From Granulosicoccus sp. (GTDB lineage: Bacteria; Pseudomonadota; Gammaproteobacteria; Granulosicoccales; Granulosicoccaceae), in contig JALZVU010000244.1 of the NCBI GenBank assembly GCA_023301795.1, forward strand, positions 1-42,114: DNA of 42,114 bases, given 5' to 3'. Every line of letters starts with the position of its first letter. The first letter of the stretch is position 1. Shown in pieces: positions 1 through 42,114 of the stretch. The notes below the pieces were generated by a model, which worked only from the letters and a program-made list of their open reading frames with translations, had not been told where the DNA came from and ran no database searches. The position numbers and the translations under genes are program-made.

Positions 1-651
1 GTGACTATCCAGCTGGCACTTGCAACACTGCCGGTGGGGCTTCTCATCGGCTTTGCTTTCGCCTATGCCTCACTATCCAAGTACTTCGCACTGCGTGCTG
101 TGGGCGTCGGCTACACCACTATTTTGCGTGGACTACCCGAAATCCTGACCCTGTTTGTCGTCTATAACGGTGCCGGGCTTGCCATGAATTCACTGCTTAA
201 ATGGTGGAATCCAGAAGCTGACTCTGTAAATTTCAGCCCGTTTACCGCTGGAGTTATTGCCCTTGCCATGGTGTTCGGAGCCTATGCCGCAGAAGTCATT
301 CGTGGCGCTTTCAACGCTCTGGATAATGGCCAATCAGAAGCGGGCAAAGCCATTGGTATGTCACCCTTGCTGATCTTCTGGCGAATCCAACTACCGCAGC
401 TGTGGCGCTTCGCACTACCGGGCCTGGGCAATCTATGGATCAACATGCTCAAAGACACCGCCCTTGTGTCTGTTATCGCACTGAATGATCTTATGCGTAT
501 GACCAAAGTGGCTGTTGGCGTCACCAAACAACCCTTTACGTTCTATCTTGTCGCCTGCTTCATTTACTGGATTTTGAGCGTGTTATCTGAAGTAGTGCTG
601 GACAGAATGGAGAAGCGCGCTAATCGTGGCGTTCGTAGGGCGGCACCATGA
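1..651 (+). CDS. Polar amino-acid ABC transporter permease (HisQ/GlnP type), 5' end outside the window
   Basis: Inner-membrane permease of a His/Gln/Arg-type ABC importer. The first visible codon is GTG, but the protein begins directly with the L-T-I-Q-L-A-L-type helix that in this family follows a leader of about 15-25 residues, so the true start probably lies before base 1. Seen: several hydrophobic helices, an R-G-L-P-E-I motif near residue 43, and the cytoplasmic EAA loop (EAGKAIGMSPLLIFWRIQLP, about residues 113-132) that contacts the ATPase. The family usually has about 220-250 residues, so little is missing. The stop overlaps the start of the next permease (ATGA at 648-651), indicating translational coupling. 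The binding-protein gene is not in view and is probably upstream. The substrate cannot be read from the sequence. Confidence 0.9.
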   Translation: MTIQLALATLPVGLLIGFAFAYASLSKYFALRAVGVGYTTILRGLPEILTLFVVYNGAGLAMNSLLKWWNPEADSVNFSPFTAGVIALAMVFGAYAAEVIRGAFNALDNGQSEAGKAIGMSPLLIFWRIQLPQLWRFALPGLGNLWINMLKDTALVSVIALNDLMRMTKVAVGVTKQPFTFYLVACFIYWILSVLSEVVLDRMEKRANRGVRRAAP

Positions 652-1397
652 ACGCGCTTGAGCTGATAACAGAGTACTGGCCGCGTTTTCTTGACGGAAC
701 ATTGATGACGCTCAAGCTCACCGGCATGGGCGTGCTTATAGCAGCTGTGGTATCACCGTTTTTTGCGCTACTGCGAACCGATGCGCCGATCTATGTGCGC
801 ATACCGCTTCGAATCTATATCTCCTTCATGCGCGGTACGCCTATTCTTGCGCAGTTGTTTCTTATCTATTACGGGTCAGGACAGTTTCGGCCTGTGCTCC
901 AAGAATGGGGATTGTGGGGGTTCTTTCGCGACCCGTTTAACTGCGCACTTCTGGCCTTTGCACTGAACTCCACCGCCTATCAAACGGAAATCATACGCGG
1001 TGCCATTGCAGGTGTACCGCAGCGTGAAATTGAAGCTGCAAAGGCGTTTGGCATGAGTCGTTTCAAAACACTTCAGCGTGTGGTGTTTCCACATACCTAT
1101 CGCATTGCCTGGCCAGCGTTGGGCAATGAGGTTATTTTGCTAATGAAGGCTAGTGCGTTAGCCAGCGTGGTAACAGTATTTGACATCATGGGCAGAACGC
1201 GGCAAGTGTTTTCCAAGACCTTTGATTTTTCAGCCTATCTATGGGCAGCGATTATCTATCTGTGCATTACGGCTTTGTTTGTCGGTGTATGGCGGCTGGC
1301 TGAAAAGCGTCTGGGACGTCATCTTGAGATGCACAGCGGTAAAGTGGACACGCCAAAGATCACCAAAACAGCTGCCCCAATGCGAGGGATACGTTGA
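648..1397 (+). CDS. Polar amino-acid ABC transporter permease (HisM type)
   Basis: Second permease of the same importer, 249 residues, normal length for HisM/GlnP. It carries the family motif [10 protein letters not shown] (about residues 62-71) and an EAA loop ([20 protein letters not shown], about residues 128-147), with about five hydrophobic helices. It starts in an ATGA overlap with the preceding permease, and its TGA overlaps the ATG of the ATPase gene, so the three genes form a tightly coupled operon. HisQ and HisM types normally form a heterodimer bound to a homodimeric ATPase. The C-terminal 25 residues after the last helix are basic and look cytoplasmic. Confidence 0.92.
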
Positions 1398-2209
1398 TGA
1401 ATACAGAGTCTCCTGTCAAATCCCCTGCACCGGCGGCCACCTCCACATCAGCTACTGCTTCCATACCCGTACTGGATGCTCGGAATATTAAAAAGCGCTT
1501 TGGTGATACTGACGTTCTGAAAGGCGTTTCTCTGCAAGCTCACCCGGGGGACGTCATCAGCATACTGGGGGCGTCGGGTTCTGGAAAATCCACGTTTCTG
1601 CGTTGCTTGAATTTTCTGGAGACACCTACGACAGGTTCGATAAGTGTGCTTGGGGATGAAATTACGGTGCGTGACGGAAAGCTGAGCAACAAGGATCAGC
1701 TGCAAACAATCCGTCGTAGGCTGGGCATGGTTTTTCAACAATTCAATTTGTGGACGCACCGTACGGTATTAGAGAACGTTACCGAGGGGCCCATCCACGT
1801 GCTGGGATTAAAGCGTGATGACGCCTGTGCGCGAGCAATAAGCCTGTTAGAGCGCGTTGGCCTATCCCATTGCAGCGATCAATACCCGTCCATGCTCTCG
1901 GGTGGCCAACAGCAGCGTGTCGCTATTGCTCGTGCTTTGGCTATGGAACCCGATGCCATCCTGTTTGACGAGCCAACGTCTGCGCTTGACCCTGAGCTTG
2001 TGAAAGACGTGCTTGAAGTTATTCGCTCATTGGCCAGCGACGGAATGACCATGATTGTCGTCACCCACGAAATGAGCTTTGCTAAGGACGTATCGTCCCA
2101 CGTTGTGTTCCTTCACCAGGGCGTTATCGCCGAGCAAGGAACCCCTGAGCAGATGTTCGGCGCGCCTGCAACGGATGTGTTCAGGCAATTTATTGGCGAA
2201 TCGTTGTAG
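1397..2209 (+). CDS. Polar amino-acid ABC transporter ATP-binding protein (HisP/GlnQ type)
   Basis: ATPase that powers the importer encoded just upstream. Seen: Walker [11 protein letters not shown]-loop VFQQFNLW, signature LSGGQQQR, Walker [15 protein letters not shown] and switch histidine in VVTHE, in the order expected for the PAAT family, which also shows the typical insertion after Walker A ([11 protein letters not shown]). A TTG at 1394 is in frame, but ATG at 1397 overlaps the permease stop as TGATG and is the better start, giving 270 residues. The first 25 residues are Ser/Ala/Pro/Thr-rich and precede the usual start of the fold; their role is unknown. The gene ends 11 bp from the convergent PaaZ-type gene. 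Confidence 0.94.
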
Positions 2210-2220
2210 ACGTTATAAAG

Positions 2221-4272
2221 TCAATTTTTTGCAACCATCGTTAGCACGTCATATTGAGCAACCACGGCGGCGTCCTGATTCGTCACCGTACAGTCCCAAC
2301 GCACTTCACCGTGCTCGTCGGTCTCGCGTGGATTGATCTCCTTGCACGTTAGCGACAGCTGCACAGTGTCCTCAGGATAGACAGGGGTCAGAAACCGCAA
2401 GTTATCCACGCCATAGTTTGCCAGTACCGGACCCGGCGCCGGATCGACAAACAGGCCTGCTGCAAAAGAGACAACCAGATAGCCGTGTGCCACGCGCCCG
2501 TCGAAAAAGGGGTTCGCGCAGGCCGCAGCTTCGTCCATGTGAGCATAGAAATTGTCGCCTGTAAAATGCGCGAAATGTTCGATGTCTTCCAGTGTAATCG
2601 TGCGGCCAGCAGTCACTACCGTGTCGCCGATTTCAAGGGTAGCCAGTGATTTTCTGAACGGGTGCTCCTCACTCACAACAACGGGGGCGCCGGGTATCCA
2701 ACGGCCTGTTACGGCCGACAATAGCCCAGGTGTTCCCTGTACAGCCGAACGTTGCATGTAGTGTTTTACCGCTCGAATACCGCCCAGCTCTTCACCGCCT
2801 CCAGCGCGCCCTGGCCCTCCATGGACCAGCATAGGCAAGGGCGAACCATGACCTGTAGAAGATTTTGCGCTTAGCCGGTTACCCAGCATGATGCGTCCGT
2901 GCCATGGCGCAAGCCCTGCGACAACATCCCGGGCGAACTCACCGTCGTCGGTGAACACAGAGGCCACCAGGCTGCCTCCACCAAGAGCTGCAAGCTCAAT
3001 GGCATCGTCAGTTGATTCGTAGGGAATGAGAGTACACACGGGACCAAACGCTTCAACAGAATGAATGGCCTCACAACCCTTGGGTTGATCGCAATAAAGC
3101 AGCACAGGGTCCACAAATGCACCCTTCGCAGCATCACCTGATACCAACGCAGGATTGTCAGGGTTACCGTATACAATCTGGGCCTCGGCGCTCAACTCGG
3201 TAATGCGTTCGCGCACCTCGCAGCGTTGATCCAGACTCGCCAAAGGCCCCATGCGAACGTTCTCATCATTCGGGTCACCCACCGTCGTTCTACCCAACCT
3301 AGTGGACAAGGCGCTGACTACTGCATCGGCCTGCTCTCTGGGAACAATAACGCGCCGAATCGCCGTGCATTTCTGGCCGGCCTTGGTGGTCATCTCTCGA
3401 GCCACCTCGCGGACGAACAGGTCAAATTCAGGCGTATCGGGCGTTGCATCTTTTCCCAACACCACTGCGTTCAGGCTATCAGCCTCCATCGTAAATCGCG
3501 TGGAATGGCTGATGATGGCAGGATGCACTCGCAGCATCTGTCCGGTGGCAGCGGAGCCTGTGAAGGTGACCACATCCTGAGCAGTCACGTGATCCAGCAG
3601 ATCGCCCACGGAACCTGAAATCAACTGCAATGCACCCTCGGGCAATATGCCGGTGGCGATAATGTGCTGAACCATCAACTCCGTCAGGTAGGCTGTTTGA
3701 CTGGCGGGTTTAATGATAGCTGGCATACCCGCTAGCAGTGTGGGCGCCAGCTTTTCCAGCATGCCCCAACACGGGAAATTGAAGGCATTGATATGCACGG
3801 CAACACCTTCCAGAGGCGTGAGAATATGCTGCGCCGAGAAAGTGTTGTCTGACGACAATGGCTCCGGCACACCATCCACGAGCATGCGTGTGTTGGGCAA
3901 TTCACGGCGGCCTTTTGAGCCATAGGACAACAAGGTCGAGATACCGCCCTCGATGTCAATCCAGCTATCAGTTCGCGTAGCACCGGTGGCTGTTGAATAC
4001 GTATAAAAAGATTCTTTATCGGCCATCAAAGCCTGCCCCAAGCCTTTGAGCATCAGAGCACGCTGATGAAAGCTCATGGACCGTAGTGACGCCCCACCCT
4101 GCCTGCGACCATGAGCCAGCATGTCTTGGAAATCCAGACCGGTTGAGTCGATGGTAGAGACGGGTAAGCCGCTGGTCGCATCAAACAATTGTTTGCCAGT
4201 ACCCTCGCCGACAAACCACTCACCACAGGCGTAGCTTTTCAGGCGGTGAGATTCTGACAAGGGTGCGTTCAT
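2221..4272 (-). CDS. paaZ: PaaZ-type fusion: aldehyde dehydrogenase plus MaoC-like enoyl-CoA hydratase
   Basis: Bifunctional ring-opening enzyme of the phenylacetyl-CoA pathway. In characterised PaaZ the C-terminal R-specific hydratase opens oxepin-CoA and the N-terminal NADP-dependent aldehyde dehydrogenase oxidises the semialdehyde. The length, 683 residues, is typical. Seen: ALDH domain about 1-520 with Glu263 (T-M-E-A-D-S-L-N), nucleophile Cys302 (G-Q-K-C-T) and F-T-G-S-A-A-T-G; MaoC domain about 535-683 with Asp573 and His578 in TGDNFYAHMD. These match E. coli PaaZ E256, C295, D561 and H566 with constant offsets within each domain. It lies 74 bp downstream of an SDR gene on the same strand. 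No paaABCDE, paaK or ring-epoxidase gene is in the window, so the rest of the pathway is elsewhere or the enzyme serves another CoA-thioester route. Confidence 0.93.
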   Translation of the reverse strand: MNAPLSESHRLKSYACGEWFVGEGTGKQLFDATSGLPVSTIDSTGLDFQDMLAHGRRQGGASLRSMSFHQRALMLKGLGQALMADKESFYTYSTATGATRTDSWIDIEGGISTLLSYGSKGRRELPNTRMLVDGVPEPLSSDNTFSAQHILTPLEGVAVHINAFNFPCWGMLEKLAPTLLAGMPAIIKPASQTAYLTELMVQHIIATGILPEGALQLISGSVGDLLDHVTAQDVVTFTGSAATGQMLRVHPAIISHSTRFTMEADSLNAVVLGKDATPDTPEFDLFVREVAREMTTKAGQKCTAIRRVIVPREQADAVVSALSTRLGRTTVGDPNDENVRMGPLASLDQRCEVRERITELSAEAQIVYGNPDNPALVSGDAAKGAFVDPVLLYCDQPKGCEAIHSVEAFGPVCTLIPYESTDDAIELAALGGGSLVASVFTDDGEFARDVVAGLAPWHGRIMLGNRLSAKSSTGHGSPLPMLVHGGPGRAGGGEELGGIRAVKHYMQRSAVQGTPGLLSAVTGRWIPGAPVVVSEEHPFRKSLATLEIGDTVVTAGRTITLEDIEHFAHFTGDNFYAHMDEAAACANPFFDGRVAHGYLVVSFAAGLFVDPAPGPVLANYGVDNLRFLTPVYPEDTVQLSLTCKEINPRETDEHGEVRWDCTVTNQDAAVVAQYDVLTMVAKN

Positions 4273-4346
4273 GATGTGGAGATCCGGTTTGGGTTATGGC
4301 GAGCAAGCCGTCACGAACGCCCAGGCGATTCATGAATAGTCCGGGC

Positions 4347-5075
4347 CTAGAGATCGAAGTTCGACGGCAGGATCACGATATCGCGAATTGTGACGTTGCG
4401 GGGCCTTGTCAGCATATAGATTAAGGCATCGGCGACTTCGACAGGCTCCATAAGACTGCCAGCCTCTTTGGCTTCCTGAAGTTTTTCTGCAGGCCAGTCA
4501 GCGAGCAGAGCACTGATGACAGGTCCCGGTGAAACTGAGCCTACGCGAACACCGTGCTTGAACACTTGTCGGCGTACGGTCTGTACAAAGCAGTCAATCG
4601 CCCATTTTGATGCGGCGTAAACCGGCTCCCACGGCGTTGGGAAATGAGCAGCCAGTGAGCTTGTGACCAGAATGTCGCCGGTACCGCGTTCAATCATGTG
4701 TGGCAACACATCGTGGATGTTCTTCATGACCACGTTGATATTCAGATTGAGCATTCTGTCGATTGCATGAACATCAGAATCGACTAGATCTCCACCAACA
4801 TACAATCCCGCATTGGCGTGAAAAATGTCAAGTTGCCCGGCTTTTTCGAGTATTCGCGGTAGTAGCGTGGCACAGCTGTCGGCATCCAGTAAGTCAATGA
4901 CCAGAGGGATGAGACTATCGCCGTGGGTAGCACGCATGGCTGCTAGCGCCGGCTCGTCGCGGTCTATCACAACGACACGTGCACCAAGTGCAAGCATGGC
5001 TTCTGCGCTAGCACGCCCGATACCAGACGCCCCTCCGGTTACCGCGGCAACCTTACCGTGCAGTGAGTTCGGCAT
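4347..5075 (-). CDS. Short-chain dehydrogenase/reductase (classical SDR)
   Basis: NAD(P)-dependent oxidoreductase of 242 residues, a normal classical SDR length. Seen: cofactor motif T-G-G-A-S-G-I-G near residue 14, N-A-G in HANAGLYVGG near 88, catalytic Ser in VTSSLAAH near 139 and the YAASK Tyr/Lys pair near 153. An acidic residue after beta-2 (VVVIDRD) favours NAD over NADP. The C-terminal V-T-I-R-D-I-V-I-L-P resembles the many polyol or hydroxyacid SDRs of proteobacteria, but the substrate cannot be assigned. It is first in a likely two-gene unit with the PaaZ-type gene. A role in CoA-ester or alcohol oxidation alongside PaaZ is inference. Confidence 0.88.
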   Translation of the reverse strand: MPNSLHGKVAAVTGGASGIGRASAEAMLALGARVVVIDRDEPALAAMRATHGDSLIPLVIDLLDADSCATLLPRILEKAGQLDIFHANAGLYVGGDLVDSDVHAIDRMLNLNINVVMKNIHDVLPHMIERGTGDILVTSSLAAHFPTPWEPVYAASKWAIDCFVQTVRRQVFKHGVRVGSVSPGPVISALLADWPAEKLQEAKEAGSLMEPVEVADALIYMLTRPRNVTIRDIVILPSNFDL

Positions 5076-5226
5076 TCGTTATTTATACAGTATCTGCGCT
5101 TGCCTGATTATTACGCAAATCCGTAGAAACGTCGATAGTTATGCTCTAACGGGCACGAGCCTTTGCTGGTAGTTGGCTAGATAATCGTTTAGCTTCACCG
5201 CCAGAAAAGGCTTTTGTGCATGAAGA

Positions 5227-6441
5227 TTAGGAAGAGATGAAATCCACCAGTGCCGGAGCTATGTCGTTGCGCCATTGTCGACCACTAAAGACGCCGTAGT
5301 GGCCGGCGCTTGGCTGCTCGTGATGCATCCTTTGCTTGGGTGACAGACCGGTGCAAAGACCGTGGGCAGCGCGAGTTTGGCCTCGCCCAGTAACATCATC
5401 TTTTTCACCTTCGATTGTCATCAACCGAGTCTTGCTAATCGCACCTGGATCAACTGCTCGACCCCTATGGGTCATGGTGCCAACAGCGATTTCAGCTTTG
5501 TGGAAAATACGGTCGATAGTCTGCAGGTAAAACTCGGCACTCATATCCATCACAGCGTTATAGTTTGTGTAGAAATCTTCGTGAGCACGAGCTTCCTCTT
5601 CGTTGCCGTTCATCAGATCCGAATAGTACTTTGCATAAGCCTGTCGATGGCGATCAGGGTTCATACTGACAAAGGCGGTGAGCTGCATAAACCCCGGATA
5701 TACCTGCCGACCAGCACCAGGATTCGGGTGCGGTACCGTGCAGATCGCATTCTTTTCAAACTGCCGAAGAGTATGTTTCATCGCCAGCAGGTTAGGCTCT
5801 GTCGGACTGATACGTGGATCAATGGGACTGCCAAAAAACACCATGGATTTCGGTACATTCGGATCGTCGTCTTCGCTCATGAGTGCAATGGCTGCAAGCA
5901 CAGGCGGTCCCGGCTGGCAGACTGCCAACACGTGCAGATCAGGTCCGAGCTTTTGCATGAACTCCCGGCAATAGTCGACGTAATCATCCAGATCAAAATC
6001 ACCGTCTTCCGCTGGCACCTGTGAGGCGTCAATCCAGTCAGTGACGTACACATCATAGTGTTGAAGCATTCGCTTGATGGTATCGCGCACCAGAGTAGCG
6101 TAATGACCTGACATCGGAGCTACGATCAGCACTTTTTCTTTAACCTGCTTTATGCCGCTACGCTTGAAACTCAATAGCTTACAAAACGGCTTGTGCATTT
6201 CCAGTGACTCGGTAACCGGCACGTCAGAGCCATCTATGACAACAGTGCTGATCTCGTAGTCGGGCTTGTCAAATCGCTTTGTAACGAACTCTATGTATTC
6301 CATGTTCGAGTTAAGTGCATTACTGCCAAACAAGCCCTCGCCTTGCGAGCCCATGGTGTTAACCAATGAACGAGTAAGCACTGCGGACTGTCGCAACGCC
6401 GAAACTGAGTGCTGATTCGAGTGATACAAGGAATAAAGCAT
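5227..6441 (-). CDS. phaZ: Intracellular poly(3-hydroxybutyrate) depolymerase (PhaZ)
   Basis: Cytoplasmic depolymerase that mobilises PHB storage granules to 3-hydroxybutyrate oligomers or monomers. The 404-residue length and overall sequence fit the PhaZa1/PhaZ intracellular family of Cupriavidus type. Seen: the family's lipase-like box with cysteine in place of serine (V-L-A-V-C175-Q-P-G), an acidic residue in EGEKDDVTG (Asp348/349) and the late histidine in SAGHYGVFSG (His381), together a Cys-Asp-His triad. There is no signal peptide. It lies alone between the SDR gene (151-bp gap) and a 487-bp upstream gap, so it probably has its own promoter. No phaC, phaP or phaR is visible in the window. 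Confidence 0.92.
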   Translation of the reverse strand: MLYSLYHSNQHSVSALRQSAVLTRSLVNTMGSQGEGLFGSNALNSNMEYIEFVTKRFDKPDYEISTVVIDGSDVPVTESLEMHKPFCKLLSFKRSGIKQVKEKVLIVAPMSGHYATLVRDTIKRMLQHYDVYVTDWIDASQVPAEDGDFDLDDYVDYCREFMQKLGPDLHVLAVCQPGPPVLAAIALMSEDDDPNVPKSMVFFGSPIDPRISPTEPNLLAMKHTLRQFEKNAICTVPHPNPGAGRQVYPGFMQLTAFVSMNPDRHRQAYAKYYSDLMNGNEEEARAHEDFYTNYNAVMDMSAEFYLQTIDRIFHKAEIAVGTMTHRGRAVDPGAISKTRLMTIEGEKDDVTGRGQTRAAHGLCTGLSPKQRMHHEQPSAGHYGVFSGRQWRNDIAPALVDFISS

Positions 6442-6928
6442 AGAATTTTCAGTGTCCGTATTGACTAAATGTAGCTATCCAGCCGCAGTAGCTCAATGAA
6501 CTCCTGCGACGTACTGCTGTTCCACTCAAACAGTTATGAGTGTGCTGCACAACTCTGCCAAGATTACCGTGTCTAGTATGCTAGTCGCGCATGTGTTGCA
6601 CCGCAGTATAACTGTTTTATTCGTGGTGAGATGTAACTTTTTACCGCCAAATTCATCACGAAGGAAAATAACTACTAACCAATTGAATTTGTTAATGTTT
6701 CACTATTTAAAATGGTGTCAGAAAGTAGGAGATGGGATGATTTAGCGCATTTTAATGCACTATAATCACCTTTACACGCTGCACCATCGCGACTTTGACA
6801 TCCAGATGTATACGAGGGTTGTCGTCGCACAGATTGACCAAGTATGTTGACACAACATCGCAAATAAAGTGCCAACTGCAAAACTCTTTATAGTCAAAAA
6901 TACGATGCGGTATACATCCTTGCAGTCC
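6442..6928. other. 487-bp AT-rich gap between phaZ and sppA, no convincing gene
   Basis: Both flanking genes run leftwards, so this gap must carry the end of the sppA transcript and the phaZ promoter. It is visibly more AT-rich than its surroundings. Seen: a palindromic GCATT-TT-AATGC near 6749, an inverted repeat ACTGCAA (6875-6881) with TTGCAGT (6920-6926), and two GTATAC hexamers near 6808 and 6910. Possible short frames (for example 6536-6745 on +) lack a ribosome site and any familiar protein character. I do not place a promoter with confidence. Confidence 0.5.
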
Positions 6929-8776
6929 CTACCGTCCCGTAGGGCAGTTGCCACAAATCACATAGGCGTTATGCGGGTCATTAAGACGGCCAACAAATCC
7001 AAGCTCCTGGCGAATCTGCAGAGCCATCTGCTTCACAGGGTCGGTTGCTATTGGCGGCAATGCGCTGGATACACCATTGGTAAGTGTGCGCAGCAGCATT
7101 TGCTCGAAAGGTAGTTCTTCGTCAACGTACCAAACCGAATAATCATCAACATCGGCTAGGCGCGCGGCAGCAGCGATAGCTTGCTCAATGTCACCCAATT
7201 CATCCACTAACCCAAGTTCGCGCGCTTTTTCTCCAGTCCAGATTCGCCCTTGCGCCACTTCATGCACAGCCTCTACATCCATGCCGCGGCCCTGCGCAAC
7301 AGTTGTCAAGAACTGTTGATAACCTGCGTCTATAACCAATTGCAGAACCTCGGTGTAGACCGGCGTAATCCCACGCATAACACTAGCGCCACCCGCCATG
7401 GGCGTTGTGGCAACGCCGTCGCTGTAAATGCCATAACGGGCCAGAATTTTCTCAAAGCTTGGAACAAGACCATAAATACCGATCGAGCCGGTTACCGTTG
7501 TGGGTGAAGCCCAAATCTGATCAGCCGATGCTGCAATCCAATAACCTCCAGAGGCTGCCACTGAACCGAACGAGGCTACCACCGCAATCCCTGATGCCTG
7601 AGCTGCCTGTAGCTCGGTGCGAATCATTTCTGAGGCGCTTTTACTACCACCGCCAGAGTCTATGCGTACAACGATGGCTTCTACCTCATCATCCAGACGT
7701 GCCTTCCGGATCAACTTGCTCAATGAGGCACCACCAATTTCACCCGCAGGCGCGCTTCCGTCAAGAATGGTACCCACAGCCGTGATAACAGCAACCTTGC
7801 TTGATTCTTGTTGTGGTGAAGCACTTTTCGCACGCAGATAATTTGCGTACCCGACCCTGCGATAACTATTGTTATCCGTATCCTCACCGGCCAGTTCGAT
7901 AAGGTAATTGCGCTGCTCACTACTAGTCATCAGGCGATCAACCAGACCACTATCCAGCGATAAACGCGCTAGGTTTCCTTGTGCTGCGCGCACCTGTTCC
8001 GGCGCATCCTGCAGCATGGAACTCAGGCTCCCCGAGCTCAGCTTACGTGCGGTTTCAACACCATCGGTATAGGCCTGCCACCATGCATCCAGAATCGCTA
8101 ATCGAGCTTCTTTATCCTCAGGTGACATGCTGTCTCGGGTGTAGGGTTCGGTGGCGGTTTTATACTTACCCACCTTGAACAGGTTCACCGTTACATCCAT
8201 GTTCTCAAGCAGGCTCTTGAAATAGGTTTGATGCATACTGAAACCCTCGGGAATAGCCAGACCTTCAGGATTGAGTAACACCTCGTCAGCATGGGCCGCG
8301 AGAAACAAGGCCGACTGGCTGTAGTTGTTGGCTATCGCAATGACTTTCTTGCCACTCGTCCTGAAGTCAGCAATGGCATCCGCCACTCGCACCAGCTTGG
8401 GTAGCAGCGCTTGTTGCAGCTTGTCCAGATCGAGCACCACCAAAGCGATATCAGTGTCGTCTTTGGCCAACGCTAGAGCATCAACAAGCTCTTTTACCAG
8501 GGTTTGTTGAGGTACTTGATTGGCTTGTGTGAACGTGGCAACAACTCCCACGGCACTCTTCTGCTCTACCAGCGCGCCAGATGGATTGAGTACCAATGCA
8601 CCACCAACAGGTATCGAGGGCGCTCTCTGGCCGAACACCGCACCACCCACCACTACAGCAATAAGCAACAACGCGATAAAGCCGAATACAATCGTATTAA
8701 TCGCTCTGAGGCTGCGCCATAAGAAACGAAAACATCTGAAAATGATTCCGCGCTTTCTGGGTGAGTCAGTACTCAT
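6929..8776 (-). CDS. sppA: Signal peptide peptidase SppA, 67K type (protease IV, family S49)
   Basis: Membrane-anchored serine protease that digests cleaved signal peptides on the periplasmic side. With the ATG at 8776 it has 615 residues, the size of E. coli SppA. Seen: one N-terminal helix (about residues 28-48), two S49 domains, the catalytic lysine in G-K-Y-K-T-A-T-E-P (about Lys206) and the nucleophile in SVAASGGYW at Ser409, the same number as in E. coli. A GTG at 8809 is in frame, but ATG 8776 has a GGA six bases upstream and gives a normal N-terminus. The stop codon lies inside a small inverted repeat (CCCTAC/GTAGGG at 6927-6944). Divergent from the creatinase gene. Confidence 0.94.
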   Translation of the reverse strand: MSTDSPRKRGIIFRCFRFLWRSLRAINTIVFGFIALLLIAVVVGGAVFGQRAPSIPVGGALVLNPSGALVEQKSAVGVVATFTQANQVPQQTLVKELVDALALAKDDTDIALVVLDLDKLQQALLPKLVRVADAIADFRTSGKKVIAIANNYSQSALFLAAHADEVLLNPEGLAIPEGFSMHQTYFKSLLENMDVTVNLFKVGKYKTATEPYTRDSMSPEDKEARLAILDAWWQAYTDGVETARKLSSGSLSSMLQDAPEQVRAAQGNLARLSLDSGLVDRLMTSSEQRNYLIELAGEDTDNNSYRRVGYANYLRAKSASPQQESSKVAVITAVGTILDGSAPAGEIGGASLSKLIRKARLDDEVEAIVVRIDSGGGSKSASEMIRTELQAAQASGIAVVASFGSVAASGGYWIAASADQIWASPTTVTGSIGIYGLVPSFEKILARYGIYSDGVATTPMAGGASVMRGITPVYTEVLQLVIDAGYQQFLTTVAQGRGMDVEAVHEVAQGRIWTGEKARELGLVDELGDIEQAIAAAARLADVDDYSVWYVDEELPFEQMLLRTLTNGVSSALPPIATDPVKQMALQIRQELGFVGRLNDPHNAYVICGNCPTGR

Positions 8777-8894
8777 AGTAGATCCATTGAAACCGGTGAT
8801 GTGTAACACGTGAGATGACGCGCAAAACGCACTGCCAACCCTTAATAATAGTGCATTGTCTGCTTGACGTCAGAGCGTTTAGAGACTAGCTTAC

Positions 8895-8995
8895 GGCCTG
8901 TGGTGAGTGGCGATGGCGTCGTTGCGATACTGACCGACCACACAGCGGCCACCTTGGCTGAATTTTTCGTCCTGTACGCCCGGATAACCGCCGGG
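8895..8995 (+). promoter_or_regulatory. Potentially structured leader upstream of the creatinase gene
   Basis: On the + strand, GGCC-TGTGGT (8895-8904) can pair with ACCACA (8937-8942) and GGCC (8947-8950), leaving a 4-nt bulge. A second hairpin follows, CCCGG (8979-8983) with CCGGG (8991-8995), about 40 nt before the GTG start. It does not match riboswitch consensus sequences I know (glycine, guanidine I-III, SAM/SAH). It may be an mRNA leader structure or simply the operator region between divergent genes. Confidence 0.3.
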
Positions 8996-9034
8996 AGTTA
9001 AGGTACCTCACGGCACCCATCAGGATTGAACACA

Positions 9035-10252
9035 GTGGATCAGCAAAGCACACGCCCCGATTTCTTTTCCCGTCATGACGGTGAAAAAATCCTCCCCTTC
9101 TCTACTGCCGAATATGAACGTCGGCTGGCAACCCTTAGGCGTATCATGGCCGAGCGTGACATACCGGCAACGGTACTCACCTCGATGCATAACATCGCCT
9201 ACTACTCAGGGTTTCTCTATTGCAGTTTTGGTCGTCCCTACGCGTGCGTGGTCACTGCTGAAGCCTGCACGGTGGTGTCAGCGAATATTGATGCCAGCCA
9301 GCCTTGGCGCAGATCAATCGGCGACAGTGTTATTTATACCGACTGGCGACGCGACAATTATTACCGTGCGCTTGCCACATTAACAGCTGGAGCCAAGCGC
9401 ATTGGCATCGAAGCCGATCATCTCACCCTCGCGGCTAAATCAACCATTGAACAGATGCTGGCCAATCCCGAGTTAGTCGACGTTGCGCCTGCCACCATGA
9501 GTGCACGCATGATCAAATCAGCAGAAGAGATCGCGCTTATTCGTGAGGGTGCACGCATTGCCGATCATGGTGGCGAGGCTATTCGCCAAGCGATCAAGCT
9601 AGGTACAAGAGAGATCGATGTCGCTATGGCTGGACGAGATGCCATGGAACTTGAAATCGCTCGTGCTCACCCCGACAGCGAACTAAGAGACAGCTGGGTC
9701 TGGTTTCAATCCGGCTTGAACACTGATGGCGCCCATAATCCGGTCACCACACGGGCGCTTGAGTCTGGCGATATCCTGAGCATGAACACCTTTCCCATGA
9801 TTTCCGGTTATTACACAGCACTTGAACGCACATTGTTTCTAGGTGAGCCCGATAGCGCAAGCATGGCACTTTGGAAAGCAAATGTTGAACTCCATGAGCT
9901 CGGTCTGTCACTGATTAAACCCGGCATTTCCTGCTCGGCCATCTGTGAAGAGCTAAACCGCTTCCTCATCGAACGTGACTTGTTGCAATATCGCTCATTT
10001 GGCTACGGGCATTCATTTGGTGTGCTCAGTCATTACTACGGACGTGAGGCAGGGCTTGAGCTACGCGAAGATATCGATACGGTGCTGGAGCATGGCATGG
10101 TGGTGTCTATGGAACCCATGCTCTGGATTCCGCAAGGCACACCCGGTGCTGGTGGCTATCGAGAACATGACATTCTGCTGGTGGGTGAGACCGGTGCCGA
10201 GAACATCACAGGCTTTGCATATGGGCCCGAACACAACATCATCGAAGCCTAA
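9035..10252 (+). CDS. Creatinase (creatine amidinohydrolase)
   Basis: Cytosolic homodimeric enzyme that hydrolyses creatine to sarcosine and urea (EC 3.5.3.3), of the metal-free creatinase branch of the M24 pita-bread fold. The sequence closely follows Pseudomonas putida creatinase along its whole length: N-terminal FLYCSFGRPYA, PWRR, Y-T-D-W-R-R-D-N-Y, R-M-I-K-S-A-E-E, the catalytic histidine in N-T-D-G-A-H-N-P (about His234, P. putida His232), YYTALERTLFL, FGYGHSFG, SHYYGREAGLELREDID and PGAGGYREHDIL. A TTG at 9026 is in frame but abuts the AGGA at 9022-9025; GTG at 9035 has that AGGA at a normal 9-nt distance and gives 405 residues, the family length. No creatininase, sarcosine oxidase or urease gene is nearby. 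Ends 16 bp from the convergent cyclase gene. Confidence 0.95.
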   Translation: MDQQSTRPDFFSRHDGEKILPFSTAEYERRLATLRRIMAERDIPATVLTSMHNIAYYSGFLYCSFGRPYACVVTAEACTVVSANIDASQPWRRSIGDSVIYTDWRRDNYYRALATLTAGAKRIGIEADHLTLAAKSTIEQMLANPELVDVAPATMSARMIKSAEEIALIREGARIADHGGEAIRQAIKLGTREIDVAMAGRDAMELEIARAHPDSELRDSWVWFQSGLNTDGAHNPVTTRALESGDILSMNTFPMISGYYTALERTLFLGEPDSASMALWKANVELHELGLSLIKPGISCSAICEELNRFLIERDLLQYRSFGYGHSFGVLSHYYGREAGLELREDIDTVLEHGMVVSMEPMLWIPQGTPGAGGYREHDILLVGETGAENITGFAYGPEHNIIEA

Positions 10253-10268
10253 CGGAGTTTAGTGTGCG

Positions 10269-11657
10269 CTATCCGGAATAGGTCCAGATAGCCACGCCTG
10301 ACTCCCTGCCGCGAATCTGTTGAATACCACCCTTGTTCAGGTTGGCGAACAATGCATGGTCGCTGATAGCATCCCTGGCAGGGATAGCGCCAATCAGGCG
10401 ATCACTGACCACCAGAGACGTTGGCAAGTCTCGGGTGAGTTGTTCTAGGCGGTTGGCTATATTGACGGTATCCCCTATGACGCTGTATTCGAGTCTGCGC
10501 TCATTACCGATATCACCGGCGATCACCATGCCGTAGTGCAGCCCGATGCCGATGCGTATTGGCTGGGCACCGACGGCAGCGCGCTCAGCATTCCAGATTT
10601 TAAGCGCCTCGATCATGTCCAACGCACATTGCAAGGCGTTGCGCGCATCATCGGCCTTGGGCACTGGTGTACCAAAGGTAGCCATAAGCCCATCGCCCAT
10701 ATACTTATCCAGGGTGCCATGGTTATCAAATACAGCTTCACCCAGGCGATCATGATAATCACGGAGTAACATGATCACCTCCTCTGGCGAAGATTGTTCA
10801 CACATCTTTGTGAATCCCACAATATCAACGAACAACACAGCCACTTCCTGTTCACGCACACTGCCCAACAATTGTTGCTGGTCAGCGATGTGATCGGCCA
10901 CATTAGGCGAAAAGTAACGTGCAAGACTGGCACGAGTACGCTCTGCTACAGCCCGGCTTTCGACGAGTCGTCTGGAACGGTTGACGACAACCGCCAGGCC
11001 CGCAGCCAGAATCAACGTGACGACAATCTCGGTTTTCCAGAACTCCAGAAATATAAAATTGGTATCCGGGAAGGCTGCCAGATAGGCATCCACGGTTTGT
11101 TCGGGAAGATCATTGTTGGTGTAAACATCTGGCAAGCTTAGAAACCACATCAACATGGCCGTACGCGCCGAGATAATACACAGCCCGGCCCACAACACCA
11201 GCTGCGGCCGCAGGCTGAACGCTGCCTGCATGAGAAAGACATAGAAATAACTGGCCCGTGAGCCTTCCATCGCCAATGCCGGTGGCAGTGCAGATACTTC
11301 AAACGGGTTTTGCGAGCTCAGCACAATGGCTAACCAGGCACAGTCGATAAGCACGAACACATATTTAAGAGCGGGTATACCAATACGGTACCTGGCACAG
11401 ATAAATTGCATCACCCCTAGCAACGCAAAGGAGGCAATCTCCAGCAAAGTAAACACATAGGCCAGGCCATCGTTACCAGAATAGTCGAACACCTGCCAGC
11501 TAAAAATAAACAGCAGTGCGATGGTACGCACTTTAGCAGCCAGCATCAGTCCCTGCCGTTCACCTTCTGCAAACGCGTAACCGGTTCTGCTTTCAAGCCG
11601 TTCAGTGAGTTGTTGCTGACCAAAGAGTGATAGCGCTTGTGATTTCAATTCACTCAC
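10269..11657 (-). CDS. Membrane-bound class III adenylate/guanylate cyclase
   Basis: Cyclic-nucleotide synthase of 462 residues. Seen: about six hydrophobic helices (roughly residues 42-225) without a recognised sensor domain, a linker of about 25 residues reading RASLARYFSPNVADHI, which is conserved in this family, and a C-terminal catalytic domain (about 270-455). Metal-binding aspartates are present in F-V-D278-I-V-G-F-T and Y-M-G-D322-G. Lys318 (D-K-Y-M-G-D) and Asp396 (V-I-G-D-T-V-N) are the purine-specificity residues of adenylate cyclases, and Asn400/Arg403 complete the site, so cAMP is the likely product. The start is a GTG at 11657. It is probably monocistronic. The neighbouring pseudogene belongs to a different cyclase-associated family. 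Confidence 0.9.
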   Translation of the reverse strand: MSELKSQALSLFGQQQLTERLESRTGYAFAEGERQGLMLAAKVRTIALLFIFSWQVFDYSGNDGLAYVFTLLEIASFALLGVMQFICARYRIGIPALKYVFVLIDCAWLAIVLSSQNPFEVSALPPALAMEGSRASYFYVFLMQAAFSLRPQLVLWAGLCIISARTAMLMWFLSLPDVYTNNDLPEQTVDAYLAAFPDTNFIFLEFWKTEIVVTLILAAGLAVVVNRSRRLVESRAVAERTRASLARYFSPNVADHIADQQQLLGSVREQEVAVLFVDIVGFTKMCEQSSPEEVIMLLRDYHDRLGEAVFDNHGTLDKYMGDGLMATFGTPVPKADDARNALQCALDMIEALKIWNAERAAVGAQPIRIGIGLHYGMVIAGDIGNERRLEYSVIGDTVNIANRLEQLTRDLPTSLVVSDRLIGAIPARDAISDHALFANLNKGGIQQIRGRESGVAIWTYSG

Positions 11658-11900
11658 CGCGCTTGAGACATGGGGGCTTGATGGGTAGGTACCAGGTATG
11701 TGCAGGCGCTAGCATAACAGCGTGATGCTGATTGCGTCGTGTCTACAGGGCACAGGGTAGTATCCGTAAACAACGCTCAGCGATTAACTCAAACCTGCAC
11801 ATGCGTGGCAATACGTAGCGCAGCTAGAACATAGCTAACGCAATGTCTGGACCACGCAACGAACCTAAGGGCGATTCAATGCCGGCAGCTAACACATTGC
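11658..11900. other. Spacer between the cyclase gene and the degraded region
   Basis: Holds the upstream region of the leftward cyclase gene. A small inverted repeat, AGCAT with ATGCT, lies near 11711-11729. I see no open frame with protein character, no tRNA and no clear sigma-70 promoter. The right end runs into the duplicated tail of the pseudogene. Confidence 0.4.
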
Positions 11901-11984
11901 TTGTAAGCTGCCAGACTTACACTTAAGCTCGCAAATCACTCGGTTGTAAGCTGTCAGAGCTACACTTAAGCTCGCAATTCACTC
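11901..11984. repeat. Two-copy 41-bp tandem repeat (43-bp period) covering the 3' end of the pseudogene
   Basis: Copy 1 (11901-11941) and copy 2 (11944-11984) differ at only 4 of 41 positions and are separated by 2 bp. Copy 2 contains the stop codon and last six codons of the ATPase/TPR remnant (11966 onward, minus strand), so copy 1 is a duplicated gene tail. Each copy contains an imperfect hairpin (GTAAG/CTTAC in copy 1, GTA-AGCT/AGCTAC in copy 2). Confidence 0.85.
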
Positions 11985-13362
11985 AACAGTCCCAGTGCGA
12001 GCGCCTGCTCGTCTGGACAATCTCCATCCTCGATACTGCCATACACCGGCTCCATCAGAGCAATGGCCTCGTCGATCTTATCTTGTTCTTGCCACAATCT
12101 TGCAAGGTCGCCGGCTGCACGCAGCTCCCACAATACAGCCCCTTGCTGGCGTGCTATCTCGATAGCTTTGAATGCAAGGCTAATGCATCCCCATCGCCAG
12201 TAACCAGGGAATACAAATCCCCGACCATATGGGCATAGCACTTGGAAATAATGCTGTCACAGGCATTCCCGTAGAAAAGACACTTCTCCAGGCTCTTTGC
12301 AAGATCCAGCGCACGCTGGAAGGCAGCTTTAGTGGCATCTGCAGCCCAACCGGTGCTGGACATATACACTACGCTGAGCTGTATCTGCAGGTTCAGCGAT
12401 GAGGCAATGGCTTGTGCATCGTTATGATCACGCCGGGTTTTAAGTAAGTCAATGGTACGTCCAAGATGCGCTATCGCCTCATCGCATGCAGGTTGTGCGA
12501 TGGCGGCCTTACTCGCCGTGTACCATAGCGCTATGGCACGGTCGGTAAGGTTTGCAGCTTCAGCATGAACAGCCAACACCTCTGGTGCCATGCTTGCATC
12601 TGTTTCCAATGCCGCTAAGATTCTAGCATGGACCACCCTGCGCCTCTCCTTTAGCAAGCTTTCATACGCTGCATCGCGCACCAGTGCATGCTTGAACAAA
12701 TAGGTGGCGTCGGGCGGCAAACCACGTCGGTAGATAAGCTCGGCTTCAATCAGTCCGTTCAGTGCCAAATCCAGTTTGCCCTTGGGCAATGAGGTTACTT
12801 TGGCCAGTAAGCCATGGGCGAACTCCCGACCAATGCAAGCAGCTGTTTGTGCCACCTCTTTGATGGGCTGCAGCCGATCCAGCCGTGCCATCAGACTGTC
12901 GTGTAACGTGGTGGGAATAGCGATGGCGCTAAGTGGGCCATTGAGAACGTAACGATCACCTGACTCTTTAAGTACGCCAGATTCTAGAATGGTTTTTGTC
13001 AGCTCTTCTATAAACAACGGCACACCATCTGTGCGTCGCCCAATGATTTCCACGATTTCATCAGGTAGCGCCTTGCCACCGGTTAGCTTCGCCGATATAG
13101 CTGCAATCTGCTCCTCGCCCAACCGGTTTAATGTAAAGCGGGTGACTATGGGGTGCCCACCGAATCTGTAGTCAAATGTGGGGCGTGCTGTGGCGAGCAT
13201 CATGATTCTGTGATCAGCGATTTCATCGAGTAGAGTCTCTAGTAACTCCAACGACGTCGGATCAATCCAGTGCAGATCTTCATAAATCAATAACACGGGT
13301 TTAGAGACAAACAAGCTGTTCGCGTGATAACAATTCAGCCGCGATTAGCCTTTCGTCTAAGA
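11966..13362 (-). pseudogene. Remnant of an AAA-ATPase/TPR signalling protein (adenylate-cyclase-associated family)
   Basis: Two overlapping frames are pieces of one gene. Frame 1 (13314 to about 12175) starts at a Walker B-like region, P-V-L-L-I-Y-E-D-L-H-W-I-D-P, and continues through the winged-helix part (FKHALVRDAAYESLL) into TPR helices. Frame 2 (about 12190-11966) supplies the usual C-terminal helices (AFKAIEIARQQGAVLWELRA, then L-A-R-L-W and P-V-Y-G). In relatives these parts are separated by a much longer TPR region, so there is an internal deletion plus a frameshift. A third frame before 13314 reads L-I-A-A-E-L-L-S-R-E-Q, the sequence expected just upstream, so a second frameshift lies near 13315. 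The N-terminal cyclase domain and the Walker A loop are absent altogether. The product cannot be functional. Confidence 0.8.
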
Positions 13363-13363
13363 T

Positions 13364-14050
13364 TTATCCGGCGGCCAATGTTTCCTGCGATTTGCTTTGT
13401 AAAACAACGCAGCCATCAACGTCTTTAGTGCTTTTCCCGCTCATCGAATCCACAGGTTTTGGCAAGCGATAAAAATGCCTGCCAAACAAAACCACCTCAG
13501 CAGCCAAACCAACTGACTCAAACCCTTGTTTCCTCAAACTTGACTGAAAGGGTTTATTAGCGCAACTTGCCAAAGTCACTAGTGTATGAACTCTATCTGT
13601 ATCAAAGTGGTCAATCGCAAAACGGACCATCGCAGAAAGGAGTCGCTGACCTCGATATTCGGGCAGTACAAAGGCCTTGTGCAAATACCGCGTACCGGGT
13701 GGTAACACAGTCGCGATACCTAGAAATGGTTTGCTCTTTTGCTGGTGAGCGGCAAGCATGTCATTAGCTACAAACAAACTAATCCCAGCAAGCTTTTCAT
13801 CAACAAAAACGCCAATAGCCACACCTTCCAGTTCATCGAAGTCGGTCGCTGTTTGAGGGCTTAATTCAAAATCGCTGATTTTAGATAACGAAAAGATATC
13901 TTTGGTAAGCAGCACGCGACATTCAGCGCCTCGCACAGGTTTTGAGGGAAGAAAATCAAGCGTACTAAGCCACAAAAGATTGGAGGCATCAATATGAAGC
14001 AATCGCTTTAGCGCGCTATGCACGAAACTGTTAGGAATTTCCTGTGACAT
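13364..14050 (-). CDS. GNAT-family N-acetyltransferase, substrate unknown
   Basis: Predicted acyl-CoA N-acyltransferase of 228 residues. Seen: the GNAT core in the second half, with beta-4 L-H-K-A-F-V-L-P followed by the pyrophosphate loop E-Y-R-G-Q-R-L-L-S (about 123-132), then V-H-T-L-V-T-L-A and an N-K-P-F-Q-S-S-L-R-K-Q-G-F segment characteristic of motif B. The first 70 residues are not recognisable. The gene looks richer in A/T than its neighbours and ends exactly at the truncated edge of the pseudogene, which hints that its arrival or a recombination there removed the 5' half of that gene. It may be intact; no substrate can be inferred. Confidence 0.65.
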   Translation of the reverse strand: MSQEIPNSFVHSALKRLLHIDASNLLWLSTLDFLPSKPVRGAECRVLLTKDIFSLSKISDFELSPQTATDFDELEGVAIGVFVDEKLAGISLFVANDMLAAHQQKSKPFLGIATVLPPGTRYLHKAFVLPEYRGQRLLSAMVRFAIDHFDTDRVHTLVTLASCANKPFQSSLRKQGFESVGLAAEVVLFGRHFYRLPKPVDSMSGKSTKDVDGCVVLQSKSQETLAAG

Positions 14051-14368
14051 AGATAAATAGAAGCATCCAATATGGGATATAACTGCTGAGTACTAATCTC
14101 GAGCCGTACCCGTGCATCGACATAGCTCACTGTAACTTCAACGGCAATTGCAGGAAATGTGAACTACTAGCAAGTGACTCTGCATTGCCCGGAGGGACAA
14201 GCCGGTACCGGTCAGCGTGCCTACAGTAGCACTGTTACAAGCCAGGGCATCGCAATTAGCAGGATGAGTACTATATGCATCATCACCGCTGAAGGTGCAG
14301 TGTATCCACGTCGTACCCTTTCCGGAACTACTATCTGTGTAAACACCGCGGAAGAGGCTTTGAGCTAG
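14051..14368. other. Gene-free stretch with a long open minus-strand frame
   Basis: Upstream region of the GNAT gene. A minus-strand frame stays open for 120 codons between stops (14500 down to 14138) but has no start codon near its beginning. Its translation is Gly/Ser/Thr/Cys-rich (for example SGGGGYAAI, then DGTCTSNGGTPGGYLA, then TTWIHCTFSGDDAYSTHP), like a piece of a secreted protein. Its upper part overlaps the DUF222 remnant on the other strand and is probably a shadow there. I assign no gene. Confidence 0.3.
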
Positions 14369-15163
14369 ATACCCACCAGGCGTCCCACCATTAGAGGTGC
14401 AGGTGCCATCGCCCGCGAGACAGCAAGACGTATTGCGTGTGATTGCAGCATAACCACCACCACCACTGATACTGGCGAGCCAACCAACATTGGCCGCAAA
14501 TCAAGACTCTGGCCACCTGCCATGGCCAGAGCGATAAAAAATCGCGACCAGCACTGTCAGTTTTATGGATGTACTCAGACGAGAAACCTGCAGATCCACC
14601 ATATCATTCATTGGGTAGATGGCGGAAGCACCAGTACGACTAACGGACTGTGCTTATGTAAAACTTGCCACACCAAGGTCCATGAAGGTGGCTACCGTAT
14701 TCAAAACGTGGATAACAATGAAGAGCGATTAAATGCGCAGTTTGCACAACAGCAACAGGCTAGTGACCACAGCCTGTTTAATTTTGAAAAGGAACTGCGT
14801 AACGATCGGGAATCGTTCGACACTATTCGTAAGCTATCACCAACACGATATCGATTCCGCATAGTCGATTCCGCAGGGCATGATATTCGATACAGCAGCG
14901 ATACTGACATAAGAACAAACTCCAATATTAATACAAACACAAATTCAAGCTCCGACGCCATCACGAGCACAAACAACACCAATACCAAAAAGCTAACTCA
15001 AGCTGACTCACACGAGGCTACACGTGTAGCCTCTGCCGAATCTCCACCGGGTATTTATGGATTCACGAAAACCACACCTCCGAAGCGTGCGCCATGGAAC
15101 ACAGCTGAGCAGCCTGCTGTTTATCATGTGAACCGCTCAGTATATTCTGCTTACTCACATTAG
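14369..15163 (+). pseudogene. 5'-truncated DUF222 / HNH endonuclease-like protein
   Basis: The first ATG in frame is 14522, but clear homology begins earlier, from about 14399. The frame reads A-R-E-T-A-R-R-I-A-C-D-C, then T-G-E-P-T-N-I-G-R-K-S-R-L-W-P-P-A before reaching the ATG, exactly the segment that precedes the HNH domain in DUF222 (13E12-repeat) proteins. A stop at 14366-14368 closes the frame, so the roughly 300-residue N-terminal DUF222 part is lost. The HNH module is intact: C-x4-C zinc knuckle in CQFYGC, IHHIIHW, then CKTC and HTKVHEGG. After it comes an unusual Asn/Thr/Ser low-complexity tail (about 14910-14985). A short product from ATG 14522 (213 residues) may still be made. 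Confidence 0.75.
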
Positions 15164-15219
15164 CACTGGCATGAGCCGCTTGCTACGCGCCACGAGCCAT
15201 GAGCCATGCAGCTTAACTA

Positions 15220-16431
15220 CTACAAACTCCCTACCTCGTCCCGCCGAAGCTGCAGCCATTGCCTATGAGTAGCGCAGCGCCATAACCATTCCAGGGGGCC
15301 TTGTGTATATTGATCGAGCCAACGTTTAGACCACCACAGTTGTATTATCCAAACGCTGAGAACAAACATCACCACCGTTATTCGTGAAACATCTTCGGTA
15401 TCCAGAACGTAGTTGAACATGATCAATCCAAATGCAGTCTGTGTCAGGTAGTTGGTCAGGGCCATGCGGCCGATGGCGTTGATTCTGTCATGCCAGTTTT
15501 GGTGAACGTGCTGCGCTAGTAATGTGATGATGGCAATGTAACCCAAGGCGGCGGGCAGCGTGCCAAGGGTATTTGGAATCCCTGCAACCAACGCTAGTTC
15601 AGTGGAGAATCCGTCAATTGTCAACCACGCTACGCCACTAGCTGCCAATATCCAACCAGTCGCTGTTCCAACCACAGCCACAGCGACATAAAGGCGCTTT
15701 GAACACGCGCCTGTTAAAAAACCACTTCGATACAAGTGGATACCAATTAGCATCATTCCCAGTGCGCGCACCATGGCATCTCCAATAATCCAAAGACCAA
15801 CACTATCTGAAACAGGGATAGCAGAATCCACCCAGTACTCGCCCCAGACGACAGCAGCCGCCAAAGGCTGTGAGTCTGCGTATTGCTGAACCAACCAGGC
15901 ACTGAGTGGAGACAACGATAGGATGCTAAGGCCTGATAACAGCAAGGCCGCCGAACTCAGGTTTCTGAGTGCCAATATTACAGGCGCAATAACGGCATAT
16001 ATAAGCAGCACATCACCCTCCCAAAATGCGGAGTGAATGATCCCCATAAACAACAAGAGCGTGTTGCGCCACCAACTTATGCGGATGGCTTTGGTGTGCC
16101 CAAGACGCGCGGATAATCGCTCGCAAAACAATACAATACCGGCACCAAAAAGGATCGAGAATAGCGCCATGAATTTCTGATCAGCAACGACCTCTCCCAC
16201 TATGGCGATGCTACGCGCAACTGTCGAAGGCGCAGTGTCAAAGCTGATATTAAAATAGCTTGTGAAACCTAGCCCGAACGAGACTGCATTCATAGTCAGA
16301 ATTCCCATCACGGCGGCACCGCGCAAGGTGTCTACGTTATGAATTCTTGGTGAGGACGATTGTTTGGTGCTCACAGGCGATGTGCTTCGGTTTGCGCTCG
16401 TGGCATTGAATAATATACAAGTTACTCCCAT
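15220..16431 (-). CDS. DUF418-family integral membrane protein (YeiB-like)
   Basis: Polytopic inner-membrane protein of unknown function. Seen: the family opening R-I-H-N-V-D-T-L-R-G-A-A-V-M-G-I-L, about 9-10 hydrophobic helices and the C-terminal DUF418 signature with N-A-I-G-R-M-A-L-T-N-Y-L-x-Q-T. The open frame extends to 16635, but that would overlap the divergent TetR gene. The ATG at 16431 (403 residues, with a GAG 11 bases upstream) or the ATG at 16449 are the realistic starts. Relatives have been linked only loosely to transport. The start lies about 50 bp from the start of the TetR gene, so a shared operator and regulation by that repressor are likely. Confidence 0.85.
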   Translation of the reverse strand: MGVTCILFNATSANRSTSPVSTKQSSSPRIHNVDTLRGAAVMGILTMNAVSFGLGFTSYFNISFDTAPSTVARSIAIVGEVVADQKFMALFSILFGAGIVLFCERLSARLGHTKAIRISWWRNTLLLFMGIIHSAFWEGDVLLIYAVIAPVILALRNLSSAALLLSGLSILSLSPLSAWLVQQYADSQPLAAAVVWGEYWVDSAIPVSDSVGLWIIGDAMVRALGMMLIGIHLYRSGFLTGACSKRLYVAVAVVGTATGWILAASGVAWLTIDGFSTELALVAGIPNTLGTLPAALGYIAIITLLAQHVHQNWHDRINAIGRMALTNYLTQTAFGLIMFNYVLDTEDVSRITVVMFVLSVWIIQLWWSKRWLDQYTQGPLEWLWRCATHRQWLQLRRDEVGSL

Positions 16432-16485
16432 TACACTAGTCACTCGCATATTGCGATTCAATACTGCTTCACTTAGACTATACCA

Positions 16486-17064
16486 ATGGGACTTAGAGAA
16501 CGAAATCGCGTGTCTGCGATGCGCGCCACGCAACGTCTGGCACTGCAACGCTTTGTCAGCGAGGGATTTGCCGCGGTAACAGTAGAATCGATTGCCACGG
16601 ATAGCGGTATGGCAGCGTCTACGGTGTTTCGTCACTTTGGTAGTAAAGAAAACCTGGTGCTATGGGATGAGCACGATGCAGAAATTGACAATGATTTGTC
16701 CAGCCGTTTGGGCCGGCAGCCACCTCTGTTGGCACTGCGTGATGCGTTTAAGGAAACATTGGCACAGCGCTATACAGACGATCTTGATTTTCAACTGCAG
16801 CGTGTCCAATACATCTATGCCACCAAAGAACTGCACGGCGCAGCTGTTGAAGCCGACTATCAGGCACGCGCTGAGCTCACCAGTGCACTTAACTCAACGC
16901 TATCAAAACCGCACAAAAACAATGCCGCACTGGTTGCAGGTGCGGCACTTCTTGCCCTGGAAATTGCCATTGATCGTTGGCAAGCCAGTGATGCTGGCTT
17001 ACCACTGACACAGTGCATTGATGAGGAATTTAGTAATTTATTACGGCTAGAAGATGTTGTCTAG
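16486..17064 (+). CDS. TetR/AcrR-family transcriptional regulator
   Basis: DNA-binding regulator of 192 residues. Seen: N-terminal helix-turn-helix about residues 12-58, with V-T-V-E-S-I-A-T-D-S-G and the recognition helix ending S-T-V-F-R-H-F-G-S-K-E-N-L-V, followed by an all-helical ligand domain that I cannot classify further. It diverges from the DUF418 gene with a gap of about 54 bp and precedes the racemase-family gene by 67 bp in the same direction. It could control both sides; the ligand is unknown. Confidence 0.92.
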   Translation: MGLRERNRVSAMRATQRLALQRFVSEGFAAVTVESIATDSGMAASTVFRHFGSKENLVLWDEHDAEIDNDLSSRLGRQPPLLALRDAFKETLAQRYTDDLDFQLQRVQYIYATKELHGAAVEADYQARAELTSALNSTLSKPHKNNAALVAGAALLALEIAIDRWQASDAGLPLTQCIDEEFSNLLRLEDVV

Positions 17065-17131
17065 TTGCTTACCGATCCCGCTATTCATCATTTCCAAAAC
17101 TCCATGACCCTTCAAACACCGGCCAATACAT

Positions 17132-18262
17132 ATGAGTATTAACGCTTCAGGCATTCTCGTCGAAGCAGCTGAGCTGCGCATAGTAGAACTCCCGCTACTA
17201 ACGCCGTTTGTTATATCTACCTGCACCATGACGGCAAAAACTTTTCCGCTTCTGAGCCTCAAAGGCGAAGATCTAGAGGGTATTGCCGAAGGTGTCATGG
17301 ATCCTGCACCCGACTATCTTGAAGAGACCATTGTCGGTGCGACAACATTTTTAAAACAGCAGCTATTGCCGTCTATTTTAGGGAAAACATTTAGCTCACC
17401 GTATGAGCTACAAGACTATCTCACACCTTGGCGCGGCAACCACATGGCTAAGGCCATGCTGGAAATGGCATTCTGGGATTTATGGTCAAAATCTCTGAAC
17501 ATCCCGTTAAAATCTGCCTTGGGTGGTGTGCGTGAAAAAGTGGATGTCGGTGTTAGCCTGGGTATTGCACCTATTGATAAAACACTTGCACGCGTAGAGT
17601 CTGCTCTGGATGAGGGCTACAAGCGAATCAAACTGAAAATTGCACGTGGGCATGATGTGGAAATTGTCAACGCTGTGCGGCAAGCCTATCCACACATCCA
17701 CCTTACTGTCGACGCCAACACCGATTACTCGCTGTCCGATATTGCCGTGCTCAGATCATTGGATGAATTCCAGCTGGACTATATCGAACAACCACTAGGC
17801 TTTGATGATTACCATGATCACGCCCACCTTCAATCACTTCTGAACACACCCATCTGCCTTGATGAAAGCATTCGCAGTGCAAATGACACAAGGAAGGCTC
17901 TACAGATACGCGCTGCACGTGTTATCAATATCAAGGTAGGACGTGTTGGTGGCTATGCATCTGCCCGAGCTATTCATGATGTCAGTGCTGCGTTTGATGT
18001 GCCTGTGTGGTGTGGTGGAATGCTCGAAAGTGGTATTGGGCGCGCTCACAACATACACTTGGCAACGCTTAGCAATTTTAGTAAACCCGGTGACACCTCC
18101 AGTGCCAGCCGCTATTTTACGCGCGATATTATTAACGAACCGTTAGAGGCAATCGATGGCTGCATGTCCGTACCCTTACATGGACCGGGCATTGGAGTCA
18201 CGTTGGATACAGAGTATCTGGACACCGTATCGAGCAATGTAGAACATATTTCACCAACATGA
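17132..18262 (+). CDS. Enolase-superfamily N-acylamino-acid racemase / o-succinylbenzoate synthase-like enzyme
   Basis: Metal-dependent enzyme of the NAAAR/NSAR-OSBS (MenC type 2) family, 376 residues. All active-site residues are visible: Lys167-x-Lys169 (IKLKIARGHD), metal ligands Asp194 (TVDANTDYS), Glu219 (YIEQPL) and Asp244 (CLDES), and the opposite-face base Lys268 (NIKVGRVGG). The loop VWCGGMLESGIGRAHN and the ending PGDTSSASRYF are diagnostic of this subfamily. The gene overlaps the following GNAT by ATGA. That pairing is known for N-succinylamino acid racemases, and no other men gene is present, so racemase activity is more likely than menaquinone synthesis. Sequence alone does not separate the two activities. 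Confidence 0.88.
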   Translation: MSINASGILVEAAELRIVELPLLTPFVISTCTMTAKTFPLLSLKGEDLEGIAEGVMDPAPDYLEETIVGATTFLKQQLLPSILGKTFSSPYELQDYLTPWRGNHMAKAMLEMAFWDLWSKSLNIPLKSALGGVREKVDVGVSLGIAPIDKTLARVESALDEGYKRIKLKIARGHDVEIVNAVRQAYPHIHLTVDANTDYSLSDIAVLRSLDEFQLDYIEQPLGFDDYHDHAHLQSLLNTPICLDESIRSANDTRKALQIRAARVINIKVGRVGGYASARAIHDVSAAFDVPVWCGGMLESGIGRAHNIHLATLSNFSKPGDTSSASRYFTRDIINEPLEAIDGCMSVPLHGPGIGVTLDTEYLDTVSSNVEHISPT

Positions 18263-18984
18263 CTCTTGAATCTTGTCCACCCACCATTCGCACACTTCAA
18301 TCCGTAGAAGAGTACAAGGCATCAGAACAACTGCAGCGCGATGTATGGGGTGATGATGATCCAGCTGACAATGCTGACATTCTGCAAGCGATAGCTCACG
18401 AAGGTGGTTTAGTCGCTGGCGCTTTCGATGGGCAGCGCATGATCGGTTTTCTCTTTGCGTTCCCTACTCGCAATCCTGACATTCAGCATTCACATCGTTT
18501 AGCGGTTCACCCACAAGCACAAGGCACCGGTTTGGGTACAAGACTAAAATGGTTTCAACGCCAGTGGTGTATTGATCAAGGGATAAGAACGGTACGGTGG
18601 ACGTTTGATCCAGTACGTGCGGCTAATGCCAATTTGAATATTGCAAAGCTTGGTGCTACTGCTCGTGTCTATCACGAGAATTACTACGGGGACATGGCAG
18701 GTATAAACGCCGGTGTGCCATCAGATCGTATTGTTGCGCAGTGGGATTTAGAGTCTGTGCGGGTTGTTGAACGTACGCACAGTGCTGGTGGATGTCAACG
18801 GGTGTTTTCTGAACGGTATGTCTCCATTCCTGCCAACTTTCAAGCACTGCTGAATAAGGATCACGGCAAGGCATTGGCTGAGCGTATGAGAGTGCGCACC
18901 GAACTCTGCGAAGCATTCTCTAACGGGTATCAGATTACTGGTTTCGATCCAGACGGCGCGCGGTATTTACTCAGCGGGCAGTAG
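18259..18984 (+). CDS. GNAT acyltransferase of the COG3375 type, partner of the racemase-family enzyme
   Basis: Predicted N-acyltransferase of 241 residues. Seen: acyl-CoA loop in H-R-L-A-V-H-P-Q-A-Q-G-T-G-L-G-T (about 74-89), then T-V-R-W-T-F-D-P-V-R-A-A-N-A-N-L-N and K-L-G-A-T-A-R-V-Y, then N-Y-Y-G-D-M, which are hallmarks of the COG3375 group. Its ATG overlaps the TGA of the upstream racemase-family gene, so the two are translated together. In Geobacillus a GNAT next to an N-succinylamino acid racemase succinylates D-amino acids; by analogy this one may acylate amino acids. The third enzyme of that pathway, an M20-type desuccinylase, is not in the window. Confidence 0.82.
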   Translation: MTLESCPPTIRTLQSVEEYKASEQLQRDVWGDDDPADNADILQAIAHEGGLVAGAFDGQRMIGFLFAFPTRNPDIQHSHRLAVHPQAQGTGLGTRLKWFQRQWCIDQGIRTVRWTFDPVRAANANLNIAKLGATARVYHENYYGDMAGINAGVPSDRIVAQWDLESVRVVERTHSAGGCQRVFSERYVSIPANFQALLNKDHGKALAERMRVRTELCEAFSNGYQITGFDPDGARYLLSGQ

Positions 18985-18998
18985 CGATGGCATGTAAA

Positions 18999-19014
18999 CA
19001 ATCAACGCTGATTG
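18999..19014. terminator. Short hairpin between convergent genes
   Basis: CAATCA-ACGC-TGATTG, a perfect 6-bp stem with a 4-nt loop, lies between the convergent GNAT and D-2-hydroxyacid dehydrogenase genes. There is no strong T-run, so terminator activity is uncertain. Confidence 0.25.
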
Positions 19015-19023
19015 CAATAACCA

Positions 19024-19986
19024 TCAAACTAATCTATCGCGCGGCTGCTCACCCGCAAAGAACGCATCCAGATTGTCCAAAGCCCTGAACCCCATCGCGT
19101 CACGCGTATCTCTGGTCGCGCTGCCGATATGCGGCAGCATGAAAATATTCTCATGTTCGGCGAAGGCAGGGTTCGCTCCGGGTTCTGTGACAAAACAATC
19201 TAACCCGGCGGCCGCAAGATGACCTGAGCGAATTGACTCTACCAGTGCATCTTCATCAACCAAGGCTCCACGAGCCGTGTTGACCAATATCGCCCCTTTG
19301 GGAAGTTTTGCCAGTGACGAAGCATTTAACAATCCACGAGTATCCGGTGTTGCTGGACAATGTAAAGACAGAAAATCTGAGACTTCCAACAAAGCGTCAA
19401 GCGATTCGTGCCAGATGGCACCCTGCTCCAGCTCGGGCGATAATCGACTTCGATTGTGATAGTGAACGCTCATATCAAAGCCACGCGCCCGACGTGCCAT
19501 CACCTGCCCCACTTTCCCCATACCGATGATTCCGATTCGCTTACCGCTTACCTGCTGTCCCACCATGAACGATGGACTCCAGCTGGTCCAACGACCACTA
19601 CGAACAAGTCTGTCTCCTTCAGCAGCCCGTCGAGCGGCACCCAACAACAGCAACATGGCTATCTCGGCAGTGGCATCGGACAACACATCAGGCGTGTTGG
19701 TCACCACAATACCGCGTTTGCCTAATGCCTCAAGATTGCAGTGATCAACGCCCACGCTGTGATTTGCAATGATCTTTACTCGAGCCGACAACGCTGCCGA
19801 CACAGACTCATCAAACAACTCGGAGTGGCACGGCAATATGGCATCCACTTGGGCGCTCATCTCGATAATGGTTTGCGCGGAGTGCGGATGATCATCAGGG
19901 TTAAGGATGCATTCGTAAGTGTCGAGCGCGCGCTTCTCAGTATTTGCAGACAGTTTGCGAGGGATCCAGAGGACAGGTTTACTCAT
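19024..19986 (-). CDS. D-isomer-specific 2-hydroxyacid dehydrogenase
   Basis: NAD(P)-dependent enzyme interconverting a 2-oxoacid and a D-2-hydroxyacid, 320 residues. Seen: Rossmann motif G-I-I-G-M-G-K-V-G (about 152-160) and the catalytic triad Arg239 (N-T-A-R-G-A-L-V-D), Glu268 (D-C-F-V-T-E-P) and His286 (L-P-H-I-G-S-A-T). HNRSRLSP after beta-2 suggests NADP preference, as in glyoxylate/hydroxypyruvate reductases. It is the last gene of the leftward TRAP operon, about 50 bp after the small membrane protein, so it probably reduces or oxidises the compound imported by that transporter or released by the amidase. No ribosome site is obvious before the ATG. Confidence 0.92.
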   Translation of the reverse strand: MSKPVLWIPRKLSANTEKRALDTYECILNPDDHPHSAQTIIEMSAQVDAILPCHSELFDESVSAALSARVKIIANHSVGVDHCNLEALGKRGIVVTNTPDVLSDATAEIAMLLLLGAARRAAEGDRLVRSGRWTSWSPSFMVGQQVSGKRIGIIGMGKVGQVMARRARGFDMSVHYHNRSRLSPELEQGAIWHESLDALLEVSDFLSLHCPATPDTRGLLNASSLAKLPKGAILVNTARGALVDEDALVESIRSGHLAAAGLDCFVTEPGANPAFAEHENIFMLPHIGSATRDTRDAMGFRALDNLDAFFAGEQPRDRLV

Positions 19987-20035
19987 TGTTGTTTACAGTA
20001 TTCAGTCGGGCAATGAAGATAACGACACCAATCAG

Positions 20036-20212
20036 CTACTGCTTGTTCTTTGCAGAATGCTTACGCCCATGCCAGAAAAAATCATAGGCAGCCAGCAACA
20101 ATGTCGCCCCCACCACCAATCCGAGATCCAGGCGTGGGACATAGAAAACCAATATACCGAGAAACGCCACTAGAACGGCGAATGCAACGAACGCAAGAAT
20201 TGAATCTGTCAT
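20036..20212 (-). CDS. Small two-helix membrane protein (58 residues)
   Basis: Predicted inner-membrane peptide. Seen: helix 1 about residues 4-25 (ILAFVAFAVLVAFLGILVFY), a short P-R-L-D-L turn, helix 2 about 30-46 (LGLVVGATLLLAAYDFF) and a basic tail H-G-R-K-H-S-A-K-N-K-Q. The frame extends to 20239, but the ATG at 20212 has a good AGAGGA about 9 bases upstream and is chosen. It lies between the amidase (70 bp upstream) and the 2-hydroxyacid dehydrogenase, inside the TRAP operon. Real coding is supported by the ribosome site, operon position and clean two-helix pattern. Function unknown; it could be an accessory subunit of the transporter. Confidence 0.75.
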   Translation of the reverse strand: MTDSILAFVAFAVLVAFLGILVFYVPRLDLGLVVGATLLLAAYDFFWHGRKHSAKNKQ

Positions 20213-20282
20213 GGCCTGTCCTCTTTCATTTTCACGCAATTGTGTCTATTCACACGATTAAGCCTATGTGCTTTTAATGCCG

Positions 20283-21629
20283 TCATAAAGAAGCAACATG
20301 CCCTTCTAACCAGCGTGCTGTTCTCAACAGTCGAGCATCATCGCCACGTCGTCCCACGAGCTGCACACCCATCGGCATACCCTCCTCTGTACTAAACAGT
20401 GGCAAGGTAATAGCTGGCGATCCACACAGTGTCCATAAACCATTGAAAACCGGATCACCGGTTGTCTCAACCCCGGGAGCAGCGCCTGTGGTAGCTGGGG
20501 TCAGCAGCACGTCGCACCGCTCGAAAATCTCATCAAGCCCAGCGTTGAATACAGCAGGCCAATCTAATGCTGACAAGTAATCACGAGCAAGAACCTTGTC
20601 ACCTGCATCCATGAATGCCCGTATTTCATCAGACAGTTTCTCATCACCGGAGCGACGATAGGCGTGATAGTTCTTAGCCATTTCAGCCTGATTGATGCGT
20701 GCACGAATGTTAACCGAGTCAGCAAACGCTGGGGGAAGCGGCGCCTCGAAGCATTGCTCGCCCAGCATCTCTGCCAACTCTTGCAATGCTAACTGCATAG
20801 GCTCATCAGCCATCGCCCAGAAGGGCGTCTTCACAAAAGCGAAGGTTGGCGTCACCGGAGGCTGGGCTATCGCGGTGTCCAATAATCTGGCATGCGGCCT
20901 AATGGACGTTGCAGGATCATCCGCATGATGGCCAAACAACACATCCGTGACCATGGCCACATCTGCCACAGTGCGTCCAAAAACACCCACCGTGTCGAGG
21001 CTTCCCGATTGAGGCAAAACACCCGCGCGCGGAATACAACCAAACGTAGGTTTAAAGCCCGTCACACCACAGTAGGCCGCAGGGCGTATTACTGAACCAC
21101 CGGTTTGCGTACCAACAGCCACCGGTACCATGCCGCAGGCTACAGCCGCGGCTGAGCCCGAAGACGAGCCTCCCGGGGAGCGATTCAGGTTGTGTGGGTT
21201 ACGGGTTTTTGAAGGTGCCATAAAGGCAAGTTCGGTAGATACCGTCTTACCCAGAATAATGGCCCCTGCCTGCTTGAGTCGTTCCACAACAAACGCATCA
21301 CTAGCTGGCACACGCCCCTCATCCAGCACAGTACCATTCTGTGTTGGTATGCCCGCTGTATCGATAATATCCTTAATGCCTATCGGCACCCCATGAAGTA
21401 CGCCGATCTGATGCCCGGCACGACGCTCCCGATCACGCATCTCAGCTTGCTTCAACGCATGATCGGAATCAAGCCACGCCCATGCCTGTACCTCAGGTTC
21501 ACGAGCTGCGATCTGCGTCAAGCACATACCGGCAACCTGCACAGCGTCCATAGAACCTGCCGCCAGACTGTCGCGTATGTCTATGGCAGAAGCGGGTGCA
21601 GATGCGGTAACTGAATCTGCACTATCCAT
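20283..21629 (-). CDS. Amidase-signature family amidohydrolase
   Basis: Ser-cisSer-Lys amidase of 448 residues. Seen: catalytic lysine in V-P-I-G-I-K-D-I-I-D-T (about Lys86), the signature P-G-G-S-S-S-G-S-A-A-A-V-A carrying the cis-serine, and the nucleophile in T-Q-T-G-G-S-V (about Ser179). An in-frame start exists at 21689, but ATG 21629 fits the family and overlaps the DctM stop (ATGGATAG), implying translational coupling. It is not a convincing GatA: no gatB or gatC is near, and it belongs to the TRAP operon. It probably releases ammonia or an amine from the imported compound or a derivative; the substrate is unknown. Confidence 0.9.
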   Translation of the reverse strand: MDSADSVTASAPASAIDIRDSLAAGSMDAVQVAGMCLTQIAAREPEVQAWAWLDSDHALKQAEMRDRERRAGHQIGVLHGVPIGIKDIIDTAGIPTQNGTVLDEGRVPASDAFVVERLKQAGAIILGKTVSTELAFMAPSKTRNPHNLNRSPGGSSSGSAAAVACGMVPVAVGTQTGGSVIRPAAYCGVTGFKPTFGCIPRAGVLPQSGSLDTVGVFGRTVADVAMVTDVLFGHHADDPATSIRPHARLLDTAIAQPPVTPTFAFVKTPFWAMADEPMQLALQELAEMLGEQCFEAPLPPAFADSVNIRARINQAEMAKNYHAYRRSGDEKLSDEIRAFMDAGDKVLARDYLSALDWPAVFNAGLDEIFERCDVLLTPATTGAAPGVETTGDPVFNGLWTLCGSPAITLPLFSTEEGMPMGVQLVGRRGDDARLLRTARWLEGHVASL

Positions 21630-23037
21630 AGAATTTTTCAGGCAGGTAGAACACAATATTAGGGAAGTTATACAGCAGGACCATGGCAACTATAACCAGA
21701 AACAGGAACGGCAAAACCCCTTTGAAAATCATCGTCAATTGCACTTCAGGGGGGGCTATCCCCTTTAGATAATAGGCCGACATGGCCATCGGCGGGGTTA
21801 AGAAGGAGGTCTGCAGATTCAGCGCCACAAGAATGCCGAAGAACAAAGGATCAATATTGAACAACGGTAGCAGTGGTAGAAAGATCGGTACAAAGATAAT
21901 GATAATTTCAGACCACTCAAGCGGCCAGCCCAGCAAGAAAATAATAAGCTGCGCCATAAGTAGGAATTGCAATGGCGTCAGATCAAGGCCACCCACAAAA
22001 TCTGCAATCACATGCTCACCGCCCAGATAGGAAAATACCGATGAGAACGTGTAGGAGCCGACAAACAGCCAGCACACCATTGCCGCCGTTCGCACGGTGA
22101 GATACACCGATTCACGCAAACGCTGAAAAGTCATAGCGCGGTAGATGACTGCCAACAACATGCCACCCAACGCACCGATAGCCGCAGCCTCAGTCGGGGT
22201 CGCCAGGCCAAAAAGAATCGAACCCAAAACTGACATGATCAGAATGGCGAGTGGCAAGAAAGACGTTAACAACATCCATGCAAGTTTGCCTGCCGGTACG
22301 TGTGGCACCTCCTCAAGTGTGGGCTTGGGCGCAGCGGATGGCTGCATCAAAGCCCGCCCTACGATATAGACAAGGTACAAGCCGACAAGCGTCAGGCCAG
22401 GCAGCAAAGCACCTGCATACAAGCGCACAATAGACACGCCTGACGATGCCGCGTAGACAATGAGCATTATAGAGGGCGGTATGAGAATACCCAATGTGCC
22501 ACCCGCACAGATAATGCCTGCAGCAAAACTTGGGTTGTAGCGCGCTTTGAGCATGGCAGGTAGTGCCAACAGACCCATCAATGTCACTACCGCTCCCACA
22601 ATACCCGTGGCTGTAGCGAACAACGCACACGTGATCAGCGCCGCCACCCCCATTGATCCGGGAACGTTACGGGCTGCAATGTTTAACGTGCTGAACAAGC
22701 GACTGACAATATTGGCGCGTTCAACCACATAGCCCATGAACAAAAACAGAGGGACTGCCGTGAGCACTTCATTCGACATGACGGTATAGGTCTGGTTGAC
22801 GAACAAGTCGAAAATCCTGTTGTTGAACAGCCCTCCTAGCCATGAAGAGGCTTGTTCTATGGATCCGACATCTTCTTCAAGACGGTTAAAGGCACGCCAC
22901 ATGCGGCGTGCGTCAAAATAGGCGTAGTAACCAAATCCCATACCCATGGCCATCAAGGTAAAGGCAATGGGGAATCCGAGAAATACAAAACAGATAAACA
23001 GCCCCAGCATCACAAGGGCAATTTGCGGGTCAGTCAT
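21622..23037 (-). CDS. TRAP transporter large permease (DctM family)
   Basis: Integral membrane subunit carrying out Na+-coupled transport, 471 residues with about 12-13 hydrophobic segments. Seen: conserved opening P-I-A-F-T-L-M, V-P-L-F-L-F-M-G, the G-I-L-I-P-P-S-I-M-L-I-V-Y-A motif (about 207-220), A-T-P-T-E-A-A-A-I-G-A-L-G-G (about 278-291) and, near the C-terminus, L-N-L-Q-T-S-F-L-T-P-P. It is slightly longer than the usual 425-440, owing to an insertion after the first helix (YYAYFDARRMWRAF and following). It follows the small permease by 74 bp and overlaps the amidase start by 8 bp. Confidence 0.93.
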   Translation of the reverse strand: MTDPQIALVMLGLFICFVFLGFPIAFTLMAMGMGFGYYAYFDARRMWRAFNRLEEDVGSIEQASSWLGGLFNNRIFDLFVNQTYTVMSNEVLTAVPLFLFMGYVVERANIVSRLFSTLNIAARNVPGSMGVAALITCALFATATGIVGAVVTLMGLLALPAMLKARYNPSFAAGIICAGGTLGILIPPSIMLIVYAASSGVSIVRLYAGALLPGLTLVGLYLVYIVGRALMQPSAAPKPTLEEVPHVPAGKLAWMLLTSFLPLAILIMSVLGSILFGLATPTEAAAIGALGGMLLAVIYRAMTFQRLRESVYLTVRTAAMVCWLFVGSYTFSSVFSYLGGEHVIADFVGGLDLTPLQFLLMAQLIIFLLGWPLEWSEIIIIFVPIFLPLLPLFNIDPLFFGILVALNLQTSFLTPPMAMSAYYLKGIAPPEVQLTMIFKGVLPFLFLVIVAMVLLYNFPNIVFYLPEKFYG

Positions 23038-23111
23038 TAGTCACGTTCATCATGTGGTCAGTCACAGCGTTAGACGGTTTTTTGAGCTGGTCAGAAACCG
23101 GAGGTTGATAT

Positions 23112-23690
23112 TCAGCGTGCATCTGCAGACTCACTAGCTTGCTTGATTAAGATTTCATCAGTTTCCTGAACATCAGCCTCAGCATGACGCCAGTAGCCCT
23201 CACGAATACACAGGATGCACCGGCAGACCTGTGCAATACCCTGTATGAAAAGCAGGATGCCAGCGGCAACCATGATCGACTTGAACTGGAATATAGGGAT
23301 ACCGGCAGGACTGTTGACACTGACTTCGGTGTAGCCCCATGAGCGTGAGGAGTACTTCCAGCCAGCCAGAATCAAAGCGATAACGCCTGGGAAGAAAAAC
23401 AGGATGTACAGCACAAGATCTACTTTGGCCTGAGTTTTGGGCCGCCACAATCGATAGAGAAAGTCACCACGCACATGACCATTCTTGGACAGGGTGTAAG
23501 CACCTGCCATCATGAACAAACTGCCGTACATGATAAATGAGACATCCAGCGACCACGGGGTCGGAGAATTGAATATATACCGGACAACGACTTCATAACT
23601 GACGCCAAACGTCATGAGTACAATCAGCCATGCGAACGCTTTGCCGAACCATGCGGACAGCTTGTCCGCAAATTGAATAAACCCTAGCAT
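23112..23690 (-). CDS. TRAP transporter small permease (DctQ family)
   Basis: Four-helix membrane subunit of the TRAP system, 192 residues. Seen: helices near residues 15-35, 50-68, 91-110 and 133-155, the D-x-S-F-I-M-Y-G segment after the first periplasmic loop and the K-N-G-H-V-R-G-D motif (about 69-76), which is strongly conserved in DctQ. The C-terminal tail of about 30 residues is charged and longer than usual. It lies 103 bp after dctP with possible stem-loops between, and 74 bp before dctM. Confidence 0.9.
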   Translation of the reverse strand: MLGFIQFADKLSAWFGKAFAWLIVLMTFGVSYEVVVRYIFNSPTPWSLDVSFIMYGSLFMMAGAYTLSKNGHVRGDFLYRLWRPKTQAKVDLVLYILFFFPGVIALILAGWKYSSRSWGYTEVSVNSPAGIPIFQFKSIMVAAGILLFIQGIAQVCRCILCIREGYWRHAEADVQETDEILIKQASESADAR

Positions 23691-23753
23691 TGAGTCATAA
23701 ACCGGTAGTTAACGTTTAAAGATTTTTCCAACAACGACATGAAGCAGGCAATC

Positions 23754-23789
23754 TGCGGTTAGTCCTTTAGCCGCAAATTAGCCGTCTGC
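23754..23789 (-). promoter_or_regulatory. Intercistronic stem-loops between dctP and dctQ
   Basis: TGCGG occurs at 23754-23758 and again at 23785-23789, flanking CCGCA at 23771-23775, so either copy could pair with the middle element in the transcript. Hairpins at this place often protect the abundant binding-protein message or lower permease expression. That role here is inference. Confidence 0.35.
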
Positions 23790-23793
23790 GGTA

Positions 23794-24939
23794 TTACAGC
23801 TTCAGTTTGCCAGGGAAGTAGTGATTGTAGGCAAGCTCATAGTCAGGTGCATTCATTAGCTCATAGTACGTTACTCGCTCAACCCAGGCACGCTGGCTGT
23901 CCAGTACCTTTTTCATGAACTCATCTTTCTCAAGCTCTTCAATCAGTCCGTCCCACGCCTGAATCTGGGCATCAAGGATGGGTTGTGATGTTCGGTGAAC
24001 CGTAACGCCACTTTCCTGAAGTTTTTGTAAATCCGCCGAGTACCGATTCATCGCCGACGCGGTGTTAGCCGTTGAAGCTGCCTCTACACCGTACTGCAAG
24101 ATAGCCTGCAGATCCGGCTCCAGGTCTTCAAAGAAATCACGATTGAACATGAACTCAAATGACTCTGATGCCTGATGGTACGACGACAGGTAGTAGTTCT
24201 TGGCAACATCCTGTGCACCAAAATCGCTATCCGATGACGGGTTATTGAATTCGAACGCATCGATAACACCACGCTCCATCGCTGGAACAATTTCGCCGCC
24301 CGGCAGTTGTGCAACCGACATTCCCATGTTCTGCATGAGATCTGCCGCCAGACCTACCGTTCGGTACTTCAGCCCTTTGATGTCATCAAGTGTGTTCACT
24401 TCATTCTTGAACCAGCCAAACGGCTGAGCAAACATTGGAAAGCCCATGAACGCGACAATGTTCATGTCCATGACGTCTTGCGTAAGTTCACGATAGAACT
24501 CTGCACCACCACCTTCATAGAACCAAGACATCATTGTTGTAGCAGATCCACCGAAAACAGGACCGGTACCAAACAGTGATGCAGCTTTGGACTTGCCGTA
24601 CCAGTAAACGGGCACCGAATGCGCTGCATCCAGAATGCCGTCGTTACACGCATCAATAACCTGAAACGCTCCTACTACGGCGCCTGCAGGCAGAAGGTCG
24701 ACCTTGAGTCGGCCACCCGACATGGCTTCAACGCGATTTGCGTAGTCCTGAGCAAAATCCTGCCAGATGTTCGATGCGCCCCAAGAGGTCTGCATCTTCA
24801 TAACCAGCGGTGCCTGTCCAATAACGGCCGGGGCTGCGAAAATACCCGCAGCTCCAACAGCACCAGCCGCCGCACCTTTCTTCAGAAAGGAACGGCGCGC
24901 TGGGGCTGATCCTGTAGTTGGTTTTTTGGTAGCTTCCAT
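23794..24939 (-). CDS. TRAP transporter periplasmic solute-binding protein (DctP family) with Tat signal
   Basis: Captures the substrate in the periplasm for the TRAP permease; 381 residues. Seen: a twin-arginine signal, A-R-R-S-F-L-K-K (Arg15-Arg16), then an Ala/Gly-rich hydrophobic core ending near residue 42, then the mature DctP fold. The segments P-V-Y-W-Y-G-K-S-K-A-A-S-L-F, L-K-Y-R-T-V-G-L and Y-Y-E-L-M-N-A-P mark a well-conserved subgroup, related to the TakP/2-oxoacid-binding branch, that is common in marine proteobacteria. The usual DctP ligand arginine lies in K-Y-R-T-V-G. A GGAGAG ribosome site is about 8 bases before the ATG. It is first in the operon dctP-dctQ-dctM-amidase-small protein-dehydrogenase. 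The substrate is probably a carboxylate, not otherwise known. Confidence 0.93.
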   Translation of the reverse strand: MEATKKPTTGSAPARRSFLKKGAAAGAVGAAGIFAAPAVIGQAPLVMKMQTSWGASNIWQDFAQDYANRVEAMSGGRLKVDLLPAGAVVGAFQVIDACNDGILDAAHSVPVYWYGKSKAASLFGTGPVFGGSATTMMSWFYEGGGAEFYRELTQDVMDMNIVAFMGFPMFAQPFGWFKNEVNTLDDIKGLKYRTVGLAADLMQNMGMSVAQLPGGEIVPAMERGVIDAFEFNNPSSDSDFGAQDVAKNYYLSSYHQASESFEFMFNRDFFEDLEPDLQAILQYGVEAASTANTASAMNRYSADLQKLQESGVTVHRTSQPILDAQIQAWDGLIEELEKDEFMKKVLDSQRAWVERVTYYELMNAPDYELAYNHYFPGKLKL

Positions 24940-25123
24940 TAACGACTCTCCAGTTTTGCGATCATGTTGTTGGCTTTGTTATTCCAGTGGCTATCAAGTC
25001 CAAACCATCTCTTCTCAACACCCAGGCCCGCTGGCAGCCCTGATGCCGACAACAGCCTGCTTGAACTTGTGAAAATCACTGCATATTAGTGAACAAAAAG
25101 CGTAAGTCTTGCGACATTATGGA

Positions 25124-25148
25124 TCGTATACAAATACGCGGTATACGG
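25124..25148. promoter_or_regulatory. Paired GTATAC sites, possible GntR-type operator
   Basis: TCGTATACAA at 25124-25133 fits the T-N-GTATAC-N-A pattern bound by many FadR/VanR-type GntR regulators. A second GTATAC core lies at 25141-25146, 15 bp away. The pair sits in the 290-bp divergent region between the TRAP operon (dctP start 24939) and the EamA gene (25230). No GntR gene is in the window. Confidence 0.4.
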
Positions 25149-25229
25149 CAATCTAAATATCTGTATTGCTGTACATTTTTTGTGGCGTCATCCAGACTTA
25201 TAGGGCAAACCTGAGAAACCCGCCATACC

Positions 25230-26132
25230 ATGATGTCTACTCCGAAGAGCGCACCTGGCATCAAAGACTTTGCGTTGCTTGTAGGCCTTGCAGCCTTGTT
25301 CGGTGCAAGCTTCATGTTCACTCATATCGCTCTTGCTGACATACCACCAATAACGCTGGCAGCAGCCCGTGTCGGCATCGCCACGCTCATTTTGTATCCA
25401 TTAATGCTTCGAGCGCATCAGCGGCTGCCAGGGTTGAGTAAAATATGGTTACCTGTGGTGGCGTCAGCAATTTTCGGGTACGCCTTGCCGTTTGCCCTAG
25501 TGGCCTGGGGACAAATCCGAGTGCCATCCAGTCTTGCTGCGATTTTTATGGCCATCATGCCCCTCGCCACCATCCTGCTGGCTCATGTGTTCACCACTGA
25601 TGAAAAGCTTAATCGCTGGAAGGTTGCCGGTGTGCTGTGTGGCTTGCTAGGCGTCACTGTGCTGTTCGGCATCCATACCCTTCGCAATCTGGGTGGTCCT
25701 GACGCTCTGGCACAACTGGCTATCCTGGCCGCGGCTGTGTGCTATGCGATAAATGCACTCGTAACCCGGCGCTTGGTGGGCGTTCCCAAATTTTCGATGC
25801 TGACAGCATTAATGCTCACAGGTACGGTTGTCATGCTGCCGCTAAGTCTAATATTTGAATCACCTCTTGCAGTCACCCCTTCATGGCAAGCTCTGGGAGC
25901 ACTGGCCGCACTCGCTATTGGGCCAACCGCTATTGCCACCTTGTTGATACTGGTGATTATCCAACGTCAGAGTGCAAGCTTCTTGAGTCAGATTAATTTT
26001 ATGGTTCCACTGTTTGGCGTCATGTTTGGCTGGCTCTTGCTCGACGAGCAACTATCTGCTCAAGCGTTGATCGCCCTGGCCATTGTGTTAGTCGGTGTTG
26101 CCTTGTCAAAACGCGGGAACACAGCCTCGTAA
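25230..26132 (+). CDS. EamA/DMT-family transporter (RhaT/YdcZ-like exporter)
   Basis: Ten-helix inner-membrane protein of 300 residues made of two EamA repeats, about residues 13-140 and 155-292. Seen: the repeat-1 start L-F-G-A-S-F-M-F-T-H-I-A-L, a T-L-A-A-A-R segment after helix 2, and the repeat-2 ending F-G-W-L-L-L-D-E-Q-L-S-A-Q-A-L-I, typical of drug/metabolite exporters. A second ATG three bases on (25233) could be the true start. It diverges from the TRAP operon and may share its control region; transport of a related metabolite is only a possibility. Confidence 0.88.
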   Translation: MMSTPKSAPGIKDFALLVGLAALFGASFMFTHIALADIPPITLAAARVGIATLILYPLMLRAHQRLPGLSKIWLPVVASAIFGYALPFALVAWGQIRVPSSLAAIFMAIMPLATILLAHVFTTDEKLNRWKVAGVLCGLLGVTVLFGIHTLRNLGGPDALAQLAILAAAVCYAINALVTRRLVGVPKFSMLTALMLTGTVVMLPLSLIFESPLAVTPSWQALGALAALAIGPTAIATLLILVIIQRQSASFLSQINFMVPLFGVMFGWLLLDEQLSAQALIALAIVLVGVALSKRGNTAS

Positions 26133-26218
26133 CATCTCAGATTACGAATTAGACGCAAACGATTCAAACACAACGAACCCTACCAATAACTAACCCTGTG
26201 TGTATTTCACAACATTGC

Positions 26219-26239
26219 GCCGCCTTTATACTAGGCGGC
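26219..26239. promoter_or_regulatory. Perfect inverted repeat between the EamA and YczE-like genes
   Basis: GCCGCC (26219-26224) and GGCGGC (26234-26239) flank the 9-nt spacer TTTATACTA. It could terminate the EamA transcript, or act as an operator, since the spacer holds a TATACT -10-like box with a weak TTTCAC 16 bp upstream. No T-run follows. Confidence 0.35.
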
Positions 26240-26340
26240 CACCAACTGGTCATGCCTCTTAGCTCTACTAGCCGTAAGTCAGGTAGTTAACGTACTGCCA
26301 TTGCCTTACAGTTTGCGTAGACAGCTTGCAGGAGGCATGG

Positions 26341-27093
26341 ATGTACAGAGAAACACGCATAGTGGACCCACACGACTTTACGCTTGATATAAATCTCGAT
26401 CTAACCATGGATCTTGAACTAGATCTCGATCTGGATCTGCATCTTGATCGGCGTATAGACGCAGCTAGTGCAAGGCTCAACGCGTCCGACATGTTCGTTA
26501 TGTCAGCATCTCCTAGCAGAACCATAGCAGGGCTCACCGGACCTGTATTACTAGGTGTTGGTTCGGGTATCTCTATTTCTGCAGGGTTTGGCAGCTTTGG
26601 GTTTTCAGTGCTACTCGATGGCCTACATCACGTCCTGTCAGCACCCTTGTGGTTCTCACAGGTGGTAATGACCGTGCTGTTCTATGTCATTGCCTGGAGA
26701 TGGGGACGCGTGCCACTGGGAATGGGCACGCTACCCGCTTTGCTGTTGGTGGGTCCGGCGATTAGCCTAGGAGCTACTCTTACGCCTGAGACAATAAGCC
26801 TCACCTGGCATGTCGTTGCATTTGCAGCCGGGCTGTTCATGTTCGCATTTGGCATATCGCTCTCTGCAGCCGCAGCATTGGGGCCTGACGGTGTAACGGC
26901 TTTATCACTAGCGGCGGAGAAGCGCTGGAAGATGCCCGTGTCACGCGCCAACTTTATCTGGAACCTGTCAGCCATCGTTATCGGTGTACTACTTGGAGGC
27001 AATCTTGGCATTGCAACCATAGTGGGTCTGTTTGCCACACCGATGTTAATCCACTATTTTCTACCAAGGTTACGATGCAGAATGACGTTTTAA
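26341..27093 (+). CDS. YczE-like integral membrane protein with an N-terminal Asp-Leu repeat
   Basis: Membrane protein of 250 residues. The start is set by a consensus AGGAGG at 26330-26335, five bases before ATG 26341. The first 50 residues are hydrophilic and contain a striking alternating Asp/Leu tract (residues 15-36, including DLELDLDLDLHLD). From about residue 60 there are five or so hydrophobic helices with glycine-rich motifs, including G-V-G-S-G-I-S-I-S-A-G-F-G, G-M-G-T-L and the L-G-P-D-G-V-T-A-L-S segment of the YczE/YyaS group. The function of the family is unknown. It lies 208 bp after the EamA gene and converges on acs. Confidence 0.75.
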   Translation: MYRETRIVDPHDFTLDINLDLTMDLELDLDLDLHLDRRIDAASARLNASDMFVMSASPSRTIAGLTGPVLLGVGSGISISAGFGSFGFSVLLDGLHHVLSAPLWFSQVVMTVLFYVIAWRWGRVPLGMGTLPALLLVGPAISLGATLTPETISLTWHVVAFAAGLFMFAFGISLSAAAALGPDGVTALSLAAEKRWKMPVSRANFIWNLSAIVIGVLLGGNLGIATIVGLFATPMLIHYFLPRLRCRMTF

Positions 27094-27231
27094 CGGTAGC
27101 GAGATTGCTGTAGTGCACTTTCGAAAAGCTCGTAGCTGACGAAACACCTGTATCAAAGATGTCTGCCAGCTACCTGTTTTACCCGTAACCAATAAACCAG
27201 TACTAATAATCGGTTACTAATAAACGAAAAA

Positions 27232-29169
27232 CTAACCCGCGCGGTTCTGAATCAAATCGTCAACCACACTGGGATCTGCCAAGGTCGAAGTATCGCCCAA
27301 TGAACCATAATCGTTCTCCGCAATCTTTCGCAAGATACGCCGCATGATTTTGCCAGAACGGGTTTTTGGCAAACCCGGTGCCCACTGAATCATGTCAGGG
27401 GACGCGATAGGACCAATTTCCTTACGCACCCACGCAACGAGTTCCTTACGTAGCTCATCGCTGGGCTCATTGCCTTCCATAAGCGTCACATAGGCGTAGA
27501 TACCCTGACCTTTTATGTCATGTGGAAAGCCTACAACCGCAGCCTCTGACACCAGAGCGTGTGCAACCAATGCAGATTCCACCTCAGCGGTGCCCATACG
27601 GTGCCCGGACACATTGATCACATCATCAACACGACCTGTAATCCAGTAGTATCCATCCGCATCACGCCGACATCCGTCACCGGTGAAGTAATAGCCTTTA
27701 AAGGTTTCAAAGTAGGTAGACACAAATCGACCATGATCCCCGTACACGGTGCGCATCTGACCCGGCCAACTATCGCGGATACATAACACCCCCTCGGCCT
27801 CGGTATCGGTTAGCTCGTTACCTTCGGCATCAAGGATGACGGGTTGGATACCAAAGAACGGATTCGTGGCAGAGCCGGGTTTTGTATCAGTAGCACCAGG
27901 GAGAGGTGTAATGAGAATACCGCCAGTTTCTGTCTGCCACCAGGTGTCCACTATCGGGCAACGACCTTGACCCACTACCTCGTCATACCACTTCCAGGCT
28001 TCAGGATTGATAGGCTCACCCACCGAACCCAACAGGCGTAGTGAGGACAAGTCAGATCCCTTTACGTGACTCTCACCAGCACCCATCAATGCTCTGATAG
28101 CCGTTGGTGCAGTGTAGAAAGTATTGACCTTGTGCTTTTCACACACTTCCCAAAACCGGGCCGGGCTTGGATAGGTAGGCACACCTTCAAACATCAAGGT
28201 AGTGGCGCCATTGGCTAATGGACCATAAACAATATAACTATGACCGGTGACCCAACCAACATCTGCGGTACACCAGTAAACATCACCATCTTGATAGTCA
28301 AAAACATACTGGTGTGTCATGGAAGCGTAAACAAGATAACCTCCGGTGGTATGAACCACGCCCTTAGGCATACCGGTAGAACCTGAGGTGTACAAAATGA
28401 AGAGCGGATCTTCGGCATTCATCACCGTTGGCTCGCACACAGGCGAGACCTTCGCACACTCTTCGTGATACCAGACATCCAATCCACTGCGCATGGCCAC
28501 ATCACCACCGGTGTGCTTAACGACTACCATTTTCACATCGTGCGCAACCTTACCGAGTGCTTTGTCAGCGTTAACCTTGAGCGGCACGCTGCGTCCACCG
28601 CGAAGCCCTTCGTCGGCGGTGACCAGAAGTTTTGCGTTTGAGCCTGTGACTCTATCGGCCAAGGCATCTGCACTGAATCCGCCAAACACAATGGAATGTA
28701 TGGCCCCAATTCGCGCACAAGCCAGCATGGCGTAAGCAGCTTCAGGAATCATGGGCATATACAAAATGACACGGTCGCCTTTAGTAACGCCCTGTTCTTT
28801 GTAAACATTGGCTAGCCGACAGACATGTTCATGCAACTCACGATAAGTGATCTTCTTATCAACGGTTGGGTCATCGCCTTCCCAGATAATCGCTACCTGA
28901 TCTCCGCGCTTTTCAAGATGCCGGTCAATGCAATTGGCACTGACATTAAGCTCACCATCTTCGTACCATTTTATGGATACATCAGGGTATTCGTAAGTGG
29001 TGTTCTTGACTTTGGAATACGGTGTTATCCAGTCAAGACGCTTGCCCTGTTCTGCCCAGAATGCGTCTGGATCACCTATCGATTGTGCATACAGAGCTGC
29101 ATAGCCCGCCTTGTCGATGTGTGCCTTCTTGGCGAAGGCTGCGGGTACAGCATGTACATCGTTGCTCAT
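27232..29169 (-). CDS. acs: Acetyl-CoA synthetase (AMP-forming)
   Basis: Converts acetate, ATP and CoA to acetyl-CoA through acetyl-AMP; cytosolic, 645 residues, the family length. Seen: the N-terminal acetyl-CoA synthetase segment ([11 protein letters not shown]), the P-loop-like [14 protein letters not shown] (about 265-278), D-T-W-W-Q-T-E-T-G (about 410-418), the [13 protein letters not shown] hinge and the regulatory lysine in T-R-S-G-K607-I-M-R-R, the target of acetylation in relatives. A GGAG lies five bases before the ATG. It stands alone; its role is consistent with acetate scavenging and with acetyl units from the nearby catabolic genes. Confidence 0.97.
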
Positions 29170-29480
29170 GAATTCTCCAATTGGGTGGTGTCGATGTTCA
29201 GATCCAACGGGCAGCTATTTTGTCGGTGTGCAGCACACTCTCTACCGGCACACACCACCTGACTTTGTCGCCAGCTATCGCCCCCTAATTTTTCTGGATC
29301 TATTGTAAGAAATTAAGCGCCCTTACCGGTTAATATTTTATTTTCATTGTAAACAATAACTTAATAGCGCATTGCACACCACGCAACATCCTGCGTGCAG
29401 CTCTGGTAAAGACTTGTTACCAATAGTAACAGCCAAACCTGAGGAGAATATGGCCCTGTTGCTTTGCAGGCACCAAGGTA
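29170..29480. other. 311-bp gap between the liv operon end and acs
   Basis: Carries the acs upstream region and the end of the liv transcript, both running leftwards. Seen: a hairpin TGTTAC-CAATA-GTAACA at 29415-29431 that could end the liv message (no long T-run), a palindromic ATTGT-AA-ACAAT near 29346-29357, and an AT-rich patch around 29310-29365 that may hold the acs promoter. I found no -24/-12 (sigma-54) pattern. Confidence 0.4.
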
Positions 29481-30170
29481 CTAGACGCCCAAATACTGAT
29501 CCACTAAAGCGTCAGATAGCTGGTCCATACGATCAGACCAGACACTAACGCCTTTTTCAATAATCACCGCGTGATCAGCAATCAGCGATAGCTCACGAAT
29601 AGATTTATCCACAATAACGATCGCTAGCCCGGCTTCCTTCTTTAACTGGCTTATCACAGACCAGATTTCACCGCGCACCAGTGGCGCTAACCCTTCAGTG
29701 GCCTCGTCCAAAATCAACAGTCGCGGATTAGTCATCAGTGCTCGTCCGATCGCCAGCATCTGTTGTTCACCACCTGACAGCTGCGCCGCAGATTGAGTGC
29801 GACGCTCCGCCAACCTAGGAAACAGTGCCCGTACGCGCTCAAGATTCCAGGCACCGGGCCTAGCCGCACACAGCAGGTTCTCATCCACATTCAGGTTACT
29901 GAAACAACGCCGACCTTCGGGCACCAACCCGACACCCAGGCGCGCTACCTGATGTGAGGGCAAGTTGGCAATATTGTGTCCCGCAAACATCAAACCACCG
30001 TTTTGCACGGGCAACATTTTGCAAATGGTTTTTATCGTTGTGCTCTTGCCCATGCCATTGCGCCCCAGAAGCGCAACCACCTCCCCTTCAGCCACACTGA
30101 TGGACACACCAAACAGGGCTTGCGTTGATCCATAGCTCGTATGAATAGCGTCAACGTTCAGCAGGCTCAT
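29481..30170 (-). CDS. livF: Branched-chain amino-acid-type ABC transporter ATPase (LivF family)
   Basis: One of two ATPases of a HAAT-type importer, 229 residues. Seen: Walker A G-R-N-G-M-G-K-S-T, Q-loop G-L-V-P-E-G-R-R-C-F, signature L-S-G-G-E-Q-Q-M, Walker B L-L-I-L-D-E-A-T-E-G-L-A-P. At the switch position it reads I-V-I-V-D-K-S-I rather than the usual V-E-Q-N or V-E-H; other LivF subgroups also vary here. The ATG overlaps the livG stop (ATGA). Last gene of the operon. Confidence 0.92.
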   Translation of the reverse strand: MSLLNVDAIHTSYGSTQALFGVSISVAEGEVVALLGRNGMGKSTTIKTICKMLPVQNGGLMFAGHNIANLPSHQVARLGVGLVPEGRRCFSNLNVDENLLCAARPGAWNLERVRALFPRLAERRTQSAAQLSGGEQQMLAIGRALMTNPRLLILDEATEGLAPLVRGEIWSVISQLKKEAGLAIVIVDKSIRELSLIADHAVIIEKGVSVWSDRMDQLSDALVDQYLGV

Positions 30171-30973
30171 TGCTCATCCCCCAGGTACGCCCGCTTTACA
30201 GCTGCATCCTGCCGTATCTCATCCACCGTGCCACTGGCAATTATTTCACCGTACACCAACACGCTGATTCTGTCGGCCAAGGCAAATACAGCATCCATGT
30301 CGTGCTCCACCAACAGGATAGGCGCCTCGTGTCTCAGCCCACCCAGTAAATCAATGAGCGCCGAGGAACCTTGAACACCAAGCCCAGCCATCGGCTCATC
30401 CATGACAAACGCTTTTGGATGCAGCGTCAGTGCTACCGCGATTTCCAACTGCCGCCTTTGCCCGTGAGAGATCTCAGAGGTGCGCTTGTGCGCATGCTCA
30501 GCCAAACCGACCCGCTCTAAAGCCTCGTTAGCTTGCGTGCGAAGCGCACCCGGCCGCATGATGCTGTCAAACAATCGTAAAGAGCCTGATTGCGCACCAA
30601 GACAACCGAGCACCGCGTTTTGCAAGACGGTATCTTCCATCGCCAAAGCAGATACCTGAAACGTTCGACCCAGCCCCGCTTTTGCGCGAGCAGCTGTACC
30701 AAGCCTTGTCACGTCCACACCATTCAGGAAGATCTGTCCGGAGTCGGGTTTCAGGCCACCGGCAATCTGTTTGATCAACGTCGATTTACCTGCACCATTA
30801 GGACCGATGAGCGCATGTATTTCGCCAGCACGCAGCTCAAGGTTGATGTTGACGCTGGCCTGCAGATTGCCAAAACGCTTACACACCTCAACAGTATTCA
30901 GTACTGGCGCGTAGCTATTCAAACGCGTGTTTGAAGGTGGAATGGTGTGAGTGCTTGCCTGTGGTTCACTCAT
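30167..30973 (-). CDS. livG: Branched-chain amino-acid-type ABC transporter ATPase (LivG family)
   Basis: Second ATPase of the importer, 268 residues from ATG 30973. The frame continues to 31072, but that extension lies inside livM; ATG 30973 overlaps the livM stop (ATGAGTGA) as is usual here. Seen: Walker A G-P-N-G-A-G-K-S-T, signature I-S-H-G-Q-R-R-Q-L-E, Walker B A-F-V-M-D-E-P-M-A-G-L-G, switch His in L-L-V-E-H-D-M-D-A-V-F and the LivG-type C-terminal insertion. About 25 residues before the fold are polar and unrecognised. Confidence 0.92.
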   Translation of the reverse strand: MSEPQASTHTIPPSNTRLNSYAPVLNTVEVCKRFGNLQASVNINLELRAGEIHALIGPNGAGKSTLIKQIAGGLKPDSGQIFLNGVDVTRLGTAARAKAGLGRTFQVSALAMEDTVLQNAVLGCLGAQSGSLRLFDSIMRPGALRTQANEALERVGLAEHAHKRTSEISHGQRRQLEIAVALTLHPKAFVMDEPMAGLGVQGSSALIDLLGGLRHEAPILLVEHDMDAVFALADRISVLVYGEIIASGTVDEIRQDAAVKRAYLGDEQ

Positions 30974-31949
30974 GGGCTTTTTCCCGGCCTGCCAGCAGCC
31001 CGACGATGCCGCCGCGGGCAAACAACACAATGAGAAGCAGCAAAAAACCAAGATAGATATGCCAGAACTCACTTAATCCACCCAACACATGCTCGAGAAC
31101 AATAAACAGCATGGCACCCACAACCGGGCCACAAAGCCGAGCAACGCCCCCCATGATGACAAACACCATGATTTCGCCACTGATCTGCCAGCTGAACATC
31201 GAGGGACTGACAAAACGATTCAGATCAGCAAACAACGCACCGGCAAGCCCTGTGATCATTCCCGAGAGGACAAATGCGGCAAGCTGTATCCGGAAGGGTT
31301 CAATGCCCACGGTTTTCACACGCTCACTAGATTGGCGCGCAGCATTGAGTGCAAGTCCGAACGAGGAACCACGAAGTCTTGCGCAAAATCCGAGCACCAG
31401 CAACAACAGCACGAACACAATCATAAAAAACTGAATGGGGTCCAGCGTGTTCAACCCTGGAAAGGTGTTTCTTACATAAATAGACAAACCGTCTTCCCCA
31501 CCGTACGCCGACCAACTGATGGTGAAGTAATAGAACATCTGCCCGAACGCCAGTGTGATCATGATGAAATACACACCACTGGTCCGCAGGCTTAAAGCTC
31601 CAATCAAAAGAGCCGCAACAGCACTGACCCCCATGGCAACCAGCCAGATAATGGGCATGGACTGGGAGCCGTCTATCACCAGCGGCCCAAGCACCAACGG
31701 CTCATACGTTTGCGCATGACTGGCAAGAATACCCATGCTGTATCCGCCCAGCCCAAAGAAACTGGCATGGCCAAAACTCACCAGACCACCCTGACCGATA
31801 ACCAGGTTAAGGCCCACACCCGCAATGGCCAGAATGGCAGCCTTGGTGGCCAAGGTGATGAAAAACGGCTCATCAGAGAACATTGCCCAAACTGGAAACC
31901 CCACCAGTAATCCCAGCAGTATCAGGTTGATCAGCGACTCACGTTTCAT
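30966..31949 (-). CDS. livM: Branched-chain amino-acid-type ABC transporter permease (LivM family)
   Basis: Integral membrane subunit of 327 residues with 8-10 hydrophobic segments. Seen: the conserved A-I-A-G-V-G-L-N-L-V-I-G-Q-G-G-L-V-S-F-G-H segment (about 40-60) and F-F-G-L-G-G-Y, the transport-pathway loop A-A-R-Q-S-S-E-R-V-K-T-V-G-I (about 209-222) and the M-G-G-V-A-R-L-x-G-P-V-x-G-A motif. Start and stop both overlap neighbours by 4-8 bp. Confidence 0.92.
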   Translation of the reverse strand: MKRESLINLILLGLLVGFPVWAMFSDEPFFITLATKAAILAIAGVGLNLVIGQGGLVSFGHASFFGLGGYSMGILASHAQTYEPLVLGPLVIDGSQSMPIIWLVAMGVSAVAALLIGALSLRTSGVYFIMITLAFGQMFYYFTISWSAYGGEDGLSIYVRNTFPGLNTLDPIQFFMIVFVLLLLVLGFCARLRGSSFGLALNAARQSSERVKTVGIEPFRIQLAAFVLSGMITGLAGALFADLNRFVSPSMFSWQISGEIMVFVIMGGVARLCGPVVGAMLFIVLEHVLGGLSEFWHIYLGFLLLLIVLFARGGIVGLLAGREKAHE

Positions 31950-32872
31950 GTGCGCGCACCGAACAAGCCCGAAGGACGCACGATCAGCACAACCGCCATC
32001 AAAATGTAAATTGACATGGAAGCCAATGCTGAACCTGCCGAGGCCGCAGCAGACTTATCCATGAAAACGTCGAAAAACATGGGTAGAAAAATTCCGCCAA
32101 GGGTATCGGTCAAGCCAACGAGGATGGAGCCGACAAACGCACCTTTAATCGAACCGATACCCCCAATAACAATAACCACGAACGCCAGTATCAAAACCGG
32201 CTCACCCATGCCCACTTGCACCGACTGAATAGCCCCGACCAAAGCACCCGCCAAACCTGCCAATGCAGCCCCCAGTGCAAACACGATGGTGTACAGCTTT
32301 GAGATATCCACACCCAGAGCTGCAATCATCTCCCGGTCATTTTCGCCTGCGCGTACTTGAATACCTAAACGCGTTTTGGTAATCAGCAGATAAAGTCCGA
32401 ATGCAACAAGCAATCCGATACCAATCAAACTAAGACGGTATAAAGAATACTGGATACCACCGGGCAGTATGATGGTCCCAGAGAGTGCGTCAGGGATATT
32501 CAAAAACAACGGAAACGATCCGAACACCGCCCGCGTGCCTTCCGAGAAAATCAGGATAAGCGCAAAGGTTGCCAATACCTGATCAAGATGGTCACGCGTA
32601 TATAAACGCCTGAGCACCAGAATCTCCATCAATGCACCGGCAGCGGCCGCTGCTGCCAATGCCGCTACCAGCGCTATCGCAAACGAGCCTGTGGCACCTG
32701 CGACAGCCGCTGCCGCAAATGCACCGATCATGAATAGCGAACCATGCGCCAGATTGATCAAGCCCATGACGCCGAACACAAGCGTAAGGCCTGCCGCCAT
32801 CAAAAAAAGCATAATGCCAAACTGAATGCCATTCAGTACCTGCTCAGCCAGCAGTGCCGTGGTCATGGTCAT
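31946..32872 (-). CDS. livH: Branched-chain amino-acid-type ABC transporter permease (LivH family)
   Basis: Integral membrane subunit of 308 residues if ATG 32872 is used; a TTG at 32893 is also in frame. Seen: Q-V-L-N-G-I-Q-F-G-I-M-L-F-L-M-A-A-G-L-T, then F-G-V-M-G-L-I-N-L-A-H-G-S, the R-A-G-E-N-D-R-E-M loop, and G-G-I-G-S-I-K-G-A-F-V-G, all characteristic of LivH. Its stop overlaps the livM start (ATGA). An insert of about 20 Ala/Ser-rich residues (DKSAAASAGSALAS) precedes the last helix. Confidence 0.92.
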   Translation of the reverse strand: MTMTTALLAEQVLNGIQFGIMLFLMAAGLTLVFGVMGLINLAHGSLFMIGAFAAAAVAGATGSFAIALVAALAAAAAAGALMEILVLRRLYTRDHLDQVLATFALILIFSEGTRAVFGSFPLFLNIPDALSGTIILPGGIQYSLYRLSLIGIGLLVAFGLYLLITKTRLGIQVRAGENDREMIAALGVDISKLYTIVFALGAALAGLAGALVGAIQSVQVGMGEPVLILAFVVIVIGGIGSIKGAFVGSILVGLTDTLGGIFLPMFFDVFMDKSAAASAGSALASMSIYILMAVVLIVRPSGLFGART

Positions 32873-32914
32873 GGTCGCTATCGCTACAGTCAATAGATGG
32901 TACTTAACCGATCG

Positions 32915-34051
32915 CTATAATCCACACTCCACTGCATAAGCATCGCTGTGGTTCTCCAACGCCACACCTAACGTCTTGTTGGTGTACACATCACCTTCAA
33001 GAACTACCTCGCGAACATAGATGTCCTGGATTGGATGCTGGTTATTCGCGAACGTAAACTGGCCGCGTGTGCTGTTGAAGTCGGCAGCGCGTAACGCCTC
33101 ACGGAATGCATCTTTATCAGACACATCCGCACTGGCCATGGCGCTAATCAGCAAATTTGCCGTATCAAATCCCTGGCTTGCATAGAGTGATGGCAGGCGG
33201 CCATATTCGCTGCTAAAGCTCTCTACAAAGGCAGCATTCGTTGGATTGTCGAGGTCTTTGTTCCACTGCGAAGTGTTCTTGACACCCATTGCTGCATCAC
33301 CAACAGCTTGCAAGATGCCTTGATCGAAGCTAAAAGCAGGCCCAACGACTGGTAATCCGATGTCGCTATCGGCGTATTGCTTGAGAAACGATATACCCAT
33401 ACCACCGGGTAGAAAGAAGAACACACTGTCCGCACCAGAGGCCCGAATCTGCGCAATCTCCGAGGCATAATCGGTCTGCCCCAGCTTGGTAAACAGCTCG
33501 CCAGCAAGCTCTCCCGAATACTGGCGCTTGTAGCCTGTTAATGCATCTTTGCCTGCCGGATAGTTGGGTGCCAGAATAAATGAATTTTTATATCCGGTTT
33601 CGTTAGCATGTGCACCGGCGGCCTCGTGCAAGGTATCGTTCTGCCACGCAACGTTAAAGTAATCTTCGTGACAGCCTTTGCCAGCCAACTGCGATGGCCC
33701 GGCATTGGGTGAAAGGTAGAACTTGCCCTGCGCTAGCGAGCTGGGAATCACTGCCATGGCAAGGTTAGAAAAAATGATGCCAGTAAGCACATCCACCTTC
33801 TCTGACTGAATCATTTTATCGGCCAGCTGTACTGCAATCTCAGGCTTGCGTTGATCGTCTTCGATCACAACGTCGATATCCGTTAAACCAGATTGGCTAA
33901 TAGCCAGCATGAAGCCATCACGCACATCGATGCCCAGACCAGCACCACCGCCAGAGAGCGTGGTGATCATGCCGACTTTGAGCCCCTCGGCAGCACTGAT
34001 CCCCGACGCGGCCATCAGAACTGCCGCTATCGCAGTAACCTTTAATCTCAT
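32915..34051 (-). CDS. Periplasmic substrate-binding protein of the Liv-type importer (LivK/Peripla_BP_6 family)
   Basis: Captures the ligand for the LivHMGF complex, 378 residues. The frame extends to 34219, but ATG 34051 has a GGGAG site at normal distance and starts a clear signal peptide (basic M-R-L-K, core AIAAVLMAASGISA, cleavage after A-S-G-I-S-A-A or next to it). Seen: mature start L-K-V-G-M-I-T-T-L-S-G-G-G-A-G-L-G, typical of type I periplasmic binding proteins, and G-C-H-E-D-Y-F-N near 135. The first gene of the operon; divergent from glutaryl-CoA dehydrogenase. This group of binding proteins serves aromatic acids, amides and diacids as often as branched-chain amino acids. Confidence 0.9.
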   Translation of the reverse strand: MRLKVTAIAAVLMAASGISAAEGLKVGMITTLSGGGAGLGIDVRDGFMLAISQSGLTDIDVVIEDDQRKPEIAVQLADKMIQSEKVDVLTGIIFSNLAMAVIPSSLAQGKFYLSPNAGPSQLAGKGCHEDYFNVAWQNDTLHEAAGAHANETGYKNSFILAPNYPAGKDALTGYKRQYSGELAGELFTKLGQTDYASEIAQIRASGADSVFFFLPGGMGISFLKQYADSDIGLPVVGPAFSFDQGILQAVGDAAMGVKNTSQWNKDLDNPTNAAFVESFSSEYGRLPSLYASQGFDTANLLISAMASADVSDKDAFREALRAADFNSTRGQFTFANNQHPIQDIYVREVVLEGDVYTNKTLGVALENHSDAYAVECGL

Positions 34052-34201
34052 TGTGTTCTCCCTTTGCATTCCACGTAGTTGTCTGTCGCCCGCTGCATCT
34101 GCGCGCAGGTCGCCTCTGCCAGTATGATGAACGCACCGCTGAGCGTCTACCCACACGTAGGGTGGTCCATATCGCTTGTTGTTTACATCACGGTACACAT
34201 G

Positions 34202-34231
34202 CAAGCCACTAACGTACAAGCCACCACGTTA
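34202..34231. repeat. Two 15-bp direct repeats in the liv-gcdH divergent region
   Basis: CAAGCCACTAACGTA (34202-34216) is followed directly by CAAGCCACCACGTTA (34217-34231), identical over the first 8 bp and similar after that. The location, between livK and the glutaryl-CoA dehydrogenase gene, makes a regulator-binding site possible. Confidence 0.35.
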
Positions 34232-34306
34232 TAGGCCAAAGCTTAAACCACAGGCCACAGTCCAATTCACGATAGAATACCGCCAAGACACTGGAGCAAC
34301 GACCGC

Positions 34307-35536
34307 ATGACAGCAGACGCGATAACGCTAACTGGCCCTGAACTGGCCCGTGCCAAGCCCGCCACACTTATCTGGGAAGACCCCTTCCTGCTAGACAGCT
34401 TGCTAACAGACGAGGAGCGCATGATCCGTGATGCCGCTCACGCCTACTGTCAGGATCGATTAAAAAGCCGTGTGGTCATGGCTAACAGGCACGAGACCTT
34501 CGACCGCGACATCATGACCGAAATGGGCGAATTGGGACTGCTCGGGGCAACCATCCCCGAGGAATATGGAGGTGTTGGTGCAAACTATGTGGCTTACGGC
34601 CTGGTAGCGCGGGAAGTAGAGCGCGTGGATAGCGGCTATCGCTCGGCCATGTCAGTGCAAAGCTCACTAGTCATGCATCCAATTTATGCCTACGGCTCAG
34701 ATGAGCAGCGCCAGAAATATCTGCCAAAACTTGCCACCGGCGAATGGGTTGGCTGCTTTGGCCTGACCGAGCCTGACCACGGCTCAGATCCTGGATCAAT
34801 GATTACTCGCGCCAAGAAAGTCGACGGTGGCTACTCGCTGTCTGGTGCCAAAAACTGGATTACCAACTCGCCCATTGCCGACGTCTTCGTGGTGTGGGCA
34901 AAGTCTGACGAACATGATGGCAAGATCAAGGGCTTTGTCCTCGAGAAAGGCATGAAGGGCCTTGCAGCCCCAAAGATTGAAGGCAAATTCTCCTTGCGTG
35001 CCTCCATCACCGGCATGATTCAGATGGACGAAGTGTTTGTACCGACGGAAAACATTCTGCCAAATATCAGCGGCCTGGCTGGCCCCTTCGGATGCCTGAA
35101 CAGAGCGCGCTACGGTATTAGCTGGGGTGCGATGGGTGCGGCTGAAGCTTGTTGGCATGCTGCACGAAACTACACACTTGAACGCAAGCAGTTCGGGCGG
35201 CCTTTGGCCGCAACCCAACTTGTACAAAAGAAGCTGGCTGACATGCAAACAGAGATTTCGCTTGGCTTACTAGGCTCGCTGCAACTCGGGCGCATGTTCG
35301 ACAATCACAGTGCATCAGCAGAGCTTATCAGTCTCATGAAACGCAACAACTGCGGCAAAGCGATTGCCATTGCACGCGAGTCTCGCGATATGCATGGCGG
35401 CAATGGAATCAGCGACGAATATGACGTTATACGCCATGTTATGAATCTGGAAGCCGTCAATACCTATGAGGGCACGCACGATGTGCATGCACTGATTCTG
35501 GGCCGGGCAATTACGGGCATTCAGGCTTTTCAATAG
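34307..35536 (+). CDS. gcdH: Glutaryl-CoA dehydrogenase
   Basis: FAD enzyme that oxidises and decarboxylates glutaryl-CoA to crotonyl-CoA in lysine, tryptophan and glutarate breakdown; 409 residues. Seen: [12 protein letters not shown] at the start, the glutaryl-specific R112[11 protein letters not shown] segment, [11 protein letters not shown] (FAD loop), R-D-M-H-G-G-N-G-I and the catalytic base Glu388 in [26 protein letters not shown] lies about 10 bases before the ATG. It diverges from the Liv-type importer over 255 bp and is followed after 72 bp by a RAM-domain gene. Confidence 0.96.
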
Positions 35537-35608
35537 TCGTATTTGGTTTAGCGGTGGTGGTTTCGATCACGGCCGCAGCCCTAACTGTTTTTTTGGAATA
35601 ATACTGCA

Positions 35609-35845
35609 ATGACTTGCATCTTCGTACAAATCCGCTGTAAGCCGGGACAAACCTATGCGGTTGCAGAAGCTATCGCTGACCGCGATATACATTCAGAACT
35701 GTACTCCACCAGTGGCGATTACGACCTACTGGTGAAAGTCTATGTGCCCGAGGGAGATGATGTGGGACGCTTTGTGAATGACAACCTAGCATTGGTTGAA
35801 GGCATTGACCGAACCCTGACCACATTGACGTTCAAAGCCTTCTGA
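35609..35845 (+). CDS. Stand-alone RAM (Lrp/AsnC ligand-binding) domain protein
   Basis: Small protein of 78 residues covering only the effector-binding/oligomerisation domain of Lrp/AsnC regulators, without a helix-turn-helix. Seen: F-V-Q-I-R-C-K-P-G-Q at the first strand, then S-G-D-Y-D-L-L-V-K-V-Y-V (about 35-46), the conserved G-x-Y-D ligand loop, and the closing T-L-T-T-L-T-F-K-A-F. Such stand-alone domains form ring oligomers that bind amino acids. It is downstream of glutaryl-CoA dehydrogenase and probably co-transcribed, so it may sense a lysine-pathway metabolite, which is inference. Confidence 0.85.
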   Translation: MTCIFVQIRCKPGQTYAVAEAIADRDIHSELYSTSGDYDLLVKVYVPEGDDVGRFVNDNLALVEGIDRTLTTLTFKAF

Positions 35846-35855
35846 TATTCTCTAG

Positions 35856-37196
35856 CTAGCCGGCTACCCCGCCAGCGGCCATAAGCTTCTGCCGAACCTG
35901 CGCCGACAATAGCTCGATGTGTTGGCGCAGTACATATAGCTCGTGCGCATAGCCTAGTGGCACTTCAATATCGCGCACCTCGTTTTCTATCCTTGTAAGC
36001 TCCGCAGCGCAGTCCTGCAGATTGGCAAGCGAGGTGTCACTGTTTGACAGTTGATCACAGTCCTGCACTTGGTCATACCAACGATAGATTTTCTTCCGCA
36101 CCGTCCATCGATAGGCCGGTGGCAGCATGCGTGAGAGCGGAATCAGCAGCGCCAGCAACGGCAGCGCCAACAGCTTTAGACGATCCACCAGATTTGCAAT
36201 CCAGAATGGCAGATAGCGCTGCAAAAACGGTGGACCAAATTCGTAGTAGCGTTGCGCCACCGATGCCAGAGCAAACTCTGATCCAATTGCTCTGGGAAAT
36301 TCTTCGGCGCTTGCTAACACCGATGACTTGGAAAAAACTGCACTAACCGCTTGAAGCAACAAATCACGCAATGCAGGATGCAAATCCACCGTTGCCACCA
36401 ATGTGGCATTGACTGCCAACAGATCCGCCGTCGAGGGGGGTACGTTGCGCGTCAGGTCCACCACCCCTTCAGGCAATGTCAGATGAGTCAGCCAAGGCTC
36501 ACGCCGAGCATAGGCTGGGGCACGCGCAAGCGTTGCAAGCTGCGCTTTGTCAGACTTTAACAAGGCATCGATCATCGGCGCACTGACGGATGCCACGCTG
36601 AACAGGACATCGATCTGACCCGCCTCCAGCGCCCGCACAGCGTCCATGCCCGACCCACCATCGAGAATCATCTGAGATTCAGACAAGCCATTGCTTTCAA
36701 GCAGCCGCTGGGCCACGATTCGTGAGCCACTACCCACGCCGCCAGCACTGATGCGCGCGCTGGCAAGCTCCGCCAGGCGCTCAAACGTAAATCCCTGTCG
36801 AGTGAATATCCACACAGGCTCATAGTACAAAGCGCCTAAAGACTCCAACTGCGGGTACTCTTCCGGGCCTGCAAGCCCTGACTGCATGAAGGCAATATCG
36901 ACACTTCCCGTCGCCAGACGCTCCAGATTATCAACAGAGCCAGCAGTTTCAATCACGTTTAGCTCTACATCCTCTTCCAGAAGCTGCTCCCGCAGCTCGA
37001 TAGCGAACCCGCGATAGGCACCGTCAATGCTGCCGCTAGCGATGGTCAGCGTACGCGGAGGCGCGGGCTCAATGAACTGAAAGGTGAACCAGGTAGCAAT
37101 CGCCACCACGAAAATACCCAGTCCAAACACCAGACCACTCTCTTTGGCAGCGCGCAACCATAGTGGCTTCTTTCCGGGGCGACTTTTTAGATTCAA
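35856..37196 (-). CDS. Membrane-anchored TAXI-family solute-binding protein, no transporter nearby
   Basis: Protein of 446 residues. Seen: a basic start and an N-terminal helix (about 20-42, ending before F-I-E-P-A-P-P), then a TAXI/NMT1-like periplasmic domain (about 47-320: T-L-T-I-A-S-G-S-I-D-G-A-Y, D-I-A-F-M-Q-S-G, G-V-G-S-G-S-R). A second strong hydrophobic stretch follows near 340-360 (L-K-L-L-A-L-P-L-L-A-L-L-I-P-L), then a basic, helical, probably cytoplasmic tail of about 85 residues. Normal TAXI proteins (about 320 residues) are soluble and sit beside a fused DctQM permease. Here there is none, and the doubly anchored layout suggests a sensor or an adapter rather than a simple transport subunit. 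Confidence 0.8.
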   Translation of the reverse strand: MNLKSRPGKKPLWLRAAKESGLVFGLGIFVVAIATWFTFQFIEPAPPRTLTIASGSIDGAYRGFAIELREQLLEEDVELNVIETAGSVDNLERLATGSVDIAFMQSGLAGPEEYPQLESLGALYYEPVWIFTRQGFTFERLAELASARISAGGVGSGSRIVAQRLLESNGLSESQMILDGGSGMDAVRALEAGQIDVLFSVASVSAPMIDALLKSDKAQLATLARAPAYARREPWLTHLTLPEGVVDLTRNVPPSTADLLAVNATLVATVDLHPALRDLLLQAVSAVFSKSSVLASAEEFPRAIGSEFALASVAQRYYEFGPPFLQRYLPFWIANLVDRLKLLALPLLALLIPLSRMLPPAYRWTVRKKIYRWYDQVQDCDQLSNSDTSLANLQDCAAELTRIENEVRDIEVPLGYAHELYVLRQHIELLSAQVRQKLMAAGGVAG

Positions 37197-37386
37197 AATA
37201 CGATTATTTCCGCTTGAAGTGGCTACTCGTCTAAAAGAGCATAGCCTACGATGTCAATTTCGAAATGCTCTAGTAGAGTCGCAGTAAATCAACTTTCTTG
37301 GGGTATCATAATGTTACACGGGTGGACGTGCCTGAAGGCTAAGCGGACCTCGCGAGTTTACGGTTTCATATCAGGGAAAGTTATCG

Positions 37387-38580
37387 ATGGGCAACGCTTC
37401 AGAAAATCCAGACCACAGCTTGGAGCGTGTGCGGCCAGGCAAGGCAAACAGAGAAAGCAACACGCGCTACACCGGCAATCTTATTGCCTTCAGACAAGCA
37501 GCTGATCGGCCAGTAGGAAGGCCTGTCATCGCCTCCTCAGCGGCAAACGCCTCAAATGCTCATCCGGATAACAGTAATCAACCACCTGCAATACGCAGTA
37601 TCGGTGTTGAACGAACCAAGCTCACATCAGCGTCATCTGCAAACACTTCAATCAGCGCGCAAAACGCCTCTGGCGCTGTACCCGCAAGCAAAAAAAGCGC
37701 TCTGGCGCTTGCCATCATAGGATCCTTGTCCGCTGGAGCGTTGCTGGGCAGCATATGGCCCTTTTTCAATCTGCGAACAGATGCGCAACCCGTGGCGTCC
37801 ACAGCCATAAACGATGTTCCGTCAGCCGTTACCACTCTATCCGCTCGAGCCCAAGGACCTGATGTACAACCGGGACCAAGCACGCAAATCCAGTCCAATG
37901 CTGCTGAACTGGATCAACCCCCGCAACAAGCCGATATCACCCGTTTCCAGGAAACTCTGCCAGTTGCTCAGGCAGACGACTTGGCGGAGCCGTTGGAAGA
38001 CCCAGTAGATACCTTGGCAAAGCAGCAGTATCTGGTAGAGATAGACTGGCTGATCGGTCAGAACGTCGAACTGCAGCAGGATGTCGAAACGCTGTCGAGC
38101 GAAACACTGGTTCTCAACCAAGAGCTTCTGGACATGGAGTTGCAGGTAGCTTCACTGAATGCTGAGGCCGAAGCGGAAAAGCGAACGATTTTTAACTACG
38201 TGAATGTCGGTATTGGCAGTGACTTCACATCCCTTCTGGAGGCCAACAACGCGGCCAGAGGGGGCGACGACGACGCCTTTGTTCCCCCTGAAGCTCAAGA
38301 GATATATTACGACGCCCCATCCAGCGATGAAGACGTGCCTGCCCCCCATTCACAACAAGCCCCAGTCAACCAAGATACGTTTAGTGGCCAAGGAGAGCCT
38401 GCATATCATCTGGATACTGGCATCTATATCGACCAGCAGTTTATCGCTGATGTGTACCAGTATGAACAAGGAGCTCAAGTGGCCTACGATCCTGAGACAG
38501 GCTTTTACGTGAACCCCGCGTTCGTCGAAGACCAGGATGGTGAAGAATTTTTTGAATCTAATGCTGGCAACTCTAACTAG
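37387..38580 (+). CDS. Unrecognised single-pass membrane protein with coiled coil and C-terminal repeats
   Basis: 397 residues; I do not recognise a family. Seen: a Ser/Ala/Asn-rich polar N-terminal region (1-103), one hydrophobic helix (about 104-127, ALALAIIGSLSAGALLGSIW), a Gln/Pro-rich linker, a coiled coil of about 50 residues (about 214-266, L-I-G-Q-N-V-E-L-Q-Q to A-E-A-E-A-E-K), then an acidic C-terminal region. Near the end two related 14-residue units occur: L-D-T-G-I-Y-I-D-Q-Q-F-I-A-D (342-355) and P-E-T-G-F-Y-V-N-P-A-F-V-E-D (369-382). A GGGA precedes the ATG. N-in/C-out topology is plausible. It stands alone between the TAXI-like gene (divergent) and the xylanase gene (convergent). 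Confidence 0.7.
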   Translation: MGNASENPDHSLERVRPGKANRESNTRYTGNLIAFRQAADRPVGRPVIASSAANASNAHPDNSNQPPAIRSIGVERTKLTSASSANTSISAQNASGAVPASKKSALALAIIGSLSAGALLGSIWPFFNLRTDAQPVASTAINDVPSAVTTLSARAQGPDVQPGPSTQIQSNAAELDQPPQQADITRFQETLPVAQADDLAEPLEDPVDTLAKQQYLVEIDWLIGQNVELQQDVETLSSETLVLNQELLDMELQVASLNAEAEAEKRTIFNYVNVGIGSDFTSLLEANNAARGGDDDAFVPPEAQEIYYDAPSSDEDVPAPHSQQAPVNQDTFSGQGEPAYHLDTGIYIDQQFIADVYQYEQGAQVAYDPETGFYVNPAFVEDQDGEEFFESNAGNSN

Positions 38581-38616
38581 CTACTGACACGCGCCAATTG
38601 CCTTGCGCAGAAAGCC

Positions 38617-38644
38617 GTAACCCGGTCTTCCCGGGCTACTCTTT
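38617..38644. terminator. Bidirectional terminator-like hairpin between convergent genes
   Basis: GTA-A-CCCGG-TCTTC-CCGGG-C-TAC (38617-38639) forms a GC-rich stem with a 5-nt loop, followed by CTTT on the + side. It lies in the 85-bp gap between the convergent coiled-coil and xylanase genes. Confidence 0.45.
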
Positions 38645-38665
38645 ACTGAGCCCCTAAGCGGGACC

Positions 38666-40606
38666 CTATTGACCTATATCACTCAGCACATCGTGCACGG
38701 CCTGAAAGGCGGGCTTTCGCTGATAGGCTCTGTCAAAAGGCAGTGGGTCGAAAATTGACCTGAATGAATACTGATCAGTGATTCCCCACGTCTGAATAGC
38801 TCGGCAATTGGCCTGCTCCAAACAGATACTTGCCACCTGGCGATAAACGTCTGCCTGTTGTTGCAGTGCGTCAGCCATCTGCTCTCCCGCCACCAAAGAT
38901 ACGTCCAACTCAGTGATGTAGATATCCAGCCCCAATGCAGCCACGCGTTCAAAATTACTGCGTAGTTCGTCAAAGGTATTAAAACTTGCAAACAGGTGCA
39001 TCTGAAAGCCGATGCCATCGAGTGGTACATTTTGTTGCTGCAATCGTTCAACAAGCGCCATCAACGCATCGAATTTCGGACCCGCCATACTGATATCAAA
39101 TTCGTTGATCAATAATTGGGCTGTCGGCGCCAGCTCTCTTGCCTGAATAAGTGCTTTGTTGATGAATTGTTCACCCATGGCATCGAACCACAGCGTCTGA
39201 CGAAGACCACTCCCATTGTCGGCAATGGGCTCATTGATGATGTCCCAGACTTCCATGTCCGCAGCATAACGCGACATGATGCGCTCAATGTATTCACGCA
39301 TGTGTTGCTCTACATCTGATAAAGGACTGTCTGTGATCCACTGCGGAAGTTGTCGATGCCAGATTAACGGGTGACCATGAATACGCATGTTGTGCAACTG
39401 GGCGAAACGCACCAGATTATCGGTTGCAGCAAATTCGAAGCGTCCAGGCAAAGGGTTGAGCACTTCCATTTTCATGGAATTCTCGGGAGTTACAATATTG
39501 AATTCACGTCCCGCTATATCAGCGTAGATGGCGCCATCGGGTTGATGATAAAAAGACTGCAAGGCTGCAAACCCGATATCGATGCCGCGTTGCACAGCCA
39601 CCTCCTTAAGAGGCACAAGATTACTGATGAAAGACTCAGCATCGAGCACATTGAAGCGCACTGTCTCAAGACTTGTCAGATCAGGATCAACCGAATCCCT
39701 GACAAGCACCTCAATTGAAAATTCACCAACAGCTTGCGGTGTCAGCTTAGCGACATACACGTCTTCAAACCGAGGATGTTGCACAAAACTAGCGTTAGCA
39801 GGCAGACTCGGTATTTCAAGCGTCGGCACCGTACCGTTCAGATCCTGCCCCCTGAGCTCTATAACGACGGGGTCACCAAGCCGCACAGTAATGCGCCTTA
39901 AAGTGTCCAGCTGTTGTACCTCCAGCATGGGTGCAACATTGGGGATAGTGGAAGGGTCTGACGGCAAAGAGACGCGGATAAGCACAGATTGTTGAGTCCG
40001 ATACAAAGGCTCCACCGCATCAACAGCCACCACGGTAAAGCGCAAAATACCAACATCTGCTTGAAGGGGTTGCCAACGAAACGTTTTGCTACCGTCAAAG
40101 TTATCGGTAAACGTCGCCCCTAGCGGAAGCTTTTGTTCAAACATGCCAGGCAGCCCCCCGTCCTCATCTTCGGGAAAATACCTGATCATGACCACATCAC
40201 CTGCCAACACATCGAGGTTTTGTAGATTGGAGAAAAACGGCGCCGTGTTGAGTGCTGTATCAAATCCCTCAGGCACAATGACAACGGCCTCAGGAAGTCC
40301 CGCCTCAAATTCCGCTTGGGCTGCGGTATCTTCAGGCAAAGTTACTTGCGGCAGGCGCGGCTGAGTCTCACGAAAAACATCGAACCCCGAGGCGTTGTTG
40401 AACTCCAGCGGTTCAAGGGCCGGCTCGTCCGCCGCGCTAGGAGCTGATGTCAGCGCTCCACCAGCGGTGTCAGGCGTATTGGGCGTCTCTGGTGGAACCA
40501 CTGCTGCACCGTCATCGTTAGAGCTACTGCATCCAACGAGCAGTAAGACGGTACTGAAAAATAAGATTGAAGCCAGAGGTCGGGCTGCGTTAGACAGGTA
40601 GCGCAT
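38666..40606 (-). CDS. Lipoprotein GH10 endo-beta-1,4-xylanase with two N-terminal beta-sandwich domains
   Basis: Cell-surface or periplasmic glycosidase of 646 residues. Seen: lipoprotein signal with lipobox L-L-V-G-C26, an acidic/Pro-rich linker (about 30-110), two cadherin-like/Ig-like modules (about 121-215, N-T-A-P-F-F to R-V-S-L-P, and 222-322, P-N-V-A-P-M-L to F-N-V-L), then a GH10 barrel (about 330-646). The GH10 catalytic acid/base is Glu459 in V-W-D-I-I-N-E-P and the nucleophile Glu566 in I-T-E-L-D-V-S; substrate-site signs are E-N-S-M-K-M, R-I-H-G-H-P-L-I-W-H and Q-M-H-L. S26 is followed by SSSN, so outer-membrane retention is likely. No other polysaccharide-utilisation gene is adjacent. 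Confidence 0.93.
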   Translation of the reverse strand: MRYLSNAARPLASILFFSTVLLLVGCSSSNDDGAAVVPPETPNTPDTAGGALTSAPSAADEPALEPLEFNNASGFDVFRETQPRLPQVTLPEDTAAQAEFEAGLPEAVVIVPEGFDTALNTAPFFSNLQNLDVLAGDVVMIRYFPEDEDGGLPGMFEQKLPLGATFTDNFDGSKTFRWQPLQADVGILRFTVVAVDAVEPLYRTQQSVLIRVSLPSDPSTIPNVAPMLEVQQLDTLRRITVRLGDPVVIELRGQDLNGTVPTLEIPSLPANASFVQHPRFEDVYVAKLTPQAVGEFSIEVLVRDSVDPDLTSLETVRFNVLDAESFISNLVPLKEVAVQRGIDIGFAALQSFYHQPDGAIYADIAGREFNIVTPENSMKMEVLNPLPGRFEFAATDNLVRFAQLHNMRIHGHPLIWHRQLPQWITDSPLSDVEQHMREYIERIMSRYAADMEVWDIINEPIADNGSGLRQTLWFDAMGEQFINKALIQARELAPTAQLLINEFDISMAGPKFDALMALVERLQQQNVPLDGIGFQMHLFASFNTFDELRSNFERVAALGLDIYITELDVSLVAGEQMADALQQQADVYRQVASICLEQANCRAIQTWGITDQYSFRSIFDPLPFDRAYQRKPAFQAVHDVLSDIGQ

Positions 40607-40730
40607 CGGTTGGGTGCTAAGGGTCCGTTGGTGGAACCTAGTATGCTACACGCTCAGTACCCGATGGGCAGGTGTTAAAACCGTATTCGGAGATCCAGTG
40701 CTTATATCTGTAAACCCAGTCAGTGATTCA

Positions 40731-41948
40731 CTACTGACATCGATGCAGCACACCGCCACAAGTGGGTGATTTCACACCTGTCGTTTGTGGATAGCTCAGA
40801 GGCAATGAACGTAGCGAGCGCACCGCAAGATAGGCAAAGCACTCAGCTTCTATGGCATCACCTCGCCAACCCAGATCTTCCGCAGGAACAACATCAGTAC
40901 CCGTGCGCGACGCCAGCATACGCATCAAGGTGAGATTGTGCCGGCCACCACCGCACACCACCAAACGTTGAATTCTGTTGTCTAGTAAATCCAACGCACA
41001 ACCCACCGCAGCAGCTGAAAATGCTGTCAATAACGCCGCCCCGTCGGCCAACGGCAGCCCTTCGGCCATTTGCCAAGTGAAATCGAACCTGTCCAGTGAC
41101 TTGGGATACGGGGCATGCAAATACGGGTGCGTTAACAATTCACGTAATCTGGCTTCATCGACCGTACCGCTGGCAGCGAGTTTACCTTCATCATCATAGT
41201 CCGCGTACCCCATACGTCTGACAAAATCATTTAATGGTGCGTTTGCTGGACCCGTGTCAAATGCAATCAACGACTGAGCGCCGTCCCACCAGCTAAGGTT
41301 GGCTACGCCCCCCAGATTAAGCACGGCTGTATCGGCTGAATTAATGACACCAACAACGGCGGATTCGTGTGGAGCGTAAATACGTTCCAGCAAAGCCCTG
41401 TGATAAACGGCTGATAACGGCGCTCCTTGCCCACCAGCGCGCATGTCCTGACTACGAAAATCATCAACTACATCGATACCTGTCAACTTAGCCATCAAAG
41501 TGCCATCACTTAATTGACGCGTGGTACCCAGAACGCCGTTACTGGGTGGTCGATGCAAGACGCTCTGGCCATGAAAGCCAATGACTCGCACTGCACGGTT
41601 ATCAATATTCGATTGTTCAAGCAACTGCAAAACTGCATGGGATTGCTCAATAGTTAATTGCTCTCTTGCTTGCGCAAACACCGCAGGCTCAGGACCCTCA
41701 AATTGCCAGACTAATGCTTGCTGTTGGCACTGTCGCAGCAGCTCAACAGTGCCAGGCGAATAAGGCGCAAGAATAAATCCTCCACACTCAACAATACGTT
41801 GTCCATCTGTTTTTAACAGAGCAACATCGATATTGCCATCCAGCACTGTACCGGTCATTAAACCGACAGCCCAGACAGGCGCATCAGCTTCTGCGCAGTG
41901 TTCAGGCTCGACAGATGTATCGATCAATATGTTGGATGCGTTTGTCAT
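40731..41948 (-). CDS. anmK: Anhydro-N-acetylmuramic acid kinase
   Basis: Phosphorylates and opens 1,6-anhydro-MurNAc from cell-wall turnover to MurNAc-6-phosphate; 405 residues, slightly longer than the 370-residue norm because of an N-terminal tail. Seen: the ATP/phosphate motif as A-V-G-L-M-T-G-T-V-L-D-G-N-I-D-V-A-L, V-I-G-F-H-G-Q-S-V-L-H-R-P, V-A-N-L-S and F-D-T-G-P-A-N-A-P-L-N-D-F, and the late C-G-G-G-R-H-N. The first motif departs from the common M-S-G-T-S-x-D-G-I-D by several residues and one insertion. No murQ or other recycling gene is nearby. Divergent from the partial gene at the right edge. Confidence 0.9.
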   Translation of the reverse strand: MTNASNILIDTSVEPEHCAEADAPVWAVGLMTGTVLDGNIDVALLKTDGQRIVECGGFILAPYSPGTVELLRQCQQQALVWQFEGPEPAVFAQAREQLTIEQSHAVLQLLEQSNIDNRAVRVIGFHGQSVLHRPPSNGVLGTTRQLSDGTLMAKLTGIDVVDDFRSQDMRAGGQGAPLSAVYHRALLERIYAPHESAVVGVINSADTAVLNLGGVANLSWWDGAQSLIAFDTGPANAPLNDFVRRMGYADYDDEGKLAASGTVDEARLRELLTHPYLHAPYPKSLDRFDFTWQMAEGLPLADGAALLTAFSAAAVGCALDLLDNRIQRLVVCGGGRHNLTLMRMLASRTGTDVVPAEDLGWRGDAIEAECFAYLAVRSLRSLPLSYPQTTGVKSPTCGGVLHRCQ

Positions 41949-42029
41949 GTTTGGATAACAGAGTAACTGAACTTGCCTCCAAAGTGCCTGTCACATAAAA
42001 GACAGCCACTTAACTCATAGAATATCATC

Positions 42030-42114
42030 ATGAAAATTCTGACCAAACAACAACTATATGCGGGCATCAGTCTGGCCATGTTGGCTGCAGCGCCTGCACT
42101 AGCAGATATGGCGC
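42030..42114 (+). CDS. Start of an exported protein, cut by the window edge
   Basis: Only 28 codons are visible. They form a signal peptide: basic start M-K-I-L-T-K, hydrophobic core with A-G-I-S-L-A-M-L-A-A-A-P, and a likely cleavage site A-L-A followed by D-M-A. The start codon lies 81 bp from the divergent AnmK start. The mature protein cannot be identified. Confidence 0.6.
   Translation, partial: MKILTKQQLYAGISLAMLAAAPALADMA

Follow-up and report, generated by a model that had tools for sequence, protein, structure and literature searches.

A conserved racemase-acyltransferase gene pair in Granulosicoccus sp. as a candidate core of a D-amino-acid salvage route

Enzymes of the N-succinylamino acid racemase/o-succinylbenzoate synthase (NSAR/OSBS) group may serve either amino acid inversion or menaquinone synthesis, and sequence by itself cannot tell the two activities apart because family members catalyze both reactions. 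Which of them is served by a gene of this group that overlaps a GNAT acyltransferase gene is the question raised by contig JALZVU010000244.1 of Granulosicoccus sp. (assembly GCA_023301795.1), analyzed here over its whole 42,114-nucleotide stretch (the window). Three forward-strand open reading frames (ORFs) are present at the coordinates and with the family memberships given in an initial sequence-only reading: a TetR-family regulator (16486 to 17064; TetR_N [PF00440], 39.9 bits; TetR_C_14 [PF17754], 29.6 bits; both above cut-off), an enolase-superfamily enzyme (17132 to 18262; MR_MLE_C, 166.8 bits; MR_MLE_N, 38 bits), and a GNAT N-acyltransferase (18259 to 18984; Acetyltransf_1 [PF00583], 36.2 bits against a cut-off of 20.7). 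The TetR ORF ends 67 bp before the start of the enolase-family gene, the stop of which shares an ATGA with the GNAT start, as had also been noticed in that reading.

The enolase-family protein scored 322.2 bits with NCBIfam model TIGR01928 (curated cut-off, 200.65), placing it in the NSAR/OSBS subfamily. Its best match among solved structures was the N-acylamino acid racemase 1r0m/1xpy (1r0m, 440.8 bits, residues 9 to 369 aligned), the source of 1r0m presumably being Deinococcus radiodurans. The catalytic residues expected of the racemase group are all there, i.e., K167-x-K169 and K268, which we take to be the catalytic lysines, and D194, E219, and D244, which we take to be the metal ligands. 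These six positions and R271 are invariant across eight aligned members. R271 aligns with R266 of the Amycolatopsis NSAR/OSBS enzymes (1sja, 4a6g, and 7s8w, the last with Q at this place), which share the catalytic residues with the window's enzyme, and an arginine at this position is reported to favor racemization; being invariant in all eight, it cannot tell a racemase from a bifunctional enzyme. A Streptomyces relative of the Amycolatopsis enzymes is 43% identical to the window's protein. In this enzyme family the lysine pair acts as bases, according to PMC8142540. For the GNAT, a single-sequence search of solved structures gave no match at E ≤ 0.001, and a profile search gave generic GNATs only.

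The association of the two genes, proposed from this one locus, extends far beyond it. Of the 28 alphaproteobacterial loci among the matches listed, 25 have a same-family GNAT following the racemase (one copy broken), and in the other three (L085, L108, and L110) none was found; in Deinococcus it is near the racemase in all four loci examined and adjoins it in three. Among the best 80 genome loci listed, 58 are non-alphaproteobacterial, and a GNAT is near the racemase in 34 of these, in both gene orders, with none detected at 60 bits or more in 24. These adjacency counts refer to 88 loci (L023 to L110), some shortened by contig ends; loci L141 to L143 stand outside them. The enolase-family ORF ends in ATGA, GTGA, or TTGA, offering a possible start within the stop, in 24 of the 28 alphaproteobacterial loci (25/30 once two Deinococcus loci are added), and the mechanically called GNAT ORF begins exactly at that stop in 17 of the 25 alphaproteobacterial loci having a GNAT. 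Translational coupling is thus a conserved trait and not a chance overlap. Among the GNATs themselves, an alignment of 26 sequences shows 26 invariant positions.

In the phylogenetic analyses the window's racemase was nested inside an alphaproteobacterial clade. Fourteen alphaproteobacterial loci share its group. In the GNAT tree (40 of 65 GNAT rows) the window's GNAT groups with exactly 13 of these, the fourteenth, L105, having been excluded because its GNAT copy is in two pieces; L105 aside, the two trees agree. With 22 alphaproteobacterial entries among the 80 best genome loci listed, the idea of a single odd proteobacterial member was discarded; that such members are not rare had escaped the sequence-only reading. 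This kind of pair occurs in Deinococcus and in many Alphaproteobacteria. We found no description of proteobacterial menC-GNAT operons in the titles and abstract openings searched, a scope outside which most subscription papers fell.

The nearest functional precedent is the GNAT/NSAR/L-desuccinylase route of Geobacillus kaustophilus, in which, according to reviews citing Sakai et al. (2006), an NSAR/OSBS enzyme also stands beside a GNAT; here the order is reversed, with the racemase first, a TetR gene lies upstream, no M20 gene is linked, and menD and menB fall below cut-off. The window's GNAT is homologous to four Bacillota GNATs encoded beside NSAR (32 to 39% identity) and so belongs to the NSAR-linked GNAT family. 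Deinococcus plasmid menC-GNAT operons have the same gene order as the window, with the same short overlap in three of four loci, and two aligned racemases are 57 to 60% identical to the window's; unlike here, ABC permeases, a binding protein, and serine hydrolases follow in three loci. The D. radiodurans MP1 locus has binding-protein ORFs separating menC from the GNAT gene, and its menC product is not the crystallized 1r0m protein, since the sequences differ. Another close system is a Sulfitobacter plasmid operon, ordered RpiR, solute-binding protein, permease, permease, ATPase, menC, GNAT, with identities to the window of 71 to 75% for the racemase, 56 to 58% for intact GNATs, and 67 to 80% for the importer. 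There everything forms one operon behind RpiR, whereas in the window importer and pair are some 15 kb apart and TetR precedes the pair.

That importer, which occupies the window's first 2,209 positions (1 to 2209) and continues on contig C60, had been passed over in the sequence-only reading. It comprises, all on the forward strand, permease 1 (1 to 651, truncated at the contig edge, its first codons on C60; PF00528, 72.7 bits), permease 2 (648 to 1397; PF00528, 68.2 bits), and an ATPase (1394 to 2209; PF00005, 120.1 bits; HisP model, 344.6 bits, under the cut-off of 466). Permease 1 is 74.8% identical to the permease of a Sulfitobacter racemase operon, and the end of C60 reads as the start of this permease; permease 2 is 80.3% identical to a permease beside a Sulfitobacter racemase, and the ATPase 66.7 to 70.4% identical to those beside three Sulfitobacter racemases. 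In the six nearest loci among the matches listed, an amino-acid ABC importer lies directly upstream of the pair. For this genome a link between importer and pair is only suggestive, since two genus mates (G012 and G019) have the importer and lack the racemase and the importer tree leaves its origin undecided: grouping with the genus mates was not rejected (AU P = 0.276), in a data set where the row of locus L023 was 40% filled, its damaged permeases having been entered as pieces. Cotransfer of importer and pair was accordingly rejected as an established fact. The importer provides a first handle on which amino acid is involved; its binding protein most resembles those that bind histidine or lysine/arginine/ornithine, making a basic amino acid a reasonable first substrate.

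Taken with the conserved neighborhood, these sequence data lead us to favor, with reasonable though not high confidence, a reading in which the pair forms the center of a Geobacillus-type D-amino-acid salvage route. The importer would bring in a D-amino acid, the GNAT would acylate it, most likely with succinyl-CoA or possibly with acetyl-CoA, and the enolase-family enzyme would racemize the N-acyl-D-amino acid by means of its catalytic lysine pair. Then an amidohydrolase specific for the L-form, with its gene elsewhere in the genome, would free the L-amino acid and so pull the route one way. The precedents fit: in PMC8762209, Sakai 2006 is credited with a GNAT forming N-acetyl- and N-succinyl-D-Phe, -Tyr, and -Trp, and according to PMC7431475 the G. 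kaustophilus NSAR acts together with an L-succinylase. Several relatives have importers and hydrolases of peptides or acyl-amino acids as neighbors of the racemase gene, e.g., serine hydrolase-M20-GNAT-menC in Streptomyces; menC-GNAT-ABC permeases and binding protein-serine hydrolases-D-aminoacylase in Deinococcus psychrotolerans; peptide ABC-gamma-glutamyltransferase-M20-binding protein-menC in Pseudochrobactrum; M81-menC-GNAT in Brucella haematophila; and menC-GNAT-amino acid permease in Paracoccus. Against it stand the loci in which no GNAT was detected (three alphaproteobacterial and 24 of the 58 others), the nonadjoining genes of D. radiodurans MP1, whose remaining neighbors do not resemble a salvage operon, and the lack of a pair-linked hydrolase here.

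The hydrolase had been described as missing from the window, which holds for M20 enzymes, none of the genome's eight M20_dimer matches being on this contig, and not for hydrolases at large: an amidase-signature gene (20283 to 21689) and an M24 peptidase gene (9026 to 10252) are on the same contig. The genome-wide search for an M20-type desuccinylase that had been advised gave two candidates, both unlinked to the pair, on contigs C23 and C78 (340 and 272.5 bits with TIGR01891, cut-off 153.75; the latter protein shortened by a contig edge); four of the genome's M20 proteins are without class assignment. Many Bacillota loci have a homologous GNAT beside NSAR, and 15 of the 58 non-alphaproteobacterial loci among the best 80 listed, all 15 from Bacillota, have near the racemase an M20 gene whose product matches the C23 protein at 95 bits or above; the M20 protein of L053, the sole one from Bacillota run against TIGR01891, passes it. 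Among the 25 alphaproteobacterial loci with a GNAT, an M20 match was seen only at L042, and weakly, other hydrolase classes having been checked in few loci.

The alternative implied by the automatic annotation of relatives, that the enzyme is the MenC of menaquinone synthesis, draws on the name menC in 29 of 30 plasmid records listed, on the passing of TIGR01928, itself an OSBS equivalog model, and on the Amycolatopsis enzyme, first named a racemase and later reassigned as OSBS (PMC4215206). The rest of the pathway speaks against it. The earlier statement that no men gene is present was borne out genome-wide for menD and menB, the best matches to which (66.2 and 118.1 bits) are below the cut-offs (244.2 and 342.7) in an assembly of 97.01% completeness. 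In a search covering 26 of the best 80 genome loci, menD exceeded the cut-off in none of 21 alphaproteobacterial carriers, some of them incomplete drafts, and in four of five Bacillota carriers; of the 22 alphaproteobacterial loci only L031, a second locus of the strain of L026, was left out. Nor does the racemase gene behave as a core quinone gene, being without a match in 38 relatives (E ≤ 1e-30) and in 273 others of the class (E ≤ 1e-40; the two genome sets partly overlap). On these sequence searches N-acylamino acid racemization, as first proposed, is better supported than an OSBS role, MenC is quite improbable, and the name menC is probably wrong for the whole clade, given that menD is below cut-off here and in the 21 alphaproteobacterial carriers. 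The Geobacillus-type route is already known; what is new is that a proteobacterial clade has the enzyme while menD was not detected in it. Such carriers offer a clean setting for asking whether racemization is the family's selected function, a question otherwise blurred by members that catalyze both reactions.

Two further explanations keep the racemase activity and change its purpose. The GNAT might cap D- or nonprotein amino acids for detoxification or N-acyl-amino-acid exchange, the racemase merely equilibrating the products and no dedicated deacylation following, in line with the absence of a linked M20 gene in the window and the one weak match among the 25 alphaproteobacterial loci. We consider this unlikely, as a racemase would serve little purpose after capping if the L-form went unused, any transporters found next to the pair in relatives are amino acid permeases or importers with a binding protein, and the genome does encode broad TIGR01891 amidohydrolases. 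Somewhat less likely still is that the racemase salvages N-acylamino acids from outside while the GNAT has some other substrate; Pseudochrobactrum-type loci, with racemase and M20 hydrolase and no GNAT, would suit such a role, yet the recurrent GNAT (25/28 and, in either order, 34/58 loci) and the agreement of the two trees tell against it. An alphaproteobacterial contaminant contig, finally, would explain the nesting of the racemase, and the assembly's contamination is given as 2.95%. Around SppA, moreover, no synteny with genus mates was seen (four stretches compared, only SppA shared), and the tetranucleotide correlation with other contigs is 0.54 for the 2.2- to 16.5-kb part against 0.84 for 19 to 42 kb. 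The GC content of 0.516, however, is close to the 0.511 averaged over 32 stretches from the assembly's other contigs and compares with 0.55 to 0.67 in eight alphaproteobacterial loci; those of the eight that were compared in tetranucleotides reach only r values of 0.07 to 0.34. Of 23 genus mates, seven have an SppA with 61 to 68% identity to the window's, which is encoded in the 2.2- to 16.5-kb part, and the other 16 gave no match at E ≤ 1e-60; in two genomes from outside the genus the identity does not exceed 42%. The end of C60 and the beginning of the window, moreover, match as two parts of a single gene. Contamination is thus very improbable. No 16S rRNA was found in the genome; its tmRNA is in one piece (tag ANDDNYAMAA), and since alphaproteobacterial tmRNA has a two-piece form, the host is probably not an alphaproteobacterium.

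Within the salvage reading, a more specific and tentative possibility is a dedicated proteobacterial branch, i.e., a horizontally spread importer-racemase-GNAT module that would operate outside menaquinone synthesis and invert basic D-amino acids by N-acylation, with a shared cellular amidohydrolase as the last step, and which may here have been acquired from Rhodobacterales-like donors and then split or rewired under TetR. Control of the pair by TetR, part of the initial proposal, was not supported by the comparison and stays putative: no homologue was found in 38 other genomes (E ≤ 1e-15) or in 88 related loci (E ≤ 1e-5), ruling out TetR as a conserved component, and the operator search gave no inverted repeat ahead of the racemase. 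The one inverted repeat detected, 16 nt long, imperfect (75%), and interrupted by a gap of 34 nt, lies across the TetR start and was put down to chance. At the D. ficus locus L142, a gene known by its family label as TetR lies 2.3 kb from menC on the opposite strand.

The three-ORF cassette proposed by the sequence-only reading, in a window that spans the entire contig C244 of the assembly, was confirmed at every ORF: a TetR gene (positions 16486 to 17064), an NSAR/OSBS-family racemase gene (17132 to 18262), and a GNAT gene (18259 to 18984) whose start lies inside the racemase stop, all on the forward strand. The racemase gene scored 322.2 bits against the NSAR/OSBS model TIGR01928 (cut-off, 200.65), and its best solved-structure match was the N-acylamino acid racemase 1r0m. 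Alignment with seven family members showed that the catalytic residues of the NSAR group are indeed present, i.e., lysines K167-x-K169 and K268 and ligands D194, E219, and D244. R271 aligned to R266 of the Amycolatopsis enzyme, a residue reported to favor racemization; the Amycolatopsis NSAR/OSBS entry 7s8w has a glutamine there. The pair is a real, coupled racemase-acyltransferase of a known kind; published reports describe the two-lysine mechanism of the family (PMC8142540), a GNAT transferring N-acetyl and N-succinyl groups to aromatic D-amino acids (PMC8762209), and the Geobacillus kaustophilus NSAR/L-succinylase pair (PMC7431475). Among the papers listed by the literature searches, none describes proteobacterial racemase-GNAT operons in its title or abstract start.

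From a genome scan we took the best 80 of 590 confirmed racemase matches; 22 were alphaproteobacterial, at 59 to 76% identity, and the other 58 were not. With six plasmid loci added, the alphaproteobacterial loci numbered 28; a GNAT lay downstream of the racemase in 25 (the copy in L105, from Sulfitobacter sp. W027, being broken), and the racemase ORF ended in ATGA, GTGA, or TTGA in 24. No GNAT was found at L085, L108, and L110, which have a peptide importer along with M20 and gamma-glutamyltransferase genes. Of the 58 non-alphaproteobacterial loci, 34 carry a GNAT homologue in their flanking sequence, preceding the racemase in 32 of the 34, and 24 gave no GNAT match of at least 60 bits; some loci are truncated. 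Further neighbors in relatives, with ten proteins annotated around the alphaproteobacterial genome loci, included importers, an amino acid permease, M81 and M20 peptidases, serine hydrolases, and a D-aminoacylase, unlike D. radiodurans MP1, where potassium-transport and phosphofructokinase genes flank the racemase and GNAT. In L105 the menC-adjacent GNAT is matched as two separate segments (4555 to 5290) and the binding-protein gene is split, this plasmid copy of the operon apparently decaying.

The racemase gene was not found in 38 relatives, 23 of the same genus, at E ≤ 1e-30, nor at E ≤ 1e-40 in 273 other genomes of the class, which partly overlap the 38. In a quick tree of 92 rows, with SH-aLRT support only, the window's racemase grouped with six alphaproteobacterial loci in a starred seven-row set (98), itself nested in sets of 15 and then 29 rows in which every row but the window is alphaproteobacterial. 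The GNAT tree placed it in a starred set of 14, the other 13 being alphaproteobacterial and the same loci as in its racemase group minus L105. The window branch is long in both trees (racemase, 0.34; GNAT, 0.86). Because the host tmRNA is in one piece, transfer of the pair from Alphaproteobacteria is the simplest reading. GC content is host-like (window, 0.516; pair, 0.492; mean of the assembly's other stretches, 0.511), so either the transfer was not recent or composition is low-powered on 2.5 kb. Tetranucleotide correlation with other contigs was 0.84 for 19 to 42 kb, 0.54 for 2.2 to 16.5 kb, and 0.61 for the pair.

Racemization has to be weighed against an OSBS role in menaquinone synthesis; according to PMC4215206, the Amycolatopsis racemase was in time reassigned to OSBS function. 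A search of the Granulosicoccus sp. genome for menD and menB gave only matches far under the cut-offs. Among 26 genomes with racemase relatives, menD was over the cut-off in four of five Bacillota carriers and in none of 21 alphaproteobacterial carriers, some of which are draft genomes of 2.6 Mb that may be incomplete; the 22 genomes below the cut-off had weaker menD matches only. The clade of the window's racemase thus appears to lie outside, and to have abandoned, menaquinone synthesis by the menD route, whereas both activities may be present in the Bacillota members. No OSBS step occurs in the futalosine route. On these sequence comparisons, racemization is the likely reading of the pair.

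As had been noted, the M20 hydrolase is missing from the window: none of the genome's eight M20_dimer proteins lies on this contig. Four of the eight (L001 to L008) were classified, L001 as DapE, L003 as dipeptidase-like, and L007 (contig C23) and L006 (contig C78, cut by the contig edge) as TIGR01891. The M20 protein of the Bacillota locus L053 also exceeds the TIGR01891 cut-off (262 bits); it was the sole one put to NCBIfam of 15 non-alphaproteobacterial loci (of the 58), all Bacillota, with an M20 gene that scores at least 95 bits against the C23 protein. At one of these 15 no GNAT was found, and gene order differs in some. The proposed genome search for a desuccinylase thus yielded two TIGR01891 proteins, neither linked to the pair, which are at most candidates for the last step. 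The amidase-signature protein (20283 to 21689, reverse strand; PF01425) is a second, non-M20 deacylation candidate; its gene is overlapped by a TRAP transporter large-permease gene (21622 to 24939, reverse strand; PF06808). The complete D-to-L route in Granulosicoccus sp. is putative.

Each of the six loci that share the seven-row set with the window, and L030 as well, encodes an importer ahead of the racemase, made up of a binding protein, two permeases, and an ATPase; the exceptions are L023, which yielded the ATPase and permease fragments only, and L105, whose binding-protein gene is split. The window begins with two permeases (1 to 651 and 648 to 1397) and an ATPase (1394 to 2209), 67 to 80% identical to their counterparts in L103 (Sulfitobacter), and the binding protein (78%) is encoded at the end of contig C60. 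C60 and the window very probably abut, since the first residues of permease 1 are readable at the C60 end and the remainder from window base 1. Against a special link between importer and pair in this strain count the approximately 15 kb of other genes between them, two genus mates (G012 and G019) that carry the importer (70 to 71% identity for permease 2) and gave no racemase match, and Thioclava, with the importer and no racemase within about 7 kb. In the importer tree, grouping with racemase-linked importers had support of 47/58 and grouping with genus mates an AU p of 0.276, neither being preferred. The binding protein most resembles binders of histidine and of lysine/arginine/ornithine, and its R98, D181, and E32 are invariant in 11 aligned sequences; R98 and D181 occupy the carboxylate- and ammonium-binding positions of HisJ and LAO, and E32 that of Asp11. 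This hints, weakly because two of the 11 sequences are outgroup proteins, that the substrate is a basic amino acid in the D or the L form. In two rhizobial plasmids (L155 and L156), a related importer precedes a gene annotated as a different mandelate racemase/muconate lactonizing family member, so that an importer is again paired with an enolase-superfamily gene; an aminotransferase gene lies upstream and an aldolase gene downstream.

The claim that TetR controls the pair is unproven: no homologue was found in 38 other genomes (E ≤ 1e-15) or 88 related loci (E ≤ 1e-5), and no clear operator was seen. TetR may control the pair because its gene lies 67 bp upstream of the racemase on the same strand; the linked regulator in relatives, where present, is often RpiR-type. 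The mechanical start of a DUF418 (YeiB-like) gene (15220 to 16635, reverse strand) overlaps the TetR gene on the opposite strand; its NCBIfam match starts at residue 97, which puts the probable true start near 16449 and makes the gene divergent from TetR.

Downstream, a 2-hydroxyacid dehydrogenase gene (19024 to 19986) is convergent with the GNAT gene, and the two genes after the amidase/TRAP pair had no NCBIfam match at 1e-20. Between importer and pair, the reverse strand carries PaaZ (TIGR02278, 1001.6 bits), SDR, and polyhydroxyalkanoate depolymerase (TIGR01849, 519.9 bits) genes (2221 to 6441) and two neighboring ORFs (10269 to 13314), of which one encodes an adenylate/guanylate cyclase domain (PF00211). 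Judged by eye, the other (12154 to 13314) resembles the ATPase portion of a protein like its cyclase-domain neighbor; the two may be pieces of a single gene.
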